Part shown: in pieces, positions 1 through 64,000 of the stretch | Position numbering within the stretch: the first letter of the stretch is position 1 | Layout: each line of letters opens with the position of its first letter | Assembly: GCA_016748015.1 (NCBI GenBank) | Contig: JAAOMT010000607.1 | Coordinates: forward strand, 740,013-804,012 | Length of the DNA: 64,000 bases | Origin: Geosiphon pyriformis | Lineage: Eukaryota > Glomeromycota > Glomeromycetes > Archaeosporales > Geosiphonaceae | Direction of reading: 5' to 3' | Program-made: the position numbers and the translations under genes | The notes under the pieces: generated by a model | Databases searched by the model: none | What the model saw: only the letters and a program-made list of their open reading frames with translations | What the model was told of the DNA's origin: nothing

Positions 1-1998
1 GAAATGCTCCCAGCCAACTGAGTCATACGTCTTCCGCATGTCCTGCAGAACCAGCCATAGCTCCCTGTTTTTTTCCAAAGCATCTTCGACCACCGAACCA
101 ATTGCAAAAATAGAGGACTGGGTTGTCATACCCTTCAAAACTGAGAAATTAGCCCTTCGAAGCATGTCAAAAGTACTGCATGCCAAAGAAATCCTGTCCG
201 AGAGTATCTTGGAAAGAACCTTGCAAGCCGTTTCGATCAAGGCAATAGGACGTGTGTTCGTTAAAACACCTTCCCACTCATACAGTTTTGGAATCATCGA
301 GACCCATGCTTCCTTCCAAGGGCCGGGCACTGACTCACTAGACAAACAAGAGTTCAAGAGCACCAACAACATATCCAAAACTGACCTATCACAATGTTTC
401 CAAAGCTCATTTAAAATACCCGACAAACCAGCCGCTTTACCCTCCGGAAGATCAGAAATCACCCCAAGGAACTCATCATACCCAATTGAACACATGACAC
501 CAGAAAAAGCCTTGTCAAAAACATACTCCAGCGGCTGATATTGGAAGCGCCAATCATTCAATACATTATCGACCACCCGACGCTTCCTAGTCCAACCTTC
601 CATAATTGCATCTACCTTGGATTTGACCTGCTCAGGTTCCAAAATCAATTCGTCATCAACCACCAAATGATTCAGCACAATCTTATGAAATAGGTGCTCC
701 AACACACTTTTTATTGTATGACCTTTATTTACCTCAAAGCTTTCCATCCTCTTGTCTATCGCAGATCTGATGCATGCCTCTTTAGCACTCTGAGATTCAA
801 TGAACTTGGACTTTCGATAAGATTTCCTGGCACCAAAAAGAGCAGAACAAACACGACCAGATTCCACACCAGAGTCCACCAGATCCTGAATGACCAAAGC
901 CTTGACACTGTCCAGAGAAGCCCAACACCTCATGAGAGAAGCAAAATCCACAGCACACCTCACACGAAATGCCTTAATAATTTTTGAAACCAGAAGCTCC
1001 AACTTGTGGAACCTCGATGACTCTTTGGTAAAGACACTATCAAATTCCTTGAACCACTTTTTCTTGAACACTTCATTAGCCGAAAGAATCATTATTCTGC
1101 GAACAACATCTCACATTGTGTCCAAATCCAAAAACCTCATAAAAACAGCAAACTCATCTGAGAACATTGCTGCATTAGCCAATGTGGCACACTTAAAATC
1201 GATCCATTTACTCTCATCAGCACCCTTGAAATCAAACTTCCATCTGTCTCTGTTTGCTTGCTTGCGAAAAGAGCACAATTGCATATCCAGAAGCCCACCC
1301 AGACCCAAAAACACTAAGACAGCTTGATGATCCATGTCAAAGTGCTCACTGACACCCGATACATTACGATGTACCATCGCATTGACCAGATTTGGAGAGA
1401 CAAACACGTAATCAATTGTTCTTTTGACTCCCCTAGAATTCTCCCAAGTGGGCATTTTCACAGCCGGGCTCCCGACCAAAGAGTTAATCAATCCCAAATC
1501 AAGGCATTTTTTGAAACTCGCACACTTATGAGAGCCGTTTTCATTAAAATCGCCACCGAGGATAACAAAGGAGGACTTGTTAACAGCCTTTGCGATGATA
1601 GAGTTGATTTCACCTGCCTGAAAGAACCGGACCACCGAAGAAGCACCAGCATACAGTCCCAAAATTGACACAGAGAGCCTGTTCTTGAAAAGTAACTTGA
1701 TAGACAACAACCGACCCAGGACCTCAGACATCTTGCACACATGTCTCGCCAAAGAAGAGTTCATAACCACCGCCACACCAGCACCCAGATACCCAGAATC
1801 CAAACCAGTAGTAAACACCCGAATCCCATCAAACTTGTCAATGATCCAGGGCTGAACCTTATCTTTTAACTTAGTTTCAGTAAAAATCGAAATTGAATTG
1901 TCCATGTCCTTATGCCAACGAATGACATTACCCTGCTTCGCAGGGTTGTTCATTCCTCTAACATTGCATGTAGCGACTTTCCATACTAATTCACTCAT
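1..1998 (-). pseudogene. LINE-A ORF2: APE endonuclease - reverse transcriptase (partial, one internal stop)
   Basis: Residues 1-230 form an exonuclease-endonuclease-phosphatase domain of the APE type. The motifs seen are CNVRGMNN, FTETKL, GGDFNENGSHK, IDYVFVSP and the terminal SEHFDMDHQAV, so the N, E, D and H catalytic positions are all present. After a linker, the RT domain begins with KAAGLSGI (the LINE equivalent of KAPGPDG) and reaches motif A, TYDSVGW, at the window edge. One TGA at 1113-1111 interrupts an otherwise open frame from 1998 to 1; LINE-D has TGG (Trp) at the same point, so this is a TGG-to-TGA change. The start ATG (1998-1996) overlaps the ORF1 stop as ATGA. The protein would nick target DNA and copy the LINE RNA by target-primed reverse transcription. 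Confidence 0.92.
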
Positions 1999-3794
1999 TG
2001 GGAAGGGGATTGGAAGTTCGCACCACCAGTCAAAGCCAGACTATCGAAACGAGCGGACAAGATCAACACAGATTTGGAGAGGCTCTCCAACATATTTTCC
2101 AACTTGACAACATGGAGGGACGTGAATGAATCCACAATCATAGTAAACTCAAGGCTATCAGTCATATTTAAGTCCATATCCAATGTCACATCACTTTCTG
2201 AATTCTGTGGTGGGGCGACTACCGGCAGCCGGCATCCGTGACCAGGCTGGGAAACCACCAGCACAAGCAAATCTAACCTCTTGGCCAACCCATCAATTTG
2301 TTTTGCGAGACTGACGAGACCATTCTCAATACTGACCAGTTTTTTTTCCAGATCTTTTGCAACAGGAGGAGTAGGTTTACCATCAACGACGGAACCAAAA
2401 CTTGCCTTATTACCAGAGAGAGATGGAGCAGAGGGAGTGCTAACTACCGACGCCCAAGTTTTACCACCAAAAGCCAAAGGACAAGAGATAGATGCAGATC
2501 TTTTTGCATAAATTTTCGCCAATCTGGATTGGTCCAGAACCGAAAGGTGAGCCTTTCTGCCTCCTGCAAACCCAGCACCCTTGACTGTTCTGCAACCAAG
2601 AGAAGTATGACCAAATTTCTTACAAACCGCACATGAAGCTAAAGAAAGACGGGACCAACGGAGACCAAAGCCCTTTATAACTGGAGTCATTGCCATTGCA
2701 TTAATTAATTCCACTTCCGAGCTAAAACACACAGTGGCACAGCGGGCGCAAGAATAACTGACGGGATTGCGATCGATGAAGCAGGTTTTCCCACCAATAG
2801 AACCAATAAAATCCCACAAATCATGAGCAGTGGTTCCCATGGGAAGAGTATATAGCAAAGCCCTAAAATTATCTCTGGCATCCCACAATTGTTTGTCAAT
2901 ATCAGTCCTGGCCACCCGAATCGCGTCCTTCCCAATGAGGATAGACCACTTAGAGGCCAGAAAATCAGCCTGGTCTTGATCTTCCAATTCGATGACCGCT
3001 TTTTGCCATAAACTCACCAGCTGCATTTTGATCGACTTAATGATGCCAAATTTGGCCACAGCCACACACACAGCCTCCAAAGATGTTCCCACAGGAATTT
3101 CTTTCAGCACAATTGCCCGATTTGTACGATTGTTGACAGGGCGCTTGAGATCAGTGTTTACCACAACACCACGGTCATTAGCCAGATTAGCTGCAGTTAT
3201 CATCGCCTCTTTAGAAGTGAAAGTAGCCCAAATGATTCCACCAAATTTTGAGAGGGTAGAGGCCTCCCCAAAACCATTTACACCTGAAAAGATTTTCCTG
3301 ACAAAATTGACTTTTTCCTGAGAGGATTTACCTACCACCGCCACCAGATCAATATCCAAAGCGAAGGACTTGCAAACAGGCACCTGAACGGATAGCTTGA
3401 CTGGAAAAGAAGGTGGGAAAAGAAGAGATTCATCCAACACATCACCATCCACATCGACAGCACCATAATCAATCACACCCAATGGCTTCCCTAATACCTT
3501 TTTGGTCTTTACACACAAACCTCTAGGCGTTTAATCAGGATCCCCTCCCACGAAAGGACCATCATCACCATAGTCCACACTGGTTTCTTCCACCAAGCAT
3601 TCTTCCTCCATGTCAATACTCTCAGATTCCGTAGTGTTACCAGTCTCCGAATCCCATGAACAAACACCAGGAACTTCAGCAGCAACCCTTCCGTTATCAA
3701 TACTCTCTGCCAACACACCTCCCTTCCTCTTTTTCCTTGAAGCAACCACTTTAAAACCACTCTCAGAACCCGAAACTTTAGCAGTCTTTTTCAT
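1995..3794 (-). pseudogene. LINE-A ORF1: nucleic-acid-binding protein with CCHC zinc knuckle (one internal stop)
   Basis: The frame runs from the ATG at 3794-3792 to the TGA at 1997-1995, about 600 codons, with a single in-frame TAA at 3533-3531. The short N-terminal part is acidic and Ser-rich. The central part (CKSFALDIDLVAVVGKSS onward) matches ORF1 of LINE-B and LINE-C. The C-terminal half carries CAVCKKFGHTSLGC, a CX2CX4HX4C knuckle near 2595-2640, as in gag-like LINE ORF1 proteins that coat the element RNA. The C-terminal tail has heptad-like Leu and Ser spacing (MLESLSKSVLILSARF) that could be a coiled coil. The TAA separates an 87-codon N-terminal piece from the rest. I chose the ATG at 3794 because LINE-C also begins ORF1 shortly after the same kind of leader. 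Confidence 0.88.
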
Positions 3795-3930
3795 AACAGT
3801 GATAACAGAGCCAACAGTGGCCTCGTAATCAAAAAACAGTTTTGATTTATCGTACTGAATGGTAAAAAAACTTCTTTCGAAAAAACTTTTGACTCTTTTT
3901 TGGGAATTTTGGACAAAGGAGAGAAAGAAG

Positions 3931-4446
3931 TTTTTTTTTTTTTTTTTTTTTTATTTATTAAAATAACAAAAATTTTTTAAAAAATATATAAAATAACAAA
4001 AATTTTTATTATTATTAATTATTTAACTATAATAAAAATTAAGAGTATTAAAACTTTTAAAACAAGCTTTAAAAAAAAACTTATTATTTATTTTTATAAT
4101 ATTTAAAAAAATATTAAAGTTTAACAAAAATTTTAACAGTATTTTAATAAATAAAACAATATATATTCTTTAATTTATAAATATTTTTAAAAAAAAAACT
4201 AGATTAAAACAATAAATTTTATACCAAAAATTATTTAAAAGCAAATACATAATAAATTTAGAATAACAGCTAAAATAACAAATACTTATTATAAAATTAA
4301 AGCAGTTTTTAGATTTTATAACATATTTTATATTTGTAAAAACATTTTACAAAATTTAATATATTAAAAAGCTTAAAAAACTAAAATTTTAACAAATTTT
4401 AAACCAAATTGCTTTAATAATTTTAGATTATTATTTAAAAATTACA

Positions 4447-4486
<40 letters not shown>

Positions 4487-5452
4487 GAAGTTTATTTTTT
4501 TTAATTTTTAATATTTTTTATTAATTAATTTTATATTTAATTAATAATTTTTTTTTATAAAAGTTTTAATTATAAACAATTAAACATTGGAAAAAAAAAA
4601 GAAAAAAAAACATTAATAATTTATTTAACAAAAATAAAATAAAATAAAACCAAATAATTTTTTATATATCTTATTCAATTTTTTTAAATAATAAATAATT
4701 TATTAATATATTTGATTTTTTATTTTATTATTTAAAATAAAATAAAATCAAATAACCAATAACAAATAATTAAAAAGAATTATTATAATTAAAATTATTA
4801 AATTGTATTAGATAAATTTCCAAAAAAAATCATATGTATAATTAGAAAACAATATTTTTTTAAGAAAAATAATAATATTATAATAATTAATAATTATAAT
4901 AATTCTATGTTTTAGAAATAATAACTCAGTAAATAATTACAAAATAAAATGTTTTATCAAAAAAGTGGTTTTTAGCTGTTTATTTTTTCATATAAGTTAA
5001 TTTTAAATTTATTATTCATTTAAATTCTGCTTTTTACACAAAATAAAATGAAACAAAATTTTATTACGCTAAATGTCCGTTTTTCAAAATACATGCAAGA
5101 TTATTATTATTAAATTAATGTTGTAATTCATCTGTCTATAAAAGGCTTGATTTTCTTAAAAAATAATTTTCAAAAATTTCAATAAAATTACACAATAATA
5201 AATATAAACAAATTATTAATCAAAAAAAGTTAATTATAAATTTGCTATATTATTAAAATTATTAATTCGTACTTATAAAATGTATATAAACAAAAACACA
5301 AAGATTTCTTTAATATAATAATTAATAATTTTATTATTGATTTTCAAATTCACACTTATTATGTGTATACTTAATTTTCAGAAAAATAAGTCATAGTAAT
5401 TTAAACATTGGATTGGTTCGGAAATATGATTAATTTTTATTGAAAGTGAAAA
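3931..5452. other. AT-rich intergenic DNA with a T22 run
   Basis: No gene is supported here. The stretch starts with 22 consecutive T (3931-3952) directly upstream of the LINE-A 5' end, followed by roughly 1.5 kb of mixed A and T with no long frame on either strand. It includes an AAT microsatellite (4446-4484). The last part is the downstream flank of the convergent-side Rrp5 gene. Confidence 0.7.
4446..4484. repeat. AAT trinucleotide microsatellite
   Basis: About thirteen uninterrupted AAT units within AT-rich intergenic DNA. Confidence 0.95.
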
Positions 5453-6841
5453 TTATTTATTTCTTGATTTAACATACGCTTTTGCTCTTTCTTTAACTTT
5501 TTCTATTTGGTCACTTGACCCACATTCTTCCTCAAACTTTAACCATTTATTAAAAAGAAATTGCATCACCTTTGAAGAATAACTTGTGATACTAGTGACC
5601 CGTTCAAATAAAGATCTTGTTGAAAAGAAAGGAGATATTGTAGTTATGATAAAGACAATTTTTTAACCATTTCATCTTTGAAATTTGGCCAATAACTTAC
5701 CGAACATTATCTAGTTGATCTGCTTTCCGTTCCATATCAATCCAAACTGACCAAATATCGGAGCGTTTCCGATTATCTTTTACCAGTCGTTCAAAAATTG
5801 TACGACCTCGTTCCGGATCACCATGTTTAAATTCCATGGTAGCAAATTGTGTTGCAATTTGAATTTCTTTTTTGGAAGAATAATATGGGAGGAATTGTAA
5901 AAAGATGATGTGGGAGAGAATTAATATGAAAATGAACATATTTATTTGAATCGAGGGTACAATTTGATTCGGAAATGTTGAAAATGATAAGGAAATGATT
6001 ACTTACGATCTCGTTTGTCAAACCTTTTCAAACAAGTCTTGAGAAGCTCACGGGCAACTTCAATTTTTCCCTGTTTATAAAGAAACAAACCAAATTTCGT
6101 ACAAGCTTCAACATCTTGTGGAAATTTCTTCAACATATTTCTAAAAGTTTCTTGGGCTGCCTAAGAACAAGTTGAAATCAATTTCCAACAGAAAATTAGG
6201 TTAATTCTTAAAAATATACAATCAAGTTGTCAAGATTATACATGACTAACCTCGAATTTATTATGAGCCTCATAATCGTCAGCCAAAGCGAAATACAACG
6301 GTTTTTCATCACACATTTGTAAAGCTTGTGAGAAAACATTTTTTACATCCTCGTCATTACCAAACCTTACTTCTAAATTAATTAAAGCTTTATGAACATT
6401 CATACGTTCCTTCTCCTCTAATTGACTAATAATCTTCAGGGCACGAGCACCAACTTCACGTGATTTTTGTATTTCACCCATGCCAATTTGATGAGACATA
6501 TATTGAACCCAAAGTATGGAAGAATTGGGTGAACCAAGCAAAAGACGTTCAAAGTCTTGATTTGTTTCCGGTTTTCTATGATCTAGGTCTCCCGTTTCGT
6601 CATTTATAAAAATTTTATTTTTTGCTTTTTTGCTTTTCTTATTCAATTGTTCAGGATGTGCCGGGGAAAGAGAGACATCTTTTCGTTTTTCTCCAGTGAC
6701 ATTATTGTTTCCCGCACTGTCTATGTCAACGTTATCACTTTTAATATCCTTAAAATCTTTTAAATTTCTCCATACCCAATTTCGTTTGCCACTAGTAAGA
6801 CATGTTAATGGTTCTCCTTTTAAAGAAGATTTTAAAGACAT
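5453..6841 (-). CDS. RRP5: Rrp5 C-terminal HAT/TPR-repeat protein (rRNA biogenesis), four exons
   Basis: Four exons splice in frame: 6841-6251, 6160-6007, 5866-5701 and 5615-5453, with donors GTTAGT, GTAAGT and GTAAGT and AG acceptors, giving 357 codons and a TAA stop. The protein has a charged, Lys-rich N-terminal segment (about residues 1-85), then HAT/TPR repeats: DFERLLLGSPNSSILWVQYM, the repeat around ALINLEVRFGNDEDV, MEFKHGDPERGRTIFERLV, RSDIWSVWIDMERKAD, and the ending KWLKFEEECGSSDQIEKVKE. This matches the C-terminal half of Rrp5/PDCD11, which is needed for 18S rRNA processing in the SSU processome in the nucleolus. Full-length Rrp5 is about 1700 residues with a dozen S1 domains. No S1 domain is coded upstream, so this is a stand-alone C-terminal half or a 5'-truncated gene. 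The RGS gene is divergent to it. Confidence 0.88.
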
Positions 6842-7221
6842 TAATTAGTTTGTTATAGTTGTTATAGGGGTAAAATTAATTAGGGAAAGTATATTAAATT
6901 TTGATCGACATAAAAAATGGTAATGTTAAAAAAAATTTCCATCAAAAAATGGTGAGATTTTTTTTTTTTCAAACAAAGGTATGCAACTTTAACAATAACG
7001 CTTTGCAGGAGATTAAATTATTATTTAAAATTTTAATTCTATTGGATAGGTTTCAATAATCAATTACAAATAAAGGATTAAAGATTTTCTTATGATATTT
7101 AAAATTATACCCTTTTATCCTATCATCCTATAGGAGATTTTTTTTTTTATCTTTTTAACGAAGTTGGGGCTGTTTCAATTTAATTTTCACCAACTTAATT
7201 TCAAAGAGACATTTTAATTAT

Positions 7222-7222
7222 A

Positions 7223-7260
<38 letters not shown>
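7222..7260. repeat. ATT trinucleotide microsatellite
   Basis: About thirteen ATT/TTA units without interruption. Confidence 0.95.
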
Positions 7261-7261
<1 letters not shown>

Positions 7262-7668
7262 TCACTCTTTTTTTTATTATCTAAATAAAACCCTTAACTG
7301 TAACACAAAATTGGGTAATTATGCAAATAATCACAAGGGTGACGAACAAAGTTTGAAAACTATTAAAGAACTCATGATAAAGAAAACATGACACCAAAAA
7401 ATGGAACAAGTGAAAACAACAAAAGGACCCTTTGTTTCATATTTATTTGATCACTGTCACAGTTTTTTTGGCTGTGCAAATAGTTTAAAAAATAAATTAC
7501 ACTTTGTTTTTTTTATAATAATATTATATTATATTATATTATATTGAAAAAAAACAAAAAAAACAAAGAGATGATAATTGATAATTCATAATTGATAATT
7601 GGAAGAGGAAAAGGAAAAAAAAGAACCTGTGCATTTATAAATGTAGATGTCAAGTACAGGACAGTGGC

Positions 7669-7707
7669 GGGGGGGGGGGGGGGGAAANNNNNNNNNNNNN
7701 NNNNNNN

Positions 7708-7736
<29 letters not shown>
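7669..7736. other. Assembly gap (20 N) flanked by poly-G
   Basis: Sixteen G (7669-7684), AAA, twenty N (7688-7707), then 29 G (7708-7736). Long G homopolymers are out of keeping with the surrounding AT-rich DNA. The open frame across it is meaningless. Confidence 0.97.
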
Positions 7737-7738
<2 letters not shown>

Positions 7739-8226
7739 ATAACCGAATGGGAACTGAAAATATATATATACAGTTTTTCAAATAAATTTATATTAACATA
7801 TTTTTTTTTAATTTTATATATATATTTATTTTTTGATTATTGACCATATTTTTTTACCCCGTATTCGTTTTAGGTTTTGTTATATACATGTAAAACTTTT
7901 ACCATGATTGTCATGATTGTCGTAAAGGTAGTGAGATATATGGACTGTGACAATTATTATAATTATTATTATTAAAAGACTTTTGTATATAGGCAGTCAT
8001 TAAAAACTTTTTGGTTGTGGAATGTCGGAATTTATTTATTTTTTGAAATAAAAAAATTACTAGTATAGTGGAAGTTTCTCGGATAAAAAAAGTAAGGAAA
8101 ATAATTCAACTTCTCTTACCTTTCTATTTCTATCTCCTCTTTCCTACCTTTAAAAAAAAAACCCCTACCCCCCACACTCCCCAAAATCACAATCATAACC
8201 ATAATCATAATCACTAGTGACCCAAA

Positions 8227-10234
8227 ATGTCTCGTCACTCTTCTGGCTCTCACAATCACCGTTCACCCTTCTCTTCAAAACGTCGCTCTTCAATAATCTC
8301 CGAAATAACTTCTACCCATTTATCCGTTTCAACTTTAACTTTATCAACAAGTAGTGAAGAAGACTTAACAAAAGCTTTATTGGGTCCTAAAAAAAACGGT
8401 TCATCAATCATATCAAAACGTCGTGGATCAGCTGTATCGATTGATTCAATACAATCAAATTCAAGACGAAATTCAATAGTTTTAATTGAAGATTTAATGA
8501 CTATTGGTGGAAATAATTGTTCACAAAATTATGTAAATACTTCATCGATTATGATGAGTTCTAATACACAACCTACCTTAATTGTTGCTTGCACAGCTAC
8601 CACTACTATTCCTCCTCCTCCTCCTCCTCCTCCTCCTATTAACAATAGCAATAATAATAACAAAAACAACAACAACAACAGCAACAACAATAATAATAAT
8701 CATAATAATATTAATAATATTAATAGTAGTAATTCAATATTAGAAGATGATTTTTGTTTAGGAAAAATTTCCTTGGATTCAATAGACACTCAAGATTTTA
8801 TTTCAATGACTCGTAATGGATTATTACTTTTCCCTTCATTTCCAAAACCTCCTAAAGATTCTTCAAATGATATCTATGATCATCCTGAGAGCGATACAGA
8901 TACATATCCTTCAACTCATAATCGAACTTCTAGAAAATCTTCAGTTGATCATACCATTCATCATTCAAGGTCGTTTTCCGATTCTTCAACCATTTCACCA
9001 ATCCCTTTTTTTAATTCTGGTCGTCCATTAGTCCCATCAGCAAATTATGATAATCACTATCAGTATAAACAAAGGAATCGTCAAACCTCGAAAAAATTGA
9101 CAAACTTTTTCGGTGACAAACCTCCCATGGATATTTGTGTACGAGAGATTGAGAAGGAAGGATTAAAGGCAATGTTACATTCAAAGGTTCCTTTATGCTA
9201 TTTCTTATATTCATTGTTGGAAGAGTATTCATCTGAGAATTTGGTAAGTTCAAGAGGGATATTTTGTTTGTATTTGATTTTGATTTATTATAAATTCATC
9301 CAAATCTCATCTTAAAAATAAATGTTCTCATTTACTAAACATCCAATCCTCTATTTATTTATTTATTTATTTTTAGTTTTTCTTTTTGGAAGTTGAGCAA
9401 TACGAATCGTACGATTACATGAACTCATCGCAACAATTCGCAACAGCATCTCATATATTTGACACTTACCTCACCCATAACTCTCAGTTCGAGGTCAACG
9501 TGGATGACAAAGTTCGAAAATCGGTTATAGCAGCTTTAAAAAGTCCTCGAGAACCACGTCGATGTTTCGATGATGCAAAACGTGCAATATTCTTATTATT
9601 AGAAGTTAGTTTTGCCCGGTTTATTCGTGGTCCAATGGCTGAACAAATGAAACGTGAAATCGGTGAAATCACTACACAGTACTCACCAAAAGCACGTGAC
9701 GCGGCTGTAAGACTCTTGTTGAAATTTTTAGAACGTCAAGCGTCAAATTTTAAAGAATTGTCTCCGAATCAACACGGCAGGTCAAAGAGTAAAAATTTGA
9801 TTAATATTGCTGGAATTGCTTCCGCAAATTTTATATCTTCCAACAACAACAACAACAACACAAAAAATCCTACTTCGCCAACTTCACTAATATCTCGAAA
9901 AAGATATGAACTTGTGAGGACAATGATTTCGGAATTCGTGCGTACATTGTTGAATCTGGATTTGGAACGACATCAATACGATTCTTTTAGAAATCGTAGT
10001 TGGGAGCCTGCTAGTGATTCATGGAGTGGTGATGACAGTAATGGGAGTAGTACCAACAATAACGAATATGAATCTTGGGATTGTATTGGTGGTGGTGGTG
10101 GTGGTGTTGCTGGTGCTGGTGGTGATATCTCATTCCCTACGGATCAAATGCATGATGGAAAATCGACGAGAGTAAACACTAACAAAAAAAGGTTCAGGAA
10201 GTATTCAATCAAGAATGGAATAAAGATTGTATAG
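8227..10234 (+). CDS. RGS-domain protein (regulator of G-protein signalling), two exons
   Basis: Exon 1 is 8227-9243 and exon 2 is 9377-10234, joined in phase 0 across a GTAAGT...TTTTAG intron of 133 bp, giving 624 residues. The first 300 residues are Ser-rich and low in complexity: several RRxS patches (possible kinase sites), a run of about ten prolines near residue 130, and an Asn-rich tract. The RGS fold starts near residue 315 (GLKAMLHSKVPLCYFLYSLL), and the intron falls exactly in the signature SSENL/FFFLEVEQYE, which supports the splice. It continues through the VNVDDKVRKSVIAAL and CFDDAKRAIFLLLEVSFARF helices. After it come an Asn tract and a Gly-rich stretch near residue 570. RGS proteins accelerate GTP hydrolysis by G-alpha subunits at the membrane. 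No DEP or transmembrane segment is seen. The particular RGS subfamily was not identified. Confidence 0.9.
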
Positions 10235-12300
10235 TTTGAGTAAAAAGGATCGGGGTCGGGGAACAGTAGGAAAAAGGACCTTTTTTTTTCTTTGTGACTG
10301 GAGATTAAAGGTACGAAGACAATGATAGGAATTGGAAGATGAAATTTTTTTCCCAATTTTATAAACCAAATAATTTAGAATAGATATGTAAAAAACAAAA
10401 AGTCTCGATTTCCCAGGCAGCCATTTTTTTTACTTTTTCTTTTTTTCGCGGTGGGTTCGAGCCTTTTTTTCTTCAATTTTTTGTGAACATTTGCTTTATC
10501 AAAATTTATTTTAGAATCAGCTACATGTGATATTGGTTTGTTAAATTAAAATAAAAGTTACCTTTGTACAGCAATCAACCATGATCAGCCCATTAAAAAA
10601 AAAACAATTAAACCAATCGGGTCTTAAATTGCATTCAACCATTTCATTTCAAAGTTCAAATTTTTGTAATATAAAATTACCAATTAACATTAACATAGAC
10701 AAAATAAATCTTGAATTACAAACATAATTATAAAGTGTTACAATAATAATAATATTAAATATGATCAAAAATGTTATTTTGCTTTATTATACAATATAAC
10801 ACAAGTAATATAACAAATTTAAAAGTATAAATTTTAATATTTTTTTACAATTCATTTTTGTTAATTAAAAATTTTTATAAAAATTGATATAATTATTATT
10901 ATTTAAATTTTGTTATTTAAATAATATATTATTACAAATTACAATATTAAATTTTTAAAATTAAATTTGTTTTGATTTTTTTAATTTATTTTTATTTTGT
11001 AATAAATATTATAATATGATAAAAATTATTTTAAAATAATATAATTCATTCTTTATTTACATATAACCAGTTATATAATTGATTTTTTACATTTTTATAA
11101 TTAATTTTATTATATTTTTAATATTTATATTGTTTTAAAATAATATTATAAATTAAAAAATTTTATTTATATTAATAAATATGCGGTTGGGCTTCACTCG
11201 TTAAATTAAATGAAAAATAAATAAATAAATATAGTTTATTAAAATATAATAAAAATTATATTAAAATAATTATAACTTATATATTTTTTATATATAATTA
11301 ATTATCTGAATTTATTAAAATTATATTATATATATTATTATAATTTAATTAGATAACAGTTGGATTTTACTTGTAAAATGATAAAAAAAAATAATTTAAT
11401 TAAATAATAAACTAATAAATAACAAAAAAATAATAATTAAAAAATGATTTAATTTAAAAAAATAATTTAATATATATATAATTTAATTTTAAAATTAAAA
11501 ACCTAATTTTTTTAAAAAAATAAAAAATAAAAAATAAAATAAAATAGGTTATAATTATTTTATGTTTTATTTAACAATTTTTAAATAGTTTTTTAAGTTA
11601 AATTTTAAGAATAAAAATTAAGAAAAAATATATATATATATATATATATATTAAAAGCCAATAAATAAATATATTTAAAAAAAAATTTTTATTATATAAT
11701 TTAAAAAAATTAAAATAAAATAAAATAAATACAAAGTAAATTGAAAATTTTTAATAAATTTATTTGTTAATACAGTAAAAAACATAAAAAATTTTTTTTT
11801 TAAAAGAGTTTAATAATATTGGTATTATTATAAAAAATATTAATTTTATTTGCTTAATCTAAATGTTAAGTTTATTTTTATTCTTTAAGACTAAAGATTT
11901 TAATTTATATTATTTGTAAAATAGGTAGTATGAAGTTGTTTTCTCTTTATTTAATAGTTTAATATAAGTCCAGATGACTGGTTATGTGTAACCTGCGTTT
12001 ATTGTATAATGTTTGAGTTTTTATGTTTGTAGATAGCACTTTGTTAATATTTTTAATGAAAAATAATTAAATTCAACAAATTTAACAATAAATTTTACAT
12101 TAATATTTATTTTAATCATTATCAGATTTTTTGATAATCTGCTTATTTATTCGCGTGGTAAAGTTAGTTGATTACGCGGCCTCCCTTTTAATAATATAAT
12201 AAACACTCCCTTTAACTTTAAATTATTTTAAATTATCAAGATAAATTCTGTTCTATCTACTTTAAGTTCTACATTTACAAAGCCCTTCAAAGTAAAAACC
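10235..12300. other. AT-rich intergenic DNA, possible LINE 3'-end relic
   Basis: No gene is supported. The first 300 bases are the RGS 3' flank. The rest is AT-rich with TA repeats (about 11629-11652). At about 11181-11228 the motif TTCACTCGTTAAATTAAATG followed by AAATAA repeats resembles the conserved 3' terminus of the LINEs here (ACTCATTAAATGAATAA plus A tail), so a severely truncated LINE end may sit there. The last 100 bases form the promoter side of the UCH gene. Confidence 0.5.
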
Positions 12301-13681
12301 ATGGCCGAAGTTGCAGAACAAACGCACAAGAAGTCAAAGTGGCTACCGTTGGAGTCTAATCCTGAGGTACTGCAAAAGAAAGTGGGATGAAGAAAGGCTA
12401 TTTGCCCATTTACTTAAAAAGAAAAAAACATTGTGGTTTCTTCTGAAAATCTGTGTCGTGGTTCAGTGTTATTTTTGTATTCAGCAGATACTCCCAGGAT
12501 ACTTATGAGTTTGACTTTTCCTTTTTATATTGGCTCTTCCTGTGGGTTGCTTGAATCTGACTGATATTTTTTGAGAAAAGGTTATGAACAAGGTAAAGAA
12601 TTTCAGTCATTAAAGTCTTTCAATTAAACTTTTACCTACCCTTGTAAAAGTTAAGTTTCTGAAATTTACCAAATGATTTTTATCACTTATCCGCCGCTTT
12701 ACCCTTCCATATGAAACAATAAAAAAGTATGTCCATAAACTAGGGGTATCAACAAAATGGGCGTTTACCGATGTCTGGGGTACCGTAATTTCAATTTAAT
12801 GTTTCGAAAAATAAAAATATGCCTTTGATTTAACTTTTCCTCATGATATAGTTAACTTGATAATCAAGCATTCTTAATTTTAAATAGCACTGGAGTCAGA
12901 ATTCCTTAATATGATTCCTCACCCAGTCCTTGCAGTCCTACTCTTATACCCAATCACAGCCAATAACGAAAATATTCGTCAAGAACAAGAAGCACTCTTG
13001 GTATCGGCTCAAGAGGCTGGTGCTGGGCAAATTGTTTCCGACAATGTTATTTTTTACAAACAGACTATACCGAACGCTTGTGGGACGATTTCGTTGTTAC
13101 ATTCTCTGGCAAATAATCTTGATAAGATTGAGATTGGTGAGATATTACTAAATTTAGTTTTATTCACCAATATTTCAAATTCTGATCATTATTTCAATTT
13201 TAGATGAGGGTCCAATTAAACGATTAATCGATAGAACTCGTTCATCGAGCCCTGAGGAACGTGCTAAAGTTCTTGAAGGAGATGAAGAGTTGGCTCAAGC
13301 TCACAGAATCTCGGCTGAAGCTGGGCAAAGCAGAGTACGTCTATAATCTAATATTCTTTGATTCATCTCTTTCTAATCCAACAAATTGACCTTTTTAGCC
13401 ATATGAGGATACCAACTTGCATTTCACATGTTTCGTCCAGAAAGATGGACACTTGTATGAACTGGATGGTAGAAAACCATTTCCTATTAATCATGGGCCT
13501 TCTTCAAATTTACTGGAGGTATAGTGAAGATTTTGATTCTTTATTTTCATTAATAATCTCCTCACTAAATAACATCATTGTTTATAACAAGGATTCTGCA
13601 CGAGTTATTAAGGAATTTATGAATCAAAATTCAGGTGAAAGCCAGTTTACTGTAATCGCTTTGGGGCCGAATCAACAATAA
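12301..13681 (+). CDS. Ubiquitin carboxyl-terminal hydrolase, UCH family (UCHL3/Yuh1-like), six exons
   Basis: Exons: 12301 to about 12381 (the end is uncertain, see below), 12728-12779, 12888-13136, 13204-13334, 13399-13518 and 13592-13681. The start is AAACCATGG. The protein reads [11 protein letters not shown], then [68 protein letters not shown] and FTVIALGP. The catalytic set of peptidase family C12 is complete: the oxyanion Gln in YKQT, Cys in NACG, His in DGHLY and Asp in ELDG. These enzymes release small adducts from the ubiquitin C-terminus and process ubiquitin precursors in the cytosol. Length and layout fit UCHL3. The first intron donor is either GTACTG at 12367 or GTGGGA at 12382; the latter keeps VLQK before YVHKLGV and fits the family better. 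Confidence 0.9.
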
Positions 13682-14277
13682 TTGCCCTTGTTTGAAAGTA
13701 CGGTTTTTGGGATTAATGTTATGATTATTTTGAAAGACTACACTAAGTGTCATAAGCAGTTGGATGCTCAAGGAATTAAGAATATTGTGTACTACTCGTT
13801 AATCTAGCGAGTTACCGTATATACCTATTGGAGTAATAGAAAAAAGTAATTGTTTTGATTTAGCTATCAAATGGATAATATTTTAGGTAAAAGACTGATA
13901 TACATCATTTGTCAGGGTTAAAAAGCTCGATATATGTACGCTCATTCATTAAATGCTAGTTGCAGCAAAAAACGTCAGAACTTTAAATATTTAAACATCA
14001 TTTAAATAGTATATTACATCATTATTTAAAGAGTGTTAAACTCTGATTGGCTTACCTCAGTAGTCAGGATCAACAAGAACGGGACAGAACTGAGAAAAAA
14101 AATATTGCAATATTATGAAAAAGTTAGAATCTTTTACAAACATTATCAATATCTCGTCTGGTAAATAATTATACACAATATCAGAAGCCTTAACAATTAC
14201 TCATTTCCATTCCATCCGCGTTATGAGGCACGTGTGGAATGAGTCATGTGAAGAAATTCAAATATTTTGTTCATCAT

Positions 14278-14700
14278 TTAATTTTGTATATAATATTCAG
14301 GTTGCCTCGGTGAGACAATTTTGTACCTCGTAATTAGCCCGAGGCTGCTTAGCCGGTTACATCGACACGTAGCTTGACTTCTGCCTTCCTTGCCATTAGA
14401 ACCAAATAAAATTCGACTTTCATTTACAGAGATATTTTTGGCTGCATCTTTGTTTGATAAAGGTTTGGCCATATGCTCCTGATCGAAAAACTTCATGAAC
14501 ACTTTGGGAAAGCCATCCTTCGTCCAACGGAACTTTAAGATGAATAGGAGAGTGATTTAAGTCATCAAATACTATTCGTCCTTTGGGATTCGTGGAGAAA
14601 GCTATCAAAATCTTAATCACTGCTGCGAAACATGGGACTTTTCCCATCAGGAAAATATCTTGCTGCGTCATATTCACATTGGTCGCCCCATGAGTTATCA
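14278..14700 (-). other. Unrecognised ORF pair, possible broken or spliced gene
   Basis: Two overlapping minus-strand frames abut here: about 85 codons from 14677 (start NMTQQDIFLMGKVPCFAAVI) and about 74 codons ending at 14278 (QEHMAKPLSNKDAAKNISVN). They could be one protein broken by a frameshift near 14500, or two exons. I do not recognise either part. The base composition is more balanced than in the intergenic DNA around it, which is the main reason to note it. The stretch 13682-14277 upstream holds nothing I can name. Confidence 0.25.
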
Positions 14701-15265
14701 GATACTTTTAATGAATGGTGTAGCGTAAAATGGACTTAATGAAAAAGAGGAGGAAACGGAATGTGAATTTAGATGAGTCTGTTAAATAACATTATCAAAA
14801 ATAAAAATTGTCTGGAGAAAATAGTGTTCAAATGATTAATCACCGTCGATTCTCAAACTTTTCTGTGTCGTTTCAAATAAAATGAACTCTCAGTTCTTAG
14901 ATCGGTGATATTAGATATTTCATGAAGCGTATTAGATGCCATAGGCATTTTTCAATTAGTTTCAATTATATGAAGGTCGAGTTTTAAGTTTTTTATTGCT
15001 TTATGGTTTTCTTTCTTTCACGCTCGCTGCTTTGTCGATTAAACTTTAAAAAAGGAAAAGAAAACCTCTTCAATTTCACTTCCTTATTGTTTAATACTAA
15101 CCAGATAATAATAGTCTACAGACAGATTGAAGGTCTTAAGACCTCCTTTGTTACTTATTGAAGACAAGTATAATAGAAAGGGAAAAATTTTTTTTTTCGA
15201 GATTGATATATATTATATATATTGGTACGATGTTCGGATCGAATCTAATCTCAATTGAATTAGAA

Positions 15266-16129
15266 TTAGGCTTCATAAAGACCATGGACTTCTTTTATGA
15301 TTCTGACAAAATCGTCAACACCATACCCATCCGGACATTCATACCAACCACCATCTCGAATACATCGTTGTTTACCATTTATAAAAATGGTACAACTTTT
15401 GGTCACGTTTGCTGCTTGTGTGCGCTTCACACTTTCAATCAGTAGTAGAGGTCCAAGCGTAGAATCATTGGCACATGCTGCTATTGGCGTATAATCAAGA
15501 CCAATATATTCGGCGCATTTCCGGGTATAATCATGAGTACCTTTTTGCGAAATATCACGATTTAGACAATATAGAAACTCGAGAAATCTACGTTGATATA
15601 TTGGTGCAGGAAATACGTGTTGAGAACATAACTCTAAAATGTTCCCTGTAAAATTGTTTAGAGAAATGGGAGTGGGAGATTTGTGTCAAAGTTTCAGAAT
15701 TGAGTTATAACCTGTCAAAATTCGCCTCATAGTGCTAAGAACAGTAAGTGAATAAAATTTGGCTGCCTAAAATACTTGACCAAAACACTCTTGTTCTCCA
15801 TGTTTGCAAATAACCCTTAAAGTAGAAGGATCCTGTTCTCGTTTATCTTCAGCAAAACGACCAATATAATCTATTTGAAGTTTCGTAATATGATTAACTT
15901 TACGTAACACTTTTCTGAAAAGATCCTCACAAACTACCGCGTCTGGACATTGCGACATTGCATATAAAGTTATTGGCACGCGTTCATCATTTTTTGAAGA
16001 AAAAGTGGTTGAAGACTGAAAACAGTCTAAAGACCAAGTCAAGAAGAAAGAAAGTGGGATGAAAAGTAGTATGAAAATTAAGAAGAGTCCGGTAGGTGAC
16101 ATTTTCGGATAGAAAAATTCGTCCAGCAC
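15266..16129 (-). CDS. GILT-like gamma-interferon-inducible lysosomal thiol reductase family protein, two exons
   Basis: Exon 1 is 16129-15781 and exon 2 is 15645-15266. The donor GTCAAG at 15780 and acceptor ACAG at 15646 restore ECFGNILELC, as expected for the family. The product is 242 residues, or 233 if the Met at 16102 is used, which puts the signal-anchor MSPTGLFLIFILLFIPLSFF right at the N-terminus. The thiol motif is SQCPDAVVCED (C-X5-C spacing). Next come CKHGEQECFGN (the GILT signature CXHGXXECXXN) and the C-terminal SCTIFINGKQRCIRDGGW with VDDFVRII. Members reduce protein disulfides in acidic compartments or outside the cell. Secretion or vacuolar targeting is inferred from the N-terminal hydrophobic segment. 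No operon-like context exists. Confidence 0.88.
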
Positions 16130-16509
16130 TATTTAATATGAAGACTTTATTTCCATCCAAATTCCCCAGATATGGATGTTATCATAATGTCGCCATATTT
16201 TCATCAATTAAGTCATTTTAAAAAGTTGCTGATCCACAAAATAATTGTATCAAAAGTTTTTATTTGGATTAAAATCTGAATTTTAAAAAAGGATGAATCT
16301 AGTTGTAACAACCTGTTACATGAAACAAACTCAAAAATAGCTTCAATTAAGATCGGAAATTTTATTAAATTTTAAAAAAATAAGATGTAATAATGATGTG
16401 TATTATTTATTTTTATTGAACAAATTAAAGTTGGATCATTAATTTCACTAGAAATAAATGCAATATTTAGTTATTGCAAAGTAAGAAATAAACAAATAAT
16501 TGACTAAAT

Positions 16510-18930
16510 CTTACCTAATTTTGACATTTTGCATTATTGTGTCCTAAAAGACCACATCTACTACAAATGTATTTTGTACATGGTTTTCCTTTTTTTTTAG
16601 TAGCAGACTTATAATGTTTGGTTTTTGGGCATCTTTTATGTCATAATACTAATAAATTTTCAACTTGTTTAAGCTTATTTTCTTTATTGGCATCATTAAC
16701 TTGATTGTTCTCCAGAATTTGGTCTTGATTTTGAAGCGTAGACACCACTTTTTTATGTTGGCCAATAAATTGTCTTAATTATATTATTATCTTACTATGA
16801 TTGTTATGTTTAATAGCAAGCTAAGCAGTTTGTCATGTAAGTTTCTACACTTTACCATATTTTTGTTTCTTTTATACTGCAAAGTATAAAACATTGATAA
16901 TGGTCTTAGATACAGTTAAAAAATTTGGAATTACTATTTTATTAGAAAATTTTTTTGTAGTTTCTTGATTTGCAAAGCAAAAAACTTTAGTGATTAAATT
17001 ATTGTCTCTTTTTTCATTAGTATATTATTGTAAGAGTATTATTTAAATGTAAAATTCCACAATTTTTGAATGTAGTATTACTTAAAAATAATGATAACAA
17101 ACAATACCACAAGATATATTAGACAAACATAAACAAAGATAAGAAACAAAATTAACAATTATAATAAAATATAAATGTTTGCTGTTTTTGGTCATAAGTT
17201 TGTAATCTTTCATACTTTTTTAATGTTTTTTTCATTGACTTTAACAACTATTAATATCAATAAAATTTGTTTTATATCATACAGATTTTTAATGAAATTA
17301 TCTGTTATATTAGAATTAAAATTTTAAATATCAAAATATTGTTAAATAAATAACTTGAAAAAATACATTAGAAAATAAATTTTTTTATCTTATTATAAGT
17401 ATTAATATTTAATAATAATTGATTTACAATAAAATATAAATATTGTGTTATTTATAAATATTTCATAAATAAAATATAAAACATAAAATATTAAGTTATT
17501 TGTTTATTAACTTTAAAAAAAAGATTATAGCCAACTGATATGATTTTTATACAAGATAAAAGTATATAATATTCAAAAAAACAATTTTATTTTGTTTTAT
17601 TTTTAAGTTTTGTGTCTAATATACCAGCAAAATTACACAAACTGCTATTTCTTAAAAACATGTGTTTAATAATATTGTTGAAATCTTCAATATAAAAGGT
17701 AGTTTGAGTTCCTACAGTAAATATTTTTAATGTAAATATACAAGTCTATGCTTGTCAACTAAAATAAAAAGCTTTTATTAAATAATTTTTAGTATTAATA
17801 TATGTTTTAATAAGTTGTAATTATTGTTTATAGAAATTTTTTTTATATAAATTATTGCAACATAAAAAAAAATTATAAACAAAGCTTTCATATTAATCAT
17901 AAAGCTTTAACTTGAAATTTTTAGTAAGTTTTTATTAATGTAAAAAATACAATAAATTTGATAAGTTGTTTTATATACTTAAACAACTATTGTATCTGTT
18001 ACAGAATCAACATCAGTAATAAACACTAATAATTCTATTATTGTTGTTTTTTTTGTGTATTCTAGAATTTATTTATATGATTTAACAGTTTTATCTAATA
18101 CAAAAGTTTGTGCAATAAAGTAAAATTTTGTGCTATTGTCTATAATAAAAAAAAAGTAATATCTAATAGCAGTTGGTCTTTGCTATATTGTTATTTAAAA
18201 CAATATTATGATACTTTAACCAAAGAACAACTTGTACAAAAAACATTTAAAATATACAAATAAGTTAATTTTTATTAATTTCAAATTCTACAATTTATTT
18301 AGGATCATTTAATTTGTGATTTATAAAGATTATTAACAAACAGAATATATTGTGCTTTTTATTATTATGAACTTTAAATCTTTGTATTGCATTTATAAGA
18401 TTACAATTGAGAATAAATGTAATTGGAAAATTTCATTTTTAATAATTTTTTTTAGATAATAATTGATAGATTTATACATTCCATAAAAAATCAGATCTTT
18501 TAAAAAATATTATCTAAAATTTTTCAATACATCAAAACATATTTTCTAGTATTGGGATATAATAAATAATTGTGTATATTGTTAAAAATAGTAAGAATTA
18601 TTTTGCATAAGTTTTTGATATAGTTGATATTGACATGCCAACTATATTTTTGATATTTTAATTTGGTGTTCTGATAATTTTAAATGTTGATCTTTTTTTT
18701 TGGTCTATATTGGCCAGCAAATTTACATTCAAAAGTGCAATATTTAATACTATTATCTAAATATCATTCTAATTTCTTTTGAATGACTCCAAATTTTTGT
18801 TGTTTACTATATATTTTTATAATTATATTGATATCTTTTTATGTTTTAAAAGCATAGTTAATACAAAATTTTATAGTTAAATAAATATAAAAAAATTTAA
18901 TACTATTACTTAAATAAAAAAACCAATCTA
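16510..18930 (-). pseudogene. Decayed Mutator-like (MULE) transposase
   Basis: Read on the minus strand, scattered pieces match a MULE transposase. The core (about 18130-17930) reads FVLDKTVKSYK, then after a stop ILEY, then VFITDVDS, then YKTTYQIYCI, matching the family pattern of a DET/SY W segment, a TD-DPA catalytic segment and a CIWH segment. Upstream, NIAKTNCY fits the first catalytic block. The C-terminal part (about 16620-16520) has YKSATKKKGKPCTKY followed by ICSRCGLLGHNNAKC, a CX2CX4HX4C knuckle typical of these proteins. Stops are frequent, so it is inactive. I did not find clear terminal inverted repeats. The surrounding DNA (16130-16510, 18930-19780) is AT-rich without a gene. 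Confidence 0.68.
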
Positions 18931-19779
18931 AAAGATATTAAAAAAACGTGATTAAGAAATATAATAATTTAGAAAAATGTAATAATACAGAATAATATGT
19001 TGTTATAATTTAAAAATTTAGCAAAAAAATCATAAATTAATATAAATTATCTAATCATAATATAGCACAGTAATAATTCTAAAAAAACAATAATTAACAT
19101 AGTAATAAATACTATCTCATGATAATGGCAAGCACCAGTTTACAATAGCAGTCAACACCAACTAATAATAATAGCAAATACCAAATTGAGATACCAAAAA
19201 AAAAGTATTACAATATGTTTTCTTATAGAACTATAAACATATATATATACAATAGTTTTAATATTGAAAAAAACAACAAGTCATAAAACAAATTATAAAA
19301 ACAAGTTATCAAACAATTCATTTAACAGTTCTATTTTAATTATTTTTTAGTCTTTATTTTTAAATAAATATCTACAAAAATCTTTAATCAAAAAAAAATA
19401 AAAAAATATTGAAAACTAAATGATTACAACCCAAAGTAATAAAAAACTTATTTGTATTATTTATTGAATGAAACTATCATTTATCAGCTGAATCTTTTAA
19501 AAGAATAATCTCTGATCAAAATTATTCATATTGTTACTAATTAATAAAAGCTTTATTATGAAAATTAAAAAAAGCACTAAAGGCCATTAATATTCTATGT
19601 TTTTAAATTAAAAAAATACATTAGACAATTACAAAGATTGTCTCAAAGAAAATCTCAGACAGCAGATAGATTTCAGTTTAGTCTCTAGAAAGGAGTATAT
19701 AAAAACACACAACATTAGAAATTGAGAAATAACTTATATTATAACATTAAAAAAAAAGTCTTTAGTATAACAGTAATAT

Positions 19780-20799
19780 TATTACACAAATAAAATTGAG
19801 AAATTCACAAAAAACTGATTGCAATTAAATAGAATATTGGCAATTAAATATACTAAGAAAACCATTTTATAATAATATTATAACTTAAGATAATATAAGT
19901 TAACACAGAATAATATAAAATAGCATAGAATAACTAGCTGTAATATAAAATAACTAGTTATAATGTAAAAAAATAAAGCAACAACATAAATAGTAAGTAA
20001 TAGCTGATAAAAACAAGTAATCAAAAGCAATCTTATAAAATTAGAGATATATATAAAAATGAATAGTTTTAGTAGAATAAAAAAAAACAGACAGAAAAAC
20101 AAGATAGAAAATATTTTTTTTTATTTATATTTATTAGATTTATCTTATTTATATATCTATATTATTTTAAATAAAAAAAATATTCAAAACTCCAAACTTA
20201 TTTATACATAATTCATGAATTCCATGTTTAAAACTGAATTAATTATTTTTCTATTTTTGTTTTCAGTCAAATATTTTTAGTATAAAACACTTCAAACAAT
20301 AATGACTTAGACCAATTGTTCTTAATCATAACAATTAATAATACTAATTTATTTTATTTTATTTTATTTTATTTTATTTTTATTTTTATTTTATTTTTTT
20401 CTTTTTTTCTTTTTTATTCTCTTGTAAAATAATAACATTGTAAAATCAACTGTCTGAAAATAAACTTCATAATAGTTTGGTAAAAAAAAAGCTCTTTCTA
20501 AAATTAAATATTAATATTATCTTGTTAGCTTATCAGAAAAGCAAAAAAACACTATTAGATCTTAGTAATTATGCTTAATTAACTTGGAGAAAATAGTTTA
20601 TATACTTAAGCTGTGAACAGCCAAACACTTTTTTGTACTTTATAACCAAAAACCTCTACAGGTAAAATTAACAAAAATCTTTAAAAACTAATATCAACAA
20701 CTTATTTTAAGTATTTAGAATAGAGATTTTCAAGCTTTTTATTATCAAAATTTAGAGCACCAAACATTATTACTTTAATTACTAAGTTTACCTGTAACA
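19780..20799 (+). repeat. Decayed family-A LTR (solo or 5' LTR relic)
   Basis: It starts TATTAC and ends CCTGTAACA. The middle matches the E5 LTR (59511-60595): the AATAAAGCA...AATCTTATAAAATTAGAGATATATA promoter-like part, the pyrimidine tract (20341-20420), then AAAATCAACTGTCTG and AATATTATCTTGTTAGCTTA. The 5' boundary is less certain than the 3' end. A weak primer-binding-like sequence follows, so it may be the 5' LTR of an otherwise lost element. No matching 4-bp flank was seen. Confidence 0.55.
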
Positions 20800-21573
20800 A
20801 TGCTAAATATGTTTGAAATTATAACCAAAAATCTTATTTTTATTTATAAGTACTTGGTTACTTAATTGAAATAAGTTTTTACGAATGTAATTTTAAAGTT
20901 AATTGGTCAGTTTTATATTAAAAATAAGTTTTAAATTAGAATAAAAATAATTTTAATTTTTTAATACATGGTTTTTTACTAGACATATATACATATTCTT
21001 CTCTAAAAACAAACTGGTTATTTCTTTTTGTCTTGTGTTTACACTAAAATATTAACTTTAATATAATATATAATATATAGGATGTTATATTTAAAATTGC
21101 CATTATATTAATAACTACAATATTAATTGATACATTTAAGTAAATATTATTTAAAATAGTTTAAAAAGTCAAACTTTGCATAATTTGTTGTTTTATATAC
21201 TTTAGAATCTATAATTTATATCTAATAAACAAATTTCTATGTTTATATTTATAATATACAAGTTTTTTTTGTGACTTAAATACTGTTTAAAACAAAAAAA
21301 AACTTCTTGTTATACAAAAATAAAAACAGTTACACCAAAAATTTTGATATGTTTTTGTATTACAATATACAAATGGCACGTATCAAATTCAAAAACTATG
21401 TAATATAATATATGTAATTTATTTTTAATTAATAAAAATAATTAATATTACATAATTTAAAACAGATTGATGAAACAAATAAAGTCATGTATTACAATAT
21501 TAAATTACGTGCTTTCCTGAGATTGTTATTAATTTTTTTGTACAAATCTATTAATTCTTTAAAAAATATACAA
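20800..21573. other. AT-rich DNA, nothing recognised
   Basis: About 770 bases with no gene, RNA or clear repeat. It could include the decayed interior of the element whose LTR precedes it. Confidence 0.5.
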
Positions 21574-22153
21574 TTTTTTTTTTTTTTTTTATTCATTTAA
21601 TGAGTGAGGTCCAAACACTACTTAGAATTATACATCAATAAAATGATCTAAACTAAGCATGAATCATGCATTTTCTACATGTGACCAGTCACTTGAGCCA
21701 ATCAGGACAACACTACATACTTATATTAACAGAAACTGGATTACTAATATCTGAAAAAAATGAACAAGACTTGCAAAAACCAAAATAGACACCAAAAGCT
21801 TTAGCAATACCAAGTAATTTAATCACACCAGCCGAGAATTCCGAAACCAAACCAGAGACTAAGATAAGAATCAAGCCATCTACAAGAATCAGGCCATTTT
21901 TTTCCATAAATGCACAATGCTTAGCATAGACCAACCAAATATCATTCTTGAAGACAAGACAAATAGATTACACAAAATCAAAAACTCTAACACCAGCAAC
22001 TTTGGGATTATGGAAGATGGAAATAGTCTTCTAAAGCCAACTATTGAAAACAAAACCCTTGTAAAAAGCTGAGAAAACTGGGAAATTCAAAGCACAGGTC
22101 GACAGTAGCTACAACACACCCAAAAAAAAAAGGGAGAGACCAGAAAACACCCT

Positions 22154-25100
22154 CTAAGAAAACATACAAGATTCCAAGACCTGACAACGAGCTGAATCAT
22201 TAACTACACAAAAAAACACGTGGTTAGATACTTCCATCTTACCACAATACAAACACAAAACACTAAGATAACATTTGTTGTAAATGTGCTTCCAAACAGC
22301 TACAGGAAACTGACAGTACAAAGTCTTCATGAGGTAAGTTTGAGTATTAGCAGTTAGCCTGCTGGTAAAACCAGTAGTCATATGCAAATCAGGGTGCCAA
22401 ACTCTGGAAAAACAAAGCCAATTGACATCTGAACACAAATCACAATCTAAAAATCTAAAACCAGATCCAACCTCCCAATGTGTTCGACAAACAGCATAAA
22501 AAACATCATGAACAAAGTGCCTAGAATTACCAGATACAACACCACCATCTGCCAATAAAAAATGTTCATCAACACAAGGAAGAAGATACCAACCAGAAAG
22601 AGACACAGTATTAGCGAGGCTATCAGCATAATTATTCCCTGAGATATCAGAGTGGCTCTTAACCTTGTACTATTTAATTCTCAAATTCTTACTGCAAATA
22701 ACATTTCTGATATGCTAATGCTTGACCCAATACTGATTGTGAAAATCAGAATACACTAAGTCAGACTCCAATTTGCAAGCATCCAAAGCTGTCTGACTAT
22801 CCAAAAACAGATAGACAGAATGAGCCACAGACACATACTCTAGAGCCAACACAATAGCCTGCAGCTCCACTAAAGTGAATAACATTAAGCCCTGAATACC
22901 GACACCTAAACCCAAATTAATGTTTTCAAAAAAGGCAGCAGCTTCAGCTCTACAACCAATTGTGTCCAAATTTTTTACTGAACCATCCATGTACACAGAC
23001 AAGCTATCAGTGTCAACCTGAGAAAGATAATCACAGACAAATACAAAATCATTAGAACCATGAATGTTCAAAGGGCCAACACCAGCCAATGCTGAGAGAA
23101 AAGAACAAGAAGCCACAAGAAAAGCAACAGAAATATTGAACCAATCAGGAACTGGACCACGAGAGTCCAGCCTCTTCTACTTCTTAAAGATGTGCCAACT
23201 AAAGACACTACCAGAACAACCACAAAGCTGGTCCATAAAAACAATGCTATACTACTGGAGAGAAGGTAAAACCTTATAAAACAGAGACTTACCAAGAACA
23301 ACAGACATAGGTACTCTACCATGAAACCAGAAAGAGCTGGCCAAAAAGCCATCCAAAGATAACCTGCAGTTGAAAAAAATGTGAGCCATACCAGCTAAAA
23401 AATTATTTGAAACATTGACACGAATACGAGCAGAAGAGACCAACAGGTGGATAAATCATCAATACTGAACCTGTAAGTCATAAGATCTGTAACTGAACAA
23501 GTGTCCCAAAATCCCACTAGAGTTTGCAAAACTAATAAGCAAAGCAATTTTACTCTCAGATTGACACTGCGAAAAAGACTTCAAACTATAAAAGAAGGGG
23601 TGGTGAATTGTATCACTAAGAAAGTTCAGTAGAAGACCAGATTTTAGCTTCAAGCTCTTGCAGATTAAAGCATCCCATTTGTTGCACACACCAACAGAAA
23701 TAAAGCTAAACTGTATCTTATAGCTTACAATAGGGTGGAGAACTACTGAAACCAAATACAAGAACTGTTTATTCAAGACAGCTTTTTTCAACACCAAATT
23801 AGTGAAAAAACAAACATCTGAATATGCTCTCACCAAACTAAACTTGGAAAGACCCTCTGTTGAAAAAAAAATACCCAAGTATCTATAAGACTCTCCTTTT
23901 TTGGTGATTGAAATAGGCAGACCACTGATAGTGAGAGAAGAATTGCTGACTCTGCTGTTAATAGGAATCACCACTGTTTTGTTGTTGTTAATTGAGATAT
24001 CATTGATCTGAAAAAATTCACTGGCAATATTGAGAATATGTTGAGTAGCACTTTGACTGCTACCAACCCAAATCATATCATCAACAAAAATGCCAGCAGC
24101 AAAAAAAGAAGAATGCTTAGCACAAGACTTGACATGACCATTCTTGGAAATAAAATGAGAATTCAGCCTATATCCACATACACTCTCCTGGTGCTTGACC
24201 TTACACAACAAAAGGTCATAAAATATTTGCCACAAAAGAGGAGAAAAAACCTCTTCTTAATCCAGGCCATCATGTATACAATAACCATTTGTCAAACCAA
24301 AATCAGTCATAACCCAGTTGGTATGATCATTGTGAATGTTGCCAAAAAAATGAATAAATTTGCTACACATCTTAATTCTGACCAAACTATTTTTGAGATG
24401 TTCCCAGCCAACTGAATTATATGCTTTCCACATATTCTGCAGAACCAGCCAGAGTTCTCGGTCCTTTTCCAAAGCATCTTCAACCACCAAACCAATTGCA
24501 AAAATAGAAGACTGAGTTGTTGTACCCTTTAAAACCAAGAAATTGTCCCCATGAAGGATATCAAAAGCACTACATGCCAAGGAGATTCTGTCAGAAAGAA
24601 TCTTAGAAAGAATTTTACGAGCTGTTTCAATCAAAGCAATAAGATGAGTATTGGTTAAGACACTCTTTCACTCATATGATTTGGAAATCATTAAGACCCA
24701 GGCCTTTTTCCAAGGGCCAGGCACTAATTCATCAGACAGACAAAGGTTCAAAATCACTAAAAGCATATCCAGAACAGACTTATTGCAATGTTTCCAAAGT
24801 TCATTCGAGATACCAGACAAACCAGCAGCTTTGTCATCAAGCAAGTCAGAAACCACCTCAAAGAATTCATCAAAACCAATTGGGCACATAACACCAGAAA
24901 AAGCCTCATCAAAAACATATTTCAAAGATTGATATTGATGGCGCCAATCAATTGAGATATCATTAGCAACATGACACTTCCTGGTCTATCCTTTCATAAT
25001 TACATTCACCTTAGACTTAACCAAATCAGGCTCCAAAATCAGATCATCATTAACCACCAGATGGTCTAGTACTACTTTATGGAAAGGACACTCCAGTATA

Positions 25101-26391
25101 CTCCTGATTATATGACCCTTGTTGACTTTGAAGCTCTCCATTCTCCTATTAATAACAGACTTGATGTTAGCTTTCTTAGCTCTCAGAGATTCAGCAAGTT
25201 TGGAAGCACAGTAAGACTTTTTAACACCAAAAAGAGCAAAACAAATACAATCAGAACTAGCTTCAGAGTCTATCAGATTTTGAACAACAGAAAACTTGAC
25301 ATTGTCCACAGAACTCCAACATTTCATAAGATAAACAAAGTGTCCAGCATCTTCCCACATAAAGCCTTGACAATCCTAGAAACCAAAAGCTCTAATTTAT
25401 GAAACTTTGAAGAATCCTTAGTGAAAACTTCATCAAACTCTTTGAATTACTTTTTTTCGAAAATTTTGTTAGCCAAAAGAGTCATAATTTTGCACACAAC
25501 ACACCACATAGCGTCCAAATCCAAAAACCTCACAGATACAGCGAATTCACCTGAGAACATTACAGTATTTGCCAGCATAGAATGTTTAAAATTATTCCAT
25601 TTGATCTCATCAGCACCCTTAAAATTGAACTTCCATCGATCCTTATTTGTTTGTTTGCGAAGAGAGTTTAATCTTGTATCTAGAAGGCCACCCAAACCCA
25701 AAGACACAGAAACAGCTCTGTGATCTGTGTCAAAATACTCACTAACAACAAAAACACCACACTGCATTATTGCATTCACCAGATTTGAGGAAACAAACAC
25801 ATAATTAATCATTTTTGAAACACCCCGAGAATTGCTTCAAGTTGACGCCTTAGCAAAGGAGCTCTCACCTAAAGAATTAACCAAACCCAAGTCATAGCAC
25901 CATTTAAAACTAGCACATTTATGAGAGCCATCTTTGTTGAAATTACCACCAAGAATGACAAAAGAAGATTCATTTACAGCCCTTGCAATCAAGGAATTGA
26001 TCTCATCAGCTTGGGAAAATTGAGTAGCCAAGAAGGCACCAGTATACAGATCCAGAATTGAAACCGAAAGTTTGTTTTTGAAAAGTAATCTAATACAGAG
26101 AAGACAATCTGGAATCTCAGAAATCTTATATACATGTCTGACCAAAGATCTGTTCATAACAATTGTGACACCAGCACCTACATAGCCAGAGTCCAAACCA
26201 GAAGAAAATACACAAACATCATTAAATTTGTTGACCAACCAAAGGCAAGCCTTATTTTTTAACTTTGTCTCTGTGAAAATCGAAACCAAATTGTCCATAT
26301 CTTTATGTCATCAAACAATATTATCCTGTTTCGCAGGATTGTTCATGCTCCTTACATTACATGTGACAACTTTCCAAACCAAAACACTCAT
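22154..26391 (-). pseudogene. LINE-D ORF2 remnant: endonuclease - RT - RNase H - zinc motif
   Basis: Pieces in order: MSVLVWKVVTCNVRSMNNPAK at the start, an endonuclease (ILGGNFNKDGSHK, NYVFVSSNLVNA, SEYFDTDHRAV), RT block KAAGLSGISNELWKH, motif A AYNSVGW, the polymerase box FVDDMIW, and RNase H with YMDGSVKN, LVELQAIVLALE and FLDSQTALD, so the first Asp, the Glu and the next Asp are present. At the C-terminus CLYCGKMEVSNHVFFC is a zf-RVT-like motif. Motif A has Asn in place of the catalytic Asp kept by LINE-A, and early stops (TGA TGA in place of Arg-Trp) break the start of the endonuclease. It is inactive. Confidence 0.88.
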
Positions 26392-28053
26392 TGAGAAATA
26401 GAGGCAGCCAACAAACCCAAACCTGAGCACAAATGATCCAATTTTTCCAAAACAGATTCAACCAAAACTTCCAAAGCCACCATTTTGGATTCTAAACCAC
26501 CAATTTTGGTAGTCAAAACTTTAAAACTACTTGGACTGATGACAGGAGCTGTATTACTAATAACAAGAGGAGTGAGATTGGAAATCATCGAGACACTATC
26601 TAAAACCATATTTGAATTTAAGCCTAAAACTGCAGACACCAGAACTACTGTAAGAGAAGCATTAGATGTAGTTGCCATAGGCACCAGTTTCATGGAATTC
26701 AATTTTTCCAAAATACCAGACACCTGGTCAGCCAAAAGTTCCATAGAACGTTCCAAAGAAGCCAAACAATCATACATGCTATGATCACCAGGCAAAGTAG
26801 AAGTAAATAAAAAGGTCTCAGCAACAAGAGACAGACCAGCACCAAAAAGAATTGAAGGATACACTCGAGAAAAGAAACCACCAGCTACTTAAGTCCAAGT
26901 TTTACCACCAAAAGAAATCAGATGAGCAATAAGAGCTTGTTTTCTCTTATAAATACCAGCCAAACAGACCCGATCTTGATCAGTCACCACTTACTTCCCA
27001 CGAATTTTAGAATTCCCACCAACTAAACATACATTAAAAATATGACCAAATTGTTTACACTTGGCACAACAGACCAAAGAAAGACCAGCCCAGTACAAAT
27101 TCACACCTCTATAAACCAGAACAAAACCAATAACAGCCAATTTGGATGCCTCATTATTAAAACAGACTACTGCACATCTATTATGAGCATATGAACTAAA
27201 ATTATAACCAATAAAGCAAGTTTTCTCACCATAAAAAGTCACTAAATCTAACAAATCATGAGCTGTTGTACCAACTGGAAGAGTATAAAGCAACGTCCGA
27301 TAATGATCTCTGGCCACTTATGACTCCTTGTCATATAATGCCAAAGCAACATGAACAGAATTTTTACTCACAAGAACCAACCATTTAGAAGCAACCAGGC
27401 TAGCCACAGTTGATGACTCAAATTCTACTAAAGCTTTTTGCCACAGGCCAATCAATTGCATCCTAATCAAAATCACTTAACCAAACTTAGAAAATACTGA
27501 TTCAATTGCTAATCTGAAAAGATCCACTGGAATCTCCTTGACTATTACTTCCTAATTTGAATAGATGTTTGGTTTCCTAACATTAATATTTACCAAAATT
27601 TTTTTACTAATTACCAATTCCTTAGCCTTCTTTAAACTCAATTCAGATATAAAAGAGGATCTAATGATCCCAGAAAATTTTGAGAAAGTTGACGCCCCCC
27701 CCAAAACCATCAATTCAATAGAAAATTTTTTTGAGTGCAATTAACTTATTACTATTTGTTTTTCCAGGCACAGCAGACAACTCAACATTCAATGCAAACA
27801 ATTTGACTGGCTTGAAGCTACATTTTTTTATGACATATGATCTGGCAAGTGGCAGCTGATTGAAACTAACAAACTTTGGAGAAAAAAGACCAAGCACACT
27901 CTCATCATTGTTCATAGTGTCAAATGTTAGAGCCTTTAGAGAGTTGCCCAAAATGTACATTTGGGTGGGAGTTTTTTTCAGCGTAGCATTATTTATATCG
28001 TCATCTTCACTTGACTCAACATAGCTCATTTCCTTGGCAATTGTGTTCGCCAT
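26388..28053 (-). pseudogene. LINE-D ORF1 remnant
   Basis: Fragments align to LINE-A ORF1: FKPVKLFALNVELSAVPGK, then after a frameshift MVLGGASTFSKFSGIIRSSF, a central part YRTLLYTLPVGTTAHDLLDL, and the knuckle CAKCKQFGHIFNVC (CX2CX4HX4C). The C-terminal part ends ...SQ and stops at TGA 26390-26388, overlapping the ORF2 ATG (26391-26389) exactly as in LINE-A. Confidence 0.82.
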
Positions 28054-28430
28054 ATTCTCAACATCTGAGAGACCACTTACACTGCTAGCAACACTTCCAA
28101 CCTCGCTTCTCTAGAATACTATAGGCCTATCATCAGAAACACCAATATTTTCTAAAGCCAGAGAGCCAATAGACAAATTGACCAAAACACTACCAGCTTC
28201 AGGTTTTTTCAGCTTTTTATATGATGCAACATAAGAGTAAACACTTTTCACATGCTTCTTCTTAGTATTTGGGTGGGTCCCCAAACCAGTTGAACTCTAA
28301 ACAGAGCCACCAGCAAAAGAGCCTACCAGTTCTATGTCAACAAAGACAGGTAAATTAGAAGAAATAATTATGAAAAGGTAAAAGAAAAAGAAAAAAAAAG
28401 TAAGTTATATTTCCAATAAATCTTCGCTCT

Positions 28431-29482
28431 CGTTGTGATCAGGGGATCAATGAGAGAAAAAACCAATTTTGTTTTTACAAAAAAATCAGTTATAAAAAAT
28501 AATAAAAATAAAGCAACAATCTTATTAGCAAACTTATTTGTATATTTATTTTTAAGAATTAAAATAGTTTTTAATTTTAAATTAAATAATCTTTAAATAT
28601 TTTATATTTATAATGTTTTTTATATGTTTTTTTTCAATTAACAATAATTATAAAAGACAAATAACAATAAAAACTTTTTAAAAGTTTAAGCATCTAAAAT
28701 AGTCTAACTATTTAAGCTTATTAAAATTTTACTAAAAAATAAAACATACTTTAATATTAAAATAATAGTCTATAATTTAATTAATATAAACAAAATCAAA
28801 TTTTTTATCTTAATTTTAATATTCAAACCTAAATTAGTAAAAAATACAAAAACACTATTTAATATCTTAAAAATATTTAAATTTTTTGGAAAATTATGAG
28901 TAATATATATTAATAATATTTAATTTTACTTCTTTTAAACACTTACAAATTACACAAAATTATTTAAAATAGATATATTATATTAATAAAAACTATAAAA
29001 TAAAATTATATTAATACTATATAATTTATTTTTATTTAAAATTTAATTAAACTAAGTTAATATAAAACTTTTAAGATTAAGTTTTTTTTAATATTAAAAA
29101 CATTTTTAATTAAAACAATATTATTTTTTATTTAATAATTGCTTAATAAAAGTCATTTTAAATTTTTTTAATAAATAAATTATATTGTAAAAAAAAAACT
29201 TTCCAAAATAATTAATATTAATATATTATTAATAAAATAAAATATATTTAACAAATTGTTTATAAGAACTAAATTATAATTCAAAATTTTTTTAATAATT
29301 CTAATTAAAAATTGTTTTTAAATTAACTTTTAATTTTATTGAAAATTATAATAAATTACAAAAATTTAATTTATCATATAAAATAAATATAAATATAAAC
29401 TAATTTATAACTTAAAAAATAATATTATAAAAAACAAAATTTTAATATTTTTTACATGATAATTATTATTAATAAACTATAT
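28431..29482. other. AT-rich spacer between two head-to-head LINEs
   Basis: Roughly 1 kb of A/T-rich DNA with no frame or named repeat, between the 5' ends of LINE-D (minus) and LINE-B (plus). Confidence 0.6.
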
Positions 29483-30171
29483 AAACTTCTTTCTCTTTTA
29501 TATTTTAAAATTTCCCAAAAAGCTTATTTTTAAAAAAAAAGTTTTTTTATTTTTATTTCAATATTTCTCAAAAACTTAATCTCTTTATTGTTGAATTAGC
29601 TGCCATTATGAGTAATTTTTTAGTTAAGAAAAGATCTGTTAGAGTTTTGGCTTTAGATTTTGTTAATAAAAGTTTGGCTTAAAAACAAAGAACTTCACTT
29701 GACAAGATTAAACATTTTAGTAATAAAGCAGATTTAAGTTTTGATGAGTCAGAACACATTGTTGATTAGTTTAGTGAAATAGAAACAGATAATAATACTT
29801 CTGAGTTAATTTATTCAAGTAGTAATACTGGCTATAAAATTGGTAGTGAAGATAAAAAAATGTTCAATTCTAAGACAAATACTCTTAAGACAAAGTGAAT
29901 TAATACTAATACTGTTTTTGGTTTTCCAATCAGTTCTTTCAATTTTGACATGAATGAAAATAAAGTTTTTCTTCCCTTTTACTTACTTATCTTCTAGATA
30001 AAAAGTAAATTGACTTAAAAATTACCAAAACTTAAGTAAAGATATTTGTCAAGAAATTTTTTGCTTTGGACATTAATCTTTCAGCAGTAGATAGCAAATT
30101 GACTACAGCAAAGACTTAGCTTATTAAGAATTTTTTTTCAACTATCAATGATTTTAGAAGGATTATTACTC
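29483..30171 (+). mobile_element. LINE-B 5' part: leader and decayed ORF1 start
   Basis: The leader AACTTCTTTCTCTTTTATAT matches the LINE-C and LINE-A 5' ends. ORF1 begins at ATG 29608 (MSNFLVKKRSVRVLALDF) and runs, with stops, to FALDINLSAVDSKLTTAKT and LIKNFFSTINDF, which align to LINE-A and LINE-C ORF1. The match breaks where the E1 LTR begins at 30172. Confidence 0.78.
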
Positions 30172-31115
30172 TGTTACTTAAAGAAAGAAAGCTGATCAAA
30201 GAAAGAAGGAAAAATGTGATCTAAAAAAATATGACAAAATATGAAAAAACACAGAATAATATGCAATAATATTAGATAATACATTATAACATAGGATAAC
30301 ATGTTATAATACAAGATAACACAGAATAATGTATTATAATATAGAATAACATATTATAATGCAAGATAACACAGAATAACGTGTAATAATATTAGATAAC
30401 ATATTATAACATAGGATAATTAGCTATAACATAAAAAAACGAAGTAATAGCTAGCAAGAACAGACAATTCAAAACAATTCTGTAAAACTAGAAAATATGT
30501 ATATATAGCAATAGCATTAAAAGCAGAAAAAAGAGAATTCCTAGACAGAAATTCATTAATTATCATTCCTAATTAGAAACATATTATTCCAAAATATCAA
30601 TAAATATACTTATTCAGCATCTTAAATCTAATTGCTCACTATCAGCTCTAAATGTTGATAGTAATTAATACTTAAATTACATGAGAACAATAGCTCTTAT
30701 TCACAGCTATTAATGTGATATTAACTTGCATTGTTTTGGCTTAATTTTTTTTATTTATTTTTTTATTTTGTTGTATCTTATTGGTGGTTTACTAAACTTT
30801 TAAGGATTAAGCACTGAGTTATTGACGTCAAAAATTGCCTGGTAAAAGATCTCTGCAAGTGGATAAAATGTGTAAGAATTATAGATTGCTTATCAGAGAA
30901 TTGCTGGCCACCAAGCTGAGAAAAAAATTGACAAAATTGTGATTCTGAGAAGCTACAGATAAAATAACATAGAAATTTCTGTCTATTATACAAAAGATTT
31001 AATCAAAAATCTTTAGAACACAAAAATCTTCAGATTACTACCATCCTATATCCATTGAGCACCAAGTTACAGATTTGTTATTTACTCCAACTATCTGAAA
31101 TAATCATCTGTAATA
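30172..31115 (+). repeat. E1 5' LTR (944 bp)
   Basis: It runs from TGTTACTTAAAG to CATCTGTAATA, where the terminal TAACA has changed to TAATA. The first 300 bases contain repeated ATAACACAGAATAAT-type units, then a TATATATAG box near 30500. Its 3' part (CACCAAGTTACAGATTTGTTA onward) matches family-B LTRs, whereas the 5' part matches the E5 LTR. Confidence 0.85.
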
Positions 31116-31141
31116 TTTGGTGCTTTTTGTAAGGTATAATC
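31116..31141 (+). other. E1 primer-binding site region
   Basis: TTTGGTGCTTTTTGTAAGGT lies immediately after the LTR. It aligns to the same position in E2, E3, E4 and E5 (consensus TTTGGTGCTCTCT). TGG pairs with a tRNA CCA end. The primer tRNA was not identified. Confidence 0.65.
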
Positions 31142-31177
31142 TTATAAAAAACCAGTATTAACAGCAGTTATCCAAAA

Positions 31178-33190
31178 GTGGCAGAATCAGAAATAATAAA
31201 AACAAATCATTTAGAATTTGTCAAATCCTTATTTCAGCAGTACCAGCCAACAATTGGGCTTAACCAACAATTATTATCCAGTAAAATCAGTTTTCAACTT
31301 TTACATCAACAAAAGAATCACAGATTTTTTAAAAAGACCAGTTGATATTAAATTAGCAAGAGAAAATTTCTATACAAAATTAATTTAACATACCAGTTTA
31401 CCACAAAATCACAGTTTTGCACCAATCATCAGAGAAATCAATCAAAAATTGAAAGATATACTCAACAACAATTCTCCATTACTTATGCAAATAAGAGTAA
31501 AGGAAAATTACAAACACCAGCAGCAACCCCAAAAGAAATACAATTACCAATGTGGAAGAAACAAAGAATTAAATCTCCACTATATCTATTATATTATCAC
31601 ATATCCAGAAATATCATTAATATTACATTAGCAGATGCATCCATATTGAATGCAACATCAATATTTAGATAATTTCTATTTCAAAGTAAACAAAAAAAAG
31701 CAGAATTATTAGGAACATATGGTGATTATTTTGAAAAATTTAAATCATGATTACCAATACCATCTGGATTTCAATTATCACTGCTTCAACCAGATTTCAG
31801 GACTGTAAGTCTCTGGGAAATAACAGAATCAAAAGAAAAAAAAAATAACAATTAAGAATTCTATTACCATAACCTAATAGTAGAAAACCCAGAAGTTAAA
31901 ACTCCAAAGATTCAAACTCAGAAAAATCAATGCCATTCAAACTCTGATTTTATTAATTAGCAAAACTTACCTTTAGTAATTGTGATCAATCAACCACCAA
32001 TTGACCTAATTGCTGAGCCAATACAGCAACAGCCACCAATACTACTTCAACAACCACCAGTACAACAGCAACAACCAATTATGCCAATTGCATACACACC
32101 TATCACCAAGCTTGAAAAGTTCACTGGCAAAAAAGATAATATGTAAGTGTGGCTAAATAATATAGAAAAAGCCATTGCAGCCAATAGATGAAATAATGTC
32201 AGAGCCATGCAAACCATTTCATATTTTCTCCAAGATACTATCAACTCATGGTATCAAAGCTTGATTAACAAATCCCAAGATTTTAATGCATTTAATCTTG
32301 AGTTCCTGCAATATTTTAGCAATAATAACAGCATTAACTGTTTAGCCAATATCTTTACTACTATTAAGCAAAAAAAAACTGAAGCAGTTACTACTTATTT
32401 GGGACACTTTCACAGAAATTTGTGCCAAATTTAAGCAATACAAGCTAATTATTTCACTACATCACAAATCTTGAATTAATTCATTAGAGGCCTGCACAGT
32501 AGCATTCTCTAATATGTATGCCCATTATATTTAGCAGGCCTTTAAGCTGCAGTTACTTATACCAGAGATTTTGAAACTGCAAAATTAGAAGCCAACCATA
32601 TCCAAATTGTAAATCTAGTAATAAACAGATCATCTGACTTGGATTCCAAATTGAAACAATTCAGTGATTCAATTAATCAGAAATTAGAGGAATATTTATC
32701 TAACAACAATCAGTTTATTTATCAACTCCCACAACATCACGACAACTCAGAAAACTCCAGTCAGCCTTAAAATCATATGTATTCACAATCATCAGTCAAT
32801 CAACTATAACAACAGAAGACATGTATGTATTATAATTACAGTAAACAAGGTTATCTTAAAGCTAACTGCAGGGCATATTGCAATCAACCATGATTGGAGA
32901 ATCAATATTGAAACCCCAATCACTGATTTTAAACTCCAAACCACTACTTAAATTAAGATTATTATCAATCATATTACACTCAAGTAACACAGCAACCAAT
33001 CTACCAAACCCCAATTTATCAGATTCCAGCACCAGTTATCTACCAACCACAGCCACAAGTGATATATCAACCTTAACAAATTCAAACTCTACCACAAAAT
33101 CTAACCCAGATGTTACCCAGAAACCAAAGACCAAAAATTATTTAGCAAAACTAAAAATCAGCAATGATTGTTCATCAACCAATCCCCAGT
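31178..33190 (+). pseudogene. E1 gag (decayed)
   Basis: The frame opens at a GTG (AAAAGTGGCAGAATC) with no ATG nearby and reads AESEIIKTNHLEFVKSLFQQ. The capsid-like retrotrans_gag domain lies at about 32100-32620: KLEKFTGKKDNM, then TISYFLQDTINSWYQSLI, FLQYFSNNNSINCLANIF and TTYLGHFHRNL. A knuckle-like tail at about 32820-32880 (CMYYNYSKQGYLKANC) has lost one Cys and the His (both Tyr). Multiple stops break it. Gag would form the virus-like particle. Confidence 0.8.
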
Positions 33191-33389
33191 TCATCTAACT
33201 ATGCCTTAAGATCACATCCCAAAAATTTGGGAAATGGGTACAACCAAAATTCGAGTTCCCAAAACTATCTAAGTCTTCTGGTTACCCCAGAAAACATCTC
33301 AACCAACAACTTAGAAATCTCCCTAAAGCAAACAATTAACAACAACATACCTCCAGCCACTGTCACCAATGACAAATTATTAGCAGCTA

Positions 33390-33790
33390 TTTTTCCTTTC
33401 AAAATCAAAAAACCAACCAAAACTCCTCTTTTTAGTGGAACCACTCTCAATATGAAATTCATTACTGCCATATACACTGATGTCAAGATTGATGGGCAGA
33501 TCATCAAACTGATCCTAAACAGTGGTTCAGCAGACAGCATTATCACATGACAACTCATAAACCAATTAAGTTGCCAAGTTGATCGTGCTGTCAGTGCCAG
33601 AATTATTACTGCTGATGGAGCCACTAAAACTCCAATTGGCAAAATTGACAATTTTCCCATCAAAGTCAATAGTATCATTGTACTAATCAAGATTTTAGTT
33701 ATGGAAGCCACCTAGTACCAAGCTTTTATTGATAATGACTAGTTGTCTAAAACCAACACAGTACTTGACTGGACTATATAAGAGCTCCAG
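33390..33790 (+). pseudogene. E1 aspartic protease (inactive)
   Basis: A retropepsin fold: FITAIYTDVKIDGQIIKLIL, then NSGSADSIIT in place of DSG, then IITADGATKTPIGKIDNF and LVMEAT. The catalytic Asp codon is AAC (33518-33520), a G-to-A change from GAC. E2 keeps DSG at the same place. It would cleave the polyprotein. Confidence 0.8.
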
Positions 33791-35755
33791 CTCAGCCAAC
33801 ACAGTTATTACATACAAGTACCAGTAATCTATGGACATTTCAAGCCAATTATTACACAACCACTAATTGAATTTGAAAAAAAAAAGGGAAAACCTACTTG
33901 AAAAGCCTACCAAGTCTTGTGGGCTGATGAAAACCACAATGAATTGCTGCTCATACCTTTTTGAAACAAAGAAAAAGAAATAGAAATAGAAAATGACTTA
34001 CTACAAGTGAACACTTTTACTCATACTCCATACACCACCACCACACAAGACCAGTTAAACTACTGTTGACCAAAGCTAATATGCATTAACTGTAACAAAA
34101 AATTGTCATCAATAGGCACATGTTGTGGCAATAATAAAGAATGGCCAATGGCAACAAAGTTTTATTGTTATTTCTATGTCCTTAAATAATTTAAACAACC
34201 AAAGAGACAAGAAAAATGGGACAATAAACTATGTATGGCTTGTAGAGAGATTCTGTTGGATAAAGGAATATGGAATAACATCTCTGGATAAGGAGAAACT
34301 TGTAATAAATTGTGCCAATACACAATTCTAATTAGTGACTGGATAAGAAAAAAAACTCCCATAAACGCTGCCTGATGACAAGCAGTTAAATGTCTAAATG
34401 GTTGTTCACATGATGACAATAAAATTTGGTATATGGTGTTACTCATAGAAATATAGGAAATATATTAGCATAATTATTAGCCAATCAGAAGTAAGCATAG
34501 TAAATGTGGAATTCCAGGATTCCAGGAATTTCAGGATTCCTCAATGAGAAATTGCAGAATTCCAGAATTCCAGGATTCCTGTTGTGAAGAATCGAGGAAT
34601 TGAGGAATCTCAATTATGTATATATAGTAATAGTATTAGAAACAGAAAAAACAGAATTGATACCACAGAATTCTTAGCCTAGAAACAAAAATCATCAAAT
34701 AAATAATTATTTCATATCTCAATCTACTCTTTACTATTAACACTTCATGTTGATAATAAGTGATACTTAACTACACTGGAACAATAGCTCTTGATCATGG
34801 CTATTAACAAAATACTAATCTGTAAATTGCCTTGGCTTATTTCTTTTCTTTCTTTATTTTTCTTTATTTTATTTTGATTTATTATTGTGCACTAACCCAT
34901 TGATTGAAAAGCACTGATTACTGACATCAAAGATTGCCTGGTAAAAGACCCCTGCAAGAGGGTAGGACACGTACAGAAAATACAGATTACTTACCAGAAG
35001 ATTGCCAGCCACCAAGCCAAGAAAAGAATTGACAGACTTGCAAGTTTGAGAAGCTACGGATAAAACAACTATTGAATCTCTGTCTATTATACAAAAGACT
35101 CCATCAAAATCTTCAGATACAATGCTCGCAGAACCTCATCAATGGAAGTAGCTTCACAAGCACCAAGTTACAGGTTTGTTATTTACTTCAACAGCAGAAA
35201 TAATCCCCTGTAACAATGGTTCTTACCAAAATCAAAGAAATGTCATCAAAAGAAATAAGAATAATTAAAAACAACTCACCAGAACCTATAAAACTTAATT
35301 GGGGCCCAAATTCAGATATTGTCTTAGACCCTATAAACTCAGAACAATTCCATGAACATTACCAAAAATTAGCATCTACAAGGGAAAAACAAAAACAACA
35401 TTTAGAGCAGTTGAACACTCAACTGTGTCAACATTGCTTGATTTTATGTGACTTTTAATATTATAATAAGTGTAATCTTACTTACAATCCACCACCACAC
35501 ATAATCTACATAATCCTATAAGAGAAAAAACCAATCAGCAGCTGTGCATCTAAATCAGAATCAATGTTCAATTCCAATTCAAACTTTGACAACAATGATG
35601 ACAATAACAATAGTTCCAGCTCCGTCTAATATGGCAACCAAACTAATAACAATTCAAACTCCGATTCAAACCCCAAACAATACATTGCATTCTCAGATTT
35701 TTTTAAGGAACAGGAACTTAAATGGTTTAGTGATAATAATAAAGGTATTATGCCA
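33791..35755 (+). pseudogene. E1 Cys-rich region between protease and dUTPase (split by a solo LTR)
   Basis: This coding stretch separates PR and dUTPase and has no name I know. Visible are CYFYVLK, DNKLCMACREILLDKG, TCNKLCQYTILIS (CX3C) and, after the solo LTR (34437-35215), MVLTKIKEMSSKEI and QLNTQLCQHCLILCDF, followed by a Ser/Asn/Asp-rich acidic spacer. The equivalent part of E2 has CYFCKAYY, LCLTCEDML and CNQTCQY, so paired CXXC motifs are shared. A zinc-binding role is inferred only from the cysteine pairs. Removing the LTR and one ATGG copy restores the frame NKIWYMVLTK. Confidence 0.7.
34437..35215 (+). repeat. Solo LTR, family B, in E1
   Basis: It runs from TGTTACTCATAGAAATATAG to CCCCTGTAACA and is flanked by perfect 4-bp target duplications ATGG (34433-34436 and 35216-35219). 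Near its 5' end it carries GGAATTCCAG-like short tandem repeats (about 34507-34610). Confidence 0.9.
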
Positions 35756-35765
35756 GAATGCACAC

Positions 35766-36402
35766 ATAATATCAATGCAGGGTTTAATCTGAGATATTCA
35801 GGAAAAAAAGCCATCAACTTAGAACCACATTCACACACTTGCATTAATCTTAAAATAGCACTAGAAATTCTAACAACCACCATGGTTCAATTAGCATCTA
35901 GGAGTAGTTTAGTGAAAAAAGAAATCAATATACAAAGAGAAATAATTAATACAGAATATATATGAAATATTATTGCAATACTACAAAATAACTCAGAAAA
36001 GACTTACATCATAAAACCAAATAAAAAGATGACACAGACAATATTTCTGCCTCTGATTAAAGTAGCTCAGTTAGTTTCAGTGGAAAATAGAAAAAAATTA
36101 GGAATTACAGCAAGAGAGATAAGTGGATTTGGATCCATGAATAAAATAAATATACCAGTCAATATGACAGAAGAAGAAATTGTTAACAAGAGGGAAATTA
36201 TCTCCATCTATCAACCAATTTCTATTCTACTATATGACCAATACATATTAACAATAGAAAAGAAAGTAAGAAATCAAGCCCAGATTTTTAAAACAGAGCC
36301 AACTATTTGTAAATCAGAAGAAATTGGACTTACTAATCTCTATATACCAGTCAAGAACTATCATTATATCAAAATTTCTATCTACAACATAACTGGAAAC
36401 GT
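35766..36402 (+). pseudogene. E1 dUTPase domain (inactive), frame continues after E2
   Basis: The five motifs of trimeric dUTPases appear in order: 1 AGFNLRYSGK (family AGxDLR), 2 ASRSSLVKKEI, 3 IINTEYI followed by a TGA, 4 KKMTQTIFLP (family KIAQ), and 5 ISGFGSMNK (family GxGSTG). The catalytic Asp of motif 3 is AAT (35948-35950), and the Gly after it is TGA (35963-35965). A tail of about 90 residues follows (LTNLYIPVKNYHYIKISIYN) and is cut by E2 in NV/VEIPRR. The family hydrolyses dUTP to dUMP and limits uracil in DNA. Here it is part of the element polyprotein, not a host gene. Confidence 0.85.
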
Positions 36403-38396
36403 TATTACCAGTAGAATTTTAGCTAGTAATTAGCATAAAATTATTCTTATAATTTTTATTATTAATTAGCATATTATTATCATTTCAATTATTACTTATT
36501 ATTTAATCAAATTATCAAATATCATTACTCAATCAATAATCCGATTTGTATCATAAAAATTAAGATGATCAAATTACACAATATCTTGAACCATTATTAC
36601 AGGTGATTATTTGGGGTGTTGATGAATAACAAACCTGTAACTTGGTACTTAAGATGATTGGTGACAATAATAATCTGAAGGTATTTTATTTGAAGGTTTT
36701 CCAATTGAGTTCTTTGTATAATGGATAGAGATTCAATGGTAACAGTTTATCAGTAGTTTTCTGAAACCATAGTTTTGTCGATGGCTTGCTCAGCTTGATG
36801 GTTGATGATTCTCCTGGTATGATATCCTTCGTAAGTGTATACCAGTGCTGTTTCCTGACATCAGTTCCTCTGTAAGTCCTCCAAGAATAAGTATTGTTTA
36901 AGCAAGTTTATTTTTCCATAAGTCTTCCAAGAGTAAGTATTTTTCTAGTAAGCTTTATTTCTCTGTAAGTCCTCCAAGAGTAAATCCTTTAATCAAGTTA
37001 GTAGACAACAAAAAAAATAAAGAAAGATAAAAGAAAAAATAAGAAATAAGCCAAGGTGATTTGCAAGTTAGTATTCCGTCAATAGCCATGATCAAGAGCT
37101 ATTGTTTCAGTATGGTTAAGTATTAGTTACCATCAACATGAAGTGTTGATAGTGAAGAATGAATTTGATATAGTGAATAATTATTTATTTGAGGATTAGT
37201 AGTAACTAAGCTGAGAATTTTTGGTGTTGATTCTCTTTTTTTTTTAATTTTAATAATTATGATTTTGTGAGTCTAATTGATTCTATGAGTCTAATTGACT
37301 CTGTGAATCAATTGACTCTAAGTCCTATTGATTAATTTTCTAATTTTTGATATTACTGCTATATATACGTATTTGAAATTCCTCAATTCCTCAATTTTTC
37401 ATGTCAAGAATCCTGAAATTCTTGGAATTCTGCAATTTTTTTGAGAGGAATTCTGGAATTCTGGAATCCTGCAATTCCTTGTGTGAGAATCCTGCAATTC
37501 CTGGAATCCTGCAATTCCTCTGAAAGGAATTCTGGAATTCCACATTTACTATGTCTACCTATGATTGGCTAATTTATATGCTAATATACTTTCTATATTT
37601 TATGAGTAACACCATTTAATATAGTCAAAATTTGCTGAAATTAATGAAAATTGGCCGAAATAATTAATAGTTTAGTGAAATAACTTGTAGTTTGCTGAAA
37701 TGTATCTTTAGTTTACCAAAATTGTAACAAAAAGAAAAGTGCAAGTTCAAAAACTAGTACTACAACAAGTTGTATAAAAAAAAAGCTTCTCTCTTTAAGA
37801 AAATATATTTTTTCATAATATTTTATCATAGTATCCTACTTTAAATATCTTAAATTGAAACAAATTACCTTTTACACATCTCAAATAAAAATTAAAATAT
37901 TCAAAAACCAAATCTTTGAATTATTATACTTGAAATTTCCTTAACACAACTAACATTTTGAAATTGATTAGCTACCAATTTCAGTAATCTGTTAATAACT
38001 TCAGACCTAGATAAAAAATGTTTCTCTTGACAAAATTCTATTTCTTTTACATTTTTTTTATTTTTATTTTTATTTTCTTATTATAATCATTAAGGTAGCC
38101 TACAGATGAGATTCTTGTAGAAGAGTTGACTTTGACAGCAAAATAACTACACATTTTTAGTGAGCTTTCAGATGAGCAATTCCTGGGAAAAAGTTGATGT
38201 TTACTACAATATAATTACACAAAGTAACTGATATAAAATTGGCCATTCTATTTATAAGCCCAGCAGTTCAAATTATAAGAGATAATTTGAAAATAAATTC
38301 AGTTACTGAAGGTCCAACTACTTCCTGAGAATATGAATTCACAGCAAATTAACATTAACAACATTCAAGAAAAGAGACCAAAAATTTCTGGTAATA
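36403..38396 (+). repeat. E2 5' LTR (about 977 bp without the LTR inserted at 36595-37611)
   Basis: It starts TATTACCAGTAGAATTTTAG and ends CTGGTAATA, with TGTTACCAG...CTGGTAACA as the family-C termini seen intact at 61437-62451. The 3' LTR of E2 shows the uninterrupted join GAACCATTTAATATAG. Confidence 0.87.
36595..37611 (-). repeat. Solo LTR, family B, minus orientation, inside the E2 5' LTR
   Basis: On the plus strand it runs TATTACAGGTGATTATTTGG to TATGAGTAACA, 1017 bp, and is flanked by CCAT at 36591-36594 and 37612-37615. It carries the same GAATTC-rich repeats as other family-B LTRs. Confidence 0.9.
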
Positions 38397-38445
38397 TTTG
38401 GTGTTCTTCCATAGAAATAACACAGCAATAACAACTTCAAAGTGG
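38397..38445 (+). other. E2 primer-binding site and leader
   Basis: TTTGGTGTTCTTCCATAGAA follows the LTR and matches E4 at 62452. The leader is cut at AAAGTGG by the next solo LTR and resumes at 39425 with GTAGTGACTATACC. Confidence 0.75.
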
Positions 38446-39424
38446 TGTTACCAGACGAAATTAGAAATATTATTTAGCATAAAATTATTTTTATAATTCC
38501 TATCATTAATTAGCATATATTATCATTTTAAATTATCACTTATTACATTAGCAAAATATCCGAAATTATCATTTAATTAATAACCCAATTTGTACATAAC
38601 ACAAATGTACCCTAATTGCAATAATCAATTATGCAATACCCCAAAATATATAACATTCAAAAGTTCACCAAAATTTGTAGAAATTCACCAAAATAATTGA
38701 TAGTTCACCGAAATATCTAATAGTTTGCAGAAATAACTTGTAGTTCACCGAAATGTATCTTTAGTTTAGCAAAATTGTAGAAAAGAGCAAAGTTCAAGTT
38801 CATGGAATAGTGTTACAACAAGTTGTATAAAAAAAAAGCTTTTCTCTTCGAGAAAATATATCTTATTTTAGATTTATCACTTAGAACCATTCCTATACAC
38901 ACAAAAAGAAATAAATATTAAATAATTTAAAAAACCAAATTCTTTAATTATTGCACTTGGAAAATCCCCAAAACTCAACTAACATTTTGAAATTGATTAA
39001 CTACCAATTTCAGTAAACTGTTAGTGATTCCAGACCTGAATAGAAAATGTTCTCTTGATAAAAACCTATTTCTTTTACATTTCTTTCATTTTTATTTTTT
39101 TTTTCTTATTACAATTATTAAGGTAGCTTACAGACGAGATTCCTGTAAAAGAGTTGACTTTCACAGCAAAGTAACTACACATTTTTAGTAAGCTTCCAGA
39201 TGAGTAATTCCTAGGAAAGAGTTGACATTTACTACAACGTAACTACACAAGTAACTGGCATAGAATTGGCCATTCCACTTATAAGCCCAGCAGTTCAAAT
39301 TATAGGAGATAATTTGAAGATAAAATTCAGTTATCGGAGGTTTAAACACTTTTTATAGTCGTGAATTAACAGCATTACAACAAACATACAAGAGCTAAGA
39401 AGAGACCAAAAATCTCTAGTAACA
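38446..39424 (+). repeat. Solo LTR, family C, in the E2 leader
   Basis: It runs from TGTTACCAG to TAGTAACA, 979 bp, flanked by GTGG (38442-38445) and GTAG (39425-39428), a one-transition 4-bp duplication. The intact leader of E4 shows the empty-site layout AAAGTGG directly followed by the gag codons. Confidence 0.85.
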
Positions 39425-39427
39425 GTA

Positions 39428-41130
39428 GTGACTATACCAGACACAACAACTCTAGAGTATTATCAGTCAATTTACACTTACTGCAAACAAAGATTCAACA
39501 TCCCAGACAGAATTAAAGTTGTCAAAAAATCAGTATACCAATACATTAAAAACTGCATCAACAATTATTTTTTTGGAAACTACAACATTTCAGAAGTTAG
39601 AAACAATCTTTACAATAATTTATTGCACTATTCACAACTGAAAACTGAAGACCTTAACAGTGAAACACTTGCCATCTACTTCCAAGAACTTAATTTTAGC
39701 ATTATTCAGTATTGTAAAAAAAAATATTCAGTACAGTCTAAATACTCTATTAACTTTGAATTAGAGACAGAAACAAGCAACAAAGGCAAACAAAAAATGA
39801 AACAATACTCAAAAACCACTCCAAACACTCCAATACTACCAAAGACAATTGCCAAACACTTGCAAACACCTAAACAAGGAACCAGTATTAAATTACCACT
39901 TTCTATTACACTATTTCCAATTTTATTTGCTCGACCACAAACACCAAATTTACTACTTACCTATTTCTCCAAACCAGAAAATTTTCAGTTATCTAAAAAT
40001 CCTATTCAACAGCAGGAACCAATATCAACCAGCACCAATATTATTAATTACTTACAAGAAAATAAAAATAATTATTTAGAGAACTTAGAAAATAAAAAAC
40101 TGAATCAAAACAAAAAAAACCTACAAAGAACAAAAAAAAAATGGCAACTGCTTATATTACAAAAATCCCAGAATTTACTGGTAAAGATAATGATACTAGT
40201 CCTCAAAAATGGCTTAACAAAGTTCAAAAAGCAGGAGATACAAATGGTTGGAATGCAGCAAAAATGCTCAAAGCAATTCTATACTTTCTCTAAGGAATTG
40301 TAGGAGAATAGTTAAAAAACTTAGAAGAATCATTTGAAAACTGGCAAGCATTCAAAAATGCTTTCTTATAACAATTTACCAACAACAACACCTTTATCAC
40401 TCTTCACAATTGCTTTCACAATATCAAACAAGAAACCTTTAAAACTGTTATAACTTATCTTGGAAGATTTAACAAACTTCTTTAACAAATTTGACAATTA
40501 GAAACCAATGAATATTATTCCAATGTCCAGATTTTGGATCAGTTTATAGCAGGGTTAAAAAACAAGTTAATCAAGAAAGTTTACTCACATGTTCCAGAAA
40601 ACTTAGCAACAGCCATTAGACATGCAAAGAAATATAAAATGGCAATAGAAAAAGCAAACCACACCAAACTTGTAAATTTTGCTATTGGAAAAACCAGCTT
40701 AGCAGCTGAAGAGAAAATTGACCAACTTACAAAAAAAGTTGAAAACTATTTTACCAACCAACAATAATAGCAACAACCACAAAGATATTAGCCACCACAG
40801 TAATAAAACCAAAACAACTACTTATTACCAACAAACAGCCAAAACCAAAGTTGTTATTATTGTGAGATTCCAAGACATTGGAAACAAGATTGCAGAAAGC
40901 TACAAAGAGACCAACAAAACAGGAGTAATTAACATTACCCTTCAACACAGCAATTTCATTATCAGCCTCTACCACCAGCCTATTATTCCTTAAAACCACA
41001 ACAGCAAACCAATTACTATTAACTTGCTCCATAGTAACAATATTAACAATCTCTACCAACTCAACAGTATTAACAACCACCTACACAACAATATCAAATA
41101 CCAGCCCAAAAATTGGTTTAACATAACCAA
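39428..41130 (+). pseudogene. E2 gag (decayed)
   Basis: It begins GTGACTATACCAGAC without an ATG and reads TTLEYYQSIYTYCKQRFNIP and then a Gln/Pro/Ser-rich linker. A frameshift near the A-rich stretch at about 40130 precedes the capsid domain: TAYITKIPEFTGKDNDTSP, ENWQAFKNAFL, VITYLGRFNKLL and ILDQFIAGLKNKLIKK. The knuckle CYYCEIPRHWKQDC (CX2CX4HX4C) lies at about 40851-40895. Stops occur at several Trp or Gln positions. Its nearest relative here is E4 gag. Confidence 0.82.
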
Positions 41131-41418
41131 TTCACACCACAAAATTAATTTCAGAATAATAACAACAGAATCAATTCAAACAACCAATTGGTTCTCCAAA
41201 ATTATGGTTAGCAAAAACCCAATTACTACTATATTCAATCCAGTTATCTCACAATGCCTGAAAAATCGAATTTTTAACAAACTGTACTTTTTGAAAGTAA
41301 AGTTGCAGTACCAAAATCAAACCCTTCTAACAATACTATTTTACCAGCTTAAATTGCTCAAAATGCCAACTTCTCAAATATATTTCCATTTAAATTTGAA
41401 GCCAATAAATCACCATTC

Positions 41419-41736
41419 TTGCTTAGCAATGCAGCAGTCAATGAACAAAAAGCAATCACTGCTATATATATTAAAGCTAAGGTAGAAAAAAAACAAATCC
41501 ACTTAATTCTAGACAGTGGATCTGTTGGAAGCATTATTACTTACCAACTGATACAACAGCTTGGAAAAAATGTTGACAGATTAGTCCAAACTGTTATTTT
41601 TATAGCAAATGGGATAAAAAAGACATTAGTAGGAGAAATTGACAATTTTTTATTCACCATTGATGGAATCATCATTCCAGTTAAAGTTTTAGTCATGGAT
41701 GTACCACAATACCAAGCTCTTGTCAGAAATAATTAG
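41419..41736 (+). CDS. E2 aspartic protease domain (active-site DSG kept)
   Basis: KKQIHLILDSGSVGSIITYQ carries the retropepsin DSG. Then come VIFIANGIKKTLVGEIDNF and VLVMDVPQYQALVRNN before a TAG. This is one fragment of the gag-pol frame, open for 105 codons, not a gene with its own start. It would process the polyprotein. Confidence 0.82.
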   Translation: MLSNAAVNEQKAITAIYIKAKVEKKQIHLILDSGSVGSIITYQLIQQLGKNVDRLVQTVIFIANGIKKTLVGEIDNFLFTIDGIIIPVKVLVMDVPQYQALVRNN

Positions 41737-41778
41737 CTTCTCAAGGCCAATGCAAATTTAGATTGAAAAACCCAAGAA

Positions 41779-42815
41779 TTGAAGATTTCATACCAAGAAC
41801 AATACACCAAAGTACCTGTCATCTATAATACTTTTAATAAGAAATTTGAAAAAGCTCTAGTATTCGAATTTGAAAAGAAAAAAGAATTACCAATTATTGA
41901 AACCTTTATGGCTTTTGAATCACCATTCAATTGGGCTGAAGAAACAGAACAAAAAATCTTTGAAGAGACCAGAAGATGGAATGTAGTTAGATATTCCATA
42001 CCAGAACCACAAAAACAACTACCTTATATTCCACTTAAATACAAAGATTGTAAAAAAAAACTTTCATTAATGAGAGCATATATTTTTCCAAAAGAGGAAT
42101 ATGAAACTCCTACCTGTTATTTTTGCAAAGCATACTATAGAGAACGATTTAGATATTTCAAAAGAAGTGAAAAATAAGACAACACTCTTTGTCTTACATG
42201 TGAAGATATGCTATTAGAAGAATACAACTGGATTAATGTTGCAATGAAAGGAGGAGTATGTAATCAAACCTGCCAATATGCCTTATCAATTTCGGAAAAA
42301 GTCAGAAGAAGAATACTTTTTGATGCAGCATACAACAGTGCTTTTAACAAACTCTACTACTACTCTTATGATGCTGAAATAATCTTTGATCTAGCAATGG
42401 CTTTAATTAATAGAGCCATACAGAAAGATATCTACCAAATGAAAAAAGTTGAGTACATTGAATACACAATAGAATTAGCTGAATTCAATTATAAAGATGA
42501 AGTAGAAACATACTACCAAATTGCAAGTCACACTTATCTAACCCAAGAAGCTCAAATTTAACAATTAGAGCAAATGAACATTCAATTGTGTAAGGAATAC
42601 ATCATGCCATGTAATGACAAATGGTGTTCAGAATGCTATGCTTTTAGCATCTCCTTGCCCAGCAAAGATGACCAGGAGAAAATTGAGTTTGGAGAACATA
42701 AGTCAGAAGAAAGAATTACAACAACACCAATCTATCTTACTGAAAACCAGTCTGCTATACAACTCAAATATTTTAACAACAATAAAAAAGGAATAAAACC
42801 AGAAAAAGCCTACGA
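41779..42815 (+). pseudogene. E2 Cys-rich region upstream of the dUTPase
   Basis: Three consecutive open pieces form this region: FMAFESPFNWAEETEQKIFE with CYFCKAYY, a TAA, then LCLTCEDML and GGVCNQTCQYALSISEKV with an alpha-helical, Tyr-rich stretch FNKLYYYSYDAEIIFDLAMA, then LCKEYIMPCNDKWCSEC. The cysteine pairs recur in E1. I recognise no family. It lies in frame ahead of the dUTPase, so it is probably part of the same polyprotein. Confidence 0.7.
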
Positions 42816-43517
42816 AATTGATGCAGAATATGATCTAAGATATCTTGGCAAAAATACTTTGGTTTTTTAACCAAAATTCTTAATCAAAATCAACCTTAGA
42901 ATTGCTCTTGAAATACCACCAAGAGCAATAGTACAAATTGTTTCTCAATCATCATTGGCAAGCAAAAAAATCAATGTTAGAGGAGAAGTTATAGATACAG
43001 AATATACTGAAAATATTATCATCATGTTACAGAATGAAACAGACAAACCATTTAGGATTGAACATGCTGAAAAAATTGCCCAAGCAATTTACTTACTCTT
43101 AATCAACATTTTGGGTTTACAATCAGTTAACAATAGAGAACAATTGGAAAAAAGTGAAAGAGAAACTCAAGGTTTTGGTTTAATTGGACAATTTACAGTT
43201 TTAGTAAATATAGCTTTTAATGTACAAAATAAATTTCACCAGATTCTTCAACTTCCCCAACCAATTACCATTTCACTTTTTGGAGAACATAACGAAATTT
43301 ACACTTGCTCAAAACCCACCACTACTCAACAAATCTTTGAATTTAATGAACAAATCTGTTCAAAGCATAAAATTTTAATCCCAAATGTTTATATTCCCAA
43401 AAGAATGAAAAAATTTCAAGTCACATTCTACAACCTTAATAATTACCTTATTGTTTTATTGAATAAATTAAAGATTGGAATCATACACAGTAACATTTTC
43501 CAAGATAAAAACTCTTA
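42816..43517 (+). pseudogene. E2 dUTPase domain (catalytic residues kept, one stop)
   Basis: Trimeric dUTPase motifs: 1 AEYDLRYLGK, 2 SQSSLASKKINVRG, 3 EVIDTEYTENI, 4 AEKIAQAI and 5 TQGFGLIGQF (family GxGSTG). The motif 1 and motif 3 aspartates are present, unlike E1. One TAA at 42868-42870, between motifs 1 and 2, breaks the frame. About 110 residues follow motif 5 (IPNVYIPKRMKKFQVTFYNL), equivalent to the E1 tail. The frame resumes after E3 into the RT with YYLLEEKL. The reaction would be dUTP to dUMP plus pyrophosphate. Confidence 0.87.
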
Positions 43518-43599
43518 AATTGTCTCTAATTTCATTGGAATTATGAGACATATTCTACTTCTTAACCCAAACATTATCTCTACTACTGAAAGCTACTAC

Positions 43600-44531
43600 T
43601 GTTACAGATAATTATTTGGAGTTTCAAATCAAATAACAAATCCATAACTTGGTGCTCAATTGATAAGGTGGTTGGTAATACCTGAAGGTGTTGTTTTATC
43701 TGAAGGTTTTATTATAGAGTTCTTTGTATAATGGACAGAAATTCAATAGTTGTCTTTCCAGTCACCTCCTAGAATTGCAATTCTGTCGAATTTTTTTCTC
43801 AGTGTGGTGGCCAGTAATCTTGGCAGAGATGCCCTTCTGGTAAGCTATTCTTAAATTTTCAATTCTTATATCTTTTTTTTGGGGTTTTTTATCAAGTTAT
43901 CCATGACATTAATAACTCAGTGCTTAATCTTCAAGTAATTAGTAAAACAAAGAAATAATAAAAAATAAAAAAAATAAGCCAAGACAATAAATATTAGTAT
44001 TCCATCAATAGCTGTGATCAAGAACTATTGTTCTAGTGTGATTAAGTATCAATTACTATCAACATAAAGTGTTGATAGTAGAGAGTAGAATTAAGATAGA
44101 GAATAATTATTTATTGATATTTGTGAATTGGAAGGTCACTTAAATGAAATATAAACTGAGAAGTCTCTAACTAAAAGATTCTGTTTTGTAATTTTAAATA
44201 ATTATGATTTGCAAGTCTAATTGATTCTATGAGTCTAATTGATTTCACGAATCAATTAACTCTGAGTTCCATTGATTAATTTTCTAACTTCTGATACTAC
44301 TGCTATATATATGTATTTGAGATTCCTCAATTCCTCAATTTTTTATGTCAGAAATCCTAGAATTCCTAGAATTCTGCAATTCCTTTGAGAGGAATCCTGG
44401 AATTTTGGAATCCTGTGATTTCTCTTATGAGAATTCTGCAATTCCTGGAATTCTGGATTCCATATTTATTATGTCTACCTATAATTGGCTAATTTATATG
44501 CTAATATACTTCTTATATTTTATAAGTAATA
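43600..44531 (-). repeat. E3 3' LTR
   Basis: Plus-strand ends are TGTTACAGATAATTATTTGG and TTTTATAAGTAATA, with the terminal GTAACA mutated to GTAATA. Confidence 0.88.
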
Positions 44532-44749
44532 TTATTCTCTCCTTTAATATTGAGCTCTTGTGAAATCTTCTAAATTTTTCTTTGTATCAATTTTGTTGCT
44601 GTAATTTCTATTGCTATTTTTTTTTTTTTTTTTTTTTAAATCTAATTTTTATACGTAACTAGGATTTTTAATTATAATGGTCTGTTCAGAATATCTAAGT
44701 TCAAATCTTGTATTTGTATTATGTGCATGTTCAGACATAATGTTCTTAT

Positions 44750-46855
44750 TATTATCACTGAATTGAGTTAATTCCTGCTCTATTATAAGATCTAGAAGTA
44801 TGATATATTGTTTAATGTTTAAAGCAGAGTTTGAATTTGTTGTTGACAGAGTTTAAATCATCATTGTCATTAGCAAAGTTTGAATTGTTATTGTCATTAG
44901 TGGAGTTTGAATTGGAATTAAGTTCCAATTTTGATTTCCATTTGTTCTTGCTAATTGGCTCTTCTTTAAATATATAATACATGAGAGTAGATTGTAATTC
45001 AGGGCTGTCAAAAGAGTTTTAATGATTTGTTAATTGATTTTTGTACTGCTGATTCTCAAATTCCTTTTTCTTTTCTAAGTTTTTTTCATATTGACACTTT
45101 CCCAATGCTGACTTTTGGCACAGAAGAAGGCAGTTTTCATATAAGTAAGTATGAATCTGAGTAGTTTTTTCTGGAATTCTTCCAATGAATCTTTAAATAA
45201 TCGGAGTTTTGAATTTTTAGAGATTTGACAGGTTTTATCTAAGGTAAGTTTTCTTGTCTAATAGCAGGGTTAGACTTATTGGGTTTCTAATGTTTGGGTT
45301 TTAAATGATCAAGTTGAAGTTTTAACTTTTAACAAGTTTTACTAAAGGTAAGTTTTTTTCTATACTAGTGGGGTTAAAATTTATTGGGTTTCAAATGTTC
45401 AGGTTTTAAACTATCAGGTCTTGAAGAATCGGAGTTTTAACAAGTTCTATCAAAAGTAAGTTTCTTTATATAATAGTGGGGTTGGAATTATTAAGTTTCA
45501 AATAATTTTCAGAGTTTTTAATTTAATAAGTTTATCAAAGGTAAGTTCTTTATATGATAACAGGGTTGAGATTATTGGGTTTTGAATAAACAAAGTTTTA
45601 ATTTAACGAGTTTTTTTTTTAATGAGTTTATCAATGGTAATTTTCGAATGTTCAGAGTTTTAATAATCAGGTTTTGAATGATCGGAGTTTCAATTTAATG
45701 AGTTTTTTAAAGATAATAGTAAAAATAAGGATTTTGCAAATTCTAAGTGATTTTCTCTTGTTTTCTTTTGGTCTGCCATTTTTCTGCATGGTTGTTGCTC
45801 ATTATTATCACTGAATTAAGTTAATTTCTGCTCTATTATAAGATCTAAAAGCATGATATATTGTTTGGTGTTTGAAGTGGAGTTTGAATTTATTGTTGAT
45901 GGAGTTTAAATTGTTATTGTTATTAGCAAAGTTTGAATCATTGTCATTATCAGTAGAGTTTAAATTGGGATTAAGTTCCAATTCCGATTTCTATTTGTTC
46001 TTGCTGATTGGCTCTTCTTTGAATATATGATACATGGGAATGAATTGTGACTTAAGGCCATTAGGTAAGTTTTGATGATTTGTTGATCGATTTTGGTACT
46101 ACTGATTCTTAAATTTCTTTTTTTTCTCAAAGTCTTTTTCATATTGACACTTTCTCAATGCTGACTTTTGGCACAGAAAAAGGCAGTCTTTGCACAAGTA
46201 AGTATGAATCTGAGTAGTTTTTTCTGGAATTCTTCCAATGAGTCTTTAAATAATTGGAGTTTTGAATTTCTAAAGATTTGATGGGTTTTATCTGAGGTAA
46301 GTTTCCTTGTCCAATAGCAAGATTAGACTTATTGGGTTTTTAATGTTCAAGTTTTAAATGATCGAGTTGGAGTTTTAACTTTTAATAAGTTTTACCAAAG
46401 GTAAGTTTCTTTTTATACTAGCAGAGTTGGAATTTATCAAGTTTTAAATATTCGGGTTTTGAACTATCGGGTCTTGAAGAATTGGAGTTTTAACAAGTTT
46501 TATCAAAAATAAGTTTCTTTATACAATAGCAGAGTTAGAATTATCAGGTTTTAAATAATTTTTGGAGTTTTTAATTTAACAAGTTTATTGAAGGTAAGTT
46601 TTTTATACAATAGCAGAGTTGAGATTATTGGGTTTCGAATAAACGGAGTTTTAATCTAATAAGTTTTTTTTTAACAAGTTTATCAACAGTAATTTTCAAA
46701 TGTTCGGGGTTTTAATGATTGGGTTTTAAATGATCAAAGATTCAATTTAACAAGTTTTTTAAAGGTAATGGTAAAAATAAGGATTTCACGAATCTTAAGT
46801 GATTTTCTCTTGTTTTCTCTTGGTCTGCCACTTTCCTGTATGGTTGTTGCTGGTG
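44750..46855 (-). repeat. Tandem duplication of about 1.05 kb in E3
   Basis: Plus-strand ATTATCACTGAATTGAGTTA at 44751 recurs at 45805 as ATTATCACTGAATTAAGTTA, and similarity continues through GCTGACTTTTGGCACAGAA, TTCTTCCAATGA and GGTAAGTTT segments up to the gag-start block GGTCTGCCA (45770 and 46822). The offset is 1052-1054 bp. On the minus strand each unit begins with a gag start (VADQEKT or MADQKKT) and reaches an acidic Asn-rich spacer like that before the E1 dUTPase. Confidence 0.85.
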
Positions 46856-46895
46856 CTAGTTTTCTGTTGGATTATACTTCACAGGGAGCATCAAA

Positions 46896-47844
46896 TGTTA
46901 CAGATGATTATTTGGGGTCTCAAATCAAATAACAAACTCATAACTTGGTGCTTAATTGATAGGGTGGTTAGTAATATCTGAAGATATTGTTTTATCTGAA
47001 GATTTTGTTATGAAGTCCTTTGTATAATAGACAGAGATTCAATGGTTGTCTTTTCAGTCACCTTCTGGAATTGCAATTCCATTAAATTTTTTTCTCAGCA
47101 TAATGACTGGTAATCTTGGCAGAAATGCCCTTTTGGTAAGCTATTCTTAAATTCTCAATTCCTATACCCTTCCTTTGGGGTCTTTTACCAGGCTATTTAT
47201 GACTTCAATAACTCAGTGCTTAATCTTCAAGTAATTAGTAAAACAAAGAAATAATAGAAAATAACAGAAAATAAAAGAGATAAGTCAAGGCAATAAATAT
47301 TAGTATCTTATCAATAGCCATGATCAAGAGCTATTGTTCTAGTGTGATTAAGTATTAATTACTATCAACATAAAGTGTTAATAGTAGAGAGTGGAATTAA
47401 GATAGAGAATAATTATTTATTAATATTTGTGGATTGGAAGGTTGTTTAGATGAAATCTAAACTGGGAAGTTTCTAACTAAAGAATTCTATTTTGTAATTT
47501 TAATAATTATAATTTGCAAGTCTAATTAATTCTATGAGTCTAATTGACTCTGCAAATCAATTGACTCTAAGTTCTATTGACTAATTTTCTAACTTCTGAT
47601 ACTACTGCTATATATACATATTTAAGATTTCTCAATTCCTCAATTCTTTATGTTAGGAATCCTGGAATTCCTGGAATTCTGTAATTCTTTTAAGAGGAAT
47701 CCTGGAATTCTGGAAATCCTGTGATTCCTCTTATGAGAATTCTGCAATTCCTCTGAGAGGAATTCTGGAATTCCACATTTACTACATCTACCTATGATTA
47801 GCTAATTTATATGCTAATATACTTCTTATATTTTATGAGTAACA
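46896..47844 (-). repeat. E3 5' LTR
   Basis: Plus-strand ends are TGTTACAGATGATTATTTGG and TTTTATGAGTAACA. It is followed on the minus strand by the primer-binding site at 46895-46869. Confidence 0.88.
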
Positions 47845-47849
47845 CCACC

Positions 47850-48800
47850 TGTTGGAAGAAAAACTTTCTTGAATTAATATAAGTCTCTTAGAACCTTAAC
47901 AACAAAAACAATTGAAACAGCTAATAGCTGAATTTGCAAATATATTTGCAAAAGACAACAATAATCTTGGAAAAACTAATATTGTCCAACATCAGATCCA
48001 TACAGGAGATGCTCTATCAAAATGACAACAAGCCTATTAAGTTCTATCTACTAGCCACCAATTTATCAAAAAAGAGGTCCAAAAAATGCTCAATAACAGA
48101 TTGATTTAATCATCAAAAAGTCCTTGGGTCTCATCAGTGGTTCTTGTTAAAAAGAAAAATAGAAAAATCAGATTCTGTGTAGATTATTGTTAGCTCAACA
48201 GTATAACAATTGAAGATGCATACCTTCTTCTCAAAATTAATGACATATTAGATGCTTTAGGAAAAGCCAAGTTCTTTTCAACTTTAGAATTGGAAAATAA
48301 ATACTGGCAAGTCGAAATGGATCCAAAAGATCGACCAAAAACAGCATTTACCACCCAAAAAAGAAACTATGAGTTCAATGTCATGTTTTTTGAACTCTGT
48401 AATACACCAGCAACATTTCAGCGACTCATAAATGTTGTATATAAAAAACTCTTGTGGTAATGAGTAGTTGTTTATCTGGATGACACTAATATATATTCAC
48501 TAAGCTTTAAAGCCCATTTTATTTACCTGTAAGAAGTTTTTCAATGATTATGGAAAGCAGAATTAAAGTTGAACATTAAGAAATATTACTTTAGAAAAAC
48601 AAACTTAATCTTTTTTGGACATATAGTTAACAAAGACAGAGTCAAACCAAATCCTGAAACAATTAGTGTTGTCAAAAACTTTCAAACTTCCAAAAATACT
48701 ACAGAGCTACAAGGATTTATGGAATTAGTCTCTTACTATTGAAAGTTTATTAAAAAATTCTCAGAAATTGCCAAACCACTCAATTATCTCACCAATAAAA
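47850..48800 (+). pseudogene. E2 reverse transcriptase
   Basis: It resumes the dUTPase frame after E3: LIAEFANIFAKD, IVQHQIHTGDAL, VQKMLNNRLI, SPWVSSVVLVKKKN, FSTLELENKYWQVEMDP (motif A), FFELCNTPATFQRLI, then YLDD at 48473-48484, FFGHIVNKDRVKPNP and LQGFMELVSYY. This is the Ty3/gypsy RT layout. Stops at former Trp and Gln codons make it a pseudogene, but YLDD is intact. It would copy the element RNA inside the particle. Confidence 0.87.
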
Positions 48801-49290
48801 ATGTGCCATATCAATGGACTGAAGAACAACAGAAAGCCTTTGACACCTTCAAAACAAAGTTAACAACAGCTTTAGTTCTTGCTTATCCAAACTTCAACAA
48901 ACAGTTCCAACTAGCCACTGATGCTTCACATATAGCTTTTGGTGTTATTTTATTACAATTGAATAAAAATGGCCAGGAGCTAGTCATTGCCTATGTCAGT
49001 AGAACACTCAAGCCAACAGAACTTAAATATAACTCAACTGAATTAGAAGCTACTGCAGTCATTTGGACTCTTAAACATTTTCAACAATATCTGAAAAATA
49101 GAAAAAAATTTGACATCATAACTGATAATATTGGCCTTAAATGACTTAACAAAAAAAAAACTGAACAAAATACCAAACAGTCTTGATGGAATGATTTCCT
49201 AACAGACTACAAATATATTGTATACCACAAACCAGAAAAACTACACATCAATGTTAACAGTTTCTCAAGAATAAGACAAAATTAACACCA
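48801..49290 (+). CDS. E2 RNase H domain
   Basis: An open frame of 113 codons: PYQWTEEQQKAFDTFKTKL, then FQLATDASHIAFGVILLQ with the first Asp, LKYNSTELEATAVIWTLKHF with the Glu, and FDIITDNIGLK with the next Asp. It ends at TGA (49142), after which KPEKLHINVNSFSRI continues in the family pattern. It is an internal piece of pol that degrades the RNA strand, without its own start. Confidence 0.82.
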
Positions 49291-49529
49291 ACAGCAATCC
49301 CATTACAACTACTAACCTATTAACAAGACTAACCAAACAACAATAGATCCCAAAAATTACAACAATCTTAAAAACTATTTAGAGACTCTTACCATGCCAG
49401 AAAATTGGTTTCCAAGTAAAAAACATCGATTATAATACCAATTAAAACAATATTTCATACATTACAACAAAATCTATTACAAAAATCGCAAAAATCTAAA
49501 CCAATCACTCAGATTAGTACAAGAAAGTG

Positions 49530-50690
49530 AAAAAAAAACAATTTTATACAACATGCACACAGATTTTTCTTTAGCATACTTGGAAAGAGATGGAACAATT
49601 TAAAAAACTCTTGAACATTACTTTTGGTTTCACATGCAAAAAAACATTTGACAATATGTAGAATCTTGTAATAGTTGTTAAAGAAAAAAAGAATTCACCC
49701 AACAAAATTTTTAAATCCAATCAAAGTTAAACAACCTTTTGACAGAGTTGGAATTGATTTAGTCAGACCATTATCTATTACAATTCAAGAAAATTGTCAT
49801 ATTGTAGTTGTAGTAGATTATCTTATCAAATGGCCTGAAGCTAGAGCCATCCAAAAAGCAGATGCAAAATCAGTAGCAAATTTCATCTATGAAGACATTA
49901 TTTGTAAACATAGATACTCAATTGAACTTTTATTTGATCAAGAAATTTGTAAATGATACAATGTTAAAAGACCTCTATTATCATTTTATCACTCTCAAAC
50001 AAATAGACTTGTAGAACATTTCAACAGAACATTGTGTGAATTTTTAGCCAAAGTCTCAACAGATTTTGAGCAGAAATGAGATATATTTATTACATCAATA
50101 TTATTAGCTTACAGAACACTAAAACAAGATACTATGAAACACACACTATTTGATCTTACTTATGGAAAGACAGTAATATTATCAATTAATTTCACAGTAA
50201 AAACATATCCAGTACAACCAATCAATAAAAAAAATTTTCAAGAAACACTCCAAAGAAAAGCTTATACTTTTCTTAGTACACTGGAAGGAAAAAAATGGAT
50301 AGCAGCAACTCATATTGAACACTCTTAAGCTCAACAAATTACCACTAGTTACCAATGAATTTAAAATTGGAAATAAAGTTCTCTTATACAAAACTAAGGC
50401 TAAAAAACAATGGAGTAGAAAATTTGAAAACAAATGGGATAGACCATTTTATATCCACGAAATTCTAGGCAATGGATCATACAAGTTAAAATTTAATAAC
50501 AAAATACTAGCAAAAGTTGCATATAGAGATTAATTAAAACACTATTATTTCAAAAACAATCCTGAACCATTAATTTCACAAATTGGTACACATTCCCTTT
50601 TAGTTAATTCTGAAGATATTCTTCGAAATTTAGAACCAATAGTTATAATAAAACAACAACCAAACTTGAACACTTAATTTAACATTTTTC
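49530..50690 (+). pseudogene. E2 integrase
   Basis: The HHCC zinc part is read from MHTDFSLAYLERDGTI and LEHYFWFHMQKNI with YVESCNSC. The core has FDRVGIDLVRPL (first Asp), IELLFDQEICK (second Asp), and NRLVEHFNRTL (Glu). A TGA at about 49954 and others break it. The C-terminal part, FKIGNKVLLYKTKAKKQWS and FYIHEILGNGSYKL, is the usual gypsy tail. It inserts the cDNA; the 4-bp duplications in this window would be its product. Confidence 0.83.
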
Positions 50691-50989
50691 ACAATAACTC
50701 TTTTAAATACACAAAACATAAAACAAAAATAGTAAATAATTACAAAAAACATTCAAACCCAAAAACAAATAAAAAACCCTATATCCAAAATAATTTTCAT
50801 TATTTTTTTAGTTAGTCATTTTTTTTATCATGATTATTTTCCAAAATATCCAACAAATATTCCAAAAATTAATGTTAGCTTTAAAAACACTTCCTAACTT
50901 ATTTATAATGATTAATAGAAGTTAAATTAATTACATTTAGAAAGAAACCACAGTCCCAATAGTAAATAATTCTCAGAATTATTATCTCT

Positions 50990-51539
50990 ATAGAAGAAAA
51001 ACAAAAAGTTACTCTGGAAATCAATTACCAAAACTTTTGAAACAAGCACTAAAAAAAAATCTTTTATTTGCCCCTATTAACATTTCACCAAATGCCACAA
51101 TTTAACAAAAACTTCTACTATTTCTTAATGAACAGAACAATGAACATACCCTTATCTATAAATATTTTCATATTGGAAAAACACTTTATGAATGAAAACT
51201 GGAACTTGAAACAACCAACATCACTTCTAAAGCTATACAAAAACAAATTCACAATAAATTCAAGACAGCAGCTGGACTAATAAACACTCACTACAAATTT
51301 AGAGCAGCATTTAAACTCTATAATTTATTTAACACTTGTGAAAACGTCCTACAAAATCTAATATTTCATCCAATGAAGATTCAATACATTGGAAAGCTTA
51401 CAAAACTGAAATTTCAACAATTTTCAGACCAAATTACTTCAATTATTTTGGGCTACTATCTTAACATTACAGATAGTACTTGGACTTTGATAAAGTTCAG
51501 TTTTGAGGAGAAAATTATGTTACCAGTAGAATTTTAGCT
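50990..51539 (+). pseudogene. E2 3' accessory ORF between integrase and LTR
   Basis: One frame reads TLIYKYFHIGKTLYE, a TGA, then LELETTNITSKAIQKQIHNK, INTHYKFRAAFKLYNLF and QFSDQITSIILGYYLNI, ending in the LTR at 51538. I do not recognise it. No transmembrane segment suggests an envelope. It lies where extra ORFs of gypsy elements usually sit. Confidence 0.5.
51503..51518 (+). other. E2 polypurine tract
   Basis: TTGAGGAGAAAATTA directly before TGTTACCAG. It resembles the E1 tract (AAAAAAAGAGAAGATAA at 56302-56318) and that of E3. Confidence 0.65.
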
Positions 51540-52496
51540 AGTAATTAATATAAAATTATCCTTATAATTCCTATTATTAATTAGTATATTATTATCATTT
51601 CAATTATTACTTATTATTTAATCAAATTATTAAATATCATTACTTAATCAATAATCCAATTTGTATTATAGAAATTAAGATGATCAAATTACACAATATT
51701 CTGAACCATTTAATATAGTCAAAATTCGCCGAAATTAATAAAAATTGGCCGAAATAATCAATAGTTTAGTGAAATAACTTGTAGTTTGCCAAAATGTATC
51801 TTTAGTTTACCAAAATTGTAGCAAAGAGAAAAATGCAAATTCAAAAACTAGTACTACAACAAGTTGTATAAAAGAAGAGCTTTTCTCTTTAAAAAAATAT
51901 ATTTTCTCATAGTATTTTATCATAGCATTCTATTTTAGATATCTTAAATTGAAACAAATTATCTTTTACACATCTCAAATAAAAATTAAAATATTCAAAA
52001 ACCAAATTCTTGAATTATTACATTTGAAATTCTCTCAACACAACTAACATTTTGAAATTGATTAGCTACCAATTTTAATAATCTGTTAGTGACTCCAGGT
52101 TTGGATAGAAAACGTTTCCCTTGACAGAATTCTATTTCTTTTACATTTTTTTTATTTTTATTTTTATTTTTATTTTCTTATTATAATTATTAAAATAGCT
52201 TACAAATGAGATTCCTGTAGAAGAGTTGACTTTGACAGCAAAATAACTACACATTTTTAGTAAGCTTCCAGATGAGCAATTCCTAAAAAAGAATTGATGT
52301 TCACTACAACATAACTACACAAAGTAATTGATATGGAATTGGCTATTCTATTTATAAGCCCAGCAGTTCAAATTATAGGAGATAATTTAAAGATAAATTC
52401 AGTTACTGGAGGTCCAACTACTTCCTGAAAATGTGAATTCACAGCAAATCAACATTAACAACATTCAAGAAAAAAGACCAAAAACCTCCAATAACA
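51519..52496 (+). repeat. E2 3' LTR (978 bp)
   Basis: It runs from TGTTACCAGTAGAATTTTAG to CTCCAATAACA. It shows the empty site of the LTR inserted at 36595 in the 5' copy. Confidence 0.87.
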
Positions 52497-53640
52497 ACAT
52501 TGTTGAAATACCAAGAAGAACCATTATTGAATATTTAACCACTGAAGTTGAAGACCAATCACCAAACCACATTCCAAACCTCCTACCACTATGTGGATAT
52601 GTGGACATCACATTACAAGCTATATATGGACAAAATAAATGCTATTTGCTTTAATCAAAACAATTAGAACAAATAAACTTGGGAAACTTAGACCCACTAC
52701 AATATATGTAAATCAAGATGCTACTTAACAACTTCACTAATATTTTTGCAAATGAAAATGAGTTTGGCAGAACTGACATCATTTAGCATCAGATTAAAAC
52801 TAGAAATATCATGTCAATTAAACAAAGAACATATAAGATATTACCAGCCAGCCATAAAATCATCTGACAGAAAATTAATCAGATGCTAAACAACAAGTTA
52901 ATTTAATCATCCATGAGTCTATGGTTATTACCAGTGGTACTAGTTCATAAAAAGAATGGGAAAATTTGCTTTTATGTAGATTATAGAAAACTCAACAGAA
53001 TTACCTATGGAAACAGTTATCTGATCCCATAGATCCAAGAATTATTTAATGTTTTTGGTGGAAAGAAATAGTTTTTAACATTGAATTTAGATAGTAGTTA
53101 CTAGCAAGTAGCCATGAATCCAGCTGACAAAAAAAAGATTGCATTCACAACAAAAAAGAGAAATTTTGAATTTAAAGTAATGCTATTTGGCTTAATGAAC
53201 ACTCCAGCCATATTCTAATGACTAATAGAAATTGTTTATACTAGACTACTATAGATATTAATAGTCGTATATCTGAATGACACTAATGTATTCTTAAAAA
53301 CATTTGATAATCATTTTTATTATTTCCAGTAAGTGTTCGAAAGACTCAAACAGGCAAAATTAAAATTGAATGCAAACAAATGCTTCTTCAGCAAAACAGA
53401 ATTAAAATTCTTGGAACATATTATGAGCAAAGACAGCATCAAAACAGATTGAGATAGTAAAGAAATTTCTAGTACCAACCAATTTGATTAAACTATGAGC
53501 ATTTTTGGGATTTGCAGATTATTATTGCCACTTCATTAGAGACTTTTCCAAACTGGCTCAACCATTTCATTAGCTTCAAACCAAGAATATCAAGTACAAG
53601 TAGATAAAAACCCAGCAAGAAGCTTTCAATATACTGTGGG
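52497..53640 (+). pseudogene. E1 dUTPase tail and reverse transcriptase
   Basis: It starts with the end of the dUTPase tail, VEIPRRTIIEYLTTEVEDQ and LCGYVDITLQAIYG, which rejoins 36402 in frame. Then come LLNNFTNIFANENEFGRTDI, VVLVHKKNGKICFYVDYRKL, FKVMLFGLMNTPAIF and YLND at 53270-53281, where the second Asp of YLDD is AAT or equivalent. KLKLNANKCFFSKTELKFL follows. Many stops are present. Direct fusion of dUTPase to RT is best seen here. Confidence 0.86.
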
Positions 53641-54080
53641 AAAAGCTTATCTAAGCACCAGTATTGATCTATCTAAATCACAGCAAATTATTCATCATCA
53701 CTACTGATGCATCAAGTCAAACATTGAGAGCTGTACTATCTCAGAGAGGACTGGATAGAAGAGAACACCCAGTAGTATACACTAATCACAGTTTGAGTTC
53801 AGCTGAAAAAAAATATGAAACACCAGCATTAGAACACTTAGCTATCTATTGAACAATCATTAAATGGAAGAAATACTTAAACCAGAAATTCGAGGTGTAT
53901 ACTGATTACAAAGGATTGACATCAATCCAAAAGCAAAAATTCAGAGATGATTGCCACATAAGATAAAAAATAGCACTTTTATTATATACTTATACTATAC
54001 ATTATAAAAAAGGAAAAAAACACAGAAATGCTGATGGTTTGTCATGAATGAAACATATCTAAAAACATTTTAAACCCAAA
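53641..54080 (+). pseudogene. E1 RNase H
   Basis: LFIITTDASSQTLRAVLSQR (first Asp), EKKYETPALEHLAIY (Glu), KFEVYTDYKGLTSI (Asp) and HRNADGLS. A short open frame covers 53664-53852. Confidence 0.8.
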
Positions 54081-54249
54081 AAAATATAATAAAAAGATGA
54101 ATACACAAAAATACCAACAACTTTAACATTATATAAATACTAAACAGTTTAAGAAGAAATTATCTCAAAAAAAACAAAACAACATAAAACAACAATCAAA
54201 ATATTTTATCACCTATCACAATCTATTTTATCAAAAGAACCAAAAGAAT

Positions 54250-55460
54250 TCTAAACAATTAACCAAAGTAATTACAGAACCAGAAAAAAAAACAATACTA
54301 TTTAACATGCACTTAAATTTAACAGCAGGACATTTCCATAAAAAAGCAACCATAGAAAGAACCAAAAATAGATACTATTGGCCATTCATGTATTTAGATA
54401 TCATTCAATATGTTCAAAATTGTGATATTTGTCAGAAAAAAGGAAGAACAAGACTCAACAAGCCATTAAGATCAATCAAAGTAAGACAACCATTTGATTA
54501 TATTGGAATTGACTTAGTCAGACCATTAATAATAACTAGCAAAGAGAACAAATACATTGCAATAGCCATGAATTATCTTACTAAATAGCCAGAAGCAAAA
54601 GCAATTCAAAGAGCGGATGCAAAATCCGTTGCCAAATTTGTCTATTAAGATTTGATCTGTTAACACAAATATCCAAAAAAATTATTATCTGACCAAGGAA
54701 CTCATTTTGTGAATAGAACATTAACAGAACTAAGTCAAAGATTCGGAATAAAGAGACCATTATCATCATCATATTATCCACAAACCAATAGATTAGTCAA
54801 AAGATTCCATAGAACATTGTACAAAGCAATAGTCAAGATCAGCCAAGAAAACCAGAACAAATGAGATTTATTCATACCATCAGTATTATTTGTTTATTGG
54901 ACAATAAAGCAAGATACTACACAAGCAATACTATTTGAATTAGTATACAGTAAAACAGCAATATTACCAGTTGAGATAAAGATCAATATATATTTAATAG
55001 AACCAATAACAAAAGATAATTTCTAAGAAACATTGCTAAAAAGAACATATGACTTAATGAAAACACTAGAAAACAAATGACAAAAAACAGCTAATAACAT
55101 CCAAAAGTCACAAGAAAAACGTATAACAACCAACTACCAGATAAACCAATCAAATTCAGAATTGAAGACAAAGTACTATTATATTGTACCAAAGCAGAAA
55201 AACAGTGGAATGAAAAGTTTGATCCAAAATGAGATAGATTATTTTACATACATGAAATTTTGGAAAATAGATCTTACAAGTTATGATTGGAAAACAGAAT
55301 TCTAAAAAAAACAGCACATGAAAATCATTTAAAAATTTATCAAACAACACAAGAATTAATATCATTGGTATCACAACTAGAAGCACAAATTCTATTAATC
55401 AGATCAGAAGATATACCACGAGATATGAAACCAATTATAATCATCAAAACATAGCTACTC
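54250..55460 (+). pseudogene. E1 integrase
   Basis: A zinc part with AGHFHKKATIERTKNRYYW and CDICQKKGR, then FDYIGIDLVRPL (first Asp), LLSDQGTHFVNRTL (second Asp) and SYYPQTNRLVKRFHRTLY, where the expected catalytic Glu is Lys (AAA at 54799-54801). The tail FRIEDKVLLYC-like stretch and YIHEILENRSYKL follow. Inactive. Confidence 0.82.
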
Positions 55461-55929
55461 ACATGCTGAAACTTAGATATTATGCACATATAAGTCTTGA
55501 GACCACAAAGAAGAAAATAATAAAAATTTCAAATATGGACCTTTTAAACAAAATTTTAAAATTATCTAAACAATTATTTGATAAAATCCAAAATTTACAT
55601 TTTAAATAGAGATTATAATTAATAAAAAAGAGAAAAAATATAGAGATAAGAGAAAAAGAGAAATAGGTAAGAGTTTAACTAAAACTAATTATTCCCATTC
55701 TTACACTTCACCCAAAAAAAAAATTTTACAAAAAGAAATTAAATATACTTCTCAGGTAAGACATAGAGAAAAAGGAGGAGAAAAGGAAAAAAAGTGGGAA
55801 AATTAGATAGAAGACAAAAACAATTATATACAATATACTTGGCCTTTGAGCTAGAAAAAATTAAAAAATCTTTAACTTGTGGGACCAAACTCTCTGAAAC
55901 AGGAGAGTGAACACCAAACAATGCCCAAA

Positions 55930-56300
55930 AGTGAAAAGAAAGACTTCTTTCAACATATTGGTTTTACAAAATTAGAGAACAACTAGACTTAAAAAACCCA
56001 TATGAAGACTACAATTAGAAAACTTTCAACAAAGAAGCAATGTGACAAGTAGAAGAATTCATAGAAAGGAGCAATCTAACATTATACTACAAAACAGTAT
56101 GTTAATTATACATTGCTTTCTAATATTGTCTAAATGTACTATTGAATGAATCTTTGAAAAAGATAACAGTTAACAACATAGAACAAATGACTAATTAACA
56201 GTTCAAAGATCTACAAAAAACTATAATTAACATAATCATCGAAAATTACATGAATAAAGTTTTATTAACAAACATAATTGATTTTGCAGAAGATTAATAT
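55930..56300 (+). pseudogene. E1 3' accessory ORF remnant
   Basis: One frame with a few stops reads STYWFYKIREQLDLKNPYED, QVEEFIERSNLTLYYKTV, NVLLNESLKKITVNNIEQM and IIENYMNKVLLTNIIDFAED, ending with TAA just before the purine tract. It is unlike the E2 ORF at the same place. The stretch 55461-55930 before it is low in complexity. Confidence 0.45.
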
Positions 56301-56318
56301 TAAAAAAAGAGAAGATAA

Positions 56319-57264
56319 TATTACTTGAAAAAAGAAAGCCAATCAAAAAAAGAAGAAAAAATGTGACTTAAAAAAATGTGACAAAATGTAAAAGAACACA
56401 GAATAATATACAATAATATTGAATAATACATTATAACATAGGATAACATATTATAATACAAGATAACACAAAATAATGCATTATAATATAGAATAACATG
56501 TTATAATGCAGGATAATACAGAATAATGTGTAATAACATCAAATAACATATTATAACATAGGATAATTAATTATAATATAAGAAAACAAAGCAATAGCTA
56601 ACAAAAACAAACAATCCAAAGCAATCCTGTAAAACTAAAAAATATATATATATATAGTAATAGCATTAAAAGCAGAAAGAAGAGAATTTCCAGACAGAAA
56701 TTTATTAGTTACTATTTCTAGTTAAAAACATATCATTCCAAAATATTAATAAATATACTTATTCAGCATCTCAAATCTAATTGCTTACTATCAAGCTCTA
56801 AATGTTGATAGTAATTGATACTTAAACCACACAGAAATAATAGCTCTTAATCATGGCTATTAATGAAATACTAACTTGTATTGTTTTGGCTTAATTTTTT
56901 TTATTTATTTTTTTATTTTATTGTATCTTATTGGTGGTTTATTAAACTTTTAAGGATTAAGTGCTGAGTTATTGATGTCAAAGATTGTCTGATAAAAGAC
57001 TCCTGCAAGTGGGTAGAACGCATAAGAATTACAGATTGCTTATCAGAGGATTGCTGGCCATCAAGCTGAAAAAAAATTGATAGAATTGCAATTCCAGAAA
57101 GCTATAGATAAAATAACATGGGAATCTCTGTTTATTATACAAAAAACTCAATCAAAAACCTTCAGAATGCAAAAATATTCAGATCACTACTATTCCATAT
57201 CCATTAAGCATCAAGTTATAGGTTTGTTATTTACTTTAACTACCTAAAATAATCATCTATAACA
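56319..57264 (+). repeat. E1 3' LTR (946 bp)
   Basis: It runs from TATTACTTGAAAAAAG to CATCTATAACA, in step with the 5' LTR along its whole length, preceded by a purine tract. Confidence 0.85.
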
Positions 57265-58478
57265 ATAGCCAGACTGCCATGAATACATGTGTCTCAGAGT
57301 TAAGTATGTTAGATCCCAATTTTTGTAATTGTTGCTAAATAGAAAAAAAAACATATTGCAAATCTGATTGGTGTTAAGAGTTTGTTAGTGTTTTGATTAA
57401 AAATCAAAAAACATATTGGTATCTTGGATAATGTTTATGCAGATGCTTTAATAAATAAGACTGCTTAATTACTCTTATTATTGTTTAACAACATATATAA
57501 ATGCTTTATTAAAGCTAATAAGTTGCCAGTATTTGGCAATGTTTGTTATTTTGTTAAAGATATATATAAGTTAATAGGTTGTGCTCATTAAGAGAATAGT
57601 TCTAATTCTAAGATGTTAAATGTTTTGCCAAGTTGTGAAGTTGATTGGGTTCAGACTACTGCTGTTTGACATCTAAATTCACATATGTTAGCAGATTTAA
57701 TGAGTAAAATTTTGACTGCTTTGTATACATATTTTATAAAAACAGTATATAGAAGACTGCTTATTGCTGTTAAAAAAAAACTACAACAAAAATTATTCAG
57801 GTGTATTGTGCTTACAATATAAAAAGATTAAATTTTCTGATTATGTGTTTACATGTTTCAAGAAATATGATTCTTATAAGAAGATTTTAATCAAGTATAT
57901 TATAGTTTGGAGGTCTTTAGCTGGGTTTTATATTCTATTACCTTCTGTTGTTGTGGAATTTCTTTTTTTATATGTGTTTAATATTAGTCTATATGCTTTT
58001 TTTTATAAAAGCTTTATGCTTAAGAATTGATATAATAAGACTATATAAATGTTTGATGATCATAAGAAGACTATTCAGATTTTGATCAATTTTGTGTATA
58101 ATTTGGGTAAATAATATTATTTTGAATTGTGGGAGTTTAAGTTTAAATATTAGACAGATATAGAAAAGAGTAATTTGGTTGGTAATTTTGGGGTGTTGTT
58201 AGTTAAAACTCATTGTTTAGTATCAAGTTTGTTAAATAAAATGGTTTGTTTGCTCAGTATTGATAATTTTTTTGGAGTTAATTTTGGTTTTCATAAGCAT
58301 TGTTTGTTTTTTTTTGGTCTGAATAATGTAACAACAGTCTATATAAAGACTTAGTGTTGCTTTAATTGGTCTGAGTGATTGGTCACATGTAAAAAAAGCA
58401 TAAATTATGTTTAGTTGGAGTTTCTAGTTTTAACTCTGTATACTAAATAGTGATTGAAATACACTCATTAATGAATAA
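57265..58478 (+). mobile_element. LINE-B 3' part: RNase H tail, zinc motif and 3' end
   Basis: Frames with stops match the LINE-D C-terminus: YADALINK, KMLNVLPSCEVDWVQTTAV, IVWRSLAGFYILLPSVVVEF and CFNWSEWLVTC (compare CCPDWLK and LVTC in LINE-D). The zinc Cys/His positions are partly lost (LCLQYKKIKFSDYVFTC). It ends with ACTCATTAATGAATAA, the LINE terminus here. Everything between early ORF1 and late RNase H is missing relative to a full LINE, about 4 kb. Confidence 0.78.
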
Positions 58479-58644
58479 TTTTATAATATAAAATTATTTA
58501 TTAATTATATTAAAAAAAAAATAAACTATATAATTTTATTTAAAATAAATAAATTTATTAAAATAAAAGTTATTATACAAATTTATATTTATGTTAAAAC
58601 TTTTATTTTGATATATCTAAATATTATAATATTTAAAATCCAAT

Positions 58645-59510
58645 AAAAACTTCTTTCTTTCTTATATTCACAAATCCTCAAAGAGCATTTTTCTGAAAAA
58701 GAAGTTTTTTATTTTTTTCTTGTTAATATTTCACAATTTTTCTTTCTAATAACCCATTTTTCGTGGACTTAAAAGCTGCTTCTAGTAACAACATGTCTAA
58801 AAAAAGGACACCAAAGGGTGCTTTTCATGGTTCTATTGGTGGCTTCTTTTCGCAGAAGAAGAAAGTTTTGCTTGAGAACATCAAACACTCAGGTGACAAA
58901 AAGGATATCTCTTTGAACAAGTCTGAGCTTGGTGACAATGTGTTCTCTGATGTGGATAGTATGTCTGGTAATGAAGAAAGTGCTAATATAACTGGCATCA
59001 ATGTTGGGTCTCTTCTGGATTTAGCTGCCAACACTCCTAAAGCCAAGCATATCAATACTGGTGCCATTTTCAGTTCACTTCTTGGATCTCCTAATTTTGT
59101 TATAGATGATGATGAAGATGTCTCTCTTTCTTCTTGTCTTTTAATCTCTTTAAAAAAAAAATGAGTTGACCCAAAAATTGTTAAATCTCAAGTTGAAGTG
59201 TCTATTAGAAAGTTTTTTGCTTTTGACATTAATTTTAGTGCTGTGGAAGGAAAATCAGTAATGGCAAAGACTCAATTCATTAGAAAATTTTTTTTATTAG
59301 TCAATGGTTTTAGGGGGCCACTATCTCCTCAAAATTTGAAGAGATCATCCAATCAATGTTTACTTCAGAAAAAAGCATGGAGATGGCTGCATCATTGGCC
59401 AGAGAAAAAGGGATCAATATAAATGGCAATTTTAAGAGACAAAAAATAAGGTTAGATCAGGCTGTGGTGATTAAGGAAATTCCCATAGATATGCCTAAAG
59501 ATATGATCAT
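58645..59510 (+). mobile_element. LINE-C 5' part: leader and ORF1 start, cut by E5
   Basis: The leader AAAACTTCTTTCTTTCTTAT precedes ATG 58793. ORF1 reads MSKKRTPKGAFHGSIGGFFS, an acidic Ser-rich region, LGSPNFVIDDDEDVSLSSC, a TGA at 59161 (probably a former Trp), then VEVSIRKFFAFDINFSAVEG, a frameshift, and AVVIKEIPIDMPKDMI, all matching LINE-A ORF1. It stops exactly where the E5 LTR starts (TGTTACCC at 59511). Confidence 0.83.
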
Positions 59511-60595
59511 TGTTACCCGAGTAGAAAAACTGATCCAAAGTTATGAAGAAATGTGACCAAAACGTGACATAACACAGAATAATGTGCAATAACGTTGGAT
59601 AATGCATTATAACATAGGATAATATATTATAATGTAAGATAACACAGAATAGCATGCAATAACATAAGATAATGTGTTATAATGCAGGATAATACAGAAT
59701 AACATGTAATAATGTCAGATAACGTATTATAACATAGAATAACTAGCAATAATGTAGAAAAACAAAGTAATAACAGAAACAACAAAGCAATAGCTAGCGA
59801 TAGCAAGACAATTGAAAGCAATCCTGTAAAACCAAAAGAATATATAAAAGCAAGTAGTTGTAGAAGTGAGAAAAGACAGACAGATAGATACGAACCTCTA
59901 GACCAGAATTAAAATATCCATACCCCTTTATCCTTTATTATCTTCCCTATTTTATCTCCTGAAATAAACCAATTATTAAAGAAATCAGAATAATGAATTT
60001 ATGTTCTCAAACTTTGTGGAATTTACATGAATTAACCCTTGTCTCATACCTCCATTTTAGAACAGATGCTCTTAGCATAACCACCTCAAACTTATTAATG
60101 ATTTGGACCAATTGCTCTTGATCACAACGATTGACGATACTAATTTATTTTTTTCTCTCTTTTCTTTTTTTTTCTTTTTTTTTTTCTTTTTTTTTCTGTT
60201 TTATTTTTGTGGAGCAGCAACATAGTAAAATCAACTGTCTGGGAATAGACTTTGTAATAGCCTGGTAAAAGAGGGAAGCTCCCTCTAAGTTTTTGGATAT
60301 TAACATTATCTTGTTAGCTTACCAGAAGGGTGAAAAGACAATGCCAGACCCTAATGACTGCACTCATTAGCTTGAAAAAGAAAGCTCACATTTATAAAAA
60401 ACGTTGCAATTGATGAAAGACAAATTCTGTGCCTTATAACTAAAAAACTCAATAGATAAAATTCACATCCAGGAATAGTCCTTCAGAGACTGATAATCAA
60501 GACTAAGCCAACAGAATTACGTAAAAGATGCATCATTAATAATTGAGAGCACCAAATGTTATCATTTTCCATACCCACCAAGTTTACCCATAACA
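59511..60595 (+). repeat. E5 5' LTR (family A, 1085 bp)
   Basis: It runs from TGTTACCCGAGTAG to CCCATAACA. It holds repeated ATAACACAGAATAAT/ATAATACAGAATAAC units (59571-59755), AAGAATATATAAAAGCAAG as a TATA-like site near 59838, and a pyrimidine tract (60141-60205). Confidence 0.8.
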
Positions 60596-60622
60596 TTTGA
60601 TGCTCTCTGTGAGGTTATAAAT
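60596..60622 (+). other. E5 primer-binding site region
   Basis: TTTGATGCTCTCTGTGAGGT adjoins the LTR and shares its layout with E1 and E3. Confidence 0.65.
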
Positions 60623-60657
60623 CCACAGAGACAGAGCATCCCCAAAAATACATAAAA

Positions 60658-61436
60658 GTGGTGACTATTGGAACAATAGGAAAGAACCATTCCTCGTACG
60701 GAAAAGCACTATTTCAATACTTTCGAAAAGACCTAGGAATACCAGCAGAAACTGCTTACACAGAAAGTGATTTTTGTAACTATATCAATGCAAAAATTGA
60801 CTGCTTGTTAGGCTGTGCAACTGATACAGGAAAACTTGGAAAACAAATTCATCAAAGCTTACTAGGGTACTCAACAGCCACGATTACCTGAGCAATTGCT
60901 GAAACTCTGCGCATAATTGATACAAACATTAAATATTACATGGCACAACAATTCTCTCAAGTACAACAACCAATGGAATCCGATCCTAAGGAATACGAAA
61001 ACAAATCCAACAACTCCGTAACTGTTCAAGCCAAGTCTACAGTCAACAAAAAACCAAGGGTCCTCTCCCCAACAACTCTATCATATCATCAGACACTCCA
61101 AAGTAGAATTGTATTCAACCCACCCCTAGAAATCCAGTCAGAAACACCACAAACTCCTGGAAATCCACACCCTTGGAATCAACACAGTTGGACCAAATCA
61201 CTAGGAGAATATGGATCACTTTTTGGAAATCTTACCCCAGCAGCCAGTCAAACAGAAGGAAACCTGTCAACTTGGGAACAGCCACCAATGCAAAACTTAG
61301 CAGAATCAGCATCTCCTCTGATGAAAGAAACAGCTATCTTACAACCTATTGGTTCAAGTAACAAAGGAAAGCAACCAGCATTAGCATCTGGAGAACACTC
61401 AAATATGCAGACACCAATCTCTTTAAACATAACCAG
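60658..61436 (+). pseudogene. E5 gag N-terminal part (truncated by E4)
   Basis: The frame opens at GTGGTGACTATTGG, with no ATG back to the TGA at 60610. It reads YGKALFQYFRKDLGIPAETA and CNYINAKIDCLLGCATDTGK. A TGA at 60889 interrupts. Then YYMAQQFSQVQQPM, a Pro/Ser/Gln-rich linker PWNQHSWTKSLGEYGSLFGN and TSVTSRILAIN, whose last residues are read from the E4 LTR. It is the N-terminal gag region in the same place as E2 and E4 gag but a different sequence. Confidence 0.7.
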
Positions 61437-62451
61437 TGTTACCAGTAGAATTTTAGCTATTAATTAGCATAAAATTACCCTTATAATTTCTATAATTCAT
61501 TAGTATATTAATATCATTTCAAATTATTATTTATTATTTAATCAATTATCACATATCACAATTCAATTAAAATAATCTAATTAGTATAACAGAAAGTAAG
61601 ATGATCAAATTACACAATACCCTGAACTTTGTAACATTCAAAAATTCGCCGAAATTTACAGAAATTCGCCGAAATTTATAAGAAATTCGCCAAAATTTAC
61701 AGAAATTCACCAAAATTATGAATAGTTCACCCAAATTAATCAATAGTTTAGCAAAATAACTTGTAGTTCATCAAAATGTATCTTTAGTTTGCCGGAATTT
61801 GGGCAAAGAGAAAAAAGTGCAAGTTCATAAACTAGTACTACAACAAGTTGTATAAAAAAAGAGCTTTTCTCTTCTGAAAAATGTATCTTACTTTAGATTT
61901 ATCACTTAGAACCATTTCTACACACACAAAAAGAAATAAAAATCAAATAATTCGAAAAAACCAATTTCTTTAATTATTACACTTGGAAAATCCCCAAAAC
62001 CCAACTAACGTTTTGAAATTGATTAGCTACCAATTTCAGTAAACTGTTAGTGACTCCAGGCCTGGATAGAAAACGTTTTTCTTGACAAAAATTCTATTTC
62101 TTTTACATTTCTTTTATTTTCTTTTATTTTTTTTACTATAATCACTAAGGTAACCTACAGACAAGATTCCTGTAGAAGAGTTGACTTTTACAGCAAAGTA
62201 ACTACACATTTTTAGTGAGCTTCCAGACAAGCAATTCCTGGAAAAGAGTTGACGTTTACTACAATGTAACTACATAAAGTAACTGACAAGGAATTGGCTA
62301 TTCCACTTATAAGCCCAGCAGTTCAAATTATAGGAGATAATTTGAAGATAAATTCAGTTATTGGAGATTCAACTACTCTCTGAAAACGAGAATTCACAGC
62401 AAATCAACATTACCAACATTTAAGAAAAGAGACCAAAAATCTCTGGTAACA
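61437..62451 (+). repeat. E4 5' LTR (1015 bp)
   Basis: Perfect 9-bp terminal inverted repeat TGTTACCAG...CTGGTAACA. Near the start (about 61630-61740) are four or more GAAATTCGCCGAAATTT-like units. TTTGGTGCTCTCCTACAGAA follows as primer-binding site. Confidence 0.9.
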
Positions 62452-62496
62452 TTTGGTGCTCTCCTACAGAAATAACACAGCAACAACAAATTCAAA

Positions 62497-64000
62497 GTGG
62501 CAACCACACCAGACACAGCAACTCTAGAGTATTACCAGTCAATTTACACACACTGCAAACAAAGATTCAACATTCTAGACGGAATTGAAATTGTAAAGAA
62601 ATCAGTATACCAATACATTGAAAACTGCATCAACAATTAGCTTTTTGGAAACTACAACATTTTAGAAGTTAGAAGCAACCTCTACAATAATCTAGTGCAT
62701 TATTCACATTTGGGAACAGAAGACCTGAACAGTGAAACACTTGCTACCTACTTCCAAGAACTTAATTTTAATATTATTAAGTATTGTGAAGAAAAATACC
62801 CAGTACAGTCTAAATACTCTTTTGACTTTGAATCAGAGACAGAAACAAGCAATAAAGGCAAACAAAGATTGAAGCAATACTTAAGAACCACTCCAAACAC
62901 TCCAACACTACAAAAAACAACTGCCAAACACTTGCAAACACCTGAACAAGGAACCAGTATCAAATTACTACTTTCTATTACACCATTTCCAATTTCACTT
63001 GTTCAATCACAAACACCAAGTTTACCACTTAGTCGTTTCTCCAGACCAGAAGATTTTCAGTCACCTAGAAATCCTACTCAATAGCAGGAACCAATATCAA
63101 CAAGTGCCAATATCATTGATTACTTACAGGAAAACGAAAGTAATCACTCAGAAAGCTTGGAAAGTAAGGAAACTGAATCAGAACCAGAAAAAATTCCAGA
63201 AAACGAAGAAGAAATGACAACTGCTTACATTGCAAAAATCCCAGAATTTACTGGTGAAGACAATGATACCAGTCCCCAAGAATGGCTTGACAAAGTTCAA
63301 AAAGCAGGAGATACAAATGGTTGGATTGCAGCAAGAATGCTTAAAGCAATTCCCTACTTTCTCCAAGGAACAGCAGGAGAATGGTTTGAAAATTTAGAAG
63401 AACCATTTGAAAGCTGGCAAACATTCAAAGATGCTTTCCTACAACAATTCACCAACAACAATACCTCTATCACTCTCAGAAACCGCTTTCGCAATATCAA
63501 ACAAGAAACATCTGAATCTGTTATAACCTATCTTAGAAGATTTAACAAACTTTTCAGACAAATCCGACAATTGGAAACCAATGACTACTATTCTAATGCT
63601 CAAATTCTGGATCAGTTTATAGCAGAGTTAAAAGACAAACTGATTAAGAAAGTCTGTCCACATGCTCCAGCAGACTTAGCAACTGCTATTAGATAGGCAA
63701 AGAGCTATGAAATGGCAATGGAAGAAGCAAATCACACCAAGCTTGTAAATCTTGCAATTGGAGAAACCAGCTTAGCAGCTGAAAAGAAGATAGACCAACT
63801 CACAAAAAAAGTTGAAAGCTACTTCACAAACCAACAACAACAGCCACAACAACCACAAAGATATCAACCCCCACAACAACACAACCAAAACAATTTTGGA
63901 TTATCATCCAACAACCAATCTCAAAATTGTCATTATTGTGGAATTCCAGGACACTAGAAACGAGATTGTAGAAAATTACAAAGAGACCAACAAAACAGGA
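62497..64000 (+). pseudogene. E4 gag (near full length, four in-frame TAG)
   Basis: One frame runs from GTG at 62497 to the window end. N-terminal part: TPDTATLEYYQSIYTHCKQR. Then an acidic Ser/Glu linker, and the capsid domain AYIAKIPEFTGEDNDTSPQE, YFLQGTAGEWFENLEEPFES, FKDAFLQQFTNNNTSITLRN, VITYLRRFNKLFRQIRQLE and DQFIAELKDKLIKKV. A Gln-rich spacer leads to the knuckle CHYCGIPGH-stop-KRDC. In-frame stops are at 62638, 63082, 63694 and 63955, all TAG; the last replaces the Trp seen in E2 (TGG). Confidence 0.86.

Follow-up and report, generated by a model that had tools for sequence, protein, structure and literature searches.

Metavirids that carry a dUTPase are a known kind of element. As far as the available parts of the published descriptions go, a dUTPase domain (DUT) between protease (PR) and reverse transcriptase (RT) has been printed for PosPlaTy3-5 of Postia placenta (PMC2864245), for Juno, Vesta and TelKA of bdelloid rotifers and for basidiomycete elements (both PMC5408684), and for a giant gypsy element of a planarian (PMC6431247). 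Elements with a dUTPase in Phanerochaete and Tuber (Tmt1) are cited in the available part of PMC2864245, and the betaretroviral dUTPase is called similar to that of fungal chromoviruses in that of PMC2774666.

The elements described here belong to this kind. They lie in a window of 64,000 nucleotides from Geosiphon pyriformis (contig JAAOMT010000607.1, positions 740,013 to 804,012). A sequence-only reading of the window had taken the PR-DUT-RT order to be undescribed, naming an earlier description as decisive against this; since the descriptions above exist, that novelty is refuted. With a probability of roughly 0.7, the window contains decayed copies from a Ty3/gypsy lineage of this fungus that is old and very abundant and has a trimeric-type dUTPase in its polyprotein, ordered PR, Cys-rich segment (CYS), dUTPase, POST (the region of about 180 residues between DUT and RT), RT, RNase H and then integrase, the dUTPase having a predicted uracil role.

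Elements of the window

Two decayed Ty3/gypsy elements (E1 and E2) with a trimeric-type dUTPase between PR and RT are confirmed in the window. All parts of both named below are on the + strand, and neither copy is intact. The PR-DUT-RT order proposed from the sequence alone was found in both, with PR upstream and RT downstream of the dUTPase.

E1 is bounded by a 5' LTR at 30174-31113 and a 3' LTR at 56321-57262, which are 86.6% identical. Its protease lies at 33461-33787 (four stops; tblastn with the L009 PR, 55%), and a Pfam scan of the stop-free piece 33155-33547 in this area gave no match. The Cys-rich segment (33800-35449; tblastn, 34-35%) comprises 33800-34429 and 35225-35449, interrupted at 34430-35217 by DNA with LTR-like matches. 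The dUTPase domain follows at 35744-36145, and POST is cut by E2 into residues 6-79 at 36173-36394 and residues 83-180 at 52502-52792 (tblastn, 36% each), the protein alignment picking up again three residues after the break at the insertion. The RT (52895-53449; tblastn, 57%; included in the RT tree) contains eight stops, and the RNase H (53589-54008; tblastn, 39%) is in a different frame. Integrase pieces lie at 54127-54861, with Integrase_H2C2 at 63.3 bits in 54127-54585 and rve in 54664-54861 at 22.0 bits, below its cut-off.

E2 has a 5' LTR at 36405-38384 in two parts, 36405-36595 and 37611-38384, between which lies an insert resembling an LTR (about 36597-37610). These parts are 93% and 90% identical to the 3' LTR at 51518-52496 (identified by self-matches), with transitions to transversions of 13:0 and 69:0. 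The protease lies at 41434-41781 (tblastn, 54%; Asp_protease_2, 28.6 bits for 41353-41733) and the Cys-rich segment at 41785-42636 (tblastn, 30%), where a Pfam scan of 41767-42174 and 42178-42558 found no family. Downstream of the dUTPase domain (42790-43191) the DUT-RT junction is interrupted by a third element, E3 (43600-47842, unstranded), with an LTR pair at 43600-44529 and 46896-47842 (self-match, 86.8%). Beyond E3 are the last part of POST at 47837-47995 (residues 129-180; tblastn, 42%), the RT at 48098-48655 (six stops; tblastn, 58%; grouping with L025 in the RT tree) and the RNase H at 48803-49231 (tblastn, 45%; RT_RNaseH_2, 120.6 bits for 48743-49141). An exact target-site duplication was sought for the LTR pairs of E1 and E3 and none was found.

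The dUTPase domain and its flanking regions

The dUTPase domain within a Ty3/gypsy pol, as first proposed, is supported by a Pfam match in E2 and by tblastn in E1. The stop-free piece 42871-43515 of E2 matches dUTPase (PF00692) with 47.6 bits (E 1.8e-12, cut-off 22), while the preceding piece 42562-42867, with motif I, gave no family in the Pfam scan; the profile check failed in E1, whose two stop-free pieces reached 16.6 and 13.0 bits, both below cut-off. With the unbroken relative L009 as tblastn query, E1 aligned at 48.5% over 134 residues and E2 at 45.5%. The five ordered motifs that had been read in both copies are present in order but damaged: NAGFNL, SRSSLV, REIINTEYI*N, NKKMTQ and REISGFGSMN in E1 (one stop, catalytic motifs affected), and DAEYDL, SQSSLA, GEVIDTEYTEN, AEKIAQ and RETQGFGLIG in E2 (one stop, motifs I-III affected). 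The catalytic Asp of motif III is N in E1 and is retained in E2.

The dUTPase tail of E1 had also been read as running straight into RT once E2 is removed. The continuation holds but not its directness: E2 splits E1 inside POST, and therefore what continues is POST, then RT. Two candidate identities of POST were rejected: as a degenerate second dUTPase it had an hhalign probability of 1.3%, and as a counterpart of the linker between PR and RT in the dUTPase-less lineage it had a probability of 1.3% as well. The AlphaFold model of POST is weak (mean pLDDT 48.6). CYS, which precedes the dUTPase in the polyprotein, matched no Pfam family in profile scans of window pieces and other loci, and its AlphaFold model (mean pLDDT 53.6) gave 0 Foldseek matches against the PDB at E <=0.001.

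Copies in the Geosiphon genome

The sequence-only reading had named further copies that keep the domain in frame between PR and RT as a test, and many copies were found, part of them in frame. The Geosiphon genome contains 3181 candidate dUTPase loci, and all 150 that were scored (150/150) exceed the Pfam cut-off. The order PR-CYS-DUT is shared by all 27 distinct loci read, with RT further on in the same strand in 19; the remaining eight are masked downstream (six) or show no RT (L001 and L019). A single frame of 1307 amino acids elsewhere in the genome comprises PR, DUT, RT and RNase H. Among the best 80 genome matches to a 541-residue DUT-to-RT piece seven are stop-free, two of them spanning just residues 1-508 and 1-457. 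The closest named proteins were Geosiphon pyriformis gene models in 41 of 42 cases.

These elements are Ty3/gypsy (Metaviridae) LTR retrotransposons by their LTRs, PR-RT-RNase H-IN order, Ty3-nearest RT and gag. LTR pairs are present for E1, E2 and E3; Retrotrans_gag and Ty3_capsid were identified in the L018 frame, and integrase domains downstream in pieces of L012, L015 and L017, as in E1. Against solved structures the RT-RNase H of L009 scored 308 and 307 bits with Ty3 chains, 200 with the next and at most 99 with the rest. No chromodomain family was found at E 0.05 in ten integrase-side pieces, many of them short and other loci being masked; SH3_Tf2-1 appeared below its cut-off in two of the ten. 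A gypsy lineage devoid of dUTPase is present in the same genome (seven of ten RT loci read). In viral contigs, 67 loci match the query at residues 219-416 alone, the dUTPase part, and none in RT.

Selection on the dUTPase

The dN/dS values show purifying selection on the element dUTPase, with a median of 0.27 in 197 pairs (L009-like copies against copies under 80% identity), the loci having been chosen by best score or long frame, a choice that favours low dN/dS. Roles other than catalysis are known for dUTPases in general. Together with the loss of catalytic motifs in single copies, this would agree with a domain kept for structure or regulation, such as in particle assembly or as an RT cofactor, the dUTPase activity itself not being selected. 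Such a role is improbable, however: C>T/G>A decay that follows insertion produces the kind of damage seen in single copies, and the catalytic Asp (VID) of motif III is retained in 19 of 20 L009-like rows.

Decay and uracil glycosylase of the host

The decay consists almost entirely of C>T/G>A changes, with transitions to transversions of 119:3, 69:0 (E2) and 105:2 in the LTR pairs, and appears RIP-like from these changes. This strong C-to-T decay occurs in a fungal group where, according to the available part of PMC8647823, RIP signatures were not detected in Gigaspora margarita. The idea that the decay stems from a lost uracil glycosylase is rejected, given UNG-type pieces in the host genome: TIGR00628 matches four collinear pieces at C271 (60, 51.7, 40 and 17 bits), each below the whole-protein cut-off as expected of exon pieces. 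The exact GQDPYH pattern was not found in the host genome, and PF03167 gave one match of 25 bits, read as a TDG/MUG-like gene by its GINPG motif.

Origin of the dUTPase

The domain had been proposed as a separate capture, and this is partly supported, in so far as it is not a copy of the host gene; it may also be separate from the Postia, Tuber, rotifer and retroviral dUTPases, the trees containing no retroviral row. The host's own gene (L098) has five exons and the element domain has no introns, as would follow from capture of the host gene by, for example, reverse transcription of cellular mRNA. This origin is disfavoured, and is the least probable of those weighed, since host and element dUTPases are only 33% identical, the host being 62-63% identical to those of yeast and 3so2, and since in a tree with three cellular fungal sequences the host gene groups with yeast and 3so2 (100/98) and the elements form a separate clade (100/98). 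The host exon was found with a shorter query piece; the full yeast query listed element loci only and a degenerate pattern gave nothing. Against solved dUTPases the L009 domain scored up to 64 bits, including 53-54 bits with chains that we take to be the EIAV and FIV enzymes.

The dUTPases of the Geosiphon elements, a Racocetra protein and the metagenome proteins P0036 and P0052 form one clade. This clade, and the same PR-RT place of the domain in several phyla according to the available descriptions, would suit a single ancient capture that predates the arrival of these elements in fungi, rotifers and planarians, with one dUTPase inherited by all PR-DUT-RT metavirids. That is unlikely, though slightly less so than a purely structural role. 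P0054, another PR-DUT-RT protein, is outside the clade in both trees, on a long and weakly placed branch; in the RT tree the Geosiphon elements, whether they carry a dUTPase or not, form a group (92/82) that excludes P0036 and P0052, and therefore dUTPase loss or a second gain is needed under that rooting. Furthermore, the available part of PMC2864245 has fungal elements apparently acquiring the domain independently, from different sources and at varying positions. A tentative reading, held at somewhat less than even odds, is a single uptake in a Glomeromycotina gypsy lineage from a phage- or bacteria-like source rather than the host, with CYS gained at the same time or later, and selection since before the Geosiphon-Racocetra split, giving thousands of copies beside a dUTPase-less lineage in a host with its own dUTPase and UNG.

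Possible function

The likeliest role of the element dUTPase would be uracil control during cDNA synthesis, and uracil limitation at this step is plausibly consistent with the purifying selection. The domain would be packed into the particle together with RT, where it would trimerise and hydrolyse dUTP. In hyphae where host dUTPase is low, the cDNA would then contain little uracil and may be less exposed to the host uracil-DNA glycosylase. The enzyme is not strictly needed, because the gypsy lineage without it is also present in many copies in this genome. Excess of G>A over C>T was not significant in either lineage (p 0.27 where dUTPase is present, p 0.086 where it is absent), and thus no uracil-borne mutation trace separates the lineages, although later decay could hide such a trace. 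Strand-biased hypermutation of cDNA is, by the same comparison, unsupported.

A single genome comprises thousands of candidate dUTPase loci, a gypsy lineage without the domain and the host dUTPase and UNG, and therefore the uracil hypothesis is testable by comparing lineages. If the single-uptake reading is true, this is a ready natural experiment on the purpose of an element-borne dUTPase.

Comparison with known systems

PosPlaTy3-5, compared by description only, is likewise a fungal Ty3/gypsy element with the dUTPase between PR and RT. It differs in its basidiomycete host; the available part of PMC2864245 treats chromodomain-bearing elements and does not mention for PosPlaTy3-5 a Cys-rich segment or POST. 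The scan of ten Geosiphon pieces, many of them short, reported no chromodomain. Juno, Vesta and TelKA share the place of the dUTPase, but are retrovirus-like elements of rotifers with further ORFs; in Juno an additional zinc knuckle lies between the dUTPase and RT, whereas the Geosiphon Cys-rich segment comes before it (PMC5408684, available part). The planarian element is giant and has many extra domains, as far as PMC6431247 is available.

The metagenome proteins P0036, P0052 and P0054 likewise combine PR, dUTPase, RT and RNase H in a single chain. The dUTPases of the first two are sister to the glomeromycotan clade, but their PR-DUT spacer is short and the alignment has no POST-like stretch; in P0054 the Cys-rich stretch is a different one, and the dUTPase falls outside the clade. 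A literature search on Rhizophagus and Geosiphon found no earlier description of such elements in Glomeromycotina. Two fragments from this group are further counterparts: P0160 of Ambispora gerdemannii, with a dUTPase start (63% over 34% of the query) adjoining an RT piece (RVT_1 being its only Pfam match at E <=0.01), and P0077 of Racocetra fulgida, with a dUTPase 52% identical and in the same clade, preceded by the end of a CYS segment. The dUTPase-carrying metavirids are now extended to Glomeromycotina.

Anatomy of the nested elements

The anatomy of the window was derived from self-comparison and from tblastn using parts of L009, an unbroken relative elsewhere in the genome. E1 has its LTRs at 30174-31113 and 56321-57262, as located by self-comparison; E2 (36405-52496) is nested in E1 and E3 (43600-47842) in E2. 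The order common to E1 and E2 is protease (PR), Cys-rich segment (CYS), dUTPase (DUT), a region of about 180 residues (POST), reverse transcriptase (RT) and RNase H. E1 is interrupted by E2 within POST, and E2 by E3 ahead of the last part of POST. Every copy in the window has decayed, with 8 stops in E1 and 6 in E2 counting only the RT pieces, and no exact target-site duplication was found at E1, E2 or E3.

Two LTR copies lie side by side ahead of the coding part of E2 (36405-39424). The first, the 5' LTR of E2 (36405-38384), differs from the 3' LTR by transitions only; the adjoining extra copy (38446-39424) shows 122 transitions and 90 transversions against the same 3' LTR and is far older. 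The interior of E3 (44741-46851) contains a tandem repeat (about 1060 bases; 85% alike by self-comparison), in which tblastn located CYS-end pieces on the minus strand (44962-45162 and 46015-46215). A putative dUTPase start was also read from the E3 sequence at 44649-44852.

The CYS segment comprises about 330 residues between PR and dUTPase (residues 227-555 of the L009 frame; window 41785-42636) and contains several CxxC-like pairs. No Pfam family was found for it, and its AlphaFold model is weak, with one confident helical stretch. The metagenome PR-DUT-RT protein P0054 has a different Cys-rich stretch in the same place.

The dUTPase domain and its abundance

The sequence-only reading had placed a dUTPase in both E1 and E2, and the domain is confirmed: that of E2 is above the Pfam cut-off (E 1.8e-12), and E1, with two stop-free dUTPase pieces below it, aligns to L009 with 48.5% identity over 134 residues. 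Other genomic copies in frame between PR and RT were likewise found, L009 being a single 1307-aa frame with PR, DUT, RT and RNase H. L018 is a single 1433-aa frame with gag, PR and DUT.

In the Geosiphon genome (124.7 Mb) all 150 scored dUTPase loci were above cut-off, a loose first look giving 3181 candidates, and of 42 proteins related to that of the element, 41 are Geosiphon pyriformis gene models, which fits the glomeromycotan host presumed in the sequence-only reading. PR-CYS-DUT was identified in 27 of 27 distinct loci and RT followed on the same strand in 19 of them; these are L001-L028 (L007 and L009 being one place), with L009-L028 picked for long open frames and L001-L008 for best score, so the fractions do not describe a random sample. 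Six of the remaining eight are masked at the RT place (L002, L008, L010, L016, L021 and L023); at L001 and L019 no RT was seen after DUT. In L001, L002 and L019 the POST match ends at the identical residue (123 of 180) with no RT match after it (L002 being masked beyond), perhaps by a shared deletion or insertion. The best 80 genome matches to the DUT-to-RT piece, all scored, were 77-100% identical and stop-free in 7.

Pairwise Nei-Gojobori dN/dS between L009-like copies and copies below 80% identity had medians of 0.27 for DUT (197 pairs), 0.13 for RT (18 pairs), 0.18 for PR (2 pairs; 0.16 over 23 pairs among divergent copies), 0.31 for RNase H (48 pairs), 0.34 for CYS (55 pairs; three divergent rows, one being L001 at 75%) and 0.57 for POST (14 pairs, one divergent row). 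Among L009-like copies themselves dN/dS was 0.40-0.79, as expected for copies decaying after insertion. Of 20 L009-like rows, 19 retain the motif III catalytic Asp. Selection has maintained the dUTPase domain during the divergence of families, in a sample that favours well-kept copies.

Lineages with and without dUTPase

Among the best 150 RT loci (6000 candidates), at least 43 have a listed dUTPase 0.6-2.2 kb upstream, a lower bound since they were checked against 309 listed dUTPase places, part of all dUTPase loci. Of the 107 remaining loci, the first 10 were read: three have CYS, DUT and POST, and seven have PR 716-747 bases ahead of RT and no dUTPase. In the RT tree, 23 dUTPase-bearing Geosiphon rows form one group (99/97) and seven without it another (100/100); the metagenome proteins P0036 and P0052 fall outside both (92/82) and P0054 farther out. 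Depending on where this tree is rooted, dUTPase may have been gained in one lineage or lost in the other. Seven dUTPase-less copies (L100-L102 and L104-L107) are 94-95% alike in all pairs, a star-like likeness that marks a burst. The PR-RT linker of dUTPase-less loci has CxxC-like motifs of its own.

Origin of the dUTPase

The host's own dUTPase gene (L098, contig C262) has five exons with GT-AG borders and all five motifs. It shares 62% identity with the yeast dUTPase (3p48) and 63% with 3so2, and clusters with these two in a 38-row tree (100/98). A separate element clade of 20 rows (100/98) comprises the Geosiphon elements, Racocetra fulgida P0077, P0068, P0075, P0036 and P0052. Host and element sequences are 33% identical and stand in different clades, so the element dUTPase is apparently not the host's gene. 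The element clade adjoins P0104, P0109 and P0119 (97/90), short dUTPases without source name; among the phage matches listed, the best reached 46% identity for P0109 and about 40% for the element domain. P0054 lies outside the clade and has a long branch. The grouping recurred in a 50-row tree that left out the host gene, with a 94/89 link to P0104/P0109/P0119, its bootstrap not settled. In Ambispora gerdemannii P0160 a dUTPase start adjoins an RT piece. This lineage probably captured its dUTPase once; the trees rest on about 137 columns, little for deep branches.

Decay and possible role

Private substitutions in L009-like copies are C>T or G>A in 281 of 302 cases (150 and 131), and in the seven dUTPase-less loci in 230 of 249. 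Transitions and transversions number 119 and 3 in the E1 LTR pair, 69:0 and 13:0 in two pieces of the E2 pair, and 105:2 in the E3 pair. Counted over invariant and one-row columns only, every cytosine context is affected, CpG most (11/14 C and 16/21 G sites, vs 0.28-0.38 elsewhere), with no CpA preference found. The genome encodes cytosine methyltransferase domains (10 matches, several with internal stops); according to PMC8647823, neither Gigaspora margarita nor Mucoromycotina showed RIP signatures. The decay looks RIP-like, though in all cytosine contexts; in the repeat copies compared here it may stem from RIP, from methylation decay or from a bias across the whole genome.

Retroviral dUTPases are described as important mainly in non-dividing cells, where host dUTPase is low, and their loss in non-primate lentiviruses as raising G-to-A changes (passages of PMC4531489). 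In the present elements the dUTPase lies alongside RT in the polyprotein. Besides its own dUTPase the host has a UNG-type glycosylase (four collinear pieces, G000:C271:277442-278345), which could attack uracil in cDNA; the element dUTPase would keep uracil out and so might protect the cDNA. A TDG/MUG-like glycosylase gene in exons was also read, from its GINPG motif, at L109 (contig C282). Against a strong need for the enzyme speak the dUTPase-less lineage in the same genome and a strand bias that falls short of significance, private G>A vs C>T giving p 0.27 with dUTPase and p 0.086 without; decay after integration could mask such a signal.

Comparison with known elements

The arrangement, of which the sequence-only reading knew no description, is already known: it is reported, in the parts of the sources available, in Postia elements (dUTPase at three places, one between PR and RT; PMC2864245, citing earlier cases in Phanerochaete and Tuber), in three bdelloid lineages, with the same stated for basidiomycetes (PMC5408684), and in a planarian giant element (PMC6431247). 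In similar extracts, betaretroviral dUTPase is likened to that of fungal chromoviruses (PMC2774666), PF00692 is enriched jointly with retroelement domains in Entomophthora muscae (PMC11105155), and HERV-L only is mentioned (PMC1142308). Literature on dUTPase with Rhizophagus retrotransposons or Geosiphon was not found in a search outside which most subscription journals lie. To these known systems the present elements add their host group and their abundance, along with the CYS segment and the dUTPase clade.
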